A stretch of 64,000 nucleotides of DNA, taken from positions 2,373,001 through 2,437,000 of the forward strand of contig JAPFFF010000020.1 in NCBI GenBank assembly GCA_039105265.1. The letters run 5' to 3'. Below, one piece after another: positions 1 through 64,000 of the stretch. How positions within the stretch are numbered: position 1 is the first letter of the stretch; the number at the start of each line of letters is the position of its first letter. The position numbers were made by a program, and so were the translations under genes. The notes under the pieces were generated by a model, which worked only from the letters and a program-made list of their open reading frames with translations, did not search any database and was not told the origin of the DNA. Origin of the DNA: Tritrichomonas musculus. Lineage: Eukaryota > Parabasalia > Tritrichomonadida > Tritrichomonadidae.

Positions 1-1355
1 TCAAGACCATTTACCTTTGCACTTCCCTCAAAGATTTCTCGAGTGAGTTCTTGCGCAGGTACTAGCAATGGTGTTTGTAATTCTCGAACTAAACCTTGAT
101 ATGTTTCTTCTTTTAGTCCAAATCCTGCCAAGTTGCTACGTCCCAATTGTATTGTGCCACCGAGGACATCAAGGGTGATTTTTCCAACACTGAGGTTGAT
201 ATTGTCGTCGCTCTTCTTAACATCAGTAATTAAAGCACCTTCTACTTCTTCACTTATGATTTTCACATCATCTCCAGCATTGAGAACATAATCAGGATTG
301 GCAGCAGCTATCATAATCGCAAATGAAGCTTTATTGATGTCGTCCTTTGTTACTCCATATTTAGTGTAGTCGGCTTCTGTATAATGGAAGTCTATCGTCA
401 AAGGTTCTGCTTCATCATTATGTGTGTCTGCCCTACTTGCTGGATCTGTATCTGTGTAAGCTTTTCCTGCGTGTAGTCTTTGGTACTTAATGTGTAAGAC
501 TTGATTTGATGCTGGCTTTTCTGAGTAATGAACGACTATATTTGATGGTCTACCTACTTGTGTGAACTTGCGTGAGATTGGAACTACTGCTGGAATTTGT
601 TCTGTAATTTCTTTATCCTCCAAAAACTGCAATGTTTCTTTTACAATATTTGGATTTACTTGACACCATACCATTGCGCGAAGACTTGTTTTGACTTCCT
701 CTTCTATTTCACCACAGATAGCATTAGGGTAGAGTTGCCAAGCCTGAAGTACAAGTTGATCTGTAAATGGAATTGTGAGTTCAATAGTGAATGTATGTGG
801 CTGTCCATCAGCAATGTCTACTAAATCAATGTAGGTTCCACAGACAGATGGTGAGTATTGTGCAACGTTTTCCCAGATACTATGACTGAATTTACTAGAA
901 GCTTTGGCATCTCTAGGCTTGATACTGTTATACGCAAATGATTCCCTTTGTAGTTCATCTTGCCTGTATGCAGAGAGGAGTTTGTCATTTATCCAGAATC
1001 TACAGTCCTCATAGAATTCCACAGCATTTTTGAAGCCCACGAAGATTTTCATGAGTTTGTTCTTATCTGCTGAAACATCTATAGGGTCTGACAATTTAAT
1101 TCTGAAGTCGAGGAGTATAGTTGAGAATGATTTTTCTATTTGTGTTATTGTGTGTCCTGAATGTGTGAGCTTGATTCTGGTCTTGGTTCCAACAGGGAGT
1201 GGAGCGTCTTTGTCTTTAAACTCTTCCATAATGAATGAGAAAGAATTGTCGCCACCGTTTTTCTGTATTAAATTGCGCATCTTATTTTGGAAGAACCCGA
1301 GTACGTCACCTTCATCATTTCCTAAATTCTTGGTTTGAGCGTTGTAGTATGTCAT
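1..1355 (-). CDS. Maverick major capsid protein (double jelly-roll type), 3' part cut by window
   Basis: The reverse strand is open from ATG at 1355 to position 1 (about 451 codons) without a stop. It aligns by eye with the C-terminal half of the protein at 54446-58777 and with the partial protein starting at 63494. Shared features include a K-[IL]-F-V-G-F-K motif followed by a paired aromatic stretch, and S-[IL]-W-E-N-V in the middle. Major capsid proteins of Polintons have a double jelly-roll fold and form the hexons of a predicted icosahedral particle; that fold is inferred from family knowledge. It is divergent with the small gene at 1398, leaving only 42 bp for both promoters. Confidence 0.8.
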   Translation of the reverse strand, partial: MTYYNAQTKNLGNDEGDVLGFFQNKMRNLIQKNGGDNSFSFIMEEFKDKDAPLPVGTKTRIKLTHSGHTITQIEKSFSTILLDFRIKLSDPIDVSADKNKLMKIFVGFKNAVEFYEDCRFWINDKLLSAYRQDELQRESFAYNSIKPRDAKASSKFSHSIWENVAQYSPSVCGTYIDLVDIADGQPHTFTIELTIPFTDQLVLQAWQLYPNAICGEIEEEVKTSLRAMVWCQVNPNIVKETLQFLEDKEITEQIPAVVPISRKFTQVGRPSNIVVHYSEKPASNQVLHIKYQRLHAGKAYTDTDPASRADTHNDEAEPLTIDFHYTEADYTKYGVTKDDINKASFAIMIAAANPDYVLNAGDDVKIISEEVEGALITDVKKSDDNINLSVGKITLDVLGGTIQLGRSNLAGFGLKEETYQGLVRELQTPLLVPAQELTREIFEGSAKVNGL

Positions 1356-1397
1356 TTCAGTTTCAAAAAAAGTATCTTTTTCCACGAATTCAAAATC

Positions 1398-1652
1398 ATG
1401 GCTTTCGGAAGTTTCTTCAAAAAGATAGCAAAAGGCGTTAAAAATGTCGTAAGTAAAGCAGCACCAATAGTATCCAAAGTAGCAAAAGCAGTAGCTCCAG
1501 TCTTCGGTGGTACAGTCGGAAATGTTCTCAATACTATAGGCAATTTTGCAGACAAAGCAGATTCTTGGGTAAATGGAGACAAAAATAGCAGCGGAACAAA
1601 TGCAATTGGGGTCAGAAATGTAAACAGATTTGATGTCCCTATGTTGAAGTAG
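1398..1652 (+). CDS. small amphipathic virion-type protein (84 aa)
   Basis: ATG at 1398 begins MAFGSFFKKIAKG; the in-frame sequence upstream overlaps the capsid gene start and looks non-coding. The N-terminal half is a run of lysines alternating with alanine, valine and isoleucine, fitting an amphipathic helix. The C-terminus is polar and Asn-rich. A protein with a similar amphipathic-then-hydrophobic layout lies two genes before the capsid gene in Mav2 (62170). Position and composition suggest a minor virion or membrane-active protein, comparable in style to adenovirus pVI, but no catalytic or family motif proves this. Confidence 0.6.
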   Translation: MAFGSFFKKIAKGVKNVVSKAAPIVSKVAKAVAPVFGGTVGNVLNTIGNFADKADSWVNGDKNSSGTNAIGVRNVNRFDVPMLK

Positions 1653-1693
1653 GTCTGAATTCCGACTGACTTCTATCACTCAAAAATAAATAA

Positions 1694-1808
1694 CACAATC
1701 CGTCACCTCACTAATGTTTTTGCACAATCTGTCATCTCACTAATGTTTTTGCACAATCTGTCACCTCATCAATGTTTTTGCACAATCCGTCACCTCATCA
1801 ATGTTTTT
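1694..1808. repeat. 29-bp tandem repeat, four copies
   Basis: Four consecutive 29-bp units, each starting CACAATC[CT]GTCA and ending AATGTTTTT, lie in the gap between the 84-aa gene and the next gene. They differ by a few substitutions. Similar short tandem arrays fill other Mav1 intergenic gaps (3161-3230, 5090-5660). Function unknown. Confidence 0.9.
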
Positions 1809-1920
1809 CCATATCAGCAGTACAATTTTTTTCTCACTTCTTCATCTAGTGGCGGATCTTCATCAGGGAGTACAGAATAAATTTCCACACACAATCGTAA
1901 AAACTCAACTATGATTAAAC

Positions 1921-2307
1921 ATGAAAGAAGAACATTTGTTATTATCATTTTTGTTCGTATTAAAGATGTCAGAAATTAAAATACTCCAACCTATCACAAA
2001 TTATATCAAAGAGTTTGATTCCCCAGATGAGTTCAACTTATTCTACAACAAGCATAAAGAAGAAATAGACAGCACCACAACTCACAAACTCAACAAGCTC
2101 TATCACATCAAAGGTTACAGAATTACCAAAATCAAAGATGTTTTAATGTTGAAGAAGCACGAGGAGAAGGCCGAGTATGTAAAGAAGCACGAGGAGAAGA
2201 AGCACGTAGAGGAGCCAGAAATGAATGTACAAGAAGAGATACACCAAATGAAAGAGACTATAAACAGGATCATACAATTCTTAAATCCTCCACAAGATAA
2301 ATCATGA
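1921..2307 (+). CDS. Maverick conserved hypothetical, Lys/Glu-rich
   Basis: 128 residues from ATG 1921; a second Met at 1966 (MSEIKILQP) is an equally good start because residues 1-15 are a hydrophobic leader of doubtful value. The middle has a T-T-H-K-L-N-K-L-Y-x-I-K-G-Y-R-I-T-K-I-K motif that looks like a small basic DNA- or protein-binding module. A charged stretch with repeated K-K-H-E-E-K follows, then a C-terminal helix likely to form a coiled coil. It overlaps the ATPase gene on the other strand by 6 bp (tail to tail). The 198-aa protein at 62854 in Mav2 occupies a comparable place beside the capsid gene. Function not known. Confidence 0.65.
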   Translation: MKEEHLLLSFLFVLKMSEIKILQPITNYIKEFDSPDEFNLFYNKHKEEIDSTTTHKLNKLYHIKGYRITKIKDVLMLKKHEEKAEYVKKHEEKKHVEEPEMNVQEEIHQMKETINRIIQFLNPPQDKS

Positions 2308-3111
2308 ATGTGCGCGCACCATAGTTTCTCCTCCTTCTGTCACATGTACTATCATATAAGGACGTTTATTTTTCATTTCTGACATAGTTTTGTACATATC
2401 ATAGAATTCATCAAAAGTTAAGTTACTCGCGGACTGTGAATATATGAAGTGGAGTTGCTGTTTGTTGAAGCACGGGAAGATAAATAATGTTGTGATCTCG
2501 TTCTTGATATGCGGTGCGAGGCCTTTCCATGATTGAATCAGCAAGAAGTAAGATATGTTTGTGTGTCTGCAGCGGCGTAGTTGTTGTGAGAAATATGATT
2601 CTGGTGCCGCGAACAATTTTGAATTTGCTATATCATCAAAGAGTATAAGAGTATGTAGGGTGTCTTTGCTGAAGTCATGAACGTGTAACACTTGAAACAT
2701 ATCCTCCATCTGTCCATCATCTATTTTTTCCTCTAAATTCTCTCTCTTTATCATATAGTACAAGTTTTTAGCAGAGATTAATTCTTGAATGGCATCCTTA
2801 CAATTTTTCTCACTTACTACTATATATGGAATTTGAATGAACGTCTTCAGTGACTGCCAACTCTTATCATTCTCATCTCCGTTCTTCGTAACATATATTA
2901 ACAAATGATGTGTACTTAGAAGTGATATTTTAATGATTTCCTGTAGTGCTATCACAGTTTTTCCCATAGACTGTTTTCCTACTATAACATTCACAGAGTT
3001 GTAGCGAACATCTATATCATTGTGGATTTCATCTATGCTACTTCCACATAAGTTATTTTTGTTTATCTCTAGTGCTTGTGATACTATGTCATGAACTTTT
3101 TCTAGACTCAT
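2302..3111 (-). CDS. Maverick FtsK/A32-like DNA packaging ATPase
   Basis: From ATG 3111 the protein has 269 residues; the frame is open nine codons further to a GTG at 3138, close behind a TATTTTT box (3148-3154). Walker A is G-K-Q-S-M-G-K-T and Walker B is L-I-L-F-D-D-I, with a later L-L-I-Q-S-W segment fitting the sensor region. Such ATPases pump element DNA into capsids and are a hallmark of Polintons. Related proteins in the window are the 313-aa ATPase at 59633 (V-S-K-N-G after strand 2, matching V-T-K-N-G here) and the split ATPase of Mav2. Length is normal and no break is seen. Confidence 0.85.
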   Translation of the reverse strand: MSLEKVHDIVSQALEINKNNLCGSSIDEIHNDIDVRYNSVNVIVGKQSMGKTVIALQEIIKISLLSTHHLLIYVTKNGDENDKSWQSLKTFIQIPYIVVSEKNCKDAIQELISAKNLYYMIKRENLEEKIDDGQMEDMFQVLHVHDFSKDTLHTLILFDDIANSKLFAAPESYFSQQLRRCRHTNISYFLLIQSWKGLAPHIKNEITTLFIFPCFNKQQLHFIYSQSASNLTFDEFYDMYKTMSEMKNKRPYMIVHVTEGGETMVRAHS

Positions 3112-3160
3112 TTTGCTGTTGGTAAATTGGGAAAGCACAGTAGCGGCAAAAATAAATAAC

Positions 3161-3230
3161 TCTCACTTATGGTTCCCTTCTCATTCATGGTTCCTCTCAT
3201 TTATGGTTCCTCTCATTCATGGTTCCCTTC
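3161..3230. repeat. 16-bp tandem repeat (TCTCATTCATGGTTCC)
   Basis: About four imperfect copies of TCTCA[CT]TTATGGTTCC or TCTCATTCATGGTTCC between the ATPase gene and the next reverse-strand gene. Related single copies occur near 4615-4655 and near 10340. They may have arisen by slippage. Confidence 0.8.
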
Positions 3231-4586
3231 TTATTGCCTTCTTCGTTGTGGTGGTGGTTGTGCATTTGGATCAAATGGTATGTTGTTAGCTTGGCAGTAT
3301 TGTATGATAGTAGTTTTGAGTATATTAATGATGTTATTTCTTGTGTTAGTTTTGGTTTGTGTATCTCCGTAGTACAAGTCACTTATGTTTCCAGTCACAA
3401 TATCATCAATTTCATCTCTGCAATCCTTCTTAGCTTTGGCAACAGCGGTAGGATTATTACCATCTATACCATATTTGTTCAATATAGGATTAATAAATAC
3501 TGTTTGCCATAAGTGTGCTGTAGCTCTAGCAATAATAGGCAATTTAACTTCTGCTGGTAAATTCTGAATTGGAGCAATAGCATACTTAAGTGTGAGTTCT
3601 TTATCGAGAAGGTATTTCCTGAATCTCTGGTATGGTGAAAGTCTCTTAGCTTTACGAACAGAGTAGCCAGTAGTGTTAACACCATCTGGAAATCCTCTAT
3701 AGCCTGGCATAACATTACCAATATTTCTAGGATCATTGCTGTCATCATCAATATAGTGTAAGTTATGAAATTGTTCACGAATCCACTTATTCTTAGGATT
3801 TCCTGATCTGTCTTTTCTTAGTGGGAATTGTTGGTAGTAAGCAAGGTCATGTGGGAATTTAGAGATTGTAGTTGTGTAGCCATTTACGTATAAAGGTTGG
3901 TTTCTTGAATTATATACAACAACATCAGGAATTCCATCATTGTTGATATCAGTCAAGTTTGTAATTTCTGCTGGTCCATTGGGGTCTTTTTTGTTGAGAA
4001 ACCATTTTGCATTTGGTTTTGCTTTTAAGTTATGTTTTTTGATCATATGATCTGCACCTGCTGGAGATATTGCTTGTTTTACTCTAGTGATATCACGTTT
4101 CATGTTTAGGATTAATTTTGCAAGATCGTCCATACCAACTTTAGAAGTGAAACCACCTGGATTAATGCTGCTGACCTTTTCTGTTATACCTTTTATTAAC
4201 CACTGTCTTGCATATGCTCTTTGTTGTTCTGTAGTTCCAAAGAGTTCATCCATGTCTTCTGGTTTAATGGCAGTACCATTGAGCTTATTAAACATTGTAA
4301 GTAAGTCAGCATCAGTATTTGTATGGCCCATGATTTCTTGAACATTGCCATTTCTAGGATCCATGTAATTAGGAAGTCCATAACTCTTGAAATCTCTATC
4401 TCTAGGCGTCTTGTTCCACTGTGCTCCTGGTGCAAACTGTGATGGTAACTGTGCTCTTTGTACTTGTGCTTGTGGGCGCCATAATTGCTGTGGAATTGTA
4501 TCTATATCGAAATTATTTAACCGTTCATCATCAATATCTATTTCTTGTCGTTGTTGTTGTTGTTGTTGTTGTTGCGGCTGTTCCAT
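3231..4586 (-). CDS. Maverick FG-GAP-like putative structural protein (451 aa)
   Basis: Start chosen at ATG 4586 (MEQPQQ), preceded 14 bp upstream by a TATTTTT box (4601-4607); the open frame above it is repeat-derived. The protein opens with a polyglutamine run encoded by CAA repeats. In the middle it has D-I-N-N-D-G-I-P-D-V-V-V-Y followed by V-N-G-Y-T-T, the calcium-loop pattern of FG-GAP/dockerin-like repeats (DxNxDGxxD). The C-terminal part is basic and ends P-P-P-Q-R-R-R-Q. Size and position among virion genes suggest a structural or scaffold role. I do not recognise a named family with certainty, and no counterpart is visible in Mav3. Confidence 0.7.
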   Translation of the reverse strand: MEQPQQQQQQQQRQEIDIDDERLNNFDIDTIPQQLWRPQAQVQRAQLPSQFAPGAQWNKTPRDRDFKSYGLPNYMDPRNGNVQEIMGHTNTDADLLTMFNKLNGTAIKPEDMDELFGTTEQQRAYARQWLIKGITEKVSSINPGGFTSKVGMDDLAKLILNMKRDITRVKQAISPAGADHMIKKHNLKAKPNAKWFLNKKDPNGPAEITNLTDINNDGIPDVVVYNSRNQPLYVNGYTTTISKFPHDLAYYQQFPLRKDRSGNPKNKWIREQFHNLHYIDDDSNDPRNIGNVMPGYRGFPDGVNTTGYSVRKAKRLSPYQRFRKYLLDKELTLKYAIAPIQNLPAEVKLPIIARATAHLWQTVFINPILNKYGIDGNNPTAVAKAKKDCRDEIDDIVTGNISDLYYGDTQTKTNTRNNIINILKTTIIQYCQANNIPFDPNAQPPPQRRRQ

Positions 4587-4692
4587 TTTTAAATTTTCAG
4601 AAAAATAACATAAATGGTTCTCACAAATTGCAAAACATAAATGGTTCTCACAAATGAAGAAGCAACGATAATTTCTTTTCTTTTTCATAAAA

Positions 4693-5025
4693 ATGGTCAA
4701 AACTTACTACATCACCAAAGACTACATCAATAATTTACCATCAGAATTTACAAGCAGCTTAAACAAAAGATATATTTCCTTTCAATACTGTCGTGCAACT
4801 TGTAAAGGATATCTTGATGGCGAAACTGAAATTCATTGTAGCTTTATACAGAGAGATGAGTATTGTGATTCTCTAGTGTGGTATGCTAATGTTGTACCTC
4901 CTGATGATAATAGAAAATATGAATTTGTAGGTACGAAAAGACAGTTTAAAGTATGGTTTACAGACACGAATGGTAACATTATTGAGCCTGACAACTTTAC
5001 ACTATTTCTGAAATTAGAATATTGA
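4693..5025 (+). CDS. Maverick hypothetical, beta-rich, 110 aa
   Basis: ATG at 4693, stop at 5025. The protein is rich in aromatic and beta-branched residues with alternating pattern and ends in F-T-L-F-L-K-L-E-Y. The closing segment (K-V-W-F-T-D ... N-F-T-L-F-L) resembles in pattern the end of the 470-aa protein of Mav2 (F-W-I-E-C-Y ... V-V-L-T-M-D-V-V-F-L), so both may end in the same kind of beta sandwich, for example a single jelly-roll minor capsid domain. That comparison is by eye and weak. It is divergent from the gene at 3231-4586. Confidence 0.55.
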   Translation: MVKTYYITKDYINNLPSEFTSSLNKRYISFQYCRATCKGYLDGETEIHCSFIQRDEYCDSLVWYANVVPPDDNRKYEFVGTKRQFKVWFTDTNGNIIEPDNFTLFLKLEY

Positions 5026-5668
5026 AGCACTATCGATAAGAGAAACCTCGCGAAAGCTCGGATTGAGCTAAATGATACCTGCAATACTGACTTTCGCACA
5101 TGATACCTGCAATACTGACATCTATTTTTGTTATTCTCATTTCTGATCTTCATCTCTGATACTCTCATTTCTGATTTTCATAATTGCTATTCTCATTTCT
5201 GACTTTCATCAATGATACCTACAATCTGACTTTCATAATGCTATTCTCATTTCTGATTTTCATCAATGCTACCTACAATACTGATTTTCATAATTGTTAC
5301 TCTACTTATCAATTCTCTGTTTTGTTACTCTACTTATCAAATTTCTGTTTTACTATTCTTGACAAACCTTCCGAGTTAGTAGTGTAAATATCAAAAATCA
5401 GTATGCAGTAGGAGTATTAAATGAGGTCATTTGATAGTGAGAGTAGTTTCTCGGAAGTCTGGAATAGAATATCACATGTAGGTTTCAATATTGTTGGTAG
5501 CAATTATGAAAATCAGTATAGGGAATAGTTTTTTGAGATTTCATTTTTACCACTACCATTTCTCTTTCTCAGATGTGTAAATATCATTCATGAAAGTCAA
5601 TATTGTAGGTAGCATTGATGAAAATCAGAAATGAGAATATCATTCATGTAAGTTGCTATTGTAAGTAA
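5026..5668. repeat. intergenic gap with degenerate forward and inverted short repeats
   Basis: No gene is visible. The left half has many copies of a roughly 25-bp motif around TTTCTGATTTTCAT and GATACCTGCAATACTGA; the right half has reverse complements (GAAAATCAGAAATGAGAA, near 5503 and 5620). Left and right could pair into a long stem. The last copies run directly into the start region of the fibre-like gene. Confidence 0.75.
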
Positions 5669-8236
5669 TTGTTGGTTATCACTATTGTAAGTATTGTTGT
5701 TGTTGGACTTTTCTTTTTATATCAAATGACAGGAATACTAACAAAGAAAAATGTTGAGGATGGTGCCTTTGTATGTAGCAATTCTGGAAACAACAACACT
5801 GACTATGAATCTATATATGTTAAAGATGATGTTATTGTTGATGGAGATATGATTCTTGGAGGAATTTCTATAAAATCACAGCTTGTAAATCATGAAGAGA
5901 GAATCGCAGCTGTTGAAAATAAAGACATGACCATATATGCCAAGAAAGATGAAATACCAGACCTTACTCCATATGTGAAGAAAGATGAAATTGTTACAGT
6001 AGATTTGAGTCCATATGTTCTAAAAACTGAATTAGCAGAAGATCATTATACCGCTGCACAAGTAGAAGAGAAATTTGTTGACGAAGATGAACTAGCATAT
6101 GAATTTAATAAGTATGAGACCAAAGAAGTTGCCGAAGAGAAGTATGCACTCAAAACTGATATCCCTACTGTTGATCTTACTCCTTATGCACTCAAAACTG
6201 AATTACCAACAATAATAAACTCACAACATGATACCACTAATGATGTTGCTGTACCTACTGTAAAACTGGTTGAAGATAAATTATTTGCGTATGACCAAGA
6301 AAAGAATGAAATATATAACAGGAAAGATTGCACTCTAGCTATAAAGGCTGTGTTTGAAGATGGAACTTCTACCTCTTTCACTGTTTCACATAATGTAAGC
6401 ATAAATGACAAAGAAGTATATGTAAAAATAGAAGATACAGTTGATTATGTTGCTTATGAGAGTGACAAAGTTGGATATATCAAGTGTAATGTAGAGAGTG
6501 AAACTACAATATTGTTTGTAAAGACTATCACAGAAAATGTTTTTACTTATGGCGATTATACTTATAATGTTAGTAATGGTAGAATCACAACTCTAGAAAC
6601 AGTAGCGAAGTTAACAAAGTTTATTCCAAGTATAGTTTACAATGATAAGGTTGTCAAGTTTGGTAAAATTCAGCTTAACGCTAATTGTCCTGCAAGTATC
6701 TCTGTTGCTACTGATTTCAATGGTAGAGATATAACTTCTTTGTATTCATTCGGAAATTGTTCTAAAACTGTAATTCATATAGATTTCACTAACTTTGATA
6801 TTTCTAATGTTACAATTTGCTCAGATTTTGCAAATAAGTGTAATAACCTAGAGACTATAAAATTTGATAAGAGATATAGTAATAATTTATGTAAGTATTT
6901 CGATTGGATGTTTATAGAATGTCGTAAACTAAAGGAAGTTGATTTATCTATGTTCTATTCGAGGAATGTGGAAAAGATTGGAAGTATATTTATGGCTTGT
7001 GAAGTTTTAGAAGTTATAGATATTTCAAACTTAATCATAACAGCCATGTCTCAGTCGTGTACCAGTATGTTTTATAATTGTCGTAACCTAAAAATATTGT
7101 ATATACATGATAGCATGTATGATCTTATTTCTTACGCTTTTGAGTACCGTATTAACGAAAAATTAGTGAAATCAACTTATAAAGGCAGAGAGTGTTATAT
7201 TCCAGAAAATTATCTTGAAGAAGTACGTAATAGTGATTGTGCTCTGAAAAGTGATATTCCTAATGTTGATCTCGAACCTTATGCTCTCAAAACTGATATT
7301 CCTACTGTTGATCTAGAACCTTATGCACTCAAAACTGATGTAGAAAATGCAAAAACAAATGTTATCAATATTGATTTTGACAAGATGACACCAATTGAGA
7401 TAGAAATCAAAAATGAGAAATACTGTGTTAAAGACATTGACGCGCTATACGATGTTGTCAATGTATATATTGATGCTACTAATGCTGATGGAACTAAGAA
7501 ATATAAAGGCTTCAGTACTAGTTTCGAACCTGTGGATCCAGGAATTTTCGAAGTCAGAAGTGACTCATTTGATACATTCTGGGTGTCTGATACTGTTATA
7601 TCTGATGCCTATTACGGAACAACCTCATTAAAAGTAAAAGATTTCTACATTGTTAATGAACCAGCATCCGAGTCAAAAACTGTGTACTCCACAAAAATTA
7701 TAGATCATGAATTGACAAAAAAGGTAGATTATAACCCTCAAGATCCTGTTGTTTATGAATCTATGTTGAAGGAATATGGAAACAGCACAACTATTACACA
7801 TCTCGCACCTATAGAAGCTGGGGAAGAAATATCTGACTTCAAAGTTGGAAAGCCTGTGTTTATGTCAGGTCATGTGTACAAGAGAGAGAATGCCAGTAGC
7901 TGCGAGCCCTCGCGACGAAGCTGTGTTTGGATTTCATCATCAGCAACAGACAGTACTGATTGTATATGTTCTGTAGTCATAGATGGATCATGGAAAGAGT
8001 TTGTTGGTGTTGTTACTAATGTGGATGAAGAAAACGGTAATATAACTTTTGCTACACATGGAGACTACCTTTTCTATGTTGACGATGCTAACATTTATGC
8101 TGTAGGAGATGTGCTGTTGTATGATGGCAGGATCTTAGATGAGGATTATGCTATGACTTTACGCATTCAGCAATCAATAGTTGGAAAAGTAAGTGCAAAA
8201 ATAAATGAACATACACTAGCATTATTCAAATCGTGA
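5669..8236 (+). CDS. fibre-like membrane-anchored protein with DUF285/BspA-like repeats
   Basis: The open frame starts after a stop at 5666. Its first 19 codons encode a clear transmembrane segment (VITIVSIVVVGLFFLY), but this contains no ATG; the first ATG is at 5726 and would lose it. So translation begins at a TTG, or the start lies behind a frameshift in the repeats upstream. Residues ~75-185 and ~535-560 contain repeated [DE]-L-x-P-Y-[AV]-L-K-T-[DE] units like phage tail-fibre shafts. Residues ~310-520 have D-F-x-N-x-D-I-S-N-V-x-x-x-x-x-F-x-x-C-x-x-L-E repeats typical of DUF285/BspA-like LRRs. The C-terminus (~690-855) is a beta-rich domain with A-T-H-G-D-Y-L-F and V-G-D-V-L-L-Y-D-G. Likely a virion fibre or cell-binding protein; role inferred from architecture only. 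Confidence 0.7.
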   Translation: MLVITIVSIVVVGLFFLYQMTGILTKKNVEDGAFVCSNSGNNNTDYESIYVKDDVIVDGDMILGGISIKSQLVNHEERIAAVENKDMTIYAKKDEIPDLTPYVKKDEIVTVDLSPYVLKTELAEDHYTAAQVEEKFVDEDELAYEFNKYETKEVAEEKYALKTDIPTVDLTPYALKTELPTIINSQHDTTNDVAVPTVKLVEDKLFAYDQEKNEIYNRKDCTLAIKAVFEDGTSTSFTVSHNVSINDKEVYVKIEDTVDYVAYESDKVGYIKCNVESETTILFVKTITENVFTYGDYTYNVSNGRITTLETVAKLTKFIPSIVYNDKVVKFGKIQLNANCPASISVATDFNGRDITSLYSFGNCSKTVIHIDFTNFDISNVTICSDFANKCNNLETIKFDKRYSNNLCKYFDWMFIECRKLKEVDLSMFYSRNVEKIGSIFMACEVLEVIDISNLIITAMSQSCTSMFYNCRNLKILYIHDSMYDLISYAFEYRINEKLVKSTYKGRECYIPENYLEEVRNSDCALKSDIPNVDLEPYALKTDIPTVDLEPYALKTDVENAKTNVINIDFDKMTPIEIEIKNEKYCVKDIDALYDVVNVYIDATNADGTKKYKGFSTSFEPVDPGIFEVRSDSFDTFWVSDTVISDAYYGTTSLKVKDFYIVNEPASESKTVYSTKIIDHELTKKVDYNPQDPVVYESMLKEYGNSTTITHLAPIEAGEEISDFKVGKPVFMSGHVYKRENASSCEPSRRSCVWISSSATDSTDCICSVVIDGSWKEFVGVVTNVDEENGNITFATHGDYLFYVDDANIYAVGDVLLYDGRILDEDYAMTLRIQQSIVGKVSAKINEHTLALFKS

Positions 8237-8334
8237 GAGACATTCATTCATGGTTGCTATCATTGCTTACACTACAATCTTCAAGCTCACACCATATCTT
8301 ATAAATTGTGTATAGATTTCGTTATAACCATACT

Positions 8335-8832
8335 TTAGATCTTCAGCTTTGTTATTTTTGTATACCAGAATTTTGTCGATCTTGATGAACTTACTATTGG
8401 AGGGCTACACCCACACCCAACATCTGACTCATCTAATACTAACTCAATTTTGTCGGCATCTGTTAAAAGTTTAATCATGTTCATCAGCAATTTACTATCA
8501 CAAACTACATAACTATTGATTTTCAGAGGATTTGTTTCATACATGGCAACCAGCATTTCTAGAAATTTGTTTTTCTTCTCAAGTGAATCAAGTTCAGTGC
8601 CCAAATCTGCTATACCTCTGCTTGTTGCTTGTACTGATGGAAATGCTGATGGTGTCGTCTGTGAAGTAAAATTTACTGGAGACACTTGAGGATATGTAAC
8701 TTGTGGTGGATTAGGAGGTTGGGTACTTTTGTTAGGAGTTATTTTTATGTTAACATTTGTGTTCTGCTCTTGTTTTACACTAGCGTCATTCTCACTTGAT
8801 AAAATTCTAGCTTGGCGAAGAGTGTTAGACAT
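8335..8832 (-). CDS. Maverick conserved protein with ARILSSENDASVKQEQN N-terminus (165 aa)
   Basis: ATG at 8832. The N-terminal peptide ARILSSENDASVKQEQN is identical in the protein at 58820-59452 of Mav3. A Pro/Thr-rich linker follows, then a conserved C-terminal domain with K-N-K-F-L-E-[MI]-L and Y-E-T-N-P-L, ending near a Cys cluster (G-C-G-C here, G-C-T-G-C in Mav3). The two copies differ at many synonymous sites, so the match reflects selection on protein. Function unknown; conservation between two divergent Mavericks makes it a core element gene. Confidence 0.75.
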   Translation of the reverse strand: MSNTLRQARILSSENDASVKQEQNTNVNIKITPNKSTQPPNPPQVTYPQVSPVNFTSQTTPSAFPSVQATSRGIADLGTELDSLEKKNKFLEMLVAMYETNPLKINSYVVCDSKLLMNMIKLLTDADKIELVLDESDVGCGCSPPIVSSSRSTKFWYTKITKLKI

Positions 8833-8859
8833 TTAATAACCAACAAGAAACAAAAATGC

Positions 8860-9097
8860 TCATGAATAATAATTAGAAATTGCTCGGTTTAATAATCTTC
8901 TAACTCTCATATCTCTCTCATATTTGGCTTGTAATTTCTGTCTTTTCATAATTCCTTTCTCATCTTCGGGCATAGGTGTATTAAGAACTCGTCTGTAATA
9001 TTGAAGTCTACTGTTGATCTGTTTTAATGTTTGAGTTGCAAATGTACTTCTCTGATGTGGTCTTCGCGAAGTGAGCGGGCTGTAACGTCATTGACAT
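8860..9097 (-). pseudogene. small basic protein gene broken by a one-base frameshift
   Basis: On the reverse strand an ATG at 9097 starts MSMTLQPAHF, but this frame stops after 29 codons. A second frame, open from about 9090 down to a stop at 8860-8862, encodes a basic, helical C-terminus ending R-R-L-L-N-R-A-I-S-N-Y-Y-S. The total length of 238 bp is one base over a multiple of three, which fits a single indel between 9010 and 9090. The gene would be divergent with the integrase gene. No family recognised. Confidence 0.55.
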
Positions 9098-9117
9098 TTT
9101 TAGTTGAAATAAAAAGT

Positions 9118-10248
9118 ATGAATGTGTTTTCGTCAGCATTTGAAGGTGTGAGAATAGAGCAGCTCGTAAATGAAAACCCTAAAAAGCTTACCTACAACGA
9201 ATTTAACTTACTTATGCAAAACTTTAGGCCCACAAAGAGGAAGCTAGATAATTGGTATAAAGAATATGAGAAAAGGTATATCAGAAAATATGGTGATTTA
9301 TTAGTGGAGCCACCAATTAATAACCTCATAGGATTCAAGTCCAAAAATAAGGTAGCAAGGTTACAAGAATTAGAGAGTAGACTTAGGAAGAACACAGAAG
9401 AGATCCACAGTAATAATTTTCCATTAAAGGAGAACATCAAAAAGTTTCAGCTGCACTCTGTCACTAGTAGATATACATACTTGATAGACTTGATGCAGAC
9501 TCAGGATATTGTGTACCTTATTGCTATCAACATTAATACTCGTTACTTATTTGCTAGACCTGTGAATGTAGCAGTGAATAACGGTAATAGAGTCATAACT
9601 AGGGAAATCAAATCAGCGCAGGTATTTATTAATGCTCTTGGTGATATGGTAGACTTTGATAATCTATATGTGGAAAAGTTAATAGGGGATGCAGAAAAAG
9701 CTTTCTTCTCTGAGGAGGCTATAAATGTTTACCATGATTTTCCACAAAGAATTAAGTTTGAAAAAGTGAGAAGACAAAAAGTGGGAGGGCATACAGAACC
9801 TTTGCATTCATCATTGGGAATCATAGATAGAGTTATACGTACTATTCGTGATATGGCTTACTTAATGAAAGTAGAAAGAATTACGCCGAACATTATGAGT
9901 GAAATAGTTTGGCAGTACAACAATAGCCCACACAAGACTCTATCTAAGTATGCAGGATTTGATGTAACTCCAAAGATGGTGCAAGATGATGCGGACCTTG
10001 AAGAATTCATAGTAAGGAAGATCGTACAAGAGAACTATGAAATTATGAACAGAAAAGATTGGAAATTAGAAAATGGGACTAATGTAAAGGTCTACAATCC
10101 TAAAGATACAATGATGAAAAGAAGAAGGGTTATACAGCCTGGAGAACATTTTGTAGTTGGTTATGAAGATGGTTTGTATAGAGTGAGAGATGATAAAAAT
10201 AATGAGCAAGTAGTACCGAGATATAGATTAAAGAAGATGTATGGTTAA
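9118..10248 (+). CDS. Maverick retroviral-like integrase
   Basis: ATG at 9118 (MNVFSSAFEG) gives 376 residues; the open frame upstream overlaps the broken gene on the other strand. The DDE core reads Y-L-I-D-L-M-Q (first Asp), K-L-I-G-D-A-E-K-A-F (second Asp), then L-G-I-I-D-R-V-I-R-T-I-R-D, where the position usually held by Glu is Asp. A basic C-terminal domain with G-E-H-F-V-V-G-Y-E-D-G-L-Y and P-R-Y-R-L-K fits an SH3- or chromodomain-like DNA-binding fold. The enzyme would insert the element with a 6-bp target duplication. The Mav2 copy (52074) has Asn at the same third position. Confidence 0.85.
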   Translation: MNVFSSAFEGVRIEQLVNENPKKLTYNEFNLLMQNFRPTKRKLDNWYKEYEKRYIRKYGDLLVEPPINNLIGFKSKNKVARLQELESRLRKNTEEIHSNNFPLKENIKKFQLHSVTSRYTYLIDLMQTQDIVYLIAININTRYLFARPVNVAVNNGNRVITREIKSAQVFINALGDMVDFDNLYVEKLIGDAEKAFFSEEAINVYHDFPQRIKFEKVRRQKVGGHTEPLHSSLGIIDRVIRTIRDMAYLMKVERITPNIMSEIVWQYNNSPHKTLSKYAGFDVTPKMVQDDADLEEFIVRKIVQENYEIMNRKDWKLENGTNVKVYNPKDTMMKRRRVIQPGEHFVVGYEDGLYRVRDDKNNEQVVPRYRLKKMYG

Positions 10249-10344
10249 AAACATTGCTCTCCCCAATTATGCCCCAATTATGGCTCATGACCTCGCACCA
10301 ATTATGAAAAGAAAAATATGGTGAACTTTTTTTGTGATGCTCAT

Positions 10345-13300
10345 TCATGGTCCTTCTTCATAAGTTGTTTTGATCTTTCTTTTGAATTTCGTAAGTGTAG
10401 AGATAGTCATATTTGAATTGAACTTGAAACATGGCTGTCCTTGAGTAAGATCAAACGTAATTGAGTTTCCATTGTAGAGATGCTCGTAAAGTTTCATATA
10501 ATCGCCACCAAATTGTTTTGCCGCATGTTTGATAGAATTTAATGTTAGACCTTTACCACGAATCATAAAATCTATATCACCTGTAGAGTCCATGAGCTTG
10601 TCGATATACATTTTCTTCATGAGGAAATAACTTTCAATAGCAACAGGCATTTCATTGTGGTTGTTAATTGTTGGGAAATCACTATGGAATTGTCCTAAAT
10701 CACTACCTATGAGTTCTCTTCCGTACATTTCTTTATAGGCTTTCTCAAGTTTGGGTAAATCGTTGAGTTCTATGTGCATGCTATCTGTATCTTGGTAGTA
10801 TATGTGACATCCTATATCGTGGGCCAGACACATAACTTCATTCATGATTCTCTTACTCATGGATAGAACTTGTATGCCTAGTAATGAGAAATTAAAATGA
10901 TCGTCTATAGGCTTGAGTACTTTTAATGCATGTAGTTTTGAGTTATGAAGTTGGACATCTTCTTTGATCTTCATGTAATTCTTCTTCCAATACTTCTCTA
11001 ATTCATCTCCCTCATACAAATACTTGAACTCTTTATCTGTGGGCCTCTCAATAGTTTTACCATAGCAGCTGTTCATGATAAGTTTGTATAAGTTCTGTAA
11101 TGGATTTTTTTGCTTCTTGTATTCGAGTCTCTTATTGAAGATTTCCCTAATGATTTTTTGAATTGTGTAATCTTTCTTACCGTCCCAGTAGTATCCTCTC
11201 AGTAATGTAAACTCTATCTTCTGGAAATTAATGAGATCTTCAAGGTAAATATTATCAACGATCATCTTCACGGGCTCTCCATTCTCTATTCTGTCATCAT
11301 TTAAGTTCAGTCCATTAACTTTGCGAACTAACAATGGGAAAGGGTAATGTTTGTTTACTTTTGTGACCTCAATTTCGACAACATAAGCACTTTGCTTAGA
11401 GAGGAATTCCATATTGAGATTCTCTTTTTCAATAACTTTAGGAGTGCCACTTACGGTATATAAGCGTGCCATAGCAGACGGATACAAAGATACTGCATCG
11501 AAATCGCATAACTTCTTTTGTGTGTGCCATTTCTTGTTGTAAGCAGTCATGCATCTCCCACCGTAAATAGCATGTGAACAAAAGTAACGAGGGACACCAC
11601 CTAATTTATATAAGTCGTGATCATAATAGACTCTCTGATTGAAAACTTCATTAGCGAGAGAAGAAATGGAGACAAAGTTGAAAGGATCTATATTGAAATC
11701 TTTAATGAAACCATCTCTGAATTTATTAAAGCCTTGTCGTAAAATGTTCACGTCTTGGGTGCAATAGAATTCTGCATACTTGTACATGTCAAATGTGGTA
11801 TCAGAGAGACGACAGCCAATAATGTCTAAGTTGTGGCGGAATTGTTGTTTTGTTTCTTCGGTCCATCTCTTATCTTCATTTTCTCCTGCTTCATTAATCA
11901 CGCCAACATTTTTCTTGAGTCTCTCCATGGTGTAATATTTGTAGGGGAAAACTTCTTTCTGTCCACTATCGAGATTAAACATTGATGGTAATTGTGATAA
12001 CTTACATGAGAGAATAGGAAGTGTGTCACGGAAATAGAGTGTTTTAGATTTGTAGACAATTGTGCCTTTCATAAATTTGTTTCCTTTAATGACAGACTTC
12101 CTTATGCCATATGAACAAAGAAATCTAATGTCGTAAGCAAGATTGTGAAAGTACACTACAGAGAAATCAGGAAGGAAATCCAGAAATGAAACACTACAAT
12201 TTTCTCCTTTAAATGTTTTTGTTATTGTGCCATCTTTGGACTGAAGAACGAACATGTATGGACGATGAATGTCTCCAGAAGTGTCAGCCTCAGAATCGCA
12301 GTACCAATAACTCTTTTTATCATTGATTTCAATTGTCTTCTTCTTCATTGTTTTTGGTTTAATAAGTTGAGTGCAGGATTGTTCGTCATAATCAAGATTA
12401 ATTCCTGTGACATCCTTCTTGATATCATTATTGAAAATAGTTTTGAGAATACAACCGTCTCCGAAATTTAATGGACGAAAATAATTGTTCTTCATCAATG
12501 CCCTCACTAAATTGGAAGAACTAATGAAATGTCTTGCCTTCCTCCAATGATTGCTGTTGTACTCCATGTTAGCCTTGTCTGGTGAAAGCTCTGCGAGATG
12601 AGAAATGTAGTATGTAGAAAATGGTGTCAGCTCTTCAATAAAGTAGTGTTTCTCGTAAATGTTGAATTTGTGAGTACGATTTGGTTCTGCTTTCTCGACT
12701 CCTATGTATGAATTCTTCCCTATTGATTTCTTCTTGTTTTTGGAATTCGCGTCTTCATTAATGAAGGAAACACTGATGTGGATCTTAAATTCTTGACATA
12801 GATTGTTGATAGCAGAATTGGAGAGATATCTGTTGTTGATTCTTAGTCGCATTTTATTAAGTGTTTCATCATCATAGCACCCTGTTTGTTGAAGAGCATA
12901 TATGAAGCAGCAGTCATCGAGTTCTTTTCGTTGTTTACCTTTACTGTTGGCAAGAGTGTCGAAAATTTGTAGGCGAGTCAGGTATTTTACTATCTCTTGT
13001 GGGCAGCTATCTTTGACTAAGAATTGAAAGAAAGAACCACCACGATCAGCATTACTTTTTACATTTTTGGTTTTACTGAAGATGAGTTGAGAAAAGAGAG
13101 ACCATTCTGGGAGTTCCATGCTACCTTTCTCATAAAAGTACTCAGGTTTTACATCATCCATGTCAAATATAAAGTGCTTCTTAGTAAAGTTTTCCATTAG
13201 TTTGTTAAAAGCTTCTGGTGTCAAAGGTAAAGTCCGCCATTCATTATTAACTTTGAATCTGAGTTTGTATTGATTTGTGACAGAGAAGTTCTTGACAATA

Positions 13301-13848
13301 GTGTTGAAGAAATTATGAAGAGCAGGAAATAGTAAATCTCTACCGCGGTTCGTAAGTTGTTCGAAATTGATGTGCCACTCCTCTGGTGAATCATAAAGTT
13401 TCTTCATAATCGCGTCCACTATTTTTTCTTGTTCGTCTTTGAGCTTGATGAAATCGTTATAAGTGATCTTAACAAATGAATCATCTTTCGTGGTATTCCT
13501 CCATATGTTGTTCTTCAAGTTCTTCAAAAAGTAGTTATCATTATTGTCAATGTATCGTGGTATATCTTTTGGAGGTGGCGCTTGGGGAATTTCATCTTTC
13601 GCGGGCACTTCTTTATTTTGGTTTGTTACTTTTGCTTTTTCATTTTGCTCTATACCTTTCATGAACCAGAACATAGCTTCATAAATGTTGTCACCATCGT
13701 AACCATGATCACAAATTTCATATGCAATAGTTTCTATGAGATCGTTCTTGTTAACAAAAAAGTCATCTTCTTCTGTGATCTCTTCATTTACAATCAGGCT
13801 CAGGAGTTCATATAATTTTGGTGTTGGTGTATCTTCTAGTTTTGTCAT
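10345..13848 (-). CDS. Maverick protein-primed family B DNA polymerase
   Basis: Start at ATG 13848 (MTKLEDTPTP), 1167 residues. The N-terminal third has a D-D-C-C-F-I-Y-A-L-Q segment (~residue 325) like the OTU/papain-like region seen in some Polinton polymerases. The exonuclease domain follows: Exo I Y-C-D-S-E-A-D (~515) and Exo II F-H-N-L-A-Y-D (~580). Polymerase motifs are D-F-D-A-V-S-L-Y-P-S (motif A, ~782), K-L-I-M-N-S-C-Y-G-K-T (motif B, ~925) and Y-Y-Q-D-T-D-S-M-H (motif C, ~1022). All catalytic residues are present and the frame is unbroken, so this copy may be active. It ends tail to tail with the integrase gene, 96 bp apart. Confidence 0.92.
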   Translation of the reverse strand: MTKLEDTPTPKLYELLSLIVNEEITEEDDFFVNKNDLIETIAYEICDHGYDGDNIYEAMFWFMKGIEQNEKAKVTNQNKEVPAKDEIPQAPPPKDIPRYIDNNDNYFLKNLKNNIWRNTTKDDSFVKITYNDFIKLKDEQEKIVDAIMKKLYDSPEEWHINFEQLTNRGRDLLFPALHNFFNTIVKNFSVTNQYKLRFKVNNEWRTLPLTPEAFNKLMENFTKKHFIFDMDDVKPEYFYEKGSMELPEWSLFSQLIFSKTKNVKSNADRGGSFFQFLVKDSCPQEIVKYLTRLQIFDTLANSKGKQRKELDDCCFIYALQQTGCYDDETLNKMRLRINNRYLSNSAINNLCQEFKIHISVSFINEDANSKNKKKSIGKNSYIGVEKAEPNRTHKFNIYEKHYFIEELTPFSTYYISHLAELSPDKANMEYNSNHWRKARHFISSSNLVRALMKNNYFRPLNFGDGCILKTIFNNDIKKDVTGINLDYDEQSCTQLIKPKTMKKKTIEINDKKSYWYCDSEADTSGDIHRPYMFVLQSKDGTITKTFKGENCSVSFLDFLPDFSVVYFHNLAYDIRFLCSYGIRKSVIKGNKFMKGTIVYKSKTLYFRDTLPILSCKLSQLPSMFNLDSGQKEVFPYKYYTMERLKKNVGVINEAGENEDKRWTEETKQQFRHNLDIIGCRLSDTTFDMYKYAEFYCTQDVNILRQGFNKFRDGFIKDFNIDPFNFVSISSLANEVFNQRVYYDHDLYKLGGVPRYFCSHAIYGGRCMTAYNKKWHTQKKLCDFDAVSLYPSAMARLYTVSGTPKVIEKENLNMEFLSKQSAYVVEIEVTKVNKHYPFPLLVRKVNGLNLNDDRIENGEPVKMIVDNIYLEDLINFQKIEFTLLRGYYWDGKKDYTIQKIIREIFNKRLEYKKQKNPLQNLYKLIMNSCYGKTIERPTDKEFKYLYEGDELEKYWKKNYMKIKEDVQLHNSKLHALKVLKPIDDHFNFSLLGIQVLSMSKRIMNEVMCLAHDIGCHIYYQDTDSMHIELNDLPKLEKAYKEMYGRELIGSDLGQFHSDFPTINNHNEMPVAIESYFLMKKMYIDKLMDSTGDIDFMIRGKGLTLNSIKHAAKQFGGDYMKLYEHLYNGNSITFDLTQGQPCFKFNSNMTISTLTKFKRKIKTTYEEGP

Positions 13849-14189
13849 TTGCGTTGTTTTATGTTTGATAAAAAAATAAAGAAACAAAAATTATGTTTAA
13901 TAAATGGAATTCAGAATTTAGTCACAAACAAAAACCATCTAAAAATATTCTCGATTTGGACCATAACTTAATGGTAATTCATGAGTGGAAAAGTTATGAG
14001 GTTCGAAAAATAGAAAGTCCGACATTTTTTATTATTAATGCTTTTCATAAATTATAACCATAAACTTGTGAAATATTAATGGAAAATCAATAAAATTTTA
14101 TCTCTCAATTACTACATAAATTATTTTCATTAATTCAGTTCAATTTTGATAATAAAAATTTTCTCTTTCAATTTTGATGAAAATTTTGG

Positions 14190-14415
14190 CAATTCAGTAA
14201 TGCCCATTAATGCTCAGTAATGCTCAGTAATGCTCAGTAATGCGCAATGAAGTGCAATGTAGTGCAATGTTGCGCAATACAAAAATTTAAGTTCAAAAAG
14301 AGGAACAAAAATTTAAATTCAAAAAGTAGAACAAAAATTTAATTTCAAAAAGCGGAACAAAAATTTAAATTCAAAAAGTAGAACAAAAATTTAAATTCAA
14401 AAAGTGGAACAAAAA
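14190..14415. repeat. two tandem arrays near Mav1 right end
   Basis: From about 14205 a 10-bp unit TAATGCTCAG is repeated four to five times and decays into AGTGCAATG and TGCGCAATAC. From about 14280 a 26-bp unit (AAAAATTTAA, TTCAAAAAG, then GGAAC or GAAC) is repeated five times. Sequence between 13849 and 14190 shows no gene. Subterminal arrays of this sort are common in Maverick ends, but neither a TIR nor a terminus could be confirmed here. Confidence 0.8.
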
Positions 14416-14576
14416 TTTTGAAAATTAATGAAAATAATAAATGAAAATTTTAAAATGAGAATTATTTTTATGCGCAATACAGGGTCCGAAATCACCTACC
14501 TTTAATTACATATGAAAACACTAATGAAAACCCCGCACAAGTCCATAAATTTATCTCGCATATGTAATTCGATAAA

Positions 14577-14741
14577 ATGGCGATCATCAAAAAAGTTTTC
14601 AATGACGTTGATTTTGATTTTGAAAACGGTCCTGAGCATTGTTTTTGAGAAATCACGCCTATTGAAGATAATATTGGAGAAAGATATAAGAATTGTATCG
14701 AAGGTTTAACAGTTGTACTTGCGCTAGGCGGACGACATTAA
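14577..14741 (+). pseudogene. short conserved-looking ORF with an in-frame TGA
   Basis: A 54-codon frame starts MAIIKKVFNDVDFDFENG, is interrupted by TGA at 14646-14648, and continues in the same frame with E-I-T-P-I-E-D-N-I-G-E-R-Y-K-N-C-I-E-G-L-T-V-V-L to TAA at 14739. Both halves have good coding character, so one nonsense mutation is the simplest reading. The protein family is not recognised; it may be a relic of an element or cellular gene. Confidence 0.5.
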
Positions 14742-14781
14742 AAAGGGGGAGTGAGGACTTCGGTCCGAAATCACCCTTTTT
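14740..14781. other. strong hairpin with TTCG tetraloop
   Basis: AAAAAGGG pairs with CCCTTTTT, with inner stems GTGA/TCAC and GGAC-TTCG-GTCC. GGAC(UUCG)GUCC is one of the most stable RNA tetraloop hairpins known. The 14-bp string GGTCCGAAATCACC also occurs near 14484. It may mark the Mav1 terminus, an RNA 3' end, or a small inverted-repeat element. Confidence 0.6.
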
Positions 14782-15026
14782 ATCATACTACTATATTTTC
14801 TTAATTTTTTGAAAATCGTATCAATTAGTATAAGGTTAAATTGAGAGAAGTATAAGGTTTTTATAATTACTCTAAAGGTTTTAATTTGACCTATTTAGAG
14901 ACAAAAAGTATCATTGAAAAAATTCAATTAAACAATGAAAAGATTTGAATTAAATCGAAAGATTCATTCAAAAATAACATTGAAAATTTCTATGAAAATT
15001 CTATCGAAAATTTCATTTTTCAATCA

Positions 15027-17429
15027 ATGCTTTCTCGTTTATTTAACGAGTCACTTCCTTCGCCTACTGAAGAACAACTTCAAACAATACTAAATGATAG
15101 GGAAATAGGACTTTCTTCCGAGATAACATCAGTTGCTTTTGAACCTCGCTTTAAATTATATGCTCTTGGTTCTGCAACTGGGGATTTTCATATTATTAAC
15201 AATAAGAACTATTGGTACAAATATATACCGATTACTACAGAACCACCGATTTTAAAAATAATTCCTTTACCAAATTCTTCAACTTTCTTATCACTTTGCA
15301 GTGCCACTTTATATGAAAATCATCCCTTAAACATTCCAAGACAACAACGCCCAATGCAAACCAATAATATTTTTTTCAAACCTCAAACAATATTAAGCGA
15401 AGTTAAAGCAAGCAAGTTTTATAGCTACATTACGCATTGGATAGTAATGCATGACGGTAATATACTACACCGACCAATTCAATTAAAATATGATATTATC
15501 GATTTTGCAGCATCTCCAATTCATCCCGAATTTGTACTACTCTTAAGCAAAACAGGCTCTATATACGGTTTTTCAGTTGAAGAAATGAAATTTACCGAAC
15601 TTTATATTAATTATTTTGAAGGGAAAAATGTTCATTCAATAATCTGCCCTTATGCATTAAAATTTTTCATATCACATGACATTATCGAGAAGCTGAACAT
15701 GACAAACAAAGAGATATCGGCAGTACAGCAAGTCGGTGCTGCGCAATTTGACATATTCAGGAAATCTGACACGGTTGCATTAATTGATTCCAAACAGAAA
15801 AAGCCGTCACTTTTTAAGAGCAGCCGCCAAGAAAGTACGGTTGAACTTTTGAGTGGATCCGTTGGAACATGCGTCTCACTGATGAATGAAAGAGAATGGG
15901 CGTCGGTTGTCCATTCAAAAGACGGTGACTCTGTCTATTCAGGCAATCAATTGAGAATTCACCTTAAAGGTGAATTACTCATACCAGCCATTGTTCCGAG
16001 ATACAAGAAACCGTTGGCCAAAGATGAATTGAAAAGTGTCACTTTTTTCACAAATTACGGCAGGTTTATTAATTTGAATGGAAATTCAATGGATCACTTC
16101 ATGCTGAGGCCGATAGAACCAAGATTTGCCTTCATTGACAAAAGTGACAACATATACGTCTTCAGTGACAAGAATGAGTGCTTCATTTTCGAGAAGAACA
16201 ATTTCGTAGGCAGTTACAAATTTGACTGGGCAAAACCGTTAGCGGTTTTAAACGGTTTTGCCCTATGTTTGAGTGATACTAATGAACCATTTATTGCCAA
16301 CATAAAGACCAATCAAAAAGTTCAGATCACATCACCACTTGTTCCATCAACGGTTGTAACCGTCCAAATATTTGAAGGCTACATTGACTTCCTATGTGAA
16401 AGTGGCAAGGTCATTCGATTTGACCTTCTTTCAAACGATAAATTTGAAGGCTTTGAAGTGGTTGATATCGAAGAATTGAAGGTCTGCTACAACTACCCTT
16501 ACCACCTCTCAAATAACCCCTGGCGACCGTTTAATGGCACTTTTGCGTGTATCAAGCAGATCAACCAGCTGTCAGTTCTCATTGCCGACAAGTTCATCTT
16601 CCACGAGGTCTGCCAGAGCAACGAATGCGTCGTCTTCTTCGAGGTCATCGACTCGGCTGGAAAAGTGAATCCAAAGGACAGCTCCTTCATTGTTATCGTC
16701 ACATCCTTCCACATCAGCATCTTCGCAGTTGACGAGAAAGGACTCAAGCGAGTTCGCCACGTATCGCTCGGAAATGATCGAGTTATCGAGGCTTCAGTGA
16801 CTTCTTGGGGAGTTCTCATTGTTCGTACCGAAACGCGTGTTCAACTTCTCGTCCTTCCTGATGTTTCATACGATCCAATTGCCAAGCTTTCTCTCACCTA
16901 TGAAGCCCCTCCGCCACTTGTCGACGAGATCGAGGAAGCGCCTGACAATGGCAATTCAAACAGCCATGCCGTTGAAGCTGTCAAGTCGATTAATCCGATC
17001 ATCTTGCCGCACAAAGGATTGATCGTTTTCGAGAGAAACTTGGTCACAATCTTCTTGAAGGAAATATTGATTCCCGATTGCTTCGACGAGAAGAAGTTGC
17101 CAAATGTGCTGATTCCGCCTCCCGAATCCGGAATCAAGAAGATATTCGGCAAAAAAGGCGGAATATCAGTCGAGGAGGCCGATCGATGCTTCCTCTTCAA
17201 TCGTCCACAGAAGCAGAAAAACGAGCAGAATGCTGACAACGATGATAATGCTGCTGCAACTGCTGCAAGCATCGGAAGCTCGCTCTCCGAGACGCAGGAG
17301 CTGATGCAGCAGATACTCGCAAAGGCAAACGAAAGAGGCGAGCAATTAAACGAACTTGAAATAAAGGCACAGAAATTGGCACAGTCGGCTAAAGAGTACA
17401 GAAATGCTTGTAGAAAATTCAGGCATTAA
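15027..17429 (+). CDS. tomosyn/Lgl-type WD40 protein with C-terminal R-SNARE-like helix
   Basis: 800 residues from ATG 15027, preceded by TTTCAATCA, a reasonable trichomonad initiator. The N-terminus (E-I-T-S-V-A-F-E-P-R-F, A-L-G-S-A-T-G-D-F-H-I) starts a WD40 propeller as in Lgl, Sro7 and tomosyn. The body is low-identity beta-propeller sequence. The last ~50 residues (L-S-E-T-Q-E-L-M-Q-Q-I-L-A-K-A-N-E-R-G) form an amphipathic helix with an Arg near the centre, like the tomosyn R-SNARE motif. Family members regulate SNARE assembly and exocytosis at the plasma membrane. Base composition rises in GC from about 16500 to 17330. Complete and unbroken; nothing ties it to the neighbouring Maverick. 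Confidence 0.75.
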   Translation: MLSRLFNESLPSPTEEQLQTILNDREIGLSSEITSVAFEPRFKLYALGSATGDFHIINNKNYWYKYIPITTEPPILKIIPLPNSSTFLSLCSATLYENHPLNIPRQQRPMQTNNIFFKPQTILSEVKASKFYSYITHWIVMHDGNILHRPIQLKYDIIDFAASPIHPEFVLLLSKTGSIYGFSVEEMKFTELYINYFEGKNVHSIICPYALKFFISHDIIEKLNMTNKEISAVQQVGAAQFDIFRKSDTVALIDSKQKKPSLFKSSRQESTVELLSGSVGTCVSLMNEREWASVVHSKDGDSVYSGNQLRIHLKGELLIPAIVPRYKKPLAKDELKSVTFFTNYGRFINLNGNSMDHFMLRPIEPRFAFIDKSDNIYVFSDKNECFIFEKNNFVGSYKFDWAKPLAVLNGFALCLSDTNEPFIANIKTNQKVQITSPLVPSTVVTVQIFEGYIDFLCESGKVIRFDLLSNDKFEGFEVVDIEELKVCYNYPYHLSNNPWRPFNGTFACIKQINQLSVLIADKFIFHEVCQSNECVVFFEVIDSAGKVNPKDSSFIVIVTSFHISIFAVDEKGLKRVRHVSLGNDRVIEASVTSWGVLIVRTETRVQLLVLPDVSYDPIAKLSLTYEAPPPLVDEIEEAPDNGNSNSHAVEAVKSINPIILPHKGLIVFERNLVTIFLKEILIPDCFDEKKLPNVLIPPPESGIKKIFGKKGGISVEEADRCFLFNRPQKQKNEQNADNDDNAAATAASIGSSLSETQELMQQILAKANERGEQLNELEIKAQKLAQSAKEYRNACRKFRH

Positions 17430-17805
17430 ATTATTTAATATTAAATAATGATTTTCAACTGTTATGTTCATTAAATTTAATAAATAAAAAGTTGATGATA
17501 ATTAATTATTTTTTTTTTTTTTTTAAATGCAGTTTTTGATAAATAATAATATAATATATGTGGCATATTGATGTTGATTTTCACTAATTAATAATGTTCG
17601 ATAAAATATATATTATTTTTGAATAAATTTTAAAATTTTTTAAAGCAATAAAATGTTCTTTGAAACATTTTGAATAAGTATGGTTCTGATGGAAATCTCA
17701 ATTTCGACTTTAATTCTCCAACTGCAAAATTTTAGTCCATATAAAATATTGTGAAAATGCTTGCCTATTTATCTATTCAATTTTTTTGAAATAAAAAAAA
17801 AATTT
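17430..17805. other. AT-rich intergenic, nothing recognised
   Basis: 376 bp of AT-rich sequence with a T-tract at 17508-17524. No ORF, RNA or repeat is evident. Confidence 0.7.
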
Positions 17806-18815
17806 ATGGATGATCGTGAGGATAATATTCAAGGATTAAAAGAAGCTTTTCCTGAGAAAAATATTGAAATAATCATTAAGGCGTTAGATAAAGCAAATAA
17901 TGATTTTGAAGACGCATTTCAAATTTTATTACAAAATCCTGAATCTCTAGAAAATACCAAAAAATCAAGACATAAAACAAAAAAAATATCAAAGAAGAAA
18001 AAACAAAAATCGCATTCTAAGGAAAAAACAAGCAAACTAAAAGAACCAAATCAATCAGATATTATATCTGAAGATAAAAATTTATCTATTACCACGAACA
18101 ACAATCAACAACTTCTAGTAAACCTCAAATGTCTGCTGCTTTGCAAAATAATGGTTCGGATGATGACGATGATGATGATTTTCTTATTTATTTTGATCCT
18201 TCTCTAAACCAAAAAAGGCCTGATCCACCAATTTTGACTAAAAAAGAAAAGAAGAAGAAAAAGAAAAAGAAAAATCGATCAAAGAACTATTTAACAGAAG
18301 CAGAAATGAAGAAAATTTTAGAAAGTCCAATTTTTTTAAATCTATTCAGCGACAGCGATAGTGATCATGAAACTTGTGATAACAAAAATGATGTCAGCAT
18401 CATTAAAACCAAGCCCACGAAAACTTCTACTAATCAGAACTCTATTAATAATATTAAGGATGAAGATGAAATTATATATTCTGATTATGAATATGAATAT
18501 GAAGAAGAAGAAGAAATATTTGAAGATAGCGAATCAGATGAACCTGATTTAGAAACCAAACGATTTGATCTTCACGGTTACACATTAAAACAGGCCAAAT
18601 TTTTAGTTGAGAGTCAAATATTAAATGCTAATAAGAATAAAATTGGAGTTTTTCATTTTATTACTGGAGCTGGACACCATTCCATTAATCATATTCCAAT
18701 ACTGCGTCCAATGGTCCTAAGAATCTGCCAAAAGCTTAACGTACGAGGATATATTCCTCATGTAAACAGTGGTATTGTTGTATGTAATGTTAAAAAACCT
18801 TTTGCATCATTGTAA
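17806..18815 (+). pseudogene. CUE-Smr domain protein gene with a frameshift
   Basis: ATG 17806 opens an N-terminal CUE-like domain (L-K-E-A-F-P-E-K-N-I-E-I-I-I-K-A-L-D) and a lysine-rich linker. That frame ends at 18207. A second frame, open from 18078, carries an acidic region and a C-terminal Smr domain: F-D-L-H-G-Y-T-L-K-Q-A (LDxHG motif) and G-A-G-H-H-S, ending at 18815. CUE and Smr domains occur together in eukaryotic N4BP2-type proteins; Smr domains are RNA or DNA nucleases. The two frames overlap at 18078-18207, so one indel there would restore a single gene. Either the gene is dead or this is a sequencing error in a homopolymer-rich stretch. Confidence 0.65.
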
Positions 18816-19188
18816 ATAAAAATTATAAAGATTAATTCATATTAAATTTTTATTTTATTTTTTCATGATAAAAAAGATTAATTCATATTAATTTTTTTTT
18901 GATCTTGAAACTAACATTTGAATAATAGAGACAAATCTGTTCTAATATTTAAAAATAGCATATATTATTGAATCTGTTAAAGAAGGAATTTTATTTTGTT
19001 GTCATAAATACAATCTATCAAGTGAAAATCGTCAATTATTGCTGGTTAAAAAAGAATAAAAATATACAATAAAAATATTTTTTGTATTAATTTTTTTGTT
19101 TATTTGACGTTAAAATACATTCAAAATATTTCAATGAATTATTCGAAATGTGATATAAAAAAAAAAGTAATTAACTATATTTTGAGAT
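18816..19188. other. AT-rich intergenic, nothing recognised
   Basis: 373 bp, AT-rich, with a short direct repeat (GATTAATTCATATTAA at 18830 and 18876). No gene. Confidence 0.7.
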
Positions 19189-20709
19189 ATGACTAAATCA
19201 GAAGAAGAAAAACTTGATGTATTTAACATTAAGAATTCAGAGCCTGAGCCCTCCATTCCCAATGTTATTTTCAGACTGAATGATTGTTCTGAATTACAAA
19301 CATATTTTGAAGATAAGACAGGAATCGACATTATTAAAGCCTTTGTTTCTGATGGGAAACATTCTCTAAAAGATCAAAAATTTTGGATTTGTGCAAATTC
19401 GAAAAAGATAATTAATCCGAAACCAAAAGCAGCAGAACCAGCCACGCCTCTTTCCACGCAAATATATTCTCAATCCACACCATCTTTACACAAGAGTCTT
19501 GAGAAATTCATGCAGAAACGCTCAATACTGAACAAAACGATAAAATCGGTCAAATCGAGTCAAAAAGTGGCCAAAAGTGAAGTCAAAGAGAGAACAGATA
19601 AGCCCAAAAGGAAGTTCACTTACACCAAGACAACGATAATCATCAGAGGAAGGCAATCATCTCATTTCCGCGCAATTGACCTCAGTGAAATAAAGACGAT
19701 GAAAGACCTGCTTGAAAAGGCAAACTACGACTGCCGGAAAGAGATGATACAAGTGACGTACAGCGAGGAAAAGAAGAATCAAACAGAGCCATTGAATTTA
19801 ATTGAAGAAGAAGAAGATCAAGAAATGACGAGGTCAATTGAATTCATCATAACCGTTTATGATAAGGATAATCAAATTGAATGCAAGGTTCACGAGCCAG
19901 TTGACCTTGATTTGGTTTTAGGAAAGTCGGTACGAGACATCCGTGACGGTTTGATGAGCCAATTCAAAGCGGATTCAAAAAAATCACACAAAAATTTCAC
20001 CAAGAAATTGACCAAGAAAAAAACCGCCGGCTCATTGAAAAAGAAAGATTTCAGGCCAAAGACAACCAACGACACAGAAGTCAAGGATAGCGAGTACAGC
20101 GTTGTCCTAATATCAGACAAGTCGAAGATCATGAGCGATTACGTTGACCAGAACAAAATGGATTTTTCACAAATTGACAAGAAAGTGGTTACAAATAAAA
20201 TCTATGTATTTTTTTTGAGAAATGATGTGATAAACTTCAATGAAATTTCATTGAATTTAAATCCGGTTTGTATCAAATATTACGAGAAGCCAGTTATGAA
20301 AGTTCAAAATATTGATGTTGTTGATCTTAAAGAGCCAGAAAATGTTGTCTGCAAAGTTGAAGTTGGTGATATGAATTTGAATGCAATGACCGTTAGTCAT
20401 CTCAATCATATTGTTTCAGAAAAAATGGGAAAAAGTGTAGATGACATTTCGTTGTTTGCCGTGAGAGATGGGAGCACAGTCTACTTGGCTGATGACAACG
20501 AAATTGTGCAGAAAATAATCGATCAGACAGGATCGTTTCAGTTCTTGTACACAGAAGTGACGAACAGGAAAAGCATGCCACCAAGGATGATGCGCAATTT
20601 CAGAAATATCTCGAAGGGAATGATGACAGACGACGAAATTAACAATATTTATATCCACTCAGGAAGAAGCTCTGATATTTCAATATCCACGGTTCAATTT
20701 TATGCTTAA
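19189..20709 (+). CDS. unrecognised protein, possible ubiquitin-fold/Ras-binding-type domains
   Basis: 506 residues from ATG 19189. The N-terminal ~80 residues have V-I-F-R-L-N-D and W-I-C-A-N-S strands. A basic Ser/Lys linker (~90-145) follows, then T-T-I-I-I-R-G-R-Q, a Glu-rich loop, I-E-F-I-I-T-V-Y-D, and a lysine-rich stretch (~260-285). The C-terminal ~90 residues (L-N-A-M-T-V-S-H-L-N-H-I-V ... V-Y-L-A-D-D-N-E) have the strand-helix pattern of a ubiquitin-like or PB1-like fold. No catalytic motif is seen. It could be a cytoskeletal or signalling adaptor; this is only an impression from secondary-structure pattern. Frame is intact and the composition is that of a cellular gene. Confidence 0.6.
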   Translation: MTKSEEEKLDVFNIKNSEPEPSIPNVIFRLNDCSELQTYFEDKTGIDIIKAFVSDGKHSLKDQKFWICANSKKIINPKPKAAEPATPLSTQIYSQSTPSLHKSLEKFMQKRSILNKTIKSVKSSQKVAKSEVKERTDKPKRKFTYTKTTIIIRGRQSSHFRAIDLSEIKTMKDLLEKANYDCRKEMIQVTYSEEKKNQTEPLNLIEEEEDQEMTRSIEFIITVYDKDNQIECKVHEPVDLDLVLGKSVRDIRDGLMSQFKADSKKSHKNFTKKLTKKKTAGSLKKKDFRPKTTNDTEVKDSEYSVVLISDKSKIMSDYVDQNKMDFSQIDKKVVTNKIYVFFLRNDVINFNEISLNLNPVCIKYYEKPVMKVQNIDVVDLKEPENVVCKVEVGDMNLNAMTVSHLNHIVSEKMGKSVDDISLFAVRDGSTVYLADDNEIVQKIIDQTGSFQFLYTEVTNRKSMPPRMMRNFRNISKGMMTDDEINNIYIHSGRSSDISISTVQFYA

Positions 20710-20805
20710 CTGAATGACTTTTTGAATATAAATAAATTAGTAATTTTTTTATTCTTATTCTTATTATTATTATTTGTGAGATTACATTAAATATTTATGC
20801 ACTTG

Positions 20806-20879
20806 AATCAAAAACGATAAGACACCTTTGGTCAAAATTGAATTAAATTTCACCTTTGGGTGTCTTATCGTTTTTGATT
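20806..20879. repeat. 21-bp inverted repeat (hairpin)
   Basis: Perfect 21-bp arms at 20806-20826 and 20859-20879, containing AAACGATAAGACACC, are separated by a 32-bp loop holding a direct repeat ACCTTTG. It lies about 100 bp after the gene ending at 20709. It may be a transcript-end hairpin or a very small inverted-repeat element. Confidence 0.75.
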
Positions 20880-21504
20880 TTAGTTTATGTAATGCTAGAA
20901 ATGTTTCTTTAAAAACTTTAAAAATATTTTTAAAAATCAAACATTTCAATGGAAATATTGCAGCTCATACTCAGATGATGCTCTGGAAAATGTATCAAGA
21001 TTTTTTTGCTTGTGATCAAAAAATTGATTTATTCTATTATATATTTAGTTTTATTAATCATTAATATCATGACTTATATCAGGATATACTCTTTTCTTTT
21101 TTTTACAAAAAAAAAAAAAAAAAAAAAAAAAAACTAACTCGATATTTGAGATATCAAAATGCATTTTAATCGACTTATAATGAATATCATAACACGAAAA
21201 CAGATAAACTTTGTTTAGTATTTTTTATATATTATTTAATATCAATATTAAATGAATCGATTGAATTCAATTGTTTGAATAGAAATATTTTGAAAAATTG
21301 AATTACTTCGTTCGATTTTAATTTTTTGTGATATCAATAAAATACATTACATTTGAAACTTATTGAACACTTTTACTATTCATAACACTTTATATTTCAT
21401 TAATTAATTGATGTTTTTAGTTATCTTGTTCGTATAAATAAAAAAAAAAAAAAATCTATATAAAAAGATTAAAAAATTAATTTATTAAAAATTCCATTAT
21501 CGAT
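20880..21504. other. AT-rich intergenic with a long poly-A tract
   Basis: No convincing gene. A poly-A tract of roughly 30 bases lies at about 21105-21132. A short open stretch at 20880-21064 lacks a usable start and is not supported. Confidence 0.6.
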
Positions 21505-22809
21505 TTAATGGAGAGAAGGTAATTTGGAAGTAGTTTTGGTTGGTTTGTTTGGAATTTGAGGAATCTTTGTTTTGTGCTGTTTAACAAATGCTTCAACGTT
21601 TTTGATTTCAGTCTTATTTAATTGAATCAAATTGTAGTGATTTCTTTCCATGCTATCAAGAATAACTTCGAAGCTTGGTCGATCTTTACTTTCAAAGTTC
21701 CAGCAGGCATTGATCAGTTTCTTTGAGAAGTCGGTGAATGAAGAAGGAAGTTCCGCTTTCTTGCCTTTGAACATGTCACTCAACTTGATTTCTGGAAGTT
21801 CTCCACCACTCAGAATGAAGAAGACAACAACTCCAAATGAGTAAACATCAACTTTTTCATCGTAATTTTTTGCTCTATCAATGATTTCTGGTGCCATGAA
21901 CATTAGACTTCCAGAGCCACGCGTCATCGTTTGTTCTTCAATCGTCATGATTTTAGAGATACCAAAATCACAGATCTTCACTCTTCCATCACTTCCAATC
22001 AGAATGTTCGTCGGTTTCAAGTCACGATGAATGATCTTCTTGCTGTGAATGTATTTCATCACTTCCGCAATCTGGTAGATGATTTCAACAACTTCTTCTT
22101 TCGAGAAGACTTTGTCTTCAATCGCCTTTTGCAAGTTGCTCGGACAGTATTCCAGAAGGATGCTCGGCGGGATGTTTTTGTTGCTCATGAAAATTCCAAT
22201 CGCATCAACAACGTTCGGGTGGTCAAGCATGTTGATGATTTCATATTCTTGGATGAAATTTTGAAGATTTTTGAAGTTTGACTTGTTGACAATCATCTGC
22301 TTCAGAGCATAAATCTGCTTCATCGCAACTTTCATCACTTTGCCACCACCACCCGAACCAAGTTCTTCAAGTTCTTCAAGTTTTTCAAGTTCTTCTTCCC
22401 CAAGAATTCGGATGCTGGATCCATCATTTCCCTGGTTGCCGCCTGGACGGTTTCTCTGCTCATTCGATGTGCGATCTTTCTCTTTCAGTTTGCAATTTTC
22501 TTTCTTCAGTTCTGCTGCTTCTTCTTGAAGTTGACGTTTTTCTTTCTCAAGATCATTCATTTTGTCTTTCAGTTCAACATTTTCTTTGGTCAGTTCTGCA
22601 TTCTTCTTTTCTAGTCGTTTGATTTCTTCTTCCTGTTCACGATTCTTGATGACCAGTGAGTCTTTTTCTTGTTCCGCTGGCTGAAATTTCTTTGCTTTTG
22701 GATTCTTCGTTTTTGTTTTGCTTGTTTTGATCGGTCCTTTAGATAGAAGGTCAACAATTTCTCGATGATTTTTTTCTCTAGCATAGTCAATGGCAGCTTT
22801 GTGAATATT
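21505..22809 (-). CDS. protein kinase region of an ankyrin-kinase gene
   Basis: The reverse strand is open from 22809 to the stop at 21505. It begins with a terminal ankyrin-like unit (H-K-A-A-I-D-Y-A-R-E-K-N-H-R-E-I-V-D-L-L), then a Lys-rich linker and a long Glu/Lys coiled coil. The kinase domain has a glycine loop (G-S-G-G-G-G-K-V), Y-A-L-K, H-R-D-L-K-P-T-N, D-F-G-I-S and A-P-E; all catalytic residues are present. Internal ATGs exist (for example 22560), but the natural start is probably the ATG at 24313 beyond the ankyrin array. The open, motif-complete kinase suggests selection, although the array upstream is full of stops. A Ser/Thr or TKL-like kinase. Confidence 0.75.
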   Translation of the reverse strand, partial: NIHKAAIDYAREKNHREIVDLLSKGPIKTSKTKTKNPKAKKFQPAEQEKDSLVIKNREQEEEIKRLEKKNAELTKENVELKDKMNDLEKEKRQLQEEAAELKKENCKLKEKDRTSNEQRNRPGGNQGNDGSSIRILGEEELEKLEELEELGSGGGGKVMKVAMKQIYALKQMIVNKSNFKNLQNFIQEYEIINMLDHPNVVDAIGIFMSNKNIPPSILLEYCPSNLQKAIEDKVFSKEEVVEIIYQIAEVMKYIHSKKIIHRDLKPTNILIGSDGRVKICDFGISKIMTIEEQTMTRGSGSLMFMAPEIIDRAKNYDEKVDVYSFGVVVFFILSGGELPEIKLSDMFKGKKAELPSSFTDFSKKLINACWNFESKDRPSFEVILDSMERNHYNLIQLNKTEIKNVEAFVKQHKTKIPQIPNKPTKTTSKLPSLH

Positions 22810-24313
22810 TTATTTCAAAATTCCATAAATCATTCAATTTTTCAATACCATGAAAAAAGTTAGATTTGAATTATATGAATGTTTTTGATTTAAAATGTCT
22901 TGAATGTTGATATCAATGCCTTCTTGTCTTATTAATAGTTCAACAATTTCTTTACGGCCATAATATGCAGCATAAATCAACGCCGTAGAATTAAATGTTC
23001 GAGTTAAATTCCATAAATCATTCAATTTTTCAATATCATGAAAAAAGTTAGATTTGAATATCATGAATGTTTTTGATTTAAAATGTCTTGAATGTTGATA
23101 TCAATGCCTTCTTGCCTTATTAATAGTTCAACAATTTCTTTACGGCCTTCTTCTGCAGCATGAATCAACGCCGTCTTATTAAATGTTCGAGTTAAATTCC
23201 ATAAATCATTCAATTTTTCAATCAAATGAAAAAAGTTAGATTTGAATTCCATGAATGTTTTTGATTTAAAATGTCTTGAATGTTGATATCAATGCCTTCT
23301 TGCCTTATTAATAGTTCAACAATTTCTTTATGGCCATTCCATGCAGCAAGAATCAACGCCATCCAATTAAATGTTCGAGTTAAATTCCATAAATCATTCA
23401 ATTTTTCAATTGAATGAAAAAAGTTAGATTTGAATTTTATGAATGTTTTTGATTTAAAATGTCTTGAATGTTGATACCAATGCCTTCTTGCCTTATTAAT
23501 AGTTCAACAATTTCTTTATGGCCTTCTTCTGCAGCATGAATCAACGCCGTCTTATTAAATGTTCGAGTTAAATTCCATAAATCATTCAATTTTTCAACAA
23601 AATGAAAAAAGTTAGATTTGAATCCAATGAATGTTTTTGATTTAAAATGTCTTGAATGCTGATATCAATGCCTTTTTGGCTTATTAATAGTTCAACAATT
23701 TCTTTATGACCTTTTTCTGCAGCAAAAATCAACGCCGTCTTATTAAATGTTCGAGTTAAATTCTATAAATCATTCAATTTTTCAATCATATGAAAAAAGT
23801 TAGATTTGAATTTCATGAATGTTTTTGGTTTAAAATGTCTTGAATGTTGATATCAATGCCTTCTTGCCTTAGTAATAGTTCAACAATTTCTTTACGGCCA
23901 TAATATGCAGCCCAAATCAACGCCGTATAATTAAATGTTCGAGCTAAATTCCATAAATCATTCAATTTTTGCAATGCCATGAAAAAAGTTAGATTTGAAT
24001 TCTATGAATGTTTTTGATTTAAAATGTCTTGAATGTTGATATCAATGCCTTCTTGCCTTAGTAATAGTTCAACAATTTCTTTATGGCCTTCTTCTGCAGC
24101 ATGAATCAACGCCGTATCATTAAATGTTCGAGCTAAATTCCATAAATCATTCAATTTTTGCAATGCCATGAAAAAAGTTAGATTTGAATTCTATGAATGT
24201 TTTTGATTTAAAATGTCTTGAATGTTGATATCAATTTTTTTGCTTGAAAGAAGTTTTCGAACTTTTTCTAGATTTCCGTCCTTTGATGCTTCTAAAAAAT
24301 CTTTGGTGCTCAT
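22810..24313 (-). pseudogene. 5' part of the ankyrin-kinase gene: 188-bp ankyrin array with stops
   Basis: ATG at 24313 opens MSTKDFLEASKDGNLEKVRK and reaches the first ankyrin unit, then meets TAG. Eight copies of an ~89-bp spacer then alternate with 33-codon ankyrin repeats (T-A-L-I-x-A-A-x-x-G-x-K-E-I-V-E-L-L). The period is 188 bp (189 at the two 5'-most units), measured from the GAAAAAAGTT landmarks at 22852, 23040, 23228, 23416, 23604, 23792, 23981 and 24170. Every spacer has stops and shifts frame, and has no GT-AG ends. If spacers were absent the ankyrin repeats would join exactly, 99 bp each. Either a decayed, homogenised array or sequence removed at RNA level. Confidence 0.7.
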
Positions 24314-25168
24314 GATTTTAATAATTTCAAAAAAATGTAAATATTTTGAGAAGAAAATAACGATGCTTTGAAAATTAAAAGAAAAAATGAAAATAAAATT
24401 CTCAATTTTATTTATGAAATAAAATATAAATATCTTGGGGAAAAAAATATATTCATTGGAAAGAAAATATTTTAGATATTATTTTTTAAGTTATATTTTT
24501 TTAATATATAAAATAATAAGAATAATTTCATTTCATATTATCAAGAAAGAGAATTCATTTATTGATTCACAGTGTTTACAGGAATCGTAATTTATAATTG
24601 TAGTACAAATGGAAAAATAAAAAATTAACAATTTTCTTTTTGAAATTTCACAAGATTATAAAAAAATATGAGCAAATTAATGAATCAAACTATAAATAAA
24701 CAAAATTTCAAAATTTCTGATAATATTATTTATCTTGGAGGTTTAGCTTGTTTGCTCCTATTGAAGGTGGATTTATCGGCCAAAATTAGGAGTTTTAAAA
24801 ATACAGAAATTTCTTTGCCAGGAAACTCACATTTTAAATATCTGGGACTTAAATTATAATTTCATTATATAAGTTTCAGATTGGCAAATCCAATTTCATC
24901 ATCTCAATAAATGATATGATGTAGTATAATCAAAGTCACCATTAAAAACATTACTTATGCTAAACCTCCAAGATATAGACTGATAACATCCCTGTAAAAG
25001 AAGCTCAAAATCTAAATACTCGAGTTCTTAAATAAAAAAGTCCCTTAATATCATAGAGATACCCTCAAAAAGATATGTCATTTTGTATGCTCTAAAAAAA
25101 AAGCTTTTTTTCGAAAGAACGAACTTAAATAAGCCATTTATGGTGCATAGATATACTTATCTTCTACC
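24314..25168. other. AT-rich intergenic
   Basis: No gene supported. A 64-codon ORF at 24668-24859 has no family features. The motif ATCTTGGAGGTTTAGC (24732) recurs inverted near 24960 (GCTAAACCTCCAAGAT), hinting at an old inverted-repeat element of about 240 bp. Confidence 0.55.
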
Positions 25169-25170
25169 TA

Positions 25171-25625
25171 GGCTTGTTATTCTCCCATTCTCGAGATCGA
25201 TAATTGATTAACTTTTTGATATCGATAAATAAATATGCACTGATTTTCGAGATCGATTTCAGAGATCGAGAATTTTTTTCACCGCTTTTGAGAAATATAT
25301 GATAAATATATAATCGTAATTTAATTTCAAATATTCCATAAAAAAGAATGTTTTTTTGATCTTAGTCTTAAAATAAACATCAATACATTATATTATATAT
25401 TTTTAAATATTATAAAATCACAAATACTAATTATAAAAAAAGATAAATCTGCTTGAGATCTCGAGATCTCGGTAATTGATATCAAGTTTACAATTATTTT
25501 TATGTCACATTTCATATCTAATATCATGATAATCGATCATCTCGATATCATATTTTTAAACTGATAATACAGTATCAGATGTTAAAAAGTGACATTTTTG
25601 ATATCGATTCTCAAAATATCAAGCC
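25171..25625. mobile_element. MITE family B, copy 1 (455 bp, TA target site)
   Basis: Begins GGCTTGTTATTCTCC and ends with the near reverse complement (ATATCAAGCC); flanked by TA at 25169-25170 and 25626-25627. The interior is rich in GATATCGAT and CTCGAGATC motifs. A second copy lies inverted at 47040-48305 and shares most of the interior. TA target and short TIRs fit a non-autonomous Tc1/mariner-type element. No ORF. Confidence 0.75.
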
Positions 25626-25730
25626 TAAAAAAATTAAAATACAATATATTATAATATTAAAATATTTTTTGAGTTATTCAATACTCTGGCATCTTTATTT
25701 TTACAAACAAAAAAGCACTATTTGACAAAT

Positions 25731-26154
25731 TTAACTAGGATCTTTAGAATTTTCCTCAATTAATTTATCAACAATTTGATCAAAAGTAGGTATTTCATTT
25801 GGCTTGCTTTCAACGCTTTGTTGAAAATTAGTAAAGACGAATCTCACGATGCAAGCCTCTTCCATTGTCAATGTGAAGCAACCATTTTTATCATTCAATG
25901 ATCCTTCCAATGTTTTAGTCTCCATTTTTAAACGGAAACTTAATTATTTCGCACAAAGCGATCACGTTAAAATCTTTTTCTATTAAAGAATTTGGCCACA
26001 AATTATGACCAAAACTTGAATAAAACAACGAAGTTGACGAATTAGAAGCCAAATAAATTCCAGGACCATAAAAACTGCCATTTATCACCATTCCTTTTAT
26101 TCTTGATGTGTTAATTAGTCCATTTCTTAGTATAAGAGAAAGGCCATTATATCC
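25731..26154 (-). pseudogene. PARP catalytic domain fragment, frameshifted
   Basis: On the reverse strand the frame from 26154 reads L-I-L-R-N-G-L-I-N-T-S and then G-S-F-Y-G-P-G-I-Y-L-A-S, the signature of ADP-ribosyltransferase (PARP) catalytic domains, followed by V-I-A-L-C-E-I-I-K. It stops just before 25925; the next frame starts there with METKTLEG and continues F-T-L-T-M-E-E-A-C-I-V-R-F-V-F to 25731, matching the last PARP strands. A one-base shift at an A-run near 25930 explains this. The N-terminal part, including the conserved His-Gly strand, is missing. Confidence 0.7.
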
Positions 26155-26340
26155 TCACTCAAAAACTTGTAAAGACTGTATTAATTTCAGAAAAAAAAAT
26201 CGAAAGAAGGACTAATAATATTTGAGTAGTCCAATTGTGCTCAACTTCGTGTGGTGAAAAAGTTTTTGAATAAAATGTAATTCGCTGAGTATTGATCATT
26301 TTTAAATTTAAATAGTTTATATATAAAATCAATTAAAGTG

Positions 26341-26730
26341 GCGGGAAAAAGTTGCCAACGGCGGGAAATAGTTGCCAACGATGACCTTTTTAAGGATATA
26401 TTTAAATGAAAGTTATAATTAATTATATTTAAATTATATTAAATATTATTAATATGTAATAAAAAGTAATAATTAAAAAAATATGAAGATATATATATAT
26501 CTTATATTCAATGCTCAATTGAAATGCTAAGAAAAAGTTAACATAAAAATTTTTAAAAAATTTAACAAAATTTGTTTAAAAAAATGAAACATAAACATTT
26601 TTTTATAATTTAAAATGCAACAAATAATGAAACAATGATTTCTTTTTTATATCGTATTGTTTAAATGCTGAAAAAATGCTTTTAAGGCCACCGTTGGCAA
26701 CTTTTTCCTGTCATCGGCAACTTTTTCAGG
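26341..26730. mobile_element. MITE with ~50-bp terminal inverted repeats
   Basis: The left end has GGGAAAAAGTTGCCAACG twice in slightly different form; the right end carries the reverse complement (CGTTGGCAACTTTTTCC, then GGCAACTTTTTCAGG). The interior (~300 bp) is AT-rich without an ORF. The target duplication could not be fixed. Confidence 0.75.
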
Positions 26731-27290
26731 AATCTATATCATCCCCATATAAATCTTTAATTATCAGTTATAAAATTGCTTATTCATTTAGAAATTACAT
26801 TTTCAAAAAAGAAGCCCTTCTTAAAATATCGCAATATTTATATTGTTCACTGTTAATTCAACTTTTATGATTTCTTTAAAATTTAAGTATAAATTAATAA
26901 AGAGAAATGTAAAATTTATTATATTATAAAGCATATCAAAAAAACATTACTTTTGAAATTAGAATTATGAATTTTAATAAAACAATTGAAAAAAAAAAAA
27001 AAGAATTCTCATAAAGTCACTTTATTAAAGTGACAAAAATATCAAAACCAATATTTTAAAATTAAATTTTAAAGATATTTTATATAATATATTTTATAAA
27101 TATTTATTATTATCAGCTACATTATAAATTATTTTGATTCATTCACTATGCATTCAGATAAATGCAAATTTATTAATTATATGATTGAGTGATATTTTCT
27201 CATTTTTTTAATCTATAAATCGAATATCCATTTGATCCATTCTAGAGAAAAAATAATAGTTTATTTGTTACAACTACTTTTATTATTATT
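26731..27290. other. AT-rich intergenic, nothing recognised
   Basis: 560 bp, very AT-rich with poly-A near 26990. A 64-codon ORF crossing the MITE end (26676-26870) is not supported. Confidence 0.6.
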
Positions 27291-28842
27291 TTGGTTGAAA
27301 ATGATTTCAATGATGTCAGAAGTTTTTTTGATTATTCAACTTTTGAAATTTTGATTTTCAATGATTTTTTCATGTATACAAAAAAAAAAAAATTTTTTTT
27401 CATATGTTTATATACAATTTTTATCTTTTTAACTAGATTAGAATCAATATTTATAATGTGAATAATGCAATGGCATGTTTAAATTTTATATTCATCAGTA
27501 ATTTTTTTTGATTGTATTAGTTTTTTCCAAAAAATGGCTTTTCGTATCGAGACAAATATAATGTAATTTTTCTCCAATCATTAAGTTTATTTACTAAATA
27601 AAACATTATGAGCAAAAGAGAAAATGTATATGCATATTATATTCATATTTTTATTTAATGAATTTATCTCTATCCAATAGCAAAATATAAAATATCCAAA
27701 TTTCACATTTTTGGGACATCTTCACTTTTTCAACTTTTTTTTTAAAAAAAATCAATTTTTTGAGAAAAAAATTTTTTTGATCATTTTTTTAATAAAAAAA
27801 AATTTTTTGTATCATTTTTTTCCACTTTTTTGAAAAATATATCAAAAAATTATGCTTGTTTTTAGCAAAGGTATGCTGAAAAAATCTGAAAAAAATATAT
27901 GATAATCAGTAATTGATAGTAATAATAATTACATAAATTTCATGGGGAAATTCCTCATTGTCAGACATATTAAATTTAATATTTACCGATGTCATTAAAA
28001 AAAAAAGCTTTTAATGAAGGAACATTATAGATAATCGATTTTTACATAACTATTCTCATGTATGTATCAAAATTAATAGATTTATAAAATGATCACATAT
28101 TATATAAAATCACATTAGTGAGCATTTGCGTTAAATTAAAGAACTTTGCTGCCCTAAACTTTATAGTATATCGTTTTTTACTTATATTTTTTATTATAAA
28201 TGTTATATACAGTGTCTTAAAAATTTGCGAATTTTCATTAATAATAAAAAATTTCAAAGTAAAACTGAAATAAAAACATAATGAATACATATATCATGTA
28301 ACATATATATTAATTATATATAAATCATTTCATCAATTCCTTTTTTTCACACAAAAAACTCGATTTTGTAAAAAAAATTTAAAAAAATTAAACGTGCCAA
28401 AATTGTATTTCACTGTTTTTTTACTTTAATTATTACTTTTTAAGAAAAATATATTTATTAATATATAAAACATAAAGATAACTCGATTAATAAATTAAAA
28501 TTATCCTATTCCGTAATGGCATTTATGCTCTTTGTTGTAAATTCATAAAATTTTATTTCTAAATTCATTATTTTTTCATCTTGTCGTTGCATTAACTAAT
28601 AAATGACAATATTAAATGATACAATATATTATATTATTACTTATTCTTATTCATTCATACTCCTTGTTATGAGTTCATAGAATCTTATTTCTAAATTTAA
28701 TATTATTTAACTGTTTCATTAAAATATCTAGCATTATACAATATTTTGTGATATTATGTGTTATTACAATGTTATAAATCTTTTATTTATTTTCATATGT
28801 ATCAAATAAAAGGTGTTTCAAAAACGACCGTTTATTTAAAAA
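27291..28842. repeat. left arm of a 1552-bp inverted repeat
   Basis: Matches 32015-33566 as reverse complement. The outer edge is TTGGTTGAAAATGATTTC and the inner edge CGACCGTTTATTTAAAAA. Both arms are 1552 bp, and every segment compared (outer edge, A/T homopolymers near 27380, 28540 region, inner edge) was identical. The arms contain no convincing gene; a 65-codon ORF (28093-28290) is duplicated only because of the repeat. Confidence 0.9.
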
Positions 28843-30394
28843 TTTATAAAATTGCTTTTTTTTTTGAATATTCAATTGGTAAAAATACTATATATATATA
28901 TATTTGTATTTAAATTTATACATTCTTTATTATACTTATTAAATTTACTCTTTTATCAAGAATTTTTCTAAAATGATTATATTTAGATTTTCTACTATTA
29001 TATTATGTTTGACTTAAATAAACGTATAAAAACTTTGCTTTTAGCATTGATAATTAGATTCATGAAAATGAATACATAAATGAATTTATCATGGACTGGT
29101 TTATTTGAATAAACATTATTCTTTCTAAAATTTCAGTAATTGATGAATATTCAGTGATTAAATGAATCATTTTAGTAATTAATTTATATTTTCAGTGATT
29201 AATGTTTGATTTAAAGATTAATTAATCATGAATGATTTCTTTCAAATCAAATTTCATGGAACATCTATTTTCCTTGGTGATTTAAAAGGACTTAATAATA
29301 ATGTTATTCTTTTAAAATATATGGGAAGCTTGTTTTATTTGATTGCAGCTATGGAAAACACACTGAATATCATATCTAACAAATCAGTATGTCATTCAAG
29401 TATAAAAAAAGTAGTACAGGTTTGCTGTGAGCTCTAAAAGGTGGCCCAGGTCTAACAGTACCTGTTATATCGCCAAGGCCATTTATAAATATTTTTTCTC
29501 TATTTTTATTTAATATTTTTTATCTTTATATCAAAAACTAATGTGGGCTAAAAGAAGGAACAATATTAATTTTAAAAATGAATTATTATTATTTAATCAT
29601 TGAAGAATCATTTAATCTTATTCCAGAATGGTACAAAAAGATAATAATACAGTATAATAATCATTTTAAATCGCTTTTATTTTTCAAGCTTGTACTTTTA
29701 CATGAAAAGTTTGCAAATCATCAAGAATTGGAAAAAACGATTAATACAATAGAATACGAATAAAAAGTTAGTGCCATTCATTGCGAGTATGATTGGAGTT
29801 CAACAAATAACATGGGAGATCAAAGTGAAAAGGAAAAAGAAGGATATATAATGCAAAAGGATAAAGAATCAGAAGAATAGCACACCGCATTTTCATACCG
29901 TAAGAGCAATTATTTCTTTATTTCACGCCATACAGTAAGAGCAAATACCAGAAATATGTTGTAAAAAGTTGCTGTTGTAAAACTTTTGATATAGATGATA
30001 ATCAAGTAATCTCAAACTGATATTACAAGGAAGAACAACATGAGATTTTTAATGTTTATGAAAAACCAAATCATATCAATTAAATTATACTTAAATAAAT
30101 AAAATTTATTTGCATGTTTATAAACACTAGAAACAATAAAAATAATGCAGAAAATAATTTTTATATATGATTTTTAATCTTTAATGTAATTGCGTCTATA
30201 AAAAAGTGAATTATTATGACAAGTGAAAAATTTCAATATGCATTTTTTAATTCATTTTTTAAATGAACGTTATCCAGTCAATAATCAAGATATAACAAAA
30301 TTTCTTTTAATATACATTATTGTATAAATTGATAATGTTATAGATTATACTTAAATAAATAAAATTTTTTTATAAATACCAGAAAAATATTATA
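28843..30394. other. left spacer of the inverted repeat, with two doubtful short ORFs
   Basis: AT-rich. A 69-codon ORF at 29228-29437 (MNDFFQIKFHGTSIF) and a 61-codon ORF at 29578-29763 (MNYYYLIIEESFNLIPEWYK) have a higher-complexity sequence than their surroundings and may be gene remnants. Neither shows a recognisable family or a long frame, and I do not call them genes. Confidence 0.45.
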
Positions 30395-30396
30395 TA

Positions 30397-31854
30397 GTTG
30401 GTGGACATAATTCTGTTTTGGAGACATAATTATGTTTTCACATCATTTCTATATATTCAAATTGGACTTTTAAAAAAACAATTGTAGAACAATTAATATC
30501 ATATTGGATACATTCTATTCCCCGATTTTCATTCACTTTTATCAAACTAAATTTGATCATAAATATGATATCGAATTTTAAATTTCTGAATATTTTTTTA
30601 TTATTTGAAAAAAATTATAATTTACTTTTCATCTATAATTAAAATGTATCATTATTATTTATTGAAATAAAATAGATAATTAGAAAAAATGGTTTCATTT
30701 TCATTTCACTAATCAAAAAACTCATTTCATATCACATTTCATTCTTTTACCTTAAAAAAAAGGTTGTTTTAATTTGCTCTAACATAGTTATTATTTTAGA
30801 ATATAATGTATATATTATAATTTAGAAAAAAATTTATTGAAATAATAATTATATAAAAAGAAAAAGTGTTTTCAAAATATGACAAAAATCATTCATACAA
30901 AATTACTAATTTTGAAAAATGAGTTTATTTTATTTCAAATTAGATGCAGTATTAATCATCTATATGATGCATATAATATATTAAATATAATAATATGGTT
31001 GAAAAAGAATCAATCTTGGAAAATTTTCATTTTTCTTTTTTTCATTCAAAATCATTCATAAATCACTCATGCATAATTGATATGATTTCAGAATTACATT
31101 ATTTGATAATACATACAATGAAATATATTATTAATCCTCTAAAAATCATTATTGTCCATCAAGATTTCAGGTTTTTCTAAGAAATATACAAATTTCACTT
31201 TTTTATTTTTTCTATTATAATAGCATTAAAAATAGCAATTAATCAATAAATATTAGGTAAGTATAGAAGAACTATTAAAATAATGAAAATAATTTCTCAA
31301 TGTCTAAAATTGAAAGTCTTTTTAAGTTATTTCAGAAGTTACTCTTTTTCATTAAGGTAATAGATCTTGAGTAGAACCGCCAATTTTATTCTTTCAATAT
31401 CATTATACTATATGCATTATATCAAATATTTAAATAAAAATTTAAAAGTTTTTATTTTTTATTGGAAAAAAACAAAAAAGTGATATGATTTTTAACTTTA
31501 TTTTGTGCATCCAAATTTTCTTATATGAAAGTTTTTAGATATCAATTATCTGACAAAATTATATCATTACTGATTATGAATTAATGATATTATTATTAAA
31601 TCCCAAGTTTCAATTATTGAGAATAAAATAAGCATTTTGACTTTTTTTACATTAATGGCAAAATTTCATATAAATCACAAATATAATAGCTCATTTAATT
31701 AAATATTGATGTACATAAAATACATTAATAAAGTATATAATATTATCAAATTATCTTTAAAAAGTATTGAGAAAAATGTGTTTTATTTTTGAGTACAATT
31801 CAAAAAGTTGAGCAAACATGATTATGTCCCAAAAACATAATTATGTCCACCAAC
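30397..31854. mobile_element. 1458-bp TIR element flanked by TA
   Basis: The left end GTTGGTGGACATAATTCTG and the right end (reverse complement GTTGGTGGACATAATTATG) form TIRs of about 38 bp, each with a second GACATAATTATG block. TA flanks both sides (30395-30396, 31855-31856). Length and target site suit Tc1/mariner, but no DDE transposase frame survives; the longest interior ORFs (about 60 codons near 30879-31180) show no motif. Probably a decayed or non-autonomous copy. Confidence 0.75.
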
Positions 31855-32014
31855 TATATATTTGATATTCATATGTAATCTTTAGATTTTTTAAAAATTA
31901 AGATATTTATTTTTGTGAATTAACATTATTTGTGATGTAGTCATTAAATAATTATTTTATTTTATTGATGAATTAAAATGATCATGTTGTTTTAATATAA
32001 TTGACATAAAATTT

Positions 32015-33566
32015 TTTTTAAATAAACGGTCGTTTTTGAAACACCTTTTATTTGATACATATGAAAATAAATAAAAGATTTATAACATTGTAATAACACA
32101 TAATATCACAAAATATTGTATAATGCTAGATATTTTAATGAAACAGTTAAATAATATTAAATTTAGAAATAAGATTCTATGAACTCATAACAAGGAGTAT
32201 GAATGAATAAGAATAAGTAATAATATAATATATTGTATCATTTAATATTGTCATTTATTAGTTAATGCAACGACAAGATGAAAAAATAATGAATTTAGAA
32301 ATAAAATTTTATGAATTTACAACAAAGAGCATAAATGCCATTACGGAATAGGATAATTTTAATTTATTAATCGAGTTATCTTTATGTTTTATATATTAAT
32401 AAATATATTTTTCTTAAAAAGTAATAATTAAAGTAAAAAAACAGTGAAATACAATTTTGGCACGTTTAATTTTTTTAAATTTTTTTTACAAAATCGAGTT
32501 TTTTGTGTGAAAAAAAGGAATTGATGAAATGATTTATATATAATTAATATATATGTTACATGATATATGTATTCATTATGTTTTTATTTCAGTTTTACTT
32601 TGAAATTTTTTATTATTAATGAAAATTCGCAAATTTTTAAGACACTGTATATAACATTTATAATAAAAAATATAAGTAAAAAACGATATACTATAAAGTT
32701 TAGGGCAGCAAAGTTCTTTAATTTAACGCAAATGCTCACTAATGTGATTTTATATAATATGTGATCATTTTATAAATCTATTAATTTTGATACATACATG
32801 AGAATAGTTATGTAAAAATCGATTATCTATAATGTTCCTTCATTAAAAGCTTTTTTTTTTAATGACATCGGTAAATATTAAATTTAATATGTCTGACAAT
32901 GAGGAATTTCCCCATGAAATTTATGTAATTATTATTACTATCAATTACTGATTATCATATATTTTTTTCAGATTTTTTCAGCATACCTTTGCTAAAAACA
33001 AGCATAATTTTTTGATATATTTTTCAAAAAAGTGGAAAAAAATGATACAAAAAATTTTTTTTTATTAAAAAAATGATCAAAAAAATTTTTTTCTCAAAAA
33101 ATTGATTTTTTTTAAAAAAAAAGTTGAAAAAGTGAAGATGTCCCAAAAATGTGAAATTTGGATATTTTATATTTTGCTATTGGATAGAGATAAATTCATT
33201 AAATAAAAATATGAATATAATATGCATATACATTTTCTCTTTTGCTCATAATGTTTTATTTAGTAAATAAACTTAATGATTGGAGAAAAATTACATTATA
33301 TTTGTCTCGATACGAAAAGCCATTTTTTGGAAAAAACTAATACAATCAAAAAAAATTACTGATGAATATAAAATTTAAACATGCCATTGCATTATTCACA
33401 TTATAAATATTGATTCTAATCTAGTTAAAAAGATAAAAATTGTATATAAACATATGAAAAAAAATTTTTTTTTTTTTGTATACATGAAAAAATCATTGAA
33501 AATCAAAATTTCAAAAGTTGAATAATCAAAAAAACTTCTGACATCATTGAAATCATTTTCAACCAA
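32015..33566. repeat. right arm of the 1552-bp inverted repeat
   Basis: Reverse complement of 27291-28842. The arm ends at CAACCAA (33566), 74 bp before the next ORF. No target duplication is seen outside the two arms (TATTATT on the left, GTCAGCA on the right), so simple insertion of one transposon with long TIRs is not shown. Confidence 0.9.
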
Positions 33567-33639
33567 GTCAGCATTTAATCATTAAAATTTAATATATCAT
33601 GCATTAGATAATATATTACATATTTATAAAATTGGCTGG

Positions 33640-34029
33640 ATGGCGATTTCTCATTCATTGAATATTTTCACTAGAATAGCTAATGTTAGAGTTTCGTTAA
33701 AGGAAGATAAAATAAAGGATAATCCGTTAGAAATTGCACATTTGAATGATTTCAATATTAATTGGGAAACAAGTCCAGATACAACCGATTTATCCTTTGA
33801 AATATTTGATCCAATTTTTGATCAATTATTAACATCAACTGATTCGCATGAAATCAACAAATTATTAAACGAAGTTGTTGATAAAATATCAGCTTTAATT
33901 GCATCCATTTACATTTATAGTGAAGGTTCTAAACAAGAAGATATAAACGAAGTTTTGTTGGATCCAATTCATTATCAACCTGAAATTTACAGAAAATCAT
34001 TTCCTCTTCGTGATAAGTTTATTAAATGA
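33640..34029 (+). CDS. unrecognised 129-aa protein, possibly truncated
   Basis: ATG 33640 (MAISHSLNIFTRIANV) to stop 34029. The composition (acidic, helical, few homopolymers) differs clearly from the flanking AT-rich DNA, so it is or was a gene. The C-terminal half has a helical pattern (E-I-N-K-L-L-N-E-V-V-D-K-I). It sits between the inverted-repeat edge and the end of the ankyrin gene. No family recognised. Confidence 0.5.
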   Translation: MAISHSLNIFTRIANVRVSLKEDKIKDNPLEIAHLNDFNINWETSPDTTDLSFEIFDPIFDQLLTSTDSHEINKLLNEVVDKISALIASIYIYSEGSKQEDINEVLLDPIHYQPEIYRKSFPLRDKFIK

Positions 34030-34139
34030 ATGCTTCGAATTCTGAAAGATTTCCATGAAAATGATTTAATTGTTATTCATGTAATTAGCATTTGCCATTC
34101 ATTTTTTAGTTCATATGCAAGCATAACCACGCCAAATTA

Positions 34140-36052
34140 TTAAACTTGAAGCGGACTTTTAGATAGAAGGTCAACAATTTCTTGATAATTTTTTTCTCTT
34201 GCACAGTCAATGGCAGCTTTGTGAACATTTTATTTCAAAATTCCATAAATCATTCAATTTTTCAATATCATGAAAAAAGTTAGATTTGAATTTTACGAAT
34301 GTTTTTGATTTAAAATGTCTTGAATGTTGATATCAATGCCTTCTTGCCTTATTAATAGTTCAACAATTTCTTTATGACCATATCTTGCAGCAAGAATCAA
34401 CGCCGTCCAATTAAATGTTCGAGTTAAATTCCATAAATCATTCAATTTTTCAACAAAATGAAAAAATTTAGATTTGAATTTCATGAATGTTTTTGATTTA
34501 AAATGGTTTGAATGTTGATATCAATGCTTTCTTGGCTTATTAATAGTTCAACAATTGCTTTATGGCCTTCTCTTGCAGCAAGAATCAACGCCGTTTTATT
34601 AAATGTTCGAGTTAAATTCCATAAATCATTCAATTTTTCAATATCATGAAAAAAGTTAGATTTGAATTTTATGAATGTTTTTGATTTAAAATGCCTTGAA
34701 TGTTGATATCAATGCCTTCTTGCCTTATTAATAGTTCAACAATTTCTTTATGGCCACCTATTGCAGCATAAATCAACGCCGTTATATTAAAAGTTCGAGT
34801 TAAATTCCATAAATCATTCAATTTTTCAATATCATGAAAAAATTTAGATTTGAATTTTATGAATGTTTTTGATTTAAAATGTCATAAAAATGATTGATAT
34901 TATAATTGTTGAATTTATGTCAATAGTTAATTCTTTTAAATAATGTTTCACAAGTGTGTAATAATCAAATTTACATAAATAAAAAAACATGTTTTTGTAT
35001 TTCATGTTTGTTGGGAAAAAACAATAATTGTAAGATTCAACTGTATATCGATAAAGATTGTCATCATAGTTGTCTTCAATGTTATTTTGTAGATCTTCTT
35101 CGTTCATTAAATTATCTATGATGTAGTTCGATATTTCGTTGTGATGGCATTTAATCGATTCTTCAAGAATTCTTTCGTAACCATTTGTTGGTGGTGAAAC
35201 ATGATTGTCTTCAAGATATCTGATCAGTTCTGCATTACAACTGTGAATAGCATAAATCCACATCGATGATGTCAGTTCAACTCCTTTCTTTTCCATGTAT
35301 TTGATGATGTCATTCGAACCGTAAAACGATGCATATTCAATCAGACTGATTTTGCCTTTTTCTGTCAAAAGTTGATTAGTTTCAAAAATTGACTTTTTGA
35401 TTTTAATTTCAAGTGACAAATTTCTTTGTTCTGTAAATCTGATAAATTCTTTGATTTCATTATTTCGAATCAGTTCACACAGAGAATCATCATTTGCTCC
35501 TTCTCGTCGTTTTTCATAAAAATTTTCTTCAACTTCCTTGTTTATTCGTTCAATGAATTTATCATCTTTTAATGATTCATTCTTGCTGCCATATTTTTCA
35601 ATGTTTTCTTCTGTGAGAAACGGTTTGATTTCTGGTTGAAAATATTCACAATAGTTTCTCCTGATATAAAAGTCATTCGTAATTATTGAAAAAATGTATT
35701 CATCAATTATCATCATTTTTTCTTCAAGAAGAAATAGAAGGATTCGCTTGTTATCTTTGAAAATATTGAATATTTCTGAATTTGAAAAATATTTTTGGAG
35801 ATCTTGTTTGAATTGTCTCAAAACTCGCTCAACTTTAGAAGTAAAATTACGATCACGATGATGATTGTTCACAATGCTCATTATTAATTGTAATAATGCT
35901 TTGAATTCATCTTTTTCATTAATTATTTGTTGAGTCGAGACAAGATTAATGAAATTGTCATATTTGTCTTCTCCATCTGATTCTTCTTCAAGGAATTCCA
36001 GAAGGGAACTTTGAATACTTTTCATTTTGTGAACAAATGTTTCAGAACTCAT
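34140..36052 (-). pseudogene. DUF3447-type ankyrin protein with interrupted ankyrin array
   Basis: ATG at 36052 (MSSETFVHKMKS), after in-frame non-ATG codons. The first ~390 residues are the trichomonad DUF3447/ankyrin N-terminal region: helical repeats, then I-E-Y-A-S-F-Y-G-S-N-D-I-I-K-Y-M and I-H-S-C-N-A-E-L-I-R-Y-L. The open frame stops at about 34874 inside the first spacer. Downstream are four copies of the 188-bp unit also seen in the kinase gene (landmarks 34272, 34460, 34648, 34836), then a final unit H-K-A-A-I-D-C-A-R-E ending in a stop at 34140. Start and end are both intact, so the spacer question here is the same as in the kinase gene. Confidence 0.65.
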
Positions 36053-36161
36053 TTCTACAAAATGAAAATTTTTCAAAATTAATGAAATGTGATATGAATT
36101 ATTACATATAATTTCTACTAATAGTAAAATTTTTAATAATCAATGCTTTCAATCATTAGCG

Positions 36162-36243
36162 CCGCTCTTAGATCAGTGGTAGAGCGTCTGACTGTAGAAA
36201 TGTGGTCATCAGAATGTCGCCGGTTCGATTCCAGCAGCGCGGA
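36162..36243 (+). tRNA. tRNA-Tyr (GTA) with a 10-nt intron
   Basis: Cloverleaf: acceptor CCGCTCT/AGCGCGG, D arm GATC-AGTGGTA-GAGC, anticodon stem TCTGA/TCAGA, anticodon GTA in CTGTAGA with a 10-nt intron (AAATGTGGTC) after position 37, T arm GCCGG-TTCGATT-CCAGC, discriminator A. Eukaryotic tRNA-Tyr genes commonly carry an intron at this place. There is one mismatch each in the acceptor, D and T stems, so the copy may be weakened. The next bases are C and a run of nine T, a Pol III terminator, which here belong to the retrotransposon 5' end. Confidence 0.8.
36228..36242 (+). repeat. target site duplication, copy 1 (inside tRNA)
   Basis: ATTCCAGCAGCGCGG: second half of the T loop, T stem and acceptor 3' strand of the tRNA. 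Identical at 42874-42888 and 43009-43023. Confidence 0.9.
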
Positions 36244-36366
36244 CTTTTTTTTTCGTCAAATTCAAAGAATCACACTAGCCAACTTTTTACACAAGATTCG
36301 AAATCTACGCATGTTCCTCAATCGATTGGTGGCCTTGGTTCTATAAATCAATCTAATAATATATCC

Positions 36367-39300
36367 ATGGTCGACCAATCGTCGCGTTTTATCGAAGGTG
36401 GTTTCATGTCTTTTGAACCTACTGCTGAAGCAGTTTCGCATGATCCATCCGCTTTTCCTTCATGCGCTAACGAATTTTCAATTGGACCCAATATCAATTC
36501 TCCTCATTACTGTCCGGCGCCAACGGTGGCACTCCGACCTCCCATCTCGCAAGAAAACCCGACCCATAACTGTTCAACTACACCAATTATTGAGTTTCCG
36601 GAATCTGATCCCATTGACCCGAATTCTTTTGTTCATTCACCGCCCGAAGCCTATTTTTGCAACAATGAGAACATTTCCAATGTTAATGTCAATTTTGAAC
36701 TAAACGAAGCTAATCTAAATACCATGGCCAATGTCGTTCACCACGATGTGGACGTCAACGAGCAAGTTGTCAATTCTATTGCAAACGTAGTTCATCATAA
36801 TGTTCTTGTTAACCACGGGATCCTTAATTCAGCGGCAAGAGTCGACAATCATATTGTCGATGTTCAACAGCAGGTTCTTCAAACTCAAGCGATCGTCAAT
36901 CATCATAACATTGAAGTTAAGGAGAATACACTAAACTCAGTTGCCAACGTCGAAAGCAACCTTATAGAAGTTAAATCAAATACCATCAAATCAATAGCAA
37001 ATGTCGATAACCATGAATTAGAAGTCAAGACGAATACAATTAAAACAATTACGGAAGTCGACAACCACAAACTCGACATACGCAATAACACAATTGAATC
37101 GATCGCCAATGTTGATAATCACGAAATTAAAGTCAACAAAAACGATATCATTTCAGCAGTCAATGTCGATAATCACAAAGTTCTAGTCAAAAAACACGAT
37201 TACTCATCAATTGCCGATGTTGAATGTCACTTTCTCGACATTCAGAAAAATAACATCAAATCAATCGCCAACATAGACAATCATTACATCGATATACATA
37301 AAAACGACAATAGATCTATTGCCAATGTAGACAATCACTACGTTGACGTCATATCGAATGATCAAAGATCGATTGCCAGAGTTGACAATCATCTTGTCGA
37401 CGTTCAAGAAAGAACGCACAATTCTACAGCTTTAGTCCAACATCACGAGGTTAACGTCCTTAACGAGCTTTGTAGCTCAACAGCCCTTGTTCAAAGCAAT
37501 CAAATTAATGTTAACGAAATGACACTTACAAACACAGCCAATATTTATAGCAATAATATCAAAGTGAATCATCAGATCATTCCTTCAACAGCAGAAGTCC
37601 AGAACCATAAAGTTAATATTGTTGAGAAAACACTCCAATCTACAATCGCTGTCCCGAAATTTGTTGTCAATGTCACTGAAAAAGAAGTTCCAATTAATAT
37701 TTCTACTGAAAATATTGCCAATCAGCTCCTCTGCAGTATCCTGCAAGCCACTAATCAGATCACAAATAAGAATCTCACTCCTGTTTCAAACGATAAATCC
37801 TCTATCGGCATCCAGTCGATTCTGGATAATGAAGAGTGCCACGAAATTATCGCTGCCAGCCGTCCGCATGGTAGACCGTCCAAAAAGTCAATTCCTTATT
37901 CTTCTATGAATGCTACAAAGCCTTACTCTTCTCGATGTAGCATTATTGACGATGGAGAAAACCAGCGGCCCGCACAGGCTGTCACTGACGTTTCAGATAT
38001 AGACGAAGGAGAGAGAAGTGAAGTTGCGAGCACGACAACGGAATCTTCTAACTCTAGTCAGAGTGTTCCTAACTCTAACCGAAATATAAATGACAACCAA
38101 CTAAGAGGCCATAACAATAGAGACAATGATCGTAGAGACAACAGTCCTTCAGATGCTTCATCAGGCGCTGAAGAAGATGAAGGGAATCTCACGCCTGAAT
38201 CTCTTGAAAGAGATTTAAGAGAAGTTTCGTCATATGAAGATTTAAAACGAGTGAGAAGGAAATGGAACCATAAACTAGTAGATGCATCATTGTGGGGATC
38301 CAATGTTGATGTCGTGGAGAACCCAGTGATGTGGAATGTTGTTATATCAAGTGAATGGCCAGGTGTTGGACGCTTTATCTGTCCTCATTGTCTAACGCAC
38401 GCAGATGACGTACATGCAAACATTCGTAACCACCTCGAACGTGAACACGGAACTGTCCCCATTGATACACTACACAATGCCACCATTGCAAAGATCATCG
38501 GTCGTTCGCATCTTTGGAAACTTTGTAGAGAAGATAACGAAGATGTTATTATTGAATCAGTCTACACTTGTACCGAAGTAGGTTGCAACTACTTCACAAA
38601 TGTCAGAAAGAATTATCTGTCGCACATTCGTTCACATGCCCAATTGAAAGATCTTGTTCAAAAGTTTGGAGCCTTCTGGGGCCCAATCATTGACAGAGCC
38701 AAAACTGGCAAAATGCTGAAGGCAGCTGACATCTTTAGAGAACGCATGGGATTCGGTTGTCCATTTTGTGACGACTACATTGCATGCTCAGAAAACAATT
38801 TTTCAGCTCACATCTCACAGAAGCACAGTAATGTTCGTATTGAAGGAGTGGAGAGACCAACACCCACTCGAATCAGACTTATTCCTATGATTACTCACGA
38901 ATCAAACGACATTGATGAAATAGCACCAGGACTTGACTTCGTTAGATTATCACGCCGCAGAGAACCTCGAGTTAATAGAAGAGCCAACGATAACAATCAA
39001 CAGCAACATGAAAATGAACCAAGTACAGAAAACACCCAGATCCCACAGATAACTCGTAGCATTGACCACAACACTCAAGATGAAAGGTTGAACTCGTCTG
39101 TCTCATCATCACAACCAACACAGCAATCTCAAACACAGATCATAAATGAACATAGGCAAGAAGATCCAGCTGATGTATTAGGTCTTAATTTTGACAATAA
39201 CACTTCCCACAACAGTGTTAACATTATTAATGCTAACCTGCCGAGTGATTCAGATGACGACGACGGAACACATTCATTACGAAGTGAATCCATAATGGAT

Positions 39301-42300
39301 ACACTCACGCCTGACGAGATGGCCGTAGAAGAAGTTGAAGAAGAAATACATTATGACAAGGAAGAACTATTAAGGAAAGCAGTTAAATGGTTAAGAAAAT
39401 GCGAAGAAGAAGAAGAAAATGGAGTTTCTCTCCCACGTTTGAAAGCAAGACAGCGGAAGCGTGTTATTGTTCCAATCCGTAATCTGTTCGAAACGAAAAT
39501 AACTGAACTTATTAAATTTATTAAGTTTCGTGACATGGATGACGACGACTGGACTATTACAGAAGGAATTCTAGCAAGGATTTCACTCTTGATCCGTAAG
39601 TGTATCCGCACTTCATTGAAAATCCCTATCAATAATACAAAGAAGAAGAAAGTTAGAAATAGGGACCTTGAGTATAACCGCTCCACTCTAACGGTTAAAA
39701 GAATCTTCCAATTAACCGAGTTAAGTGATCTGTTAGAGAAGTTGAGTGAAATATCAGATACACGAGAAACAGCAGCCAACAGAAACTCTATTGCTAATAT
39801 TGAAAGGAGGATTGTCGATTGCATTCAACAAACTGATGCTGGAGTCGTCAATGAACTTTTCGGAGGAAGATCTATTGAAAACGTGAGACGTTTCTTAAAT
39901 GATTCAGAAGAACATCGTGACAGCAAACTTAAATGGCTCCATGGATGTATTATCAAAGAAGAAAGGAACTATGAAGTGCTTCGTGGACATCGTCATGAAA
40001 AAACAATCCAAGAATTTTATCGTGAAGATGCACGTAGATGCGCTGAATGGTTTATATATGGAACAGTGTCACCTGAATGTAAAGTGCCTCTAGAAAACTT
40101 CGTAAACCATTTTCGAAATGAATGGAGAAGGAGTGGAGATTACAACCAAGATTCTCCTTTGTTAAACCTAGATCCATCTATAGATGAGGAAACACAACAT
40201 TGGATGCTAAAGAAATTATCGGATCAGGATTCTATCGGTAAAGTCATTCGTTCTAAAGCAAATATGTCCGCAGCAGGACCTGATGCAATTTCAAATGTCG
40301 TGTGGAAGTCCAACGTTAATGTCACATGCAAACTTGTTTCACGCCTGATGAAAGCGATGTTGGCTTCAGGCAAGTCACCATCAGCGTGGAAACGCTCCAG
40401 AACTATCATGCTTTATAAGAAAGGTGATAGTGATAATGTGAAATCGTGGCGACCAATCTCTCTTACGCCAACGCTGTATAGAATTGTAATGGGACACGTT
40501 GCAAACGTTGTTCAAGATGCGAACAAACGCAATCCTATTTTCAGCTGCGCTCAGAAAGGTTTCGTGGCGAATGTCAATGGATGCTCTGAACACATTGGAG
40601 TTCTGAATGAGCTCTTCTCACATGCGACTCGGAATAAGAAAGACATTAATGTTGTCACACTGGATTTCGCCAATGCATTTGGTTCCGTTGATCACCGACA
40701 GATTGTTAATAGCCTTGTTTCTCTTGGATTCCCTAAACCTTTTTGCCGATGGATCAAAGACCTTTACAACGAGAACGTCACAACAATCTCTGTCAATGGA
40801 GAGAACAGTCAGATGATTCCAATGGAGCGTGGCGTTCGGCAAGGATGTCCTTTTTCCCCAATATTATTCAATCTATGTCTGGAACCTCTGCTGCGTGAGT
40901 TACTTTCAAACCACAAAGCCGACGGTTATAGAATAGACGATCTTTCCTTTAATGTTCAAGCTTTCGCCGACGATGTGGTCCTGATATCGCACAACACTGA
41001 ACAAATGCGCAGTATGCTCAGAACAGTCCAGTCGTTCTGCTCAGTAACAGGAATGAAACTCACAGGTTCTAAATGCAAATGGTTAAGTTATATAATGAAA
41101 GATGGCCGAAGAGTTTCATCTTCAGACACACTAGAAATCAACGAAGACGAAATTAAATCTATCAACATTTCGGATTGCATAAAATATCTTGGTGCTCCTA
41201 TTGCTACAAACCGTACTTCTAAAATGAAATTCTCTGAGAATCTTCTAATTAAAGTTAGACATCAAATAAATCAACTATTATTAAGTCCTCTGACTTTATC
41301 TCAAAGCCTTGATGCAATCAGAAGACTTATCATTCCTCAACTGGACTTCGTTTTTATGAATGGAGTTTTATCTCTTAGCTTTGTTAAAAAATTGGACGAG
41401 AATATCAGAGGTCTCATTCAGAAGAAAATCAAGTGTCCAGGTTTGCCTATCGAGGTCGTTCATTCAGATTGGAAAAACGGTGGTATGAACATACCACGTC
41501 TTGAGCACCGTCTCGAGCTTCTTCAAATCCGTTCATTCCTCGGTCTTGTGACGAGTAAAGACGAGAGAATTAGAAACCTTATCAAACACAACATCATAGA
41601 TGAAGCACACAAACGTCACTTTTTACGAAGCGACGATAACTCATTTATTGGATTCAACAAAACATCTTTAGGATCTACAAATGCACTGAAAACGAACACA
41701 ACGTTTACTAGAGCTTTACAAGCTGCAGATAAACTCAACATCTCCATTAAAGTAGAAGATGAAGGACAGAACGATCCAGAGTCTCTTGACTGGATCAGTG
41801 ACTCACCATTGACAATCTTCAAACTAACAACTGCTGTTGACAATGATGGTAAAATCATAAATGCAAAAAGTTTTCTACCGACGATGAACTTGCTTCTGGA
41901 CGAACAATATAGTTCGGATCTATCGTCTAAAGAATTCCGATGCCACTCATTCGACTCTCTGAAAAACTCGAAACTTTCTAACTTTTTCATTGGCAACTGC
42001 AATGCACCAACATCTGACTGCTTGGTAAAATTTGCATTCCAGGCGAGAACAAACTCGCTTCTCACAGAAGAAGTGGAACATAAGAGAAACTTGAATCCAA
42101 GTGACAAATGTAGAGCATGTGGTGATCGTTTTACGGGATCACTAATGCATAGACTAAACAAATGTAACGCCTCAATGGTCCGAATCACAGCTAGACACAA
42201 TGCAATTGCGCGCGTTATTAGTGATGGTTTGAAAGATATGTTAGGTTTCAATTGTCCCCCACTCAATGAAAATTCAACTGTCTTCATCCGTGACGAGGAA

Positions 42301-42804
42301 ATACTTCCTGAACGGTCCAGGAACATGAAGCCGGACATCTGGTTCATCGAGGAAGACGTTCATACGCACAAAAGAACAATTAACATTATAGAAATTACCT
42401 GCCCATATGGTATGCAGACAGACACAGCACAAGGAAGGAGATCTTCTTTAGAAATCAGAGAAGAAGAAAAAGTTAACAAATACAGTAAACTAATTGATGA
42501 CATCAAAGATACATGGAGCATTGATTCAAACCTTTATGTAATTGTGGTTTCCTCACTCGGCGCAATTACTAAAAACACTGTAAAAACTCTGAAGAAACTC
42601 TTCATCACAAAAGAACGAAGTAAGCTTATAGCTAAGCGTTGTGTTATAGCCGCGATAAGAGGTTCATGGGCCATTTTCAATGGCAGAGACATTAGAAATT
42701 CAACCAACAACAGAAATAAAAACGCATCAGACGATACTGACCACATTTCTTCTAATGACCTCATTGATGAGGAGGATGGAGACATCCTTAATAATGATAA
42801 CTAA
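36367..42804 (+). CDS. R2-type retrotransposon polyprotein: C2H2 fingers, RT, restriction-like endonuclease
   Basis: The frame is open from inside the tRNA, but the first ATG within the element is 36367 (2145 residues). Residue numbers here count from the open frame at 36202. Order: polar N-terminus; eighteen 18-residue repeats (170-493); Ser/Asn-rich linker; three C2H2 fingers (C-P-H-C ~725, C-T-E-V-G-C ~795, C-P-F-C ~855); acidic linker; RT with W-R-P-I-S-L-T, D-F-A-N-A-F, R-Q-G-C-P-F-S-P and F-A-D-D (~1590); CCHC knuckle C-R-A-C-G-D ... H-R-L-N-K-C (~1971); endonuclease P-D-I-W ... I-I-E-I-T-C-P. By family mechanism the endonuclease nicks the target and RT primes from it. All catalytic motifs are present with no stops, so it may be active. 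Confidence 0.9.
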   Translation: MVDQSSRFIEGGFMSFEPTAEAVSHDPSAFPSCANEFSIGPNINSPHYCPAPTVALRPPISQENPTHNCSTTPIIEFPESDPIDPNSFVHSPPEAYFCNNENISNVNVNFELNEANLNTMANVVHHDVDVNEQVVNSIANVVHHNVLVNHGILNSAARVDNHIVDVQQQVLQTQAIVNHHNIEVKENTLNSVANVESNLIEVKSNTIKSIANVDNHELEVKTNTIKTITEVDNHKLDIRNNTIESIANVDNHEIKVNKNDIISAVNVDNHKVLVKKHDYSSIADVECHFLDIQKNNIKSIANIDNHYIDIHKNDNRSIANVDNHYVDVISNDQRSIARVDNHLVDVQERTHNSTALVQHHEVNVLNELCSSTALVQSNQINVNEMTLTNTANIYSNNIKVNHQIIPSTAEVQNHKVNIVEKTLQSTIAVPKFVVNVTEKEVPINISTENIANQLLCSILQATNQITNKNLTPVSNDKSSIGIQSILDNEECHEIIAASRPHGRPSKKSIPYSSMNATKPYSSRCSIIDDGENQRPAQAVTDVSDIDEGERSEVASTTTESSNSSQSVPNSNRNINDNQLRGHNNRDNDRRDNSPSDASSGAEEDEGNLTPESLERDLREVSSYEDLKRVRRKWNHKLVDASLWGSNVDVVENPVMWNVVISSEWPGVGRFICPHCLTHADDVHANIRNHLEREHGTVPIDTLHNATIAKIIGRSHLWKLCREDNEDVIIESVYTCTEVGCNYFTNVRKNYLSHIRSHAQLKDLVQKFGAFWGPIIDRAKTGKMLKAADIFRERMGFGCPFCDDYIACSENNFSAHISQKHSNVRIEGVERPTPTRIRLIPMITHESNDIDEIAPGLDFVRLSRRREPRVNRRANDNNQQQHENEPSTENTQIPQITRSIDHNTQDERLNSSVSSSQPTQQSQTQIINEHRQEDPADVLGLNFDNNTSHNSVNIINANLPSDSDDDDGTHSLRSESIMDTLTPDEMAVEEVEEEIHYDKEELLRKAVKWLRKCEEEEENGVSLPRLKARQRKRVIVPIRNLFETKITELIKFIKFRDMDDDDWTITEGILARISLLIRKCIRTSLKIPINNTKKKKVRNRDLEYNRSTLTVKRIFQLTELSDLLEKLSEISDTRETAANRNSIANIERRIVDCIQQTDAGVVNELFGGRSIENVRRFLNDSEEHRDSKLKWLHGCIIKEERNYEVLRGHRHEKTIQEFYREDARRCAEWFIYGTVSPECKVPLENFVNHFRNEWRRSGDYNQDSPLLNLDPSIDEETQHWMLKKLSDQDSIGKVIRSKANMSAAGPDAISNVVWKSNVNVTCKLVSRLMKAMLASGKSPSAWKRSRTIMLYKKGDSDNVKSWRPISLTPTLYRIVMGHVANVVQDANKRNPIFSCAQKGFVANVNGCSEHIGVLNELFSHATRNKKDINVVTLDFANAFGSVDHRQIVNSLVSLGFPKPFCRWIKDLYNENVTTISVNGENSQMIPMERGVRQGCPFSPILFNLCLEPLLRELLSNHKADGYRIDDLSFNVQAFADDVVLISHNTEQMRSMLRTVQSFCSVTGMKLTGSKCKWLSYIMKDGRRVSSSDTLEINEDEIKSINISDCIKYLGAPIATNRTSKMKFSENLLIKVRHQINQLLLSPLTLSQSLDAIRRLIIPQLDFVFMNGVLSLSFVKKLDENIRGLIQKKIKCPGLPIEVVHSDWKNGGMNIPRLEHRLELLQIRSFLGLVTSKDERIRNLIKHNIIDEAHKRHFLRSDDNSFIGFNKTSLGSTNALKTNTTFTRALQAADKLNISIKVEDEGQNDPESLDWISDSPLTIFKLTTAVDNDGKIINAKSFLPTMNLLLDEQYSSDLSSKEFRCHSFDSLKNSKLSNFFIGNCNAPTSDCLVKFAFQARTNSLLTEEVEHKRNLNPSDKCRACGDRFTGSLMHRLNKCNASMVRITARHNAIARVISDGLKDMLGFNCPPLNENSTVFIRDEEILPERSRNMKPDIWFIEEDVHTHKRTINIIEITCPYGMQTDTAQGRRSSLEIREEEKVNKYSKLIDDIKDTWSIDSNLYVIVVSSLGAITKNTVKTLKKLFITKERSKLIAKRCVIAAIRGSWAIFNGRDIRNSTNNRNKNASDDTDHISSNDLIDEEDGDILNNDN
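36709..37680 (+). repeat. eighteen tandem 54-bp units coding 18-residue repeats
   Basis: Consensus is close to N-T-I-x-S-I-A-N-V-D-N-H-x-[IV]-x-V-x-x. All units are exactly 54 bp, with the last few diverged. Alternating hydrophobic and polar residues suggest two short beta strands per unit, hence a beta-solenoid. Such a domain is not part of the usual R2 architecture as I know it. Confidence 0.9.
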
Positions 42805-42888
42805 TTCTGTATTAGTTTAATTTATATTCTTTATTTATTACTCTAATGCTTATATATCTCAATAAACACTTAAATTCCAGCAGCGCGG

Positions 42889-43008
42889 ATTTTTTTTTCG
42901 TCAAATTTAAAGAATCACACCTGGTAACTTTTTACACAAGATTCGAAATCTACGCATGTTCCTCAATCGATTGGTGGCCTTGGTTCTATAAATCAATCTA
43001 ACACTTAA
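42889..43008 (+). mobile_element. 120-bp internally deleted copy of the tRNA-targeted retrotransposon
   Basis: Directly after the second target copy comes the first ~110 bp of the element (compare 36243-36353), joined to only the last ~9 bp of its 3' end (AACACTTAA). A third target copy follows at 43009-43023 with a T-tract. It differs from the full element by a few substitutions (for example CTGGTAAC for TAGCCAAC). It is a minimal derivative retaining both ends. Confidence 0.88.
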
Positions 43009-43064
43009 ATTCCAGCAGCGCGGTTTTTTTTTTTTTTTGTTTTGTTTTAAATATATCAGAATTC

Positions 43065-43247
43065 TTGATAACAAATATCAATTTTTCAAAAGAATTGAAA
43101 GCAATTTGTCGACTAATCTTAAAGATAGCTAATAATCATCGCATAGAAAATGACCTTTTTGCAAAAATAGAAAAAATTCTTCTATATTTTAAGAGGTATG
43201 TCAACCAAAGAAACTATTCAAAAAGTTCATTTTTTCATGCTCCATAG
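43065..43247 (+). pseudogene. fragment of a DUF3447-type ankyrin gene
   Basis: The frame reads E-L-K-A-I-C-R-L-I-L-K-I-A-N-N-H-R, then K-I-E-K-I-L-L-Y-F-K-R-Y. It matches residues ~58-100 of the protein at 36052 (E-F-K-A-L-L-Q-L-I-M-S-I-V-N-N-H, then V-E-R-V-L-R-Q-F-K). Only about 60 codons remain, on the opposite strand to its relative. It may be the original gene 3' of the tRNA site, now decayed. Confidence 0.6.
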
Positions 43248-43659
43248 CTCGATAAAAAAAAGTTTTGATGTATAAATATAATAAAAATATTTTTGCTTTC
43301 TTCATGAAAAAATGCTATTCAAGGTTTATTTCTGATTTTAAGATAACTAATATGATCATATGAATTATTTCTTTTTTTTTTTTTTTTCATATATCCTCTT
43401 ATTGAAATCCATCTTTTATTTGTTAAATTTTTATATTTATATATTTTATATTGAAGCAATGAAAATTAAGCCAATCCTTCTATTTCATTTATTAATATCA
43501 ATAATCAAACTGCTGATAAGTATAGTTTTTCTATTTTTTCCCATAAAATTCATTTAATTAAAGAATTATTTTAATTTTAAAATTATATTTATCATTTATA
43601 TTTAAATATTATTAATATTGGATGATATATTTTAATTTTTATAATATTCAATTCTTTTC
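43248..43659. other. AT-rich intergenic, nothing recognised
   Basis: Very AT-rich with a T-run at 43371-43387. No gene. Confidence 0.6.
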
Positions 43660-44507
43660 AATTGTTCACTTTTTGAAGGCTGCCACTCCATTTGCTGTAG
43701 ATTATAAACTAAGTTTTTTAATTATTACCTTATTCACAAAAAAATTGAGAGTTTTTAATTCAAACTCAGAAAGTAGGACGATAAGTAGGGACAAATTATT
43801 TTTTTTAAAATACCATATCTTTCAATTTTGAGAAGATGAAAATAAAAAAAAAAGAATATAAAAAAGTTATTTATTCAGGAAAAATGCATTTTAAATAGCT
43901 TTGGGAGCCTTTGATGGCTAAGCCCAATTGGTTAAGGTAATAGCGGGAGCCTCAACCTGAGATGAATGAAAGTAATCATGCCATTATAACTTAAAAAAAA
44001 ATATTTAGCTTTATTCAAATTTGAGAGGACGATAAGAAGGGACAAATTAAAAAACTTAGTTTAGAAGCTACTTTTTCAATTAAAATAAAAAAAAACGAAT
44101 AAGACTAAAAAATTCTGAGAAATTTATTTTTTATTTATTTTCATATTATATTTACTTTTCTAATGCTAGTGATTTGGGAATCTACATCAAAGTGTCTTAT
44201 ATAAGCTTCTCTTTTCCATCAACAATGTTTTTTCCTCTTTGGATCGCAAAATCCTGATATTGATATCTGATGAGCACCGCCTCGACGTAACAAATGCCAA
44301 GAATAATGGCTATAATTAAATCCAATTTACTCAACAGTTGCTTTTAAATGGTTTCAAAGTGTATCTCCCGAAGTTTCGACAATTAAATTTGAAAATAAAT
44401 AAAAAATTAATTTCTCAGAATTTTTTTTGTCATATCCGTTTTTTAATATTTTTATTGAAAAAGTAGCTTCTAATCTACAGCAAATGAAGAGGCGCATTCA
44501 AAAAGTG
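43660..44507. repeat. nested inverted repeats (probable MITE within a MITE)
   Basis: Outer arms: TTCACTTTTTGAAGGC with CATTTGCTGTAGATTA (43664-43706) recur inverted at 44462-44506. Inner arms of about 75 bp, starting GAAGCTACTTTTTCAAT (44074), recur inverted up to 44471. A direct repeat GGACGATAAG[TA]AGGGACAAATT occurs at 43778 and 44028. The interior minus strand (about 44345-44205) is open for ~45 codons but shows no family. Confidence 0.65.
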
Positions 44508-46368
44508 AAATTGAAAAGAATTCCAGTTTGCCGACAAACAGGTAATTTATTTGAATAAATAATAATCTCAAATTTTTTAAGATGATCAGGTTTTATTTTT
44601 CTATTAACAGCAAATGTTGAATTTAAAAGTTTTTCTATCAGGTTAATAACACTCAGTTGATCGTCAACATCAAGCGCATGGAAAAAATCTTCTTTAAATT
44701 TGTGGGGACAAAAAACATCCAATTTTTTTATATCAAATTATCAGCGCATATGCACCTATTGAAAATCCAAAAATTTTCTATGAATATAGTGGTGAGAAAA
44801 ATATGTATACATATTGAATTATATGTATACGTTATGTTTCTCTTTAAGATATTAATTACTTTTTATTTTATACTTTGAAATTATATCTTATTTCCTAATT
44901 TAATATAATTATTAAGTGTAAAAAGATTTTTGTCAAAAATTAAATGAGATATTTATGAATTTTTCAAATTAAATTATATTCAAATTTCTGAATTAACAGC
45001 CATATAACAATTGAAAATCAAGCGTATACATATTTTTCAAAGGTATACATATTATTCCGACCACTATAATAACTTTTATTTTGAAATAGAGAAAATCGAT
45101 AAATCTATTCTGTTATAAACAATATTTTAATTATTGAATATTTTTGCTAAATGAAAAAAAGTTATTATATAATATTTTTTCTAATATTTTTTGTATAATG
45201 CAAAATCATCCCATTATTCATAAATATTCAATCATTATACATTATATATATAATTATTTATAAAAAAATTGCCCAATTTTGCATATATTATCTTTTTATT
45301 TTGATATTTGAAGTTTAAGTCATTTTTTACGCAAAAATTGAATACAAATCCTATTAAAATATGTCATATATTATATACTATCAGTTATCAACTGTAGATT
45401 TGTTCACACATCGAGATTTGAATAAGCGTCAATCAGCTCAGAAAAAAAAAAATATTCTGATGTCCATTGAAATTTGAGAGAAAAAATTGAGAATATCTCA
45501 AAAATGAAATGAAATGAAATATAAAAAGATGTACATTTTTGTTCAATTTTAAATTATAGTGCCACAAAAAAAGATTGATTGAAGATTTGAATAGTTTATT
45601 TTTTATATAACACAAAAAGTTATAAAAAATAATCGCCTCAAATTTTGCATACTTTTATTTTATTAAAAAAAAAAAGATACAGGTCAATGATAAATATATT
45701 TTATGTTAAGTCTATAATATATTATAAATATAAAATATATAATTGCATTATAGAGCCAATAGTTAGATAATTATTATTAAAAAAATTGATAGATTTGAGA
45801 GGAAATTTTTTTTTCTTCATTTTTTTATTAGGTTGATAGCATTAACGAACTCTTAAAACTCTTTCATACTTACCAACCATTATGAAATATGGCATTAATT
45901 ATTTATTATAATGCATATGCAAAACATAAATGAACTATGGCAATCCACATTGTTCTTCCCAAGGAGCAAAAGGACATATGATTTTTCAGGATTTGGATAT
46001 TTCATATGGGTCAATTGAAGGCCAAATTTTGAAAAATTATCTCTCTTTTTGTTTCTTTGAGAAGAACAAAAAAGATTGATTTAAACCAAAACTTATTAAA
46101 GGAAAACGATCAAATTTTTGATAGCAAAAAAGTGTATTAAACACTTATTGAATTTTTTTTCCATCAATGTTTTTTGGTTTCACTATATTAATCATTGAAA
46201 ATTAATAAAATTCAATTAGGAAAAAACTCATACCATTTTTTGAATCTAAAAGCGTATATACGATCAAGAATTTGAATATAAAAAATTTATAACGATCATA
46301 TAAAGTATTCAAATTATATTCAATCAGTTGTCTGAGTTTTTACTTTCTGTTTATTAATTTCGTCATCA
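44508..46368. other. AT-rich intergenic
   Basis: A 74-codon reverse ORF (44498-44722) with an acidic helical segment (F-F-H-A-L-D-V-D-D-Q-L-S-V-I-N-L-I) may be a remnant of a cellular gene but is not assignable. The rest is AT-rich with A-runs and no repeats I can group. Confidence 0.5.
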
Positions 46369-46696
46369 TTGACAAATATTTCTCAATATTTGTTTGGTCA
46401 ATGCACATCATTAAAGCAAATAATAATTCCTTCTTCTGTAACATTAATTGATGAAGGAGCATTTCCAGAATGTTCATCATTGATCTATGTCTTCTTTGTC
46501 GTAAATTGGCTTTTGCGCTTTCAAAAAATGCTCATCATTGAAGAAAATAACAGTCCCTTCATCTGTAACAAAAATTGGAAATGGAGTTTTTGATGGTTGT
46601 TCCTCGCTTCTAGAAATAGAAATACCTTCTTCTTTGAGCTCTTTTAATGATATTCTCGATCATGATTATCATTTGATAAGATATAAAAATAAATGA
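46369..46696 (+). pseudogene. BspA-like leucine-rich repeat fragment, frameshifted
   Basis: The first frame has L-F-G-Q-C-T-S-L-K-Q-I-I-I-P-S-S-V-T-L-I-D-E, a classic BspA-type LRR, then degenerates. About 100 bp later another frame resumes with V-P-S-S-V-T-K-I-G-N-G-V-F-D-G-C-S-S-L-L-E-I and ends at 46696. There is no ATG at the front. BspA-like proteins form the largest trichomonad surface family; this copy is a short relic with at least one frameshift. Confidence 0.65.
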
Positions 46697-47037
46697 TATA
46701 TTTTTAAATGATATTTTGTTCTTTTTTATACGAACTTTTTGATTAAATAAGCTTGAATGTTGATAAAACTAAAGTAGACTTGTTTGATGTCCTGGACTTG
46801 AAATGTTTTCTAAGGAATGTTAAAGAAGAGGTTTTACTCAGGTGTCAAATCCGCTTTACCATTAAATACGAGAAATAAAGAGTTGATAATCATATGTATT
46901 AATTAATATGTATATTTAATAATAATAAAAATAATTTTGTAAAAAAAATATTTAATATTTATGAATATATATATGTTTAGTTATTTTATTTTTGAGAGAA
47001 AAACTGCTTTATTTTTGACCGAAAACTAACTTTTTGA
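46697..47037. other. AT-rich intergenic, nothing recognised
   Basis: 341 bp with no ORF or repeat of note. Confidence 0.6.
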
Positions 47038-47039
47038 TA

Positions 47040-48305
47040 GACTTGTTATTTTGAGAATCGATATCAAAAACGTCACTTTTTTGCATCTGATACTCGATTA
47101 TCAGTTTAAAAATCTGATATCGAGATTATCGATTATCAAGATATCATAGGTCGGCCAGAATAACGAGTTTTGTCAAAAAAAATAAAAAAACGTAGGAATA
47201 TCTTCTATTTGATATATAATATTATATGATATCTACATATTCTGTTTACCAAGTTTCATCCAATTTCTTGAGTTGAGTTTTGTGAAATTTATGTATTTTC
47301 TTTAAAATAAATAATATTAATATATCCTATAATTATCATAAAAAAAAATAATCATTTATGTTTACTTATATCTAGAATATTATATTAAATTTAGTATAAT
47401 CATTAATAAATAAATATTTATTTTATTTAACATGAAAAATGCATTTTTAAAAATACCAAAATTCAATTCTTTTTGAAAAAGTTTGGGATAATTTCCTTTA
47501 AGATTTTTTTTCTTCTTTTTCATTTTTAAGTCGACTTTTGTTGTTATGTAAGTTTTTATAATATAATAAAATAAAAATAAAAAGGAAATTTGATCTTCTA
47601 TTTTTTCTTAAATTGTATTAAATTTTTTCCATCAATTCACTGATGAATAATAAATATTTCTAAATTATTATTATATTTATATATGTTATATATAGTATAT
47701 AAATAAAGAAAATAATAAAATAACATTTAAATTTAATATATAGCAGGATATAATTATTTTAAATTCAAATTTCAAAAAAATGATGATAAAAAAAATCCAA
47801 TTCAAGAATTTCCACCAAATTTAGATGTTTTCTTAATCATATTTTCATAAAACAAATATATAAGTTTGGGAAGTTTCTAGCGTTTTTTAAAATTTCGCTT
47901 TATGTTTTTGACAAATACGTTATTTTGGCCGACCTATAAGATATCAGATATGAAATGTGATATGAAAATAATTGTAAACTTGATATCAATTACCGAGATC
48001 TCAAACAGATTTATCTTCTTTTATAATTGGTATTTGTGATTTTATAATATTTAAAAATATATAATATAATGTATTGATGTTTATTTTAAGATTAAAATCA
48101 AAAAATACATTCTTTTTTATGAAATATTTGAGATTAAAATACGATCATATATTTATCAAAAAGTTTAATTGAAAAATCTGATATCAAAAGCTGAGAAACA
48201 AAATTCTCGATCTCTGAAATCGATCTCGAGAATCTGTATATATTTATGTATCGATATCAAAAAGTCAATCAATTATCGATCTCGAGAATCGGAGAATAAC
48301 AAGTC
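47040..48305. mobile_element. MITE family B, copy 2, interrupted by another element
   Basis: Starts GACTTGTTATTTTGAGAATC, ends GGAGAATAACAAGTC, flanked by TA (47038-47039, 48306-48307). It is the reverse-complement relative of 25171-25625. Without the inserted 788 bp it would be about 478 bp, close to copy 1. Confidence 0.78.
47149..47934. mobile_element. 786-bp TIR element nested in MITE B
   Basis: Ends GGTCGGCCAGAATAACG and, inverted, GGTCGGCCAAAATAACG, with TA duplicated at 47147-47148 and 47935-47936. The TIRs extend about 28 bp (to TTTTGTCAAA). No ORF; a non-autonomous TA-target element that inserted after MITE B. Confidence 0.78.
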
Positions 48306-48307
48306 TA

Positions 48308-49080
48308 CTTTTTGATAATGACTTAGATTTCTATACGATTTTATATCAGGTAATTTAAAAGTTGTAATATCGATTGAAGATATTATATCCAATATATTCT
48401 TCCAAATCATATGGCCAATTTTTGTATATTTATGTTTTCACTTCCCTTTAAAATTTCTGTATCAGAATTTTTTTTTTTTGAATACGACATGTTAGATGAG
48501 ATGTTTTTTTTCACTATCTAAGCTTTACTGTTCCCCTTCTTTATTGTTGAATACAAACACTAAGCTTTTTTTTTTAAAAAAAAATGCCGACGATGTTTTG
48601 TTTTCAAAGAACAGCATTTTTTTGTCTAGTTATTACTAATTAAAATTAAGATTCTTAGATTTCTCTTGAATTTTCATCATTTATAAAGCAAGCGTTAACA
48701 ATAATGGTATTATTTTACTCAGTCGCTTTTATTTATTACCCTTTTACAAAATTACAAATTCTCTATCAAATATCTACTATTTTCAATCAAATGATTTAAT
48801 TCATATATGCAATTATTAATAAATTACTAAATAAACTGAATCATTCCAATGTATTAATTTATATCGGAAATATTTGTTTAAATGAATTTGAAATAACTGC
48901 ATTTCCATTTATTTTTATTATAAACTGGAAACCAAAATTCGAGCGGTGATTTTTTCTTTGAATTTCATTTGACCAAAAAATTTTATTCAAATATTTAAGT
49001 TTTATTTCTATTTTTTTTGAATATTAAAAGTTTTTTTTTCAAAGTTAAAAATTTTCAAAATTTTTATAAAATTTTTCAAA
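48308..49080. other. AT-rich intergenic; possible mariner 5' end
   Basis: No gene. The last ~150 bp upstream of 49081 are AT-rich with repeated TTTTCAAA motifs and would contain the mariner left TIR, which I could not delimit without the right end. Confidence 0.5.
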
Positions 49081-49640
49081 ATGCATTCGACAGAAACACC
49101 AGAACAAGCGATCGTTAGATTATACGATATAGAAGGATATAGTCCATGGGCAATTCGACAAGCAATAAAATGCGGTGACAAACGTGTTAATTATGTTATT
49201 GAATACTTCGAGAAAAATCATCAAGTCCCTCCTCCAAAAAAAAAGAGGCAGACCGCCAAAATATACAGTAGAAGTGCTAACTGATATCACTTCGATGACT
49301 TTGCAAAACAGAATTGTTTCAGCAAATGATATATCTTTACACTTCGAGAAAAATAATATATCTCTATCAGCTACTTCAATTAATAGATATAGAAACGACC
49401 TTTTGCATTTTGATTTTCGTGCTCCTAAAGTTAAGCAGTTTCTTTCTCAAGAGCAAATAGATTTTAGGAAAACATTTTCTTATTCAATGCTTGCCTCAAA
49501 TATTGATAGAGCTCTAATAATTTTTTCTGATGAAAGTAGATTTTGTTTTTGTAACGACGGATACTGGCGTTGGATAAGAAAAAACGACAGAACAGATAAC
49601 GTATATGATTATAAACATAAATATACCAGTAGAAACGTTA
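49081..49640 (+). pseudogene. Tc1/mariner transposase, frameshifted and cut by Mav2
   Basis: ATG 49081 opens a helix-turn-helix domain (P-E-Q-A-I-V-R-L-Y-D-I-E-G-Y-S-P-W-A-I-R-Q-A). At an A8-9 run near 49236-49244 the frame shifts, and the second frame continues R-G-R-P-P-K-Y-T-V-E-V (second HTH). The DDE core follows: I-I-F-S-D-E-S-R-F-C-F and W-R-W-I-R-K-N-D. After T-S-R-N-V the sequence changes abruptly to GC-richer Maverick DNA at about 49641, so the second and third catalytic acids are missing here. The remaining 3' half should lie beyond the right end of Mav2. Confidence 0.8.
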
Positions 49641-49679
49641 AGGGTGGCTACGAGCTAAAGCTCTCCGCACACCCTTAAC
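49637..49679. other. terminal hairpin at Mav2 left edge
   Basis: GTTAAGGGTG pairs with CACCCTTAAC; the inner GAGC-TAAA-GCTC forms a second stem. The 5' GTTA overlaps the presumed host sequence, so either the element starts a few bases earlier or the hairpin was completed by the target. The general form resembles the hairpin at 14740-14781. The following ~120 bp (to 49801) is GC-richer with no gene. Confidence 0.6.
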
Positions 49680-49801
49680 TATGCGCCAACATGGTCCCCA
49701 CAGCCATCGATAGCTCCCAACAGGTCCTTGAGAGCCAAAGTTTGGGAACAACAGCTATTTTATAATTAATTTAAGATTTTATCGGGTATGCAAATAAGAA
49801 T

Positions 49802-50143
49802 ATGTCTATTGATAAGTATTTTGACTACGCTGATGATTTCGAAATAAAGCCAGATACATGGAATCGTTATAATTGGGATAAATATCCTAGTGATATAAAG
49901 CGAATTTGGTCTAGTTGCAATGGAGCCCACATATTTAGTAAGCGACTATATTTCTTTAGTCCAAGTTACCGAATTGTATACCAAATAGGCAGCGATCCAT
50001 TACGATATCAAGAGAGAGGTGATGATACACATGTTTATTGCTTAATCGACAATAATAATAAGCGATATAGTTTATATGTTAATGATAGATTACTAGGCAG
50101 AATAAAGAATATGAATAAGATCGAATTACCTAAAATGAAATGA
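49802..50143 (+). CDS. Mav2 hypothetical, 113 aa
   Basis: ATG 49802 (MSIDKYFDYADDFE). Aromatic-rich with N-terminal W-N-R-Y-N-W-D-K-Y and C-terminal beta strands (Y-C-L-I-D-N-N-N-K-R-Y-S-L-Y-V). No motif or relative recognised in this window. It is the first gene from the Mav2 left end and co-oriented with the next three. Confidence 0.6.
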   Translation: MSIDKYFDYADDFEIKPDTWNRYNWDKYPSDIKRIWSSCNGAHIFSKRLYFFSPSYRIVYQIGSDPLRYQERGDDTHVYCLIDNNNKRYSLYVNDRLLGRIKNMNKIELPKMK

Positions 50144-50260
50144 TTATTATTTTTGTTAACACCCATTTATCCTATGTTCAGGACCACCTCAGAGGTTTCC
50201 ACCTAAATTAGCCCAAACTATTTTTAATTTAATTTTTTATTTCCCATTCATAAATATAAT

Positions 50261-50563
50261 ATGTCTACAGAAATTCTTTACCCCCAATTTGAAGATGATT
50301 TCGATGGATTCGATGAATATGTCCAATGTGTTAGCAAATATGTGCTAGCTCATAGTGACTGGATTGGTGAAATTGTTGATATCTACGATCTAGTCTACGA
50401 CTATGTCAGCCAAGATGATGAGTATTGGGATTGTGAGATTGATGAAGATTATTTGCAGAGAAAATATGATTTCGATGAGTCAGATTTAGATGATCCACGC
50501 TGTAAGGTATATATCATCACCTCAGTAGTAAGGGCTTTGTTAGCTAATAGAGCTAGCGCATAA
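50261..50563 (+). CDS. Mav2 hypothetical, acidic 100 aa
   Basis: ATG 50261 (MSTEILYPQFEDDF). Very acidic (many Asp/Glu), helical, with repeated V-x-x-Y/V-Y-D patterns and a C-terminal hydrophobic helix (V-Y-I-I-T-S-V-V-R-A-L-L-A). A DNA-mimic or scaffold role would fit such charge but is unproven. Unrecognised. Confidence 0.6.
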   Translation: MSTEILYPQFEDDFDGFDEYVQCVSKYVLAHSDWIGEIVDIYDLVYDYVSQDDEYWDCEIDEDYLQRKYDFDESDLDDPRCKVYIITSVVRALLANRASA

Positions 50564-50627
50564 ATGAATGATTATTTTTGTATCCCAATGTTTACATTTA
50601 AGTCATAGCCCAATGTTTTCAGATATT

Positions 50628-50634
50628 TATTTTT
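50628..50634 (+). promoter_or_regulatory. TATTTTT box, example; recurs before many Maverick starts
   Basis: TATTTTT occurs 6-12 bp before the ATG of seven genes: 50628, 54427, 58802, 59620, 62154, 62836 and 63476. Looser forms (CATTTTT or greater distance) occur before 4586 (reverse), 8832 (reverse) and 9118 in Mav1. Probably an element-type promoter or initiator. Confidence 0.6.
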
Positions 50635-50641
50635 GATTTAA

Positions 50642-52054
50642 ATGAGTTACCGACGAGATGTACAACAAGATGAACAGGTTCATTTACCATTAGAGACAAC
50701 ATTTAATTCATCAATTGATGGAGTTGTGGATGATATTCATTCTAATAGGATCCATTTTAAATATCCACCTGAATGGAATACATCTAATGTGAACGAAAAA
50801 ATAATTGGCATTCGAAATATTCATTTAAAACGAAAACATAAAACTCTGAAATTCATACTATACGTTAGGAAATACGACAAAGATAAATTCGATGTAGGCT
50901 TCAAAGACAGTTCTGTAGAGTACTTAATTCAATTATTAGATAACTTATTAGATGACCTACCTGATGTATTTTGGATTTATATTAATGGTTCAGATAATAA
51001 AGAGTTAAAGAGTCAAGTCAATGAAGAATCTCAAAGATTGTTTGGTAAGTACTATTATACTCTGAAACATGAGCAGAGTATTACTGTTATGAAAAATGTA
51101 TTGAAATATAATGAACTGTATTTGTTTATGCGATATGCGTTGACTCGTAAAGAAATCGAAGACATTAACAATGAATTGAACAACAGTAATGGGATAGAGA
51201 ATATTATAGAGATTCAGTTATCAAATATGGATCCAACTAATATTATGGTGTTTCGTATTCCCATTAATATTACGATTGATGAAGATGATACATGGAATGA
51301 TATTCATGATAAATTGATTGAATGCATAAAGAAAACAAATATATATAACTATTTGCGTAGTGTTATTATAGATAAATATGATACTGTAGAATTGATATCT
51401 AAGTTGAGTCAACTTAATAGCATTCGTGATGATTACGATCTTATGTTAACACAATGTGAAAACTTAATTGATTATAATATACCATTTTACATTATTGATG
51501 GAGATGTTGATGTCCTTAACTATAGTTATAAACGAATGAAACAATTAGTGTTCGAGAAAAATGATAATAATTATTACTGTGATTATATGATTACTCCACC
51601 AAATGATTCATACAATAACCTTTATAAATGGAATGATTCTTATAGAAAACCTGAATATGGTTATCCATATTTACTTATTTCTAATGACATAACATTTGAG
51701 GATAAGTGTTTTGTCTTTGATGTAGACACCAGAAATTTCTTGAACATTGGTCCTAATAATCCTACAGAGTATGTATGTAAGTATCATAGGAATTTATATT
51801 TCCATAATATTAGAACTGATTTAGACTGCCGAGTTGCTGCATCATTTGCAAGTCAATCCAATCATAACATTATAGGTAAAACTAATGAGACATTTGAAAA
51901 CATTAAGTACTATAAGATTAATGATAATGGTAACTCATTTTGGATAGAATGTTACGATAACGATGATATCAACATTCCAATTAGTTTTAATGACGACGTT
52001 GTTCTTACTATGGATGTCGTATTTCTTCAAAATCGTAAGTTACTCTACAGCTGA
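50642..52054 (+). CDS. Mav2 hypothetical, 470 aa, possible minor capsid protein
   Basis: ATG 50642, seven bases after a TATTTTT box (50628-50634). No catalytic motif. The N-terminal half alternates strands and helices; the C-terminal ~150 residues are beta-rich and end F-W-I-E-C-Y-D-N-D-D ... V-V-L-T-M-D-V-V-F-L. Polintons usually carry a penton-like minor capsid gene, and this is the largest unassigned gene of Mav2 in view, so it is a candidate by elimination. The next gene starts 19 bp after its stop. Confidence 0.6.
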   Translation: MSYRRDVQQDEQVHLPLETTFNSSIDGVVDDIHSNRIHFKYPPEWNTSNVNEKIIGIRNIHLKRKHKTLKFILYVRKYDKDKFDVGFKDSSVEYLIQLLDNLLDDLPDVFWIYINGSDNKELKSQVNEESQRLFGKYYYTLKHEQSITVMKNVLKYNELYLFMRYALTRKEIEDINNELNNSNGIENIIEIQLSNMDPTNIMVFRIPINITIDEDDTWNDIHDKLIECIKKTNIYNYLRSVIIDKYDTVELISKLSQLNSIRDDYDLMLTQCENLIDYNIPFYIIDGDVDVLNYSYKRMKQLVFEKNDNNYYCDYMITPPNDSYNNLYKWNDSYRKPEYGYPYLLISNDITFEDKCFVFDVDTRNFLNIGPNNPTEYVCKYHRNLYFHNIRTDLDCRVAASFASQSNHNIIGKTNETFENIKYYKINDNGNSFWIECYDNDDINIPISFNDDVVLTMDVVFLQNRKLLYS

Positions 52055-52073
52055 AAACTCTAATCCATTATAA

Positions 52074-53204
52074 ATGTCTAGAATTAAGTTTGCAACAATT
52101 GCCGATGTTTATGCTAAATATCCAACGAATACATTATCTCGGTTCAAGAAAATAGCTAACAGATATGGCTTTACTGATGATGAAGCCGCAGAATACTTAA
52201 ACAGTCATGTAATTCATGATAAACATATTCCTCCACCTAAGTTCATGCATATTTATTCTAAAATCCCACATGCATTCCAAATGGATACATTCTTTGACGA
52301 CACTAAGTCGACAACAGGGATTGATGACACTAAGTCGACAACAGGGATTGGCAAATCAGATTATCTTATGTTGATTAATATTAATACCCGTAAGGCGTAT
52401 GCTTATCCAATGTCAGGCAAGGGAGCTAAGGAGGTATTGAGATCATTAAATGAATTCATTAAGGATGAACCTGAATGTAAGTCTATTATGTCAGATGAAG
52501 ATACAGCTTATTTGTCAAACACTGTGTTAGATTTTATGAGGGAACATCACATAATCTACACTACTACCACCGACAATGATCACAATAAGTTAGGTATTAT
52601 TAATAGGTTTATGAGAACAATTAGGGACATGCAGAACAAAGTTAACCGAGATATAGTATCCTTAGTTGAATCCTATAATGACATGCCTCATAGATCACTT
52701 AATTATAAAACTCCAAATGAAATAACTAGAGATGACGAATTAGAGTACATCGCTAAGATGGAACAAGACAACCCATATAAGTTCAAACCAGGTGATACAG
52801 TTAGAGTTGTTCTTGATAAGAGCCCCTTAAGAAAACACCGAACCAATTTTTCTAAGGAGTCATATATTGTTGATTCTCCTTATGGGAACCAATTCTTAAT
52901 AAGATCTAGTGATGGATCTGTTGATACAGTACCAGGTTATAAACTAGTTAAGTCAGCTAAAAATGTTCCATTAGCGACAACTATTAAAGATGGCAAGCGA
53001 GGTATCGTTAAAGATATCCGATCCTACAACACCAAGAATGACACTTATTCGATTACATATTTATTGACAGACAATTCATTAGTCAAAGACACTATCAAAT
53101 CTAAATATATGCGTGAGGGTCATCCAACCAAGTTATCGACAATGGAGCGTCAATATTGGCTTAATCAAAATAGCATTCCAGATCGAATTAAGAAATTCAT
53201 TTAA
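52074..53204 (+). CDS. Mav2 integrase (third catalytic residue Asn)
   Basis: 376 residues from ATG 52074. The core has F-Q-M-D-T-F-F (first Asp), I-M-S-D-E-D-T-A-Y (second Asp) and L-G-I-I-N-R-F-M-R-T-I-R-D, where the expected Glu/Asp is Asn. The C-terminal domain has Y-K-F-K-P-G-D-T-V-R-V-V and a chromodomain-like tail. An exact 27-bp in-frame duplication encodes D-D-T-K-S-T-T-G-I twice next to the first Asp. Both oddities suggest an enzyme that has lost activity, though the frame is intact. It is followed after 1 bp by the ATPase ATG. Confidence 0.82.
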   Translation: MSRIKFATIADVYAKYPTNTLSRFKKIANRYGFTDDEAAEYLNSHVIHDKHIPPPKFMHIYSKIPHAFQMDTFFDDTKSTTGIDDTKSTTGIGKSDYLMLININTRKAYAYPMSGKGAKEVLRSLNEFIKDEPECKSIMSDEDTAYLSNTVLDFMREHHIIYTTTTDNDHNKLGIINRFMRTIRDMQNKVNRDIVSLVESYNDMPHRSLNYKTPNEITRDDELEYIAKMEQDNPYKFKPGDTVRVVLDKSPLRKHRTNFSKESYIVDSPYGNQFLIRSSDGSVDTVPGYKLVKSAKNVPLATTIKDGKRGIVKDIRSYNTKNDTYSITYLLTDNSLVKDTIKSKYMREGHPTKLSTMERQYWLNQNSIPDRIKKFI

Positions 53205-53403
53205 TATGATACAAATGGTTGAAATCAAGCGAGTTGAGGAATTAATTGAGGATTCATTACGTAAGAATCAGCGAGATATTGAGATGGCTTTAATAAAACC
53301 ACTTAGTCCAGAATATCCATTCTCATCCAATGGTATATATTTTCTGATCGGCAAAATGGGTGCCGGCAAGTCATTCTGGATATGGAGACATATTATGATA
53401 ACG

Positions 53404-53409
53404 GAGCGA
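53404..53409. repeat. target site duplication of Mav3 (left)
   Basis: GAGCGA, repeated at 61484-61489. Six base pairs is the standard Polinton duplication length. Confidence 0.92.
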
Positions 53410-53746
53410 AGTAGTGATGAGTGTTCCGGATGACAACCAGATAGAAATTCACTTATGACCGCCATTACTGCCCTAATTTAGAAGGCCATCTAACTATTTT
53501 TGAATTGACACTAACTGATACTCATAACTAGGAATAATTGATCAGCATCATGGGGTCACATTGATGTTCACTTATGACCACTTATGACCGCCATTACAGC
53601 CCTAGTTTTGAAGGCCATCTAACTATTTTTGAATTGACACTAACTGTGATACCAACTGATACTCATGACTAGGAATAAGTGGTCAGCATCATGGGACTAT
53701 ATAGATGTTCACTTATGACCGCCACTATTGCCCTAGTTTAGAAGGC
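53410..53746. repeat. Mav3 left TIR, 337 bp
   Basis: Reverse complement of 61147-61483. It contains a unit repeated with variation, each with TTCACTTATGACCGCCA, GCCCTA, GAAGGC and GATCAGCATCATGGG; the unit appears twice in full and once in part. The arms look identical over the segments compared. Confidence 0.92.
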
Positions 53747-53765
53747 TAGGGGTACTTACTACGAA

Positions 53766-53829
53766 AGGTCATACTAAAGGTTATCCTAAAGGTTGTACTG
53801 AAGGTTGTACTGAAGGTCATACTAAAGGA
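53766..53829. repeat. 12-bp tandem repeats next to Mav3 left TIR
   Basis: Five units of GGT[CT][AG]TACT[AG]AA type (GGTCATACTAAA, GGTTATCCTAAA, GGTTGTACTGAA twice, GGTCATACTAAA). The right side lacks them, so they lie inside the TIR boundary on one side only. Confidence 0.8.
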
Positions 53830-53898
53830 CCTCTCTTACTACCAATCACATTCCACCAGCAACCTAAATTTGTTAAAATAATATTTTATTTTGTATAA

Positions 53899-54375
53899 AT
53901 GGAAATTGACACTGATATACTATTAAAAATTTTAAATGGTATCACCGATTTGTGCCAAGATGTCAAGCATTTGATTAAACGTATGAACCATAAACAGCCA
54001 TCTCCTAATCCAAGCACAACGGTACAGCCTAAGAATTTCGTTCGAAGTGACTCACCTCCTGAGACATCATCTATTGAACATCCCCATTCTCGCTTAAATC
54101 GAACCCATATATTCAATCGAAGCAAGTTTTTGGATATTAAGGATCACGACCGATTGATCCAATATGTCTCATCAAAGGATGTAATCGATGCAGTATCCAA
54201 CGTGGAACCTCATAAACGTATATCCCTATTGCGTAAACTAATATTCGATAACCTAAATTTAAGTATCTCCATGTATATGACCCAAAAACTACTCAACACC
54301 CATATGACTATAAATGTTCCTCCTAGTGAAACGACTCTAACCCCCGAAGTTGAGATTGATACAATCGATTTCTAG
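53899..54375 (+). CDS. Mav3 hypothetical, 158 aa
   Basis: ATG 53899 (MEIDTDILLKILNG), preceded by TATTTTGTATAA. An N-terminal amphipathic helix (I-L-L-K-I-L-N-G-I-T-D-L-C-Q-D-V) could be a coiled coil; a Pro/Ser-rich linker follows; the C-terminus is helical (S-L-L-R-K-L-I-F-D-N-L-N-L-S-I-S-M). No relative recognised in Mav1 or Mav2. It ends 71 bp before the start of the next gene. Confidence 0.6.
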   Translation: MEIDTDILLKILNGITDLCQDVKHLIKRMNHKQPSPNPSTTVQPKNFVRSDSPPETSSIEHPHSRLNRTHIFNRSKFLDIKDHDRLIQYVSSKDVIDAVSNVEPHKRISLLRKLIFDNLNLSISMYMTQKLLNTHMTINVPPSETTLTPEVEIDTIDF

Positions 54376-54445
54376 CCAAAATTCAAAAATAATGTTTAAT
54401 CAATATTTTTACCGATTACAATTTTATATTTTTACGTTTGGGCAA

Positions 54446-57400
54446 ATGAGTTGTATCTCGAATAAGAATTTTGGTGCAATTCCTTCATGGACTATCAAAA
54501 ATTATATCAATATCATCAACAATGAGTTCGGTGGTAACATCCCAACCAACACTACATTTGTTGCTCAACTGAGCAAACTCACGAAGTACCTAAATTATAA
54601 CTCATTTGTAGCTCGCACAGGTTTCAATCCCAATGGTATACTCCAGGAATCTCATTTTGATACATTCTTTGGACAACTGAGGGCTGAACGTCTTGTAGAT
54701 GATAATGATTACTTCAATAAATTCAATAGAGCTGATTACAAAATTAATGAACCCATTGATGTACTTCAACATATGAATACCCAAGATAAGTTCCAACAGC
54801 AATTAGATGATGAACGTAAGGTATATAGGGAACGCCAAATACAACATAATATTGATGTTGCAAAATATGCTTTGCAGGAAGCTCAACGATTGATTCGTGA
54901 AAATGAGTATCCACCAATACTTCCACCACCGACAACTCATAAGAAACCAATTCGGTATGATGAGCAGCCTTCATATATAAAGAGATTGAATGACAAACTG
55001 GATAACGATTACTTCAGTAAATTCAATAGAGATGATTACAAGATTGATGACCCCATTGATGTACTTCAACATATGAATACCCAAGATGAGTTCCAACAGC
55101 AATTAGATGATGAACGTAAGGTATATTCATATTTCAACAAATATTATCCCGAATATCTCGATAGAGCTGAAATACAAGATATATTCCAAGATAGGTCTAA
55201 AATTACAAAACTAGCAAATATTATTGATGACAATACTGATATTGATGGTATCCCCAAAGATCCTGAAAATAATGAAATATTCGAGTACCTTGGCGAGTTC
55301 GGTCATGAATTCAAATCGAAACACAATGATTTCCTCATGGTGAACTTACCTGAGGACTACGATAAGGCTGTAGAGGCTTGGCAAAAATATGCCAAATATG
55401 CTGATAATGATTACAATGAACACACGGATATTGATACCTTCGAGCCTATATACATATACTACTTCAACTCGATATCCTCATTGAACAGTATATATGATGG
55501 CTTGCAACAAGTTTATGAACGTGAGGTGAAACCATTCAAAATATATTTCCAACTCTCGGGTGTATTTGAGTCATCCAGTGCTGAGACTGACACATTCCAA
55601 TATACAGCTAGGGAAATCACTTGGAATAACTATAAATCTGCTACCCCAATTGTGGTTCGTGATGAGCAATCACTTGATATCGTGAAGTACTATATTGAAT
55701 CAGTACTGCACTCATATGAAACCTCAACATCGAGCACCAAGTTGATTCTCGTAGGCACAGTTTCATTCACAGTATCTCGAATGGTCAAGGTTAGTGGTCC
55801 CATCAAGGATTTACCTCCTGAAATCAAAAATAATAAATTCATTATCACAGACAACGTCGATGACAATCTATGTTGGTATCGATTTCTTGCTGCATGTCTC
55901 GATGATCATCTAGTTAACCCCAAATATCATTGTTATACTAAGCATCGTACACAAGCAGCTAGGAAACTTCTGTGCGGGGAACACAATATAGTGTATTCAA
56001 CTAAGCCATCTCAAGCTGCAATCAACTTCCTGAACAACTATCCGGGTACATCAATTGAAGCCATGAAGGCATCTGCTGAAAAGCATCATTTGAATGTTGA
56101 CATCTATGAGTACAATGCAGAACTCAAGGTGTATAACCTTCAGGACCAATGGAAATATAATCGTGACAATTCATTTAGGAAATCTGCATTGCTGTTCACT
56201 CAAAATCGAATCATTCACATAATGTATATCAAGGATGCTGAGAAGTTGACCAACATCCATATCTGCCCAAAGTGTGGCTCATATGCACATTACGGTCATC
56301 ACAATATGAATCGCTTCAAGAATCATGTTGATAACTGTACTGGAGTATTTCGAAAACAATTTATACCTAATCGTGAGCCACTTCCATATTGTCCACATAT
56401 ACTCAACAATCCGGTGTATGAATATTGTTTAGCATATGGTCTCGAATGGAAACCCAACATATATTACATCACTTATGATTTCGAAACTGTTGAACAACCT
56501 GTGAATACATCTATTGGTTCATCAACAACTATCAACTCTCGATTGATTCCACTTAGCGTATCATCATGTGTCAAATCACAATCTGGTTGCAACACACGAC
56601 ACTTCTCATTAAGAGATTCAACTGAGTTCATCACTGAGTGGATTGAGTGGTTGTTTGAGCAATCTCAACAGGTGTATCACGATAAGGTTCAATATATGAA
56701 AACCTTTATTAATGAATCGATTGATACTCTCAATAAAATCGACAGAAACCTGAATGTGATTACCGTATTTGGGTTCAATTCGAGTAGATTCGATAGTAAC
56801 CTATTCAAGCAGTATCTCAATTACTGTTCGTGGAGTGTCGAGTCCAACAGTATCATCGGTACCACATCATCATTGAAGCAGTTCATATTGAAATCCTCAA
56901 AATATGACACCAAGTTGAGATTCATCGATGCTCACAACTTGATGTACGAGGTTGGTAATGTTATGGAGACATTCCAGAAGATGAGAAACATTATTAATAC
57001 CAATGATGGTACCAGAAGCTTCTCATTTAGAACTGTTGATTGCCATGACCAACCAGCACCATTCCATCAAGGTCAGTACTCACAGATTTCATTAACGCAC
57101 CCCGACCACTTTATTAGTGATGTTGATAAAGGTTTCCTCACATTCCACATCAAACTTGATTTGCAATTGAACACCGATACTGCTAAATTACAATTGATTG
57201 AAGATCCTGATAACCTCTACAAATTGTTTGTGGGATTCAAGTCCTCGAACCAATTATTCGACAGGCTGGAGATTCTCCATAACAATGTCAATGTTGGATA
57301 TCAGCAAAATGAATGCATTCGTGAGGGCTTCCTATACTCAGTTTTGAAACCAGAAACCGAGAAGAAACGCCGCAGATTCGTTCACAGCTTATGGGAGAAT

Positions 57401-58777
57401 GTTTCAAATTATAGTCAAACTCATGCAGGTGTTTATGTTAATCTCAATGATTTCAAAGCCAATGGGAAGACCACTACTGAATTCGATTTGAATATACCAT
57501 TTGATGACTTGCTTGCATTGCAGGCATTCGATTTATTCCCCAATGGAATCATTGGTGATTTATCTATTAGATTCCAAGTCAGTCCAGCAGGTCTTGTATG
57601 GGCAGTTATTGATCCATATACGGTTGCTGAAGCGAAGGCATTCTTGGAAGATGATGATCATATTACAATGAAGCAGTTGGAGCAATTGCGTGAGATCAAG
57701 GCTCGTGGTAAACTCAAGAGGCAATTTACGCAAATTGGTAATGAAGCACTTATACCAGGGTTATTCGATAATACAATCAAATTTAAGTACAATATTTGTG
57801 CCGAACATGGAACTCCAGTTAATGATACACCAATTGAAATCACTTTCGAATTTACAGATGAGGAATATGAGAAATTCGGTATTAAGAAGACTATGAATTT
57901 AAAGGAGATTGCACGCCATAATCCCGATTACAAAGGTACTATTGAAGACTATATGACAATTGAAATCGTTGAAGAGAATAATGAACTTAAATATGAATCG
58001 CAACCGGCAACTCTCACCGTTAACCGAATGACTATCACTTTATGTAAATCCAACATGCAAGGATATGGTGTTTGTGAAGCCACTCGTGCGGGTATCGAAT
58101 CCATATTACGTGAAGGACTGATAATTCCATCCCAAAAGGTAGATTATCATGCATTCCCAATTGCTGCTGCATCCAATGGAATCAAATCTACATTGAATAT
58201 CCCATTAATAAATGTCACAAGCATGTCATTATTGTTCCCCAAGCATCACAACGATTTGACCGTATTTGAGAATCCCGTTTACCAAAATTGTTATTTGAAT
58301 ATTGGTGGTAAGAACTTCCCAGATGAGAATGTTAGTACCATTGGTGCTAGATTCTTCGAGAGTCAACTAACAGCTGGCGATTTGGATAGCATCACACTCC
58401 AATGTACTAAGGAATTTGAGGATAGCTTCACTATGCCCAAGAATGATGTTGATGGAAATAGATATAAGAATACATTGAGTGATGCCACATCATTTGTATT
58501 CAATGTCCAAACTGAGAGAGCATCTGCTGGATACTGTTATGATGGCTTAGATGGTGGCAAAGGTAATATCCAAATTCAAGTCAATGGTCAACCAATATTC
58601 ACTGGCAATAATGATACATATTATAATATTATTGAACCAAGTGGAGCTGTTGTTAGACCACCACCTGTACAACTCTGTTTATGTAGAGACACATACTTTA
58701 AGCTCTCACTCGATGGTCTTGAATATGTTGATGATGAATCACCAGCTGGCTCACAAGTTGACCCAGAAATGACTTAA
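54446..58777 (+). CDS. Mav3 fusion of truncated DNA polymerase B to major capsid protein
   Basis: Start chosen at ATG 54446 because a TATTTTT box lies 12 bp upstream (54427-54433); the frame is open from 54350. Residues to ~600: polymerase N-terminus with D-N-L-C-W-Y-R-F-L-A-A-C (OTU/papain-like) and a C-P-K-C ... H-V-D-N-C zinc knuckle. Exo I Y-D-F-E-T (~675) and Exo II F-G-F-N-S-S-R-F-D (~775) follow. At about residue 832, after F-I-D-A-H-N-L, the sequence turns into capsid protein (G-N-V-M-E-T-F-Q, K-L-F-V-G-F-K, S-L-W-E-N-V). Exo III and all polymerase motifs are missing. A ~120-bp segment is repeated at 300-bp spacing (54707, 55007). The fusion is in frame over 1443 residues. Confidence 0.85.
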   Translation: MSCISNKNFGAIPSWTIKNYINIINNEFGGNIPTNTTFVAQLSKLTKYLNYNSFVARTGFNPNGILQESHFDTFFGQLRAERLVDDNDYFNKFNRADYKINEPIDVLQHMNTQDKFQQQLDDERKVYRERQIQHNIDVAKYALQEAQRLIRENEYPPILPPPTTHKKPIRYDEQPSYIKRLNDKLDNDYFSKFNRDDYKIDDPIDVLQHMNTQDEFQQQLDDERKVYSYFNKYYPEYLDRAEIQDIFQDRSKITKLANIIDDNTDIDGIPKDPENNEIFEYLGEFGHEFKSKHNDFLMVNLPEDYDKAVEAWQKYAKYADNDYNEHTDIDTFEPIYIYYFNSISSLNSIYDGLQQVYEREVKPFKIYFQLSGVFESSSAETDTFQYTAREITWNNYKSATPIVVRDEQSLDIVKYYIESVLHSYETSTSSTKLILVGTVSFTVSRMVKVSGPIKDLPPEIKNNKFIITDNVDDNLCWYRFLAACLDDHLVNPKYHCYTKHRTQAARKLLCGEHNIVYSTKPSQAAINFLNNYPGTSIEAMKASAEKHHLNVDIYEYNAELKVYNLQDQWKYNRDNSFRKSALLFTQNRIIHIMYIKDAEKLTNIHICPKCGSYAHYGHHNMNRFKNHVDNCTGVFRKQFIPNREPLPYCPHILNNPVYEYCLAYGLEWKPNIYYITYDFETVEQPVNTSIGSSTTINSRLIPLSVSSCVKSQSGCNTRHFSLRDSTEFITEWIEWLFEQSQQVYHDKVQYMKTFINESIDTLNKIDRNLNVITVFGFNSSRFDSNLFKQYLNYCSWSVESNSIIGTTSSLKQFILKSSKYDTKLRFIDAHNLMYEVGNVMETFQKMRNIINTNDGTRSFSFRTVDCHDQPAPFHQGQYSQISLTHPDHFISDVDKGFLTFHIKLDLQLNTDTAKLQLIEDPDNLYKLFVGFKSSNQLFDRLEILHNNVNVGYQQNECIREGFLYSVLKPETEKKRRRFVHSLWENVSNYSQTHAGVYVNLNDFKANGKTTTEFDLNIPFDDLLALQAFDLFPNGIIGDLSIRFQVSPAGLVWAVIDPYTVAEAKAFLEDDDHITMKQLEQLREIKARGKLKRQFTQIGNEALIPGLFDNTIKFKYNICAEHGTPVNDTPIEITFEFTDEEYEKFGIKKTMNLKEIARHNPDYKGTIEDYMTIEIVEENNELKYESQPATLTVNRMTITLCKSNMQGYGVCEATRAGIESILREGLIIPSQKVDYHAFPIAAASNGIKSTLNIPLINVTSMSLLFPKHHNDLTVFENPVYQNCYLNIGGKNFPDENVSTIGARFFESQLTAGDLDSITLQCTKEFEDSFTMPKNDVDGNRYKNTLSDATSFVFNVQTERASAGYCYDGLDGGKGNIQIQVNGQPIFTGNNDTYYNIIEPSGAVVRPPPVQLCLCRDTYFKLSLDGLEYVDDESPAGSQVDPEMT

Positions 58778-58819
58778 GAAATATAGCAATTGGGGTAAAA
58801 ATATTTTTGTGCTTTGGAA

Positions 58820-59452
58820 ATGACTCTCCATAAGGCTAGAATTCTATCAAGTGAAAATGATGCTAGTGTTAAACAGGAGCAGAATGTGAATATTAAGATT
58901 GCTGCGAATAGACCTCCACCAGTTCAACCAGTATCGTATACTGAAGGGGGTTATCCTCAAGTTCCACAGATGCAACCTCAAGTGCAACCTCAAATGGGAT
59001 ATACTGAAGGGGGATATCCTCAAAATGGCACCCAGAATGCAAATTTTACTACACCCTCGACAACTGGTGCATATCCATCAGTTGCTCTAATAAACAATCC
59101 TCCTCTAGAACGTTCATTAGAACTTGACGGTGAGGATTTGGATACCAAAAATAAATTCCTCGAGATATTGCTGAGTATCTATGAAACGAATCCATTGAGG
59201 ATGAACAACTATCTTGTGTGCCATAGCAACACATTGATGGAGCTCATTAAAATACTCACTAAGGCTGACAAGGTTGAGTTGGTTATAAATGAGGACAGTG
59301 GGTGTACGGGCTGTGTTTCAAATTCGAAGTACATGAAGATTGATAAGATATTGGTATCCAAAAATGGGGTATCCAATGAATTGAAATATGGATATAACCA
59401 TGTATGGACCGAGCTCATAAGACACTCGATATCACTCAAAATTTGTATTTAA
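58820..59452 (+). CDS. Mav3 conserved protein with ARILSSENDASVKQEQN N-terminus
   Basis: ATG 58820, eleven bases after TATTTTT (58802-58808). It shares the N-terminal peptide and the K-N-K-F-L-E, Y-E-T-N-P-L, [VL]-V-C and A-D-K-[VI]-E-L-V blocks with the 165-aa protein of Mav1 (8335-8832). The linker has T-E-G-G-Y-P-Q twice and is Pro/Gln-rich. It continues ~25 residues further than the Mav1 copy. Function unknown; it lies directly after the capsid gene. Confidence 0.75.
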   Translation: MTLHKARILSSENDASVKQEQNVNIKIAANRPPPVQPVSYTEGGYPQVPQMQPQVQPQMGYTEGGYPQNGTQNANFTTPSTTGAYPSVALINNPPLERSLELDGEDLDTKNKFLEILLSIYETNPLRMNNYLVCHSNTLMELIKILTKADKVELVINEDSGCTGCVSNSKYMKIDKILVSKNGVSNELKYGYNHVWTELIRHSISLKICI

Positions 59453-59462
59453 ATTTTCATAA

Positions 59463-59612
59463 ATGTCACTTGCAAGCGAGATCATCATGAATATATTATT
59501 AGGGTTGATACTAGCGACCAACATAATTGAACTACTAATATTGGTATCGTTTACTGCAGAGGATGAACCACCTGAGTTGACCGATGAGCTGAGACGCACA
59601 TTATACGCCTGA
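59463..59612 (+). CDS. small membrane protein, 49 aa
   Basis: ATG 59463 (MSLASEIIMNILLG) to TGA 59612. One transmembrane helix (residues ~7-30: I-I-M-N-I-L-L-G-L-I-L-A-T-N-I-I-E-L-L-I) and an acidic tail (D-E-P-P-E-L-T-D-E-L). It fits the 10-bp and 20-bp gaps to its neighbours, supporting a real gene. Role unknown. Confidence 0.55.
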   Translation: MSLASEIIMNILLGLILATNIIELLILVSFTAEDEPPELTDELRRTLYA

Positions 59613-59632
59613 AAAGCTTTATTTTTGATTAA

Positions 59633-60574
59633 ATGTTGTATTATAAACGCCTGCAGCCAACTCTTTTTGATTATACATCTATCGAATTATCAGACAGTTC
59701 CAGTGGAGAGCCAATAGATTTTGACACATTTGAGCAGGAACTGCGTTCTATGTTCCAGAAGCAGCAACCGGTTTCCAAGAGGTTTGATGTTGATGAAGCT
59801 ATGAGTGAGGCCTATTCCAAAAATAGGGATAAAATCACGAATGCATCCATAAGACCAATCGCTAACGGAATATATGCTTGGTACAATACTTTGAACATAC
59901 TGGTAGCTTCTCAAGGCAAAGGTAAGAGTCACACAGTTATTCGTGATATCATTCAAATGAGTAGACTCAAAAATAACCCATTTCATATGATAGTCTATGT
60001 GAGCAAAAATGGTATTATAAATGATTCCACATTTGAATCTCAACGTGAACTCATCAACTTGCCCATTGAGGTTGTCGCTGATAGTAATGCTGAACGGTAT
60101 TTGAAGGAACTCGATTTATGGAAAGAGTTGTATAACAAATATAGCTCAGTTGGGAAGATTATTGTCGATGAACAGAAGTTGCAGCAAATGTTTGAGTTCC
60201 TTCATATCAACAAACTTGGGAAACCCAATGTACCACTCAATACGATAATCCTTTGTGAGGATTTCATTAAGAGTAAGCTGTTGAAATCATCATACTTCAC
60301 AAACTATATTACACAGTTGCGCCATAAGAATTCAATCGTTTACATCAATATCCAGTTCTTCAAAGGTGTGCCAACTGATTACAAAAATAATTGTACATCA
60401 TTCTTCATATTCAATGGGTTCTCGCGACAGAAACTCAATTACATATATCAGCAGGTGAGCATACCTTGTGAATTCGAAGAGTTGTGGCAAAAATATAGAA
60501 CCTTATCTGGACATGATTTCATATTGGTGAACACTGTTGAACACGATATGCAAGTTATATATAGTAAGATTTAG
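59633..60574 (+). CDS. Mav3 FtsK/A32-like packaging ATPase
   Basis: 313 residues from ATG 59633, with TATTTTT six bases upstream (59620-59626). Walker A region V-A-S-Q-G-K-G-K-S, Walker B T-I-I-L-C-E-D-F, then V-Y-I-N-I-Q-F-F in place of the sensor glutamine strand. It is related to the Mav1 ATPase: V-S-K-N-G follows strand 2, and N-x-x-x-x-x-F-x-F-x-x-F lies near the end. Walker B has Glu-Asp rather than Asp-Asp. Complete. It overlaps the reverse-strand gene by 4 bp at the stop. Confidence 0.82.
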   Translation: MLYYKRLQPTLFDYTSIELSDSSSGEPIDFDTFEQELRSMFQKQQPVSKRFDVDEAMSEAYSKNRDKITNASIRPIANGIYAWYNTLNILVASQGKGKSHTVIRDIIQMSRLKNNPFHMIVYVSKNGIINDSTFESQRELINLPIEVVADSNAERYLKELDLWKELYNKYSSVGKIIVDEQKLQQMFEFLHINKLGKPNVPLNTIILCEDFIKSKLLKSSYFTNYITQLRHKNSIVYINIQFFKGVPTDYKNNCTSFFIFNGFSRQKLNYIYQQVSIPCEFEELWQKYRTLSGHDFILVNTVEHDMQVIYSKI

Positions 60575-61056
60575 ACAAAATCAATATCAGGGTCTGCTTC
60601 CAATACCAAATCTTGATGTTGACCAATGAATACATCAGGTTCCACAATATTGTATTTTTCACGTAATTTACCAATGAGATCCTTGGTGTTTATATTGGTT
60701 TTCTCAATCGAATAGTTGTAATACGGGCATTCCTTGAATTCATGTTTTTCGGTATTCCCATTTACGAAGAACTCATGCATGTTGATACTCAATTTACGTC
60801 TACTGTTGGATGTCAAATATATGTTCTCAAGGTTCATCTCCTTGAGCTTATCTGGGTAGAATCTAATGGTTTCAGTATTAGTCTGTAGTGATACATATAG
60901 GACCCTCGCAAGGTAAAGCGATTTCTTCAAACTGAATGGGAACTTGTCACATAATATTGCGAAATTACATTTTGAGAATTCATCAGGCTTTGATGATAGG
61001 GATATCAATGTGTTGATGTATTCGTAGACCTTGAAATGGGTTGTGGATGATTCCAT
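60571..61056 (-). CDS. Mav3 hypothetical, 161 aa
   Basis: ATG 61056 (MESSTTHFKVYEYIN). Mixed helix and strand with no catalytic motif I recognise; N-K-I-N type motifs absent, Cys at ~30, ~34 and ~109. It is tail to tail with the ATPase and is the only reverse-strand gene of Mav3, starting 91 bp inside the right TIR edge. A Maverick protease would be expected somewhere, but no His-Cys signature is visible here. Confidence 0.6.
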   Translation of the reverse strand: MESSTTHFKVYEYINTLISLSSKPDEFSKCNFAILCDKFPFSLKKSLYLARVLYVSLQTNTETIRFYPDKLKEMNLENIYLTSNSRRKLSINMHEFFVNGNTEKHEFKECPYYNYSIEKTNINTKDLIGKLREKYNIVEPDVFIGQHQDLVLEADPDIDFV

Positions 61057-61146
61057 TTGGTGGTGATAAAAAAATCAATATTCAAATTTAAAAATAGGTT
61101 TATTTTTGGGGTCGATGCGAATGCATAAATGCAAAAATAGTTAGGG

Positions 61147-61483
61147 GCCTTCTAAACTAGGGCAATAGTGGCGGTCATAAGTGAACATCTATATAGTCCC
61201 ATGATGCTGACCACTTATTCCTAGTCATGAGTATCAGTTGGTATCACAGTTAGTGTCAATTCAAAAATAGTTAGATGGCCTTCAAAACTAGGGCTGTAAT
61301 GGCGGTCATAAGTGGTCATAAGTGAACATCAATGTGACCCCATGATGCTGATCAATTATTCCTAGTTATGAGTATCAGTTAGTGTCAATTCAAAAATAGT
61401 TAGATGGCCTTCTAAATTAGGGCAGTAATGGCGGTCATAAGTGAATTTCTATCTGGTTGTCATCCGGAACACTCATCACTACT
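61147..61483. repeat. Mav3 right TIR, 337 bp
   Basis: Reverse complement of 53410-53746, ending CACTCATCACTACT-3' at the duplicated GAGCGA. Confidence 0.92.
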
Positions 61484-62169
61484 GAGCGATTATTTGCCAA
61501 GCCATATTACAGTAAGATCATTTTCTGTTCAACGTCAGGCAAGCTCGATAAGACAGCTGAGGTGTTATCCAAAAATGTTAAGACCCCAATTGAATACATT
61601 GCAGAGGATAATCTATTACCATACCTTAAGCGACATCTTAGACGAAAACTTAAATACTATGCTATGGTCAAACATGTGCTCTCTAAGATGGTTGAAACTA
61701 ATGAAGAAATGGCTAGAATCATCTCAAAGCATTCCTTGATGGAAATCGAAGATAGGATAGCTTATATAGCATCCAAGCTAGTTCAATATCAGACAGCCTC
61801 ATATCCATACAATACATTGCTCGTACTAGATGACGCTGCAGGCTCCCCATTACTTAAGAATGGTAATTCAGAACTATGTCGATTACTTACTAAGACCAGG
61901 CATTTTAATCTAACATGTATTATAGCCGTACAGACATTACGATTTGTTCACCTCAATGTTAAGCGATTAGCTACAGACATTATATGTTATAGTGGTTTCT
62001 CTAAAGAGGATTTCACCTCAATGTTACAACAGACACCTAACAATCTCGATGCAAAAACAACGACAGCTCAATATCTAAATCATAAAGGTCAACATGATCG
62101 ATTTATAATCAATATCACAGCAAATGAATCGCATTTTGAGGAATAAACTTATTTATTTTTAAAGAAAAC

Positions 62170-62589
62170 ATGGGATTCAAGAATTTCATCACTAGCGGTT
62201 GGAATCGACTTAAGAATGATGTCCATCAAGGACTTATTGGAGCTAAGAATGTTGCTCATAGAGTATGGAATGCTACTAAGAAAGGGCTTATTGGAGCTAA
62301 AAACTATGCAATGAATAATCCTAAAGCTATCGGTACAGTATTGCATGCTATCACTCCATTTGCTACGGCATTTAATCCAGCATTAGGAGCTATAACATCG
62401 ACAGGTGCAAATATATTTAGCCACATGCCTAAGGGATCTGTCACTGATAAGTTGGTTAAAATTAGTGAACAATTTGCTCGAGGTGAGTTAAAGCCTAGTG
62501 GGTCGACTACAGCTCAAGCAGCTGCAGATTCCCGTAAAGCTTCATCAAACAAGAGATCCATAAAATGGGTTCCTTATACTAAGGTTTAA
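62170..62589 (+). CDS. Mav2 small amphipathic/hydrophobic virion-type protein, 139 aa
   Basis: ATG 62170, nine bases after TATTTTT (62154-62160). G-A-K-N is repeated (L-I-G-A-K-N-V, L-I-G-A-K-N-Y), then a hydrophobic stretch A-I-T-P-F-A-T-A-F-N-P-A-L-G-A-I. Layout and place next to the capsid gene resemble the 84-aa protein of Mav1. Possibly a minor capsid or membrane-active protein. Confidence 0.6.
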   Translation: MGFKNFITSGWNRLKNDVHQGLIGAKNVAHRVWNATKKGLIGAKNYAMNNPKAIGTVLHAITPFATAFNPALGAITSTGANIFSHMPKGSVTDKLVKISEQFARGELKPSGSTTAQAAADSRKASSNKRSIKWVPYTKV

Positions 62590-62606
62590 CAACTTATAAA
62601 TTATAA

Positions 62607-62819
62607 ATGAGCGGTAGAGATAGAACCAATGCTTATAGATCAAGTAACTCTGTTATTATAGCAGGCCCAGGTACTATGTATAATGAAGTCACTAGATCAA
62701 GATCTATAACAAAGCAATATAATGATAACACTAATACGCATGCTGTAACAGTACCTTATATCAAGACACCTAAAAATCGCAAATCTAAGTCCAAATCACG
62801 TAAAAACAAAAATAAGTAA
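62607..62819 (+). CDS. Mav2 small basic protein, 70 aa
   Basis: ATG 62607 (MSGRDRTNAYRSSN). The C-terminus is K-N-R-K-S-K-S-K-S-R-K-N-K-N-K, strongly basic. It could bind DNA in the particle, as core proteins of adenovirus do; inference from charge only. It lies 17 bp after the previous gene and has no own TATTTTT box. Confidence 0.55.
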   Translation: MSGRDRTNAYRSSNSVIIAGPGTMYNEVTRSRSITKQYNDNTNTHAVTVPYIKTPKNRKSKSKSRKNKNK

Positions 62820-62853
62820 GTATTGTCCGTAAGAATATTTTTGTTGAAACCAA

Positions 62854-63450
62854 ATGAGCTCTAAGTATGTACGCGGTGTTAGGCGAAATCAAATCATCCA
62901 ACGATGGCTTCAAGGTATTGAAGACCCTGAATATGAGGTGTTTCCTACAAAAAAAGAGGGCAAATATATAGTCAAATTAAGAGAGAGTCCATGTAAAACA
63001 AATGAGTCAGCGGTAGTAGAAAATATACCAGACTGTCCTCAAGATGCCCCAGAGTCTGAACATATAGACCTCGATACACGGGAGCCTGAACCAGTAACTG
63101 TTCAGAGTACACCTCGATCTAGTACACCTCGATCTAGAGTAACTGTTATGAGATCCAATGGTGTTGACTCAACAATTAATCTCGAAATACTCGAACAATT
63201 AAGGAATCTTGGTGAAGAAATCCGCAATGACAGATTCAAGCGAGAACAGAAACAATATATCAAGCATGTTGTCAATAAAGAGATAAATAAGTCCAGAATA
63301 CGCAGCAAGTATGTCCCTGAGTTGTTCCCTGAAAATGAACCAGTTGATGAGCCACCTACTAAGTCAGAGCCAGATGTACCCCAAACAGATAACACTGTTG
63401 ATCAAGAACCACCTCCAGCCATATTTAAATCCCGTATCCGTAGGAATTAA
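62854..63450 (+). CDS. Mav2 conserved hypothetical, Pro/Glu-rich with basic N-terminus
   Basis: ATG 62854, eleven bases after TATTTTT (62836-62842). The N-terminus (R-R-N-Q-I-I-Q-R-W-L-Q-G-I) is basic; the middle holds S-T-P-R-S duplicated (R-S-S-T-P-R-S); then a predicted coiled coil (L-E-I-L-E-Q-L-R-N-L-G-E-E-I) and an acidic Pro-rich tail. Position beside the capsid gene matches the 128-aa Mav1 protein. Function unknown. Confidence 0.6.
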   Translation: MSSKYVRGVRRNQIIQRWLQGIEDPEYEVFPTKKEGKYIVKLRESPCKTNESAVVENIPDCPQDAPESEHIDLDTREPEPVTVQSTPRSSTPRSRVTVMRSNGVDSTINLEILEQLRNLGEEIRNDRFKREQKQYIKHVVNKEINKSRIRSKYVPELFPENEPVDEPPTKSEPDVPQTDNTVDQEPPPAIFKSRIRRN

Positions 63451-63493
63451 TTAATCTAAGGTGTTCAGGTCTGTATATTTTTCTCTCAAGTAA

Positions 63494-64000
63494 ATGACAT
63501 TCAACAATGAAGTGTTTCACAAAACATCAGCTGAGGTTAATACCCAAGTAGCTAGCTATTTCGATATAGTTGATAATGCTATAGCTATGTCTGACACTAA
63601 CAAGAAATATGTTATTGATGCCCAAGCTTCATACAGTCCATCTGCTCCCATTCATGCAGGTTCATTTACTACATTCATCATCAGCCCAACATGTGATAAC
63701 ACTGCTGACATTTATAATGGATTCATCAAAGCTAAACTAAAGATTAATGTAGATGTTGACACGCAATGTACTCAAGATATATCTAATTTCCAAGGTCACG
63801 CATTTAATAATTTATGGGTTGGATTCAAGGATGCTATGGATGCTGTCGAGAAATATGAAATCCTAGCTAATGGTATCTCTATCTATACTCAAAATTTTGG
63901 TCCTGAGGAATCATTTATTACAGCATGTGGAGCTAACGAAGCATCTAAGCGAGCTGATGTATACTCCAAGGTTCGACATTCAGATATATTCCGCCGAAAA
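63494..64000 (+). CDS. Mav2 major capsid protein, 5' part
   Basis: ATG 63494, eleven bases after TATTTTT (63476-63482); open to the window end (169 codons). It contains N-N-L-W-V-G-F-K-D-A and a following Y-E-I-L-A-N-G-I-S-I strand, matching the K-[IL]-F-V-G-F-K region of the other two capsid proteins. It gives the intact N-terminus that the Mav3 fusion lacks. Confidence 0.8.
   Translation, partial: MTFNNEVFHKTSAEVNTQVASYFDIVDNAIAMSDTNKKYVIDAQASYSPSAPIHAGSFTTFIISPTCDNTADIYNGFIKAKLKINVDVDTQCTQDISNFQGHAFNNLWVGFKDAMDAVEKYEILANGISIYTQNFGPEESFITACGANEASKRADVYSKVRHSDIFRRK

Follow-up and report, generated by a model that had tools for sequence, protein, structure and literature searches.

R2 is the best studied family of LINEs with a restriction-like endonuclease (RLE LINEs) and has a single target site, 28S rDNA; an HDV-like ribozyme at the 5' end is an R2 feature, and three zinc fingers are found in one R2 subgroup. 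Ribozyme function in the R2 5' end has been described (PMC5035012). In the survey by Kojima and Jurka (2015, PMC4640811), NeSL-1_TV of Trichomonas vaginalis is a tRNA-Pro-specific RLE LINE whose tree position the paper leaves unresolved, and the planarian elements LIN15_SM and LIN25_SM are specific to tRNA-Arg and tRNA-Glu, respectively; for Utopia, which inserts at U2, that paper reports tandem insertion in a wasp and, in reptiles, duplications of 20 bp. Outside the RLE LINEs, Dictyostelium TRE5 and TRE3 insert about 50 bp upstream or 100 bp downstream of a tRNA gene (PMC5006619), and the Dada DNA transposons of fish comprise families specialised on different tRNA or snRNA genes (PMC8869645). 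The Tritrichomonas musculus assembly was published as 193.49 Mb in 756 contigs with 42.67% repeats in total, and a word search of the main text of that genome paper found no mention of transposons, retroelements or LINEs (PMC11978803).

We analyzed a 64,000-nucleotide stretch of T. musculus DNA (contig JAPFFF010000020.1, here C20, positions 2,373,001 to 2,437,000; hereafter, the window). Directly behind a tRNA-Tyr gene, it contains a 6.6-kb LINE with one open frame, which we call element A. The features of the insertion site are as follows:

36162..36243, + strand: tRNA-Tyr(GTA) gene with a 10-nt intron (Rfam RF00005; ARAGORN with introns)
36228..36242, + strand: target copy 1, within the tRNA-Tyr gene (exact ATTCCAGCAGCGCGG)
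36244..36253, + strand: C and T9 between tRNA-Tyr and element A (from T-run lengths in Tyr, Asn and Met contexts)
36254..42873, + strand: element A, full-length tRNA-Tyr-specific RLE LINE (boundaries common to the C29 copy; 5' boundary also in the derivative)
42839-42848, + strand: 3' signal TACTCTAATG, common to other families
42861-42867, + strand: AATAAAC near the 3' end, common to other families
42874..42888, + strand: target copy 2 (exact ATTCCAGCAGCGCGG)
42889..43008, + strand: short, internally deleted derivative between target copies 2 and 3 (similarity to element A ends)
43009..43023, + strand: target copy 3, then T15 (exact ATTCCAGCAGCGCGG)

The tRNA gene at 36162-36243 (+ strand) is the only Rfam tRNA of the window; the default ARAGORN scan overlooks it, and the mode that allows introns reads it as tRNA-Tyr(GTA). 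By eye, its D-stem is GATC, and the other tRNA-Tyr genes compared have GCTC. On its + strand, the window has three exact occurrences of the 15-base sequence ATTCCAGCAGCGCGG (36228-36242, 42874-42888 and 43009-43023), as the initial annotation had described when it noted 15-bp copies of the tRNA 3' end flanking the element. Its second observation, a derivative inserted at the same site, is also borne out: the 120 bases at 42889..43008 consist of the element A 5' end (positions 42890-43001 align to 36245-36356 with 95.5% identity over 112 bp) fused to the terminal bases of its 3' end, and we therefore regard them as an internally deleted derivative.

The protein-coding features of element A are as follows:

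36202..42804, + strand: open frame of 2200 codons, entering from tRNA-Tyr (frame scan)
36652..37641 (approximate), + strand: ~18-residue repeats of the VDNH...SIAN type, N-terminal to the fingers (repeat spacing; limits by eye)
38380..38448, + strand: zinc finger 1, CCHH (motif; several ligand columns nearly invariant in the 12-row alignment)
38569..38637, + strand: zinc finger 2, CCHH (motif; 12-row alignment)
38758..38826, + strand: zinc finger 3, CCHH (motif; 12-row alignment; weak Pfam zf-Di19 match below cut-off)
40420..41199, + strand: reverse transcriptase domain RVT_1 (Pfam PF00078, E 5.4e-36)
within 40963-40983, + strand: ADD catalytic motif of the reverse transcriptase (motif)
42109..42165, + strand: CCHC motif before the endonuclease (C-C-H-C invariant in the 12-row alignment)
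42328..42411, + strand: restriction-like endonuclease core KPD...E (P-D and E invariant in the 12-row alignment)

An in-frame ATG at 36367 is the start of metagenome protein P0001, which is 99% identical. In the alignment of element A with 11 relatives (12 rows), the ADD residues of the reverse transcriptase (RT), the CCHC residues and the P-D and E residues of the RLE are all invariant, and element A thus combines a LINE-type RT with a C-terminal CCHC motif and a PD-(D/E)xK-type endonuclease, as RLE LINEs do. Among solved structures, the best matches of element A are R2 proteins (E 2.3e-55). The 12-row profile aligned to solved R2 structures with E 3.3e-107 for the chain in its RT part, and to the C-terminal domain of R2 chain 9nl3 with 71 bits (E 2.5e-19). 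Pfam identified no RNase H in element A.

We searched the T. musculus genome (193,395,805 bases in 746 contigs) for further copies. Two full family A copies with open frames were found, one in the window and one on C29, both directly behind tRNA-Tyr and with 99.3% and 99.4% identity to each other over the two parts compared; the second copy, behind another tRNA-Tyr gene, excludes a chance association. With the last kilobase of element A as the query, there were seven genome matches. Four of these (window, C29, C5 and C15) are 3' ends, each continuing into the tRNA-Tyr 3' end, with one mismatch in the case of C15; the other three comprise two 5' ends and an internal piece on C15. A more distant relative on C3, with 65% identity and five stops, retains neither end; no target can be read from it, and it was left out of the end counts. 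The initial annotation had proposed that a zinc-finger/RLE element targets the tRNA-Tyr 3' end and had set beforehand, as a check on this, a search of the genome copies for sites without tRNA; none was found among copies with readable ends, and the four 3' ends support the targeting, which the encoded protein would achieve by recognizing the DNA. The family A 5' end stands behind 2 of 25 distinct tRNA-Tyr-type genes read (drawn from 40 matches; ARAGORN labels three of the 25 as Asn), and A remnants stand behind two more, on C5 and C15.

Five related families target other tRNA genes: two at tRNA-Asn and one each at tRNA-Phe, tRNA-Ala and tRNA-Met. Using the RT-RLE part of element A as the query, we found families B and C in many copies with 34-36% identity (best 49 of 278 candidates); CCACACGGGAGGAG, which is the tRNA-Asn(GTT) 3' end, follows each of the 26 B and C copies fetched, so that B and C, like family A with its four 3' ends and like NeSL-1_TV, keep to one tRNA species. 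Exact B 3' ends occur 16 times in the genome, 15 with the full tRNA-Asn end and one with nine bases of it before an inversion. We counted 267 joints of an element 3' end to the tRNA-Asn end and 0 occurrences of the reversed pattern; many of these joints lie in near-identical arrays, so the 267 joints are not 267 insertions and the counts are not independent. Metagenome relative P0013 as the query yielded three further families, D, E and F (best 23 of 1859 candidates), and with P0008 as the query, the best 22 of 2704 candidates were all A-, B- or C-type, at 32-36%. The 3' joints of D lead into tRNA-Phe(GAA) in three tails read, those of E into tRNA-Ala(TGC) (3/3 tails and one head gene), and those of F into tRNA-Met(CAT) (5/5 tails and two head genes, a sixth locus ending with its contig). 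Allowing one mismatch, we counted 133 occurrences of the Phe target pattern and 0 of the reversed pattern; from the listed Phe sites, 15 were chosen as single sites or as the heads of arrays, and each of the 15 is a whole tRNA-Phe gene. A tRNA-Pro target for D, as in NeSL-1_TV, was rejected; the head pattern gave 0 matches, and the genes read are tRNA-Phe. The elements behind three Phe heads (L120, L123 and L125) look D-like by eye; the assignment of D to tRNA-Phe otherwise rests on the 3' joints.

Elements could also have come to lie behind tRNA genes passively, by being duplicated along with the gene and without any targeting, and blocks of this kind do duplicate, as seen in arrays with fixed periods (10,094 bp in F and units of ~3.5 kb at tRNA-Phe sites). 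The two full family A copies nevertheless have no similarity in their downstream flanks by blastn, and their upstream flanks share four patches only: one of 366 bp, at a different distance from the gene, and three of 36-53 bp, one of them at about equal distance. In addition, tRNA-Asn heads with differing upstream flanks have different elements at the same base, and families that are 34-36% identical to A behave alike at another tRNA species. Passive association is therefore extremely unlikely as the explanation.

The six families join their targets at one point of the T-loop, within about two bases, in five tRNA species. The joint is at TTCG|A in A, B, D and E, at TTCGA|G in F and at TTCGAT|CC in C. 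Among 3' ends that otherwise match, the joint itself has differing bases (TTTA/TTTT/TTAT; TAAA/TAAT; AAA/AAT/AAG before CC), as expected if each insertion joins afresh. The families also share 3' sequence: TACTCT(A/T)ATG lies within the last 75 bases in five of the six (E lacks it), a result that 0 of 20,000 letter shuffles reached, and A(A/T)TAAAC lies near the end in 5/6, the copy used for C having AATAAATG. A common folded 3' RNA structure was not found among six tails (A, B, C, D, F and one short Asn derivative, with E not included); four of these tails fold better than shuffles (z -2.6 to -3.9), and two do not. All targets identified are Pol III genes with T-runs, which could suggest that the Pol III machinery directs insertion near any tRNA gene, in the manner of Dictyostelium TRE elements or yeast Ty3, without any reading of sequence. 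This is quite improbable, since every family whose ends can be read uses a single tRNA species and a single base position inside the gene, whereas TRE5, TRE3 and DGLT-A insert some distance outside it (PMC5006619).

We read the 15-base duplication as ending at the tRNA 3' end, with the T8-T10 run that follows the gene supplied by the element. A run of 8-10 T residues stands in 42 of 42 contexts before an element 5' end, versus 15 of 34 without a recognised element (p 4.9e-9), counted over distinct but non-independent Tyr, Asn and Met contexts, with Ala and Phe left out. Among the four Ala contexts, ATA and then T8 is found with an element and T6 without; among the 14 Phe contexts, the four labelled with an element have T7, T8, T9 and T2, so the T-run rule is not valid for Phe. 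In the window, the C and T9 at 36244..36253 are probably element A's own 5' end, serving as a Pol III terminator. The tRNA-Met genes bear on the same point: tails read GCAAA in 6/6 distinct contexts, and F copies have GCAGA in their heads. Direct reading showed this for C6 and C60; the GCAGA heads on C8 and C33 were assigned to F copies from their spacing, the first F copy on C33 being absent from the scored candidates. The 14 tRNA-Met genes comprise seven with GCAGA, five with GCAAA and two with other bases. This difference between heads and tails fits a duplication ending at the tRNA end, in which case the inner GCAAA-T9 joints need crossing over. A duplication that includes the T-run was rejected, based on the T-run lengths and the tRNA-Met heads versus tails.

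The same Met difference, with two heads read and two assigned by spacing, would also suit an element that carries its tail: the downstream 15-base tRNA end would then be part of the element, derived from its RNA, and the true insertion point would be the T-run behind the tRNA. Pairings on contig C14 are relevant here. Two GTGAGGAG heads have GGGAGGAG as their nearest tail, as a carried tail would produce, and the GGGAAGAG heads at 2250076 and 2254542 share one nearest tail, also GGGAGGAG; these mismatches between heads and tails count against plain duplication. Moreover, a 14-base consensus is kept in 52 of 52 tail readings from fetched loci (overlapping loci unmerged), whereas 5 of 28 heads vary. 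On the other side, the GGGAAGAG heads at 2193462 and 2237191 have GGGAAGAG as their nearest tails, so that the nearest tail agrees with the head for two of the four C14 GGGAAGAG heads that have a tail within 10 kb. Tails with GGGAAGAG do exist, 10 of the 13 among 100 listed being on C14, where GGGAAGAG heads also occur, and the boundary bases differ among otherwise alike 3' ends, as in fresh joining. On balance, we consider the carried tail unlikely and prefer a target duplication that ends at the last base of the tRNA.

The 3'-half pattern of tRNA-Asn occurs 52 times in the genome, and 25 of the 28 genes read, mostly best-scoring matches, have an element directly behind the T-run, with three empty. 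On contigs C1-C27, 19 of 36 tRNA-Asn heads have a tail within 10 kb on the same strand, and two of the other 17 (C10:912170 and C27:1084977) do carry an element; judged by the 19/36 obtained by position and by the choice of mostly best-scoring genes for reading, genome-wide occupancy is below 25/28. For 11 of these 19 heads the distance to the nearest tail is 0.86-1.1 kb, and for five it is 7.1-7.4 kb; the Asn arrays contain short derivatives (about 0.9 and 1.1 kb) as well as full elements. A tail is present within 10 kb for 13 of 18 GGGAGGAG-type genes and for four of eight GGGAAGAG genes on C14, and outside C14 it is absent within that distance for seven of seven GGGAAGAG-type genes. These counts hint at a role for the base that distinguishes GGGAGGAG from GGGAAGAG; alternatively, the two types may differ by descent.

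The initial annotation had called the element R2-type, which holds in the broad sense of an RLE LINE. We built an RT tree of 36 rows with APE-type outgroups and three R2 sequences, without R4, HERO, CRE or NeSL-1_TV; a profile search for additional references gave no entry named as NeSL, R4 or CRE. A single clade of 21 rows (100/99) unites the six T. musculus families with 15 metagenome relatives and stands beside three Utopia-like rows (97/87); R2 lies outside in the best tree, and we set aside an assignment to R2 proper for that reason. The label Utopia-like is based on host and domain order for wasp P0017 and oomycete P0019 (RNase H before RT); the third row is P0018. A forced grouping with R2 was not rejected (p-AU 0.176), nor were the groupings alternative to the Utopia-like placement, and in a first RT tree with five more rows the deep branches were open. 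Judged by the RT, these elements appear nearer to the Utopia/NeSL type than to R2. The target is tRNA-Tyr and not the 28S rDNA of R2; likewise, the clade is found at tRNA genes and not at the U2 snRNA or spliced-leader genes of NeSL and Utopia. Ten loci, among them the 5' ends of A, B, D, E and F, were searched for an HDV-like ribozyme, and none gave a match at E values of up to 1.

Drawing on the site, the landing position, its repetition among families and the protein parts, we consider it likely that, as a whole, element A represents one family of a clade of tRNA-specific RLE LINEs and inserts by target-primed reverse transcription at the T-loop of tRNA-Tyr. The A protein would bind the 3' part of tRNA-Tyr genes, with the zinc fingers as the likely reader, and the RLE would nick the bottom strand in the T-loop at TTCG|A. 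Element RNA, its 3' end marked by TACTCTAATG...AATAAAC, would then be reverse-transcribed from the nick, and the top-strand cut would fall some 15 bases downstream, at the final base of the tRNA. This would leave the tRNA gene complete, followed by the element and a second, 15-base copy of the tRNA 3' end, and the T8-T10 at the element's 5' end would take over as terminator. Arrays may grow through repeated insertion at one gene together with unequal crossing over between duplicates, and the sister families would use the equivalent point of the Asn, Phe, Ala and Met genes. A wider proposal, which could as readily prove wrong as right, is that one LINE clade has switched among at least five tRNA species within one protist genome: the cut would be fixed at the T-loop by the universal TTCGA, the 3' RNA signal would be held in common, and only the reading of the acceptor and T-stem would change, while the T9 terminator brought by each insertion would let many genes of one tRNA species be occupied unsilenced.

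RLE LINEs pose two general questions: how a target is recognized, and how one target is exchanged for another. The six related families share their architecture, landing position and 3' signal (5/6) and between them read five tRNA genes, which allows target reading to be compared from one family to the next; in a gut protist of mice, they provide a natural series for studying target choice. They are also parasites at many genes of an essential tRNA species (25/28 of the tRNA-Asn genes read) that leave the gene sequence complete.

The view in the initial annotation that tRNA targeting by such an element is not standard in a trichomonad is in part contradicted by NeSL-1_TV at tRNA-Pro and, in planarians, by LIN15_SM and LIN25_SM at tRNA-Arg and tRNA-Glu (PMC4640811). 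In open-licence PubMed Central papers, a scope outside which preprints and subscription papers lie, our searches listed no description beyond PMC4640811 of a radiation within one genome with one tRNA species per family, one landing position and a common 3' signal. The kind of element is already known; what is added are the Tyr, Asn, Phe, Ala and Met families, their shared landing point and the scale. Like element A, NeSL-1_TV is an RLE LINE of a trichomonad host at one tRNA gene (PMC4640811); it differs in its tRNA and its host, by a comparison of descriptions and not of sequences. LIN15_SM and LIN25_SM, again compared by description, resemble A in using tRNA genes and belong to NeSL-related LIN families (PMC4640811). 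Utopia and NeSL share with A the order of one to three N-terminal zinc fingers, RT, zinc finger and RLE, and, as in the T. musculus elements, tandem insertion in target genes and a duplication, there of 20 bp, are reported for some Utopia families (PMC4640811). Unlike Utopia and NeSL, the A clade is at tRNA genes and forms a separate group (100/99), and A lacks RNase H by Pfam. The TRE5 and TRE3 elements of Dictyostelium are LINEs tied to tRNA genes, as A is, but insert outside the gene (PMC5006619), and Dada likewise has target-specialised families, but these are DNA transposons without an RT (PMC8869645). R2 resembles A in its RT and RLE, in the three zinc fingers of one of its subgroups and in providing the closest solved structures; unlike R2, element A has a tRNA target, an RT outside the R2 clade in the best tree and, with its relatives, no HDV-like ribozyme near the 5' ends.

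Among the matches listed, regular long arrays occur in the T. musculus assembly on contigs C10 (positions 3187547-3240593), C66, C115, C185, C252 and C270; their units are mostly 3.5-3.6 kb long, and a tRNA-Phe 3' end, the target of family D, lies at each joint. At a locus on contig C1 (position 5203711), a 3' end of the tRNA-Asn-associated B family is followed by just nine bases of the tRNA-Asn end and then by B sequence in inverted orientation, an order that identifies this joint as rearranged.

On contig C5 (positions 470348-475089), two tRNA-Tyr genes face each other with a degenerate copy of element A, the tRNA-Tyr-specific LINE of the window, in between, and a T-run of 51 lies behind the tail of this copy. 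The occupied tRNA-Tyr gene of the window has a D-stem base change at 36172 that is absent from the other Tyr genes compared; the gene may be weakened.

Two further regions of the window are Maverick-like blocks (our own label), the first being Maverick/Polinton-like.

Features of the Maverick-like blocks
First block, 2302-13887
2302-3138, minus strand, Pox_A32-like ATPase
9031-10248, integrase-like frame, by eye; no Pfam match
10345-13887, minus strand, DNA polymerase B (PF03175)
Second block, 50642-62146
52074-53204, rve integrase, weak match
54350-58777, long frame; no Pfam match
59633-60574, ATPase-like frame, by eye only
61457-62146, ATPase-like frame, by eye only

P0050, a metagenome protein of 4690 aa related to the tRNA-specific LINEs, has PF00443 (ubiquitin hydrolase UCH) in its precomputed Pfam list. 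NeSL elements carry a Ulp1-like protease (PMC4640811).
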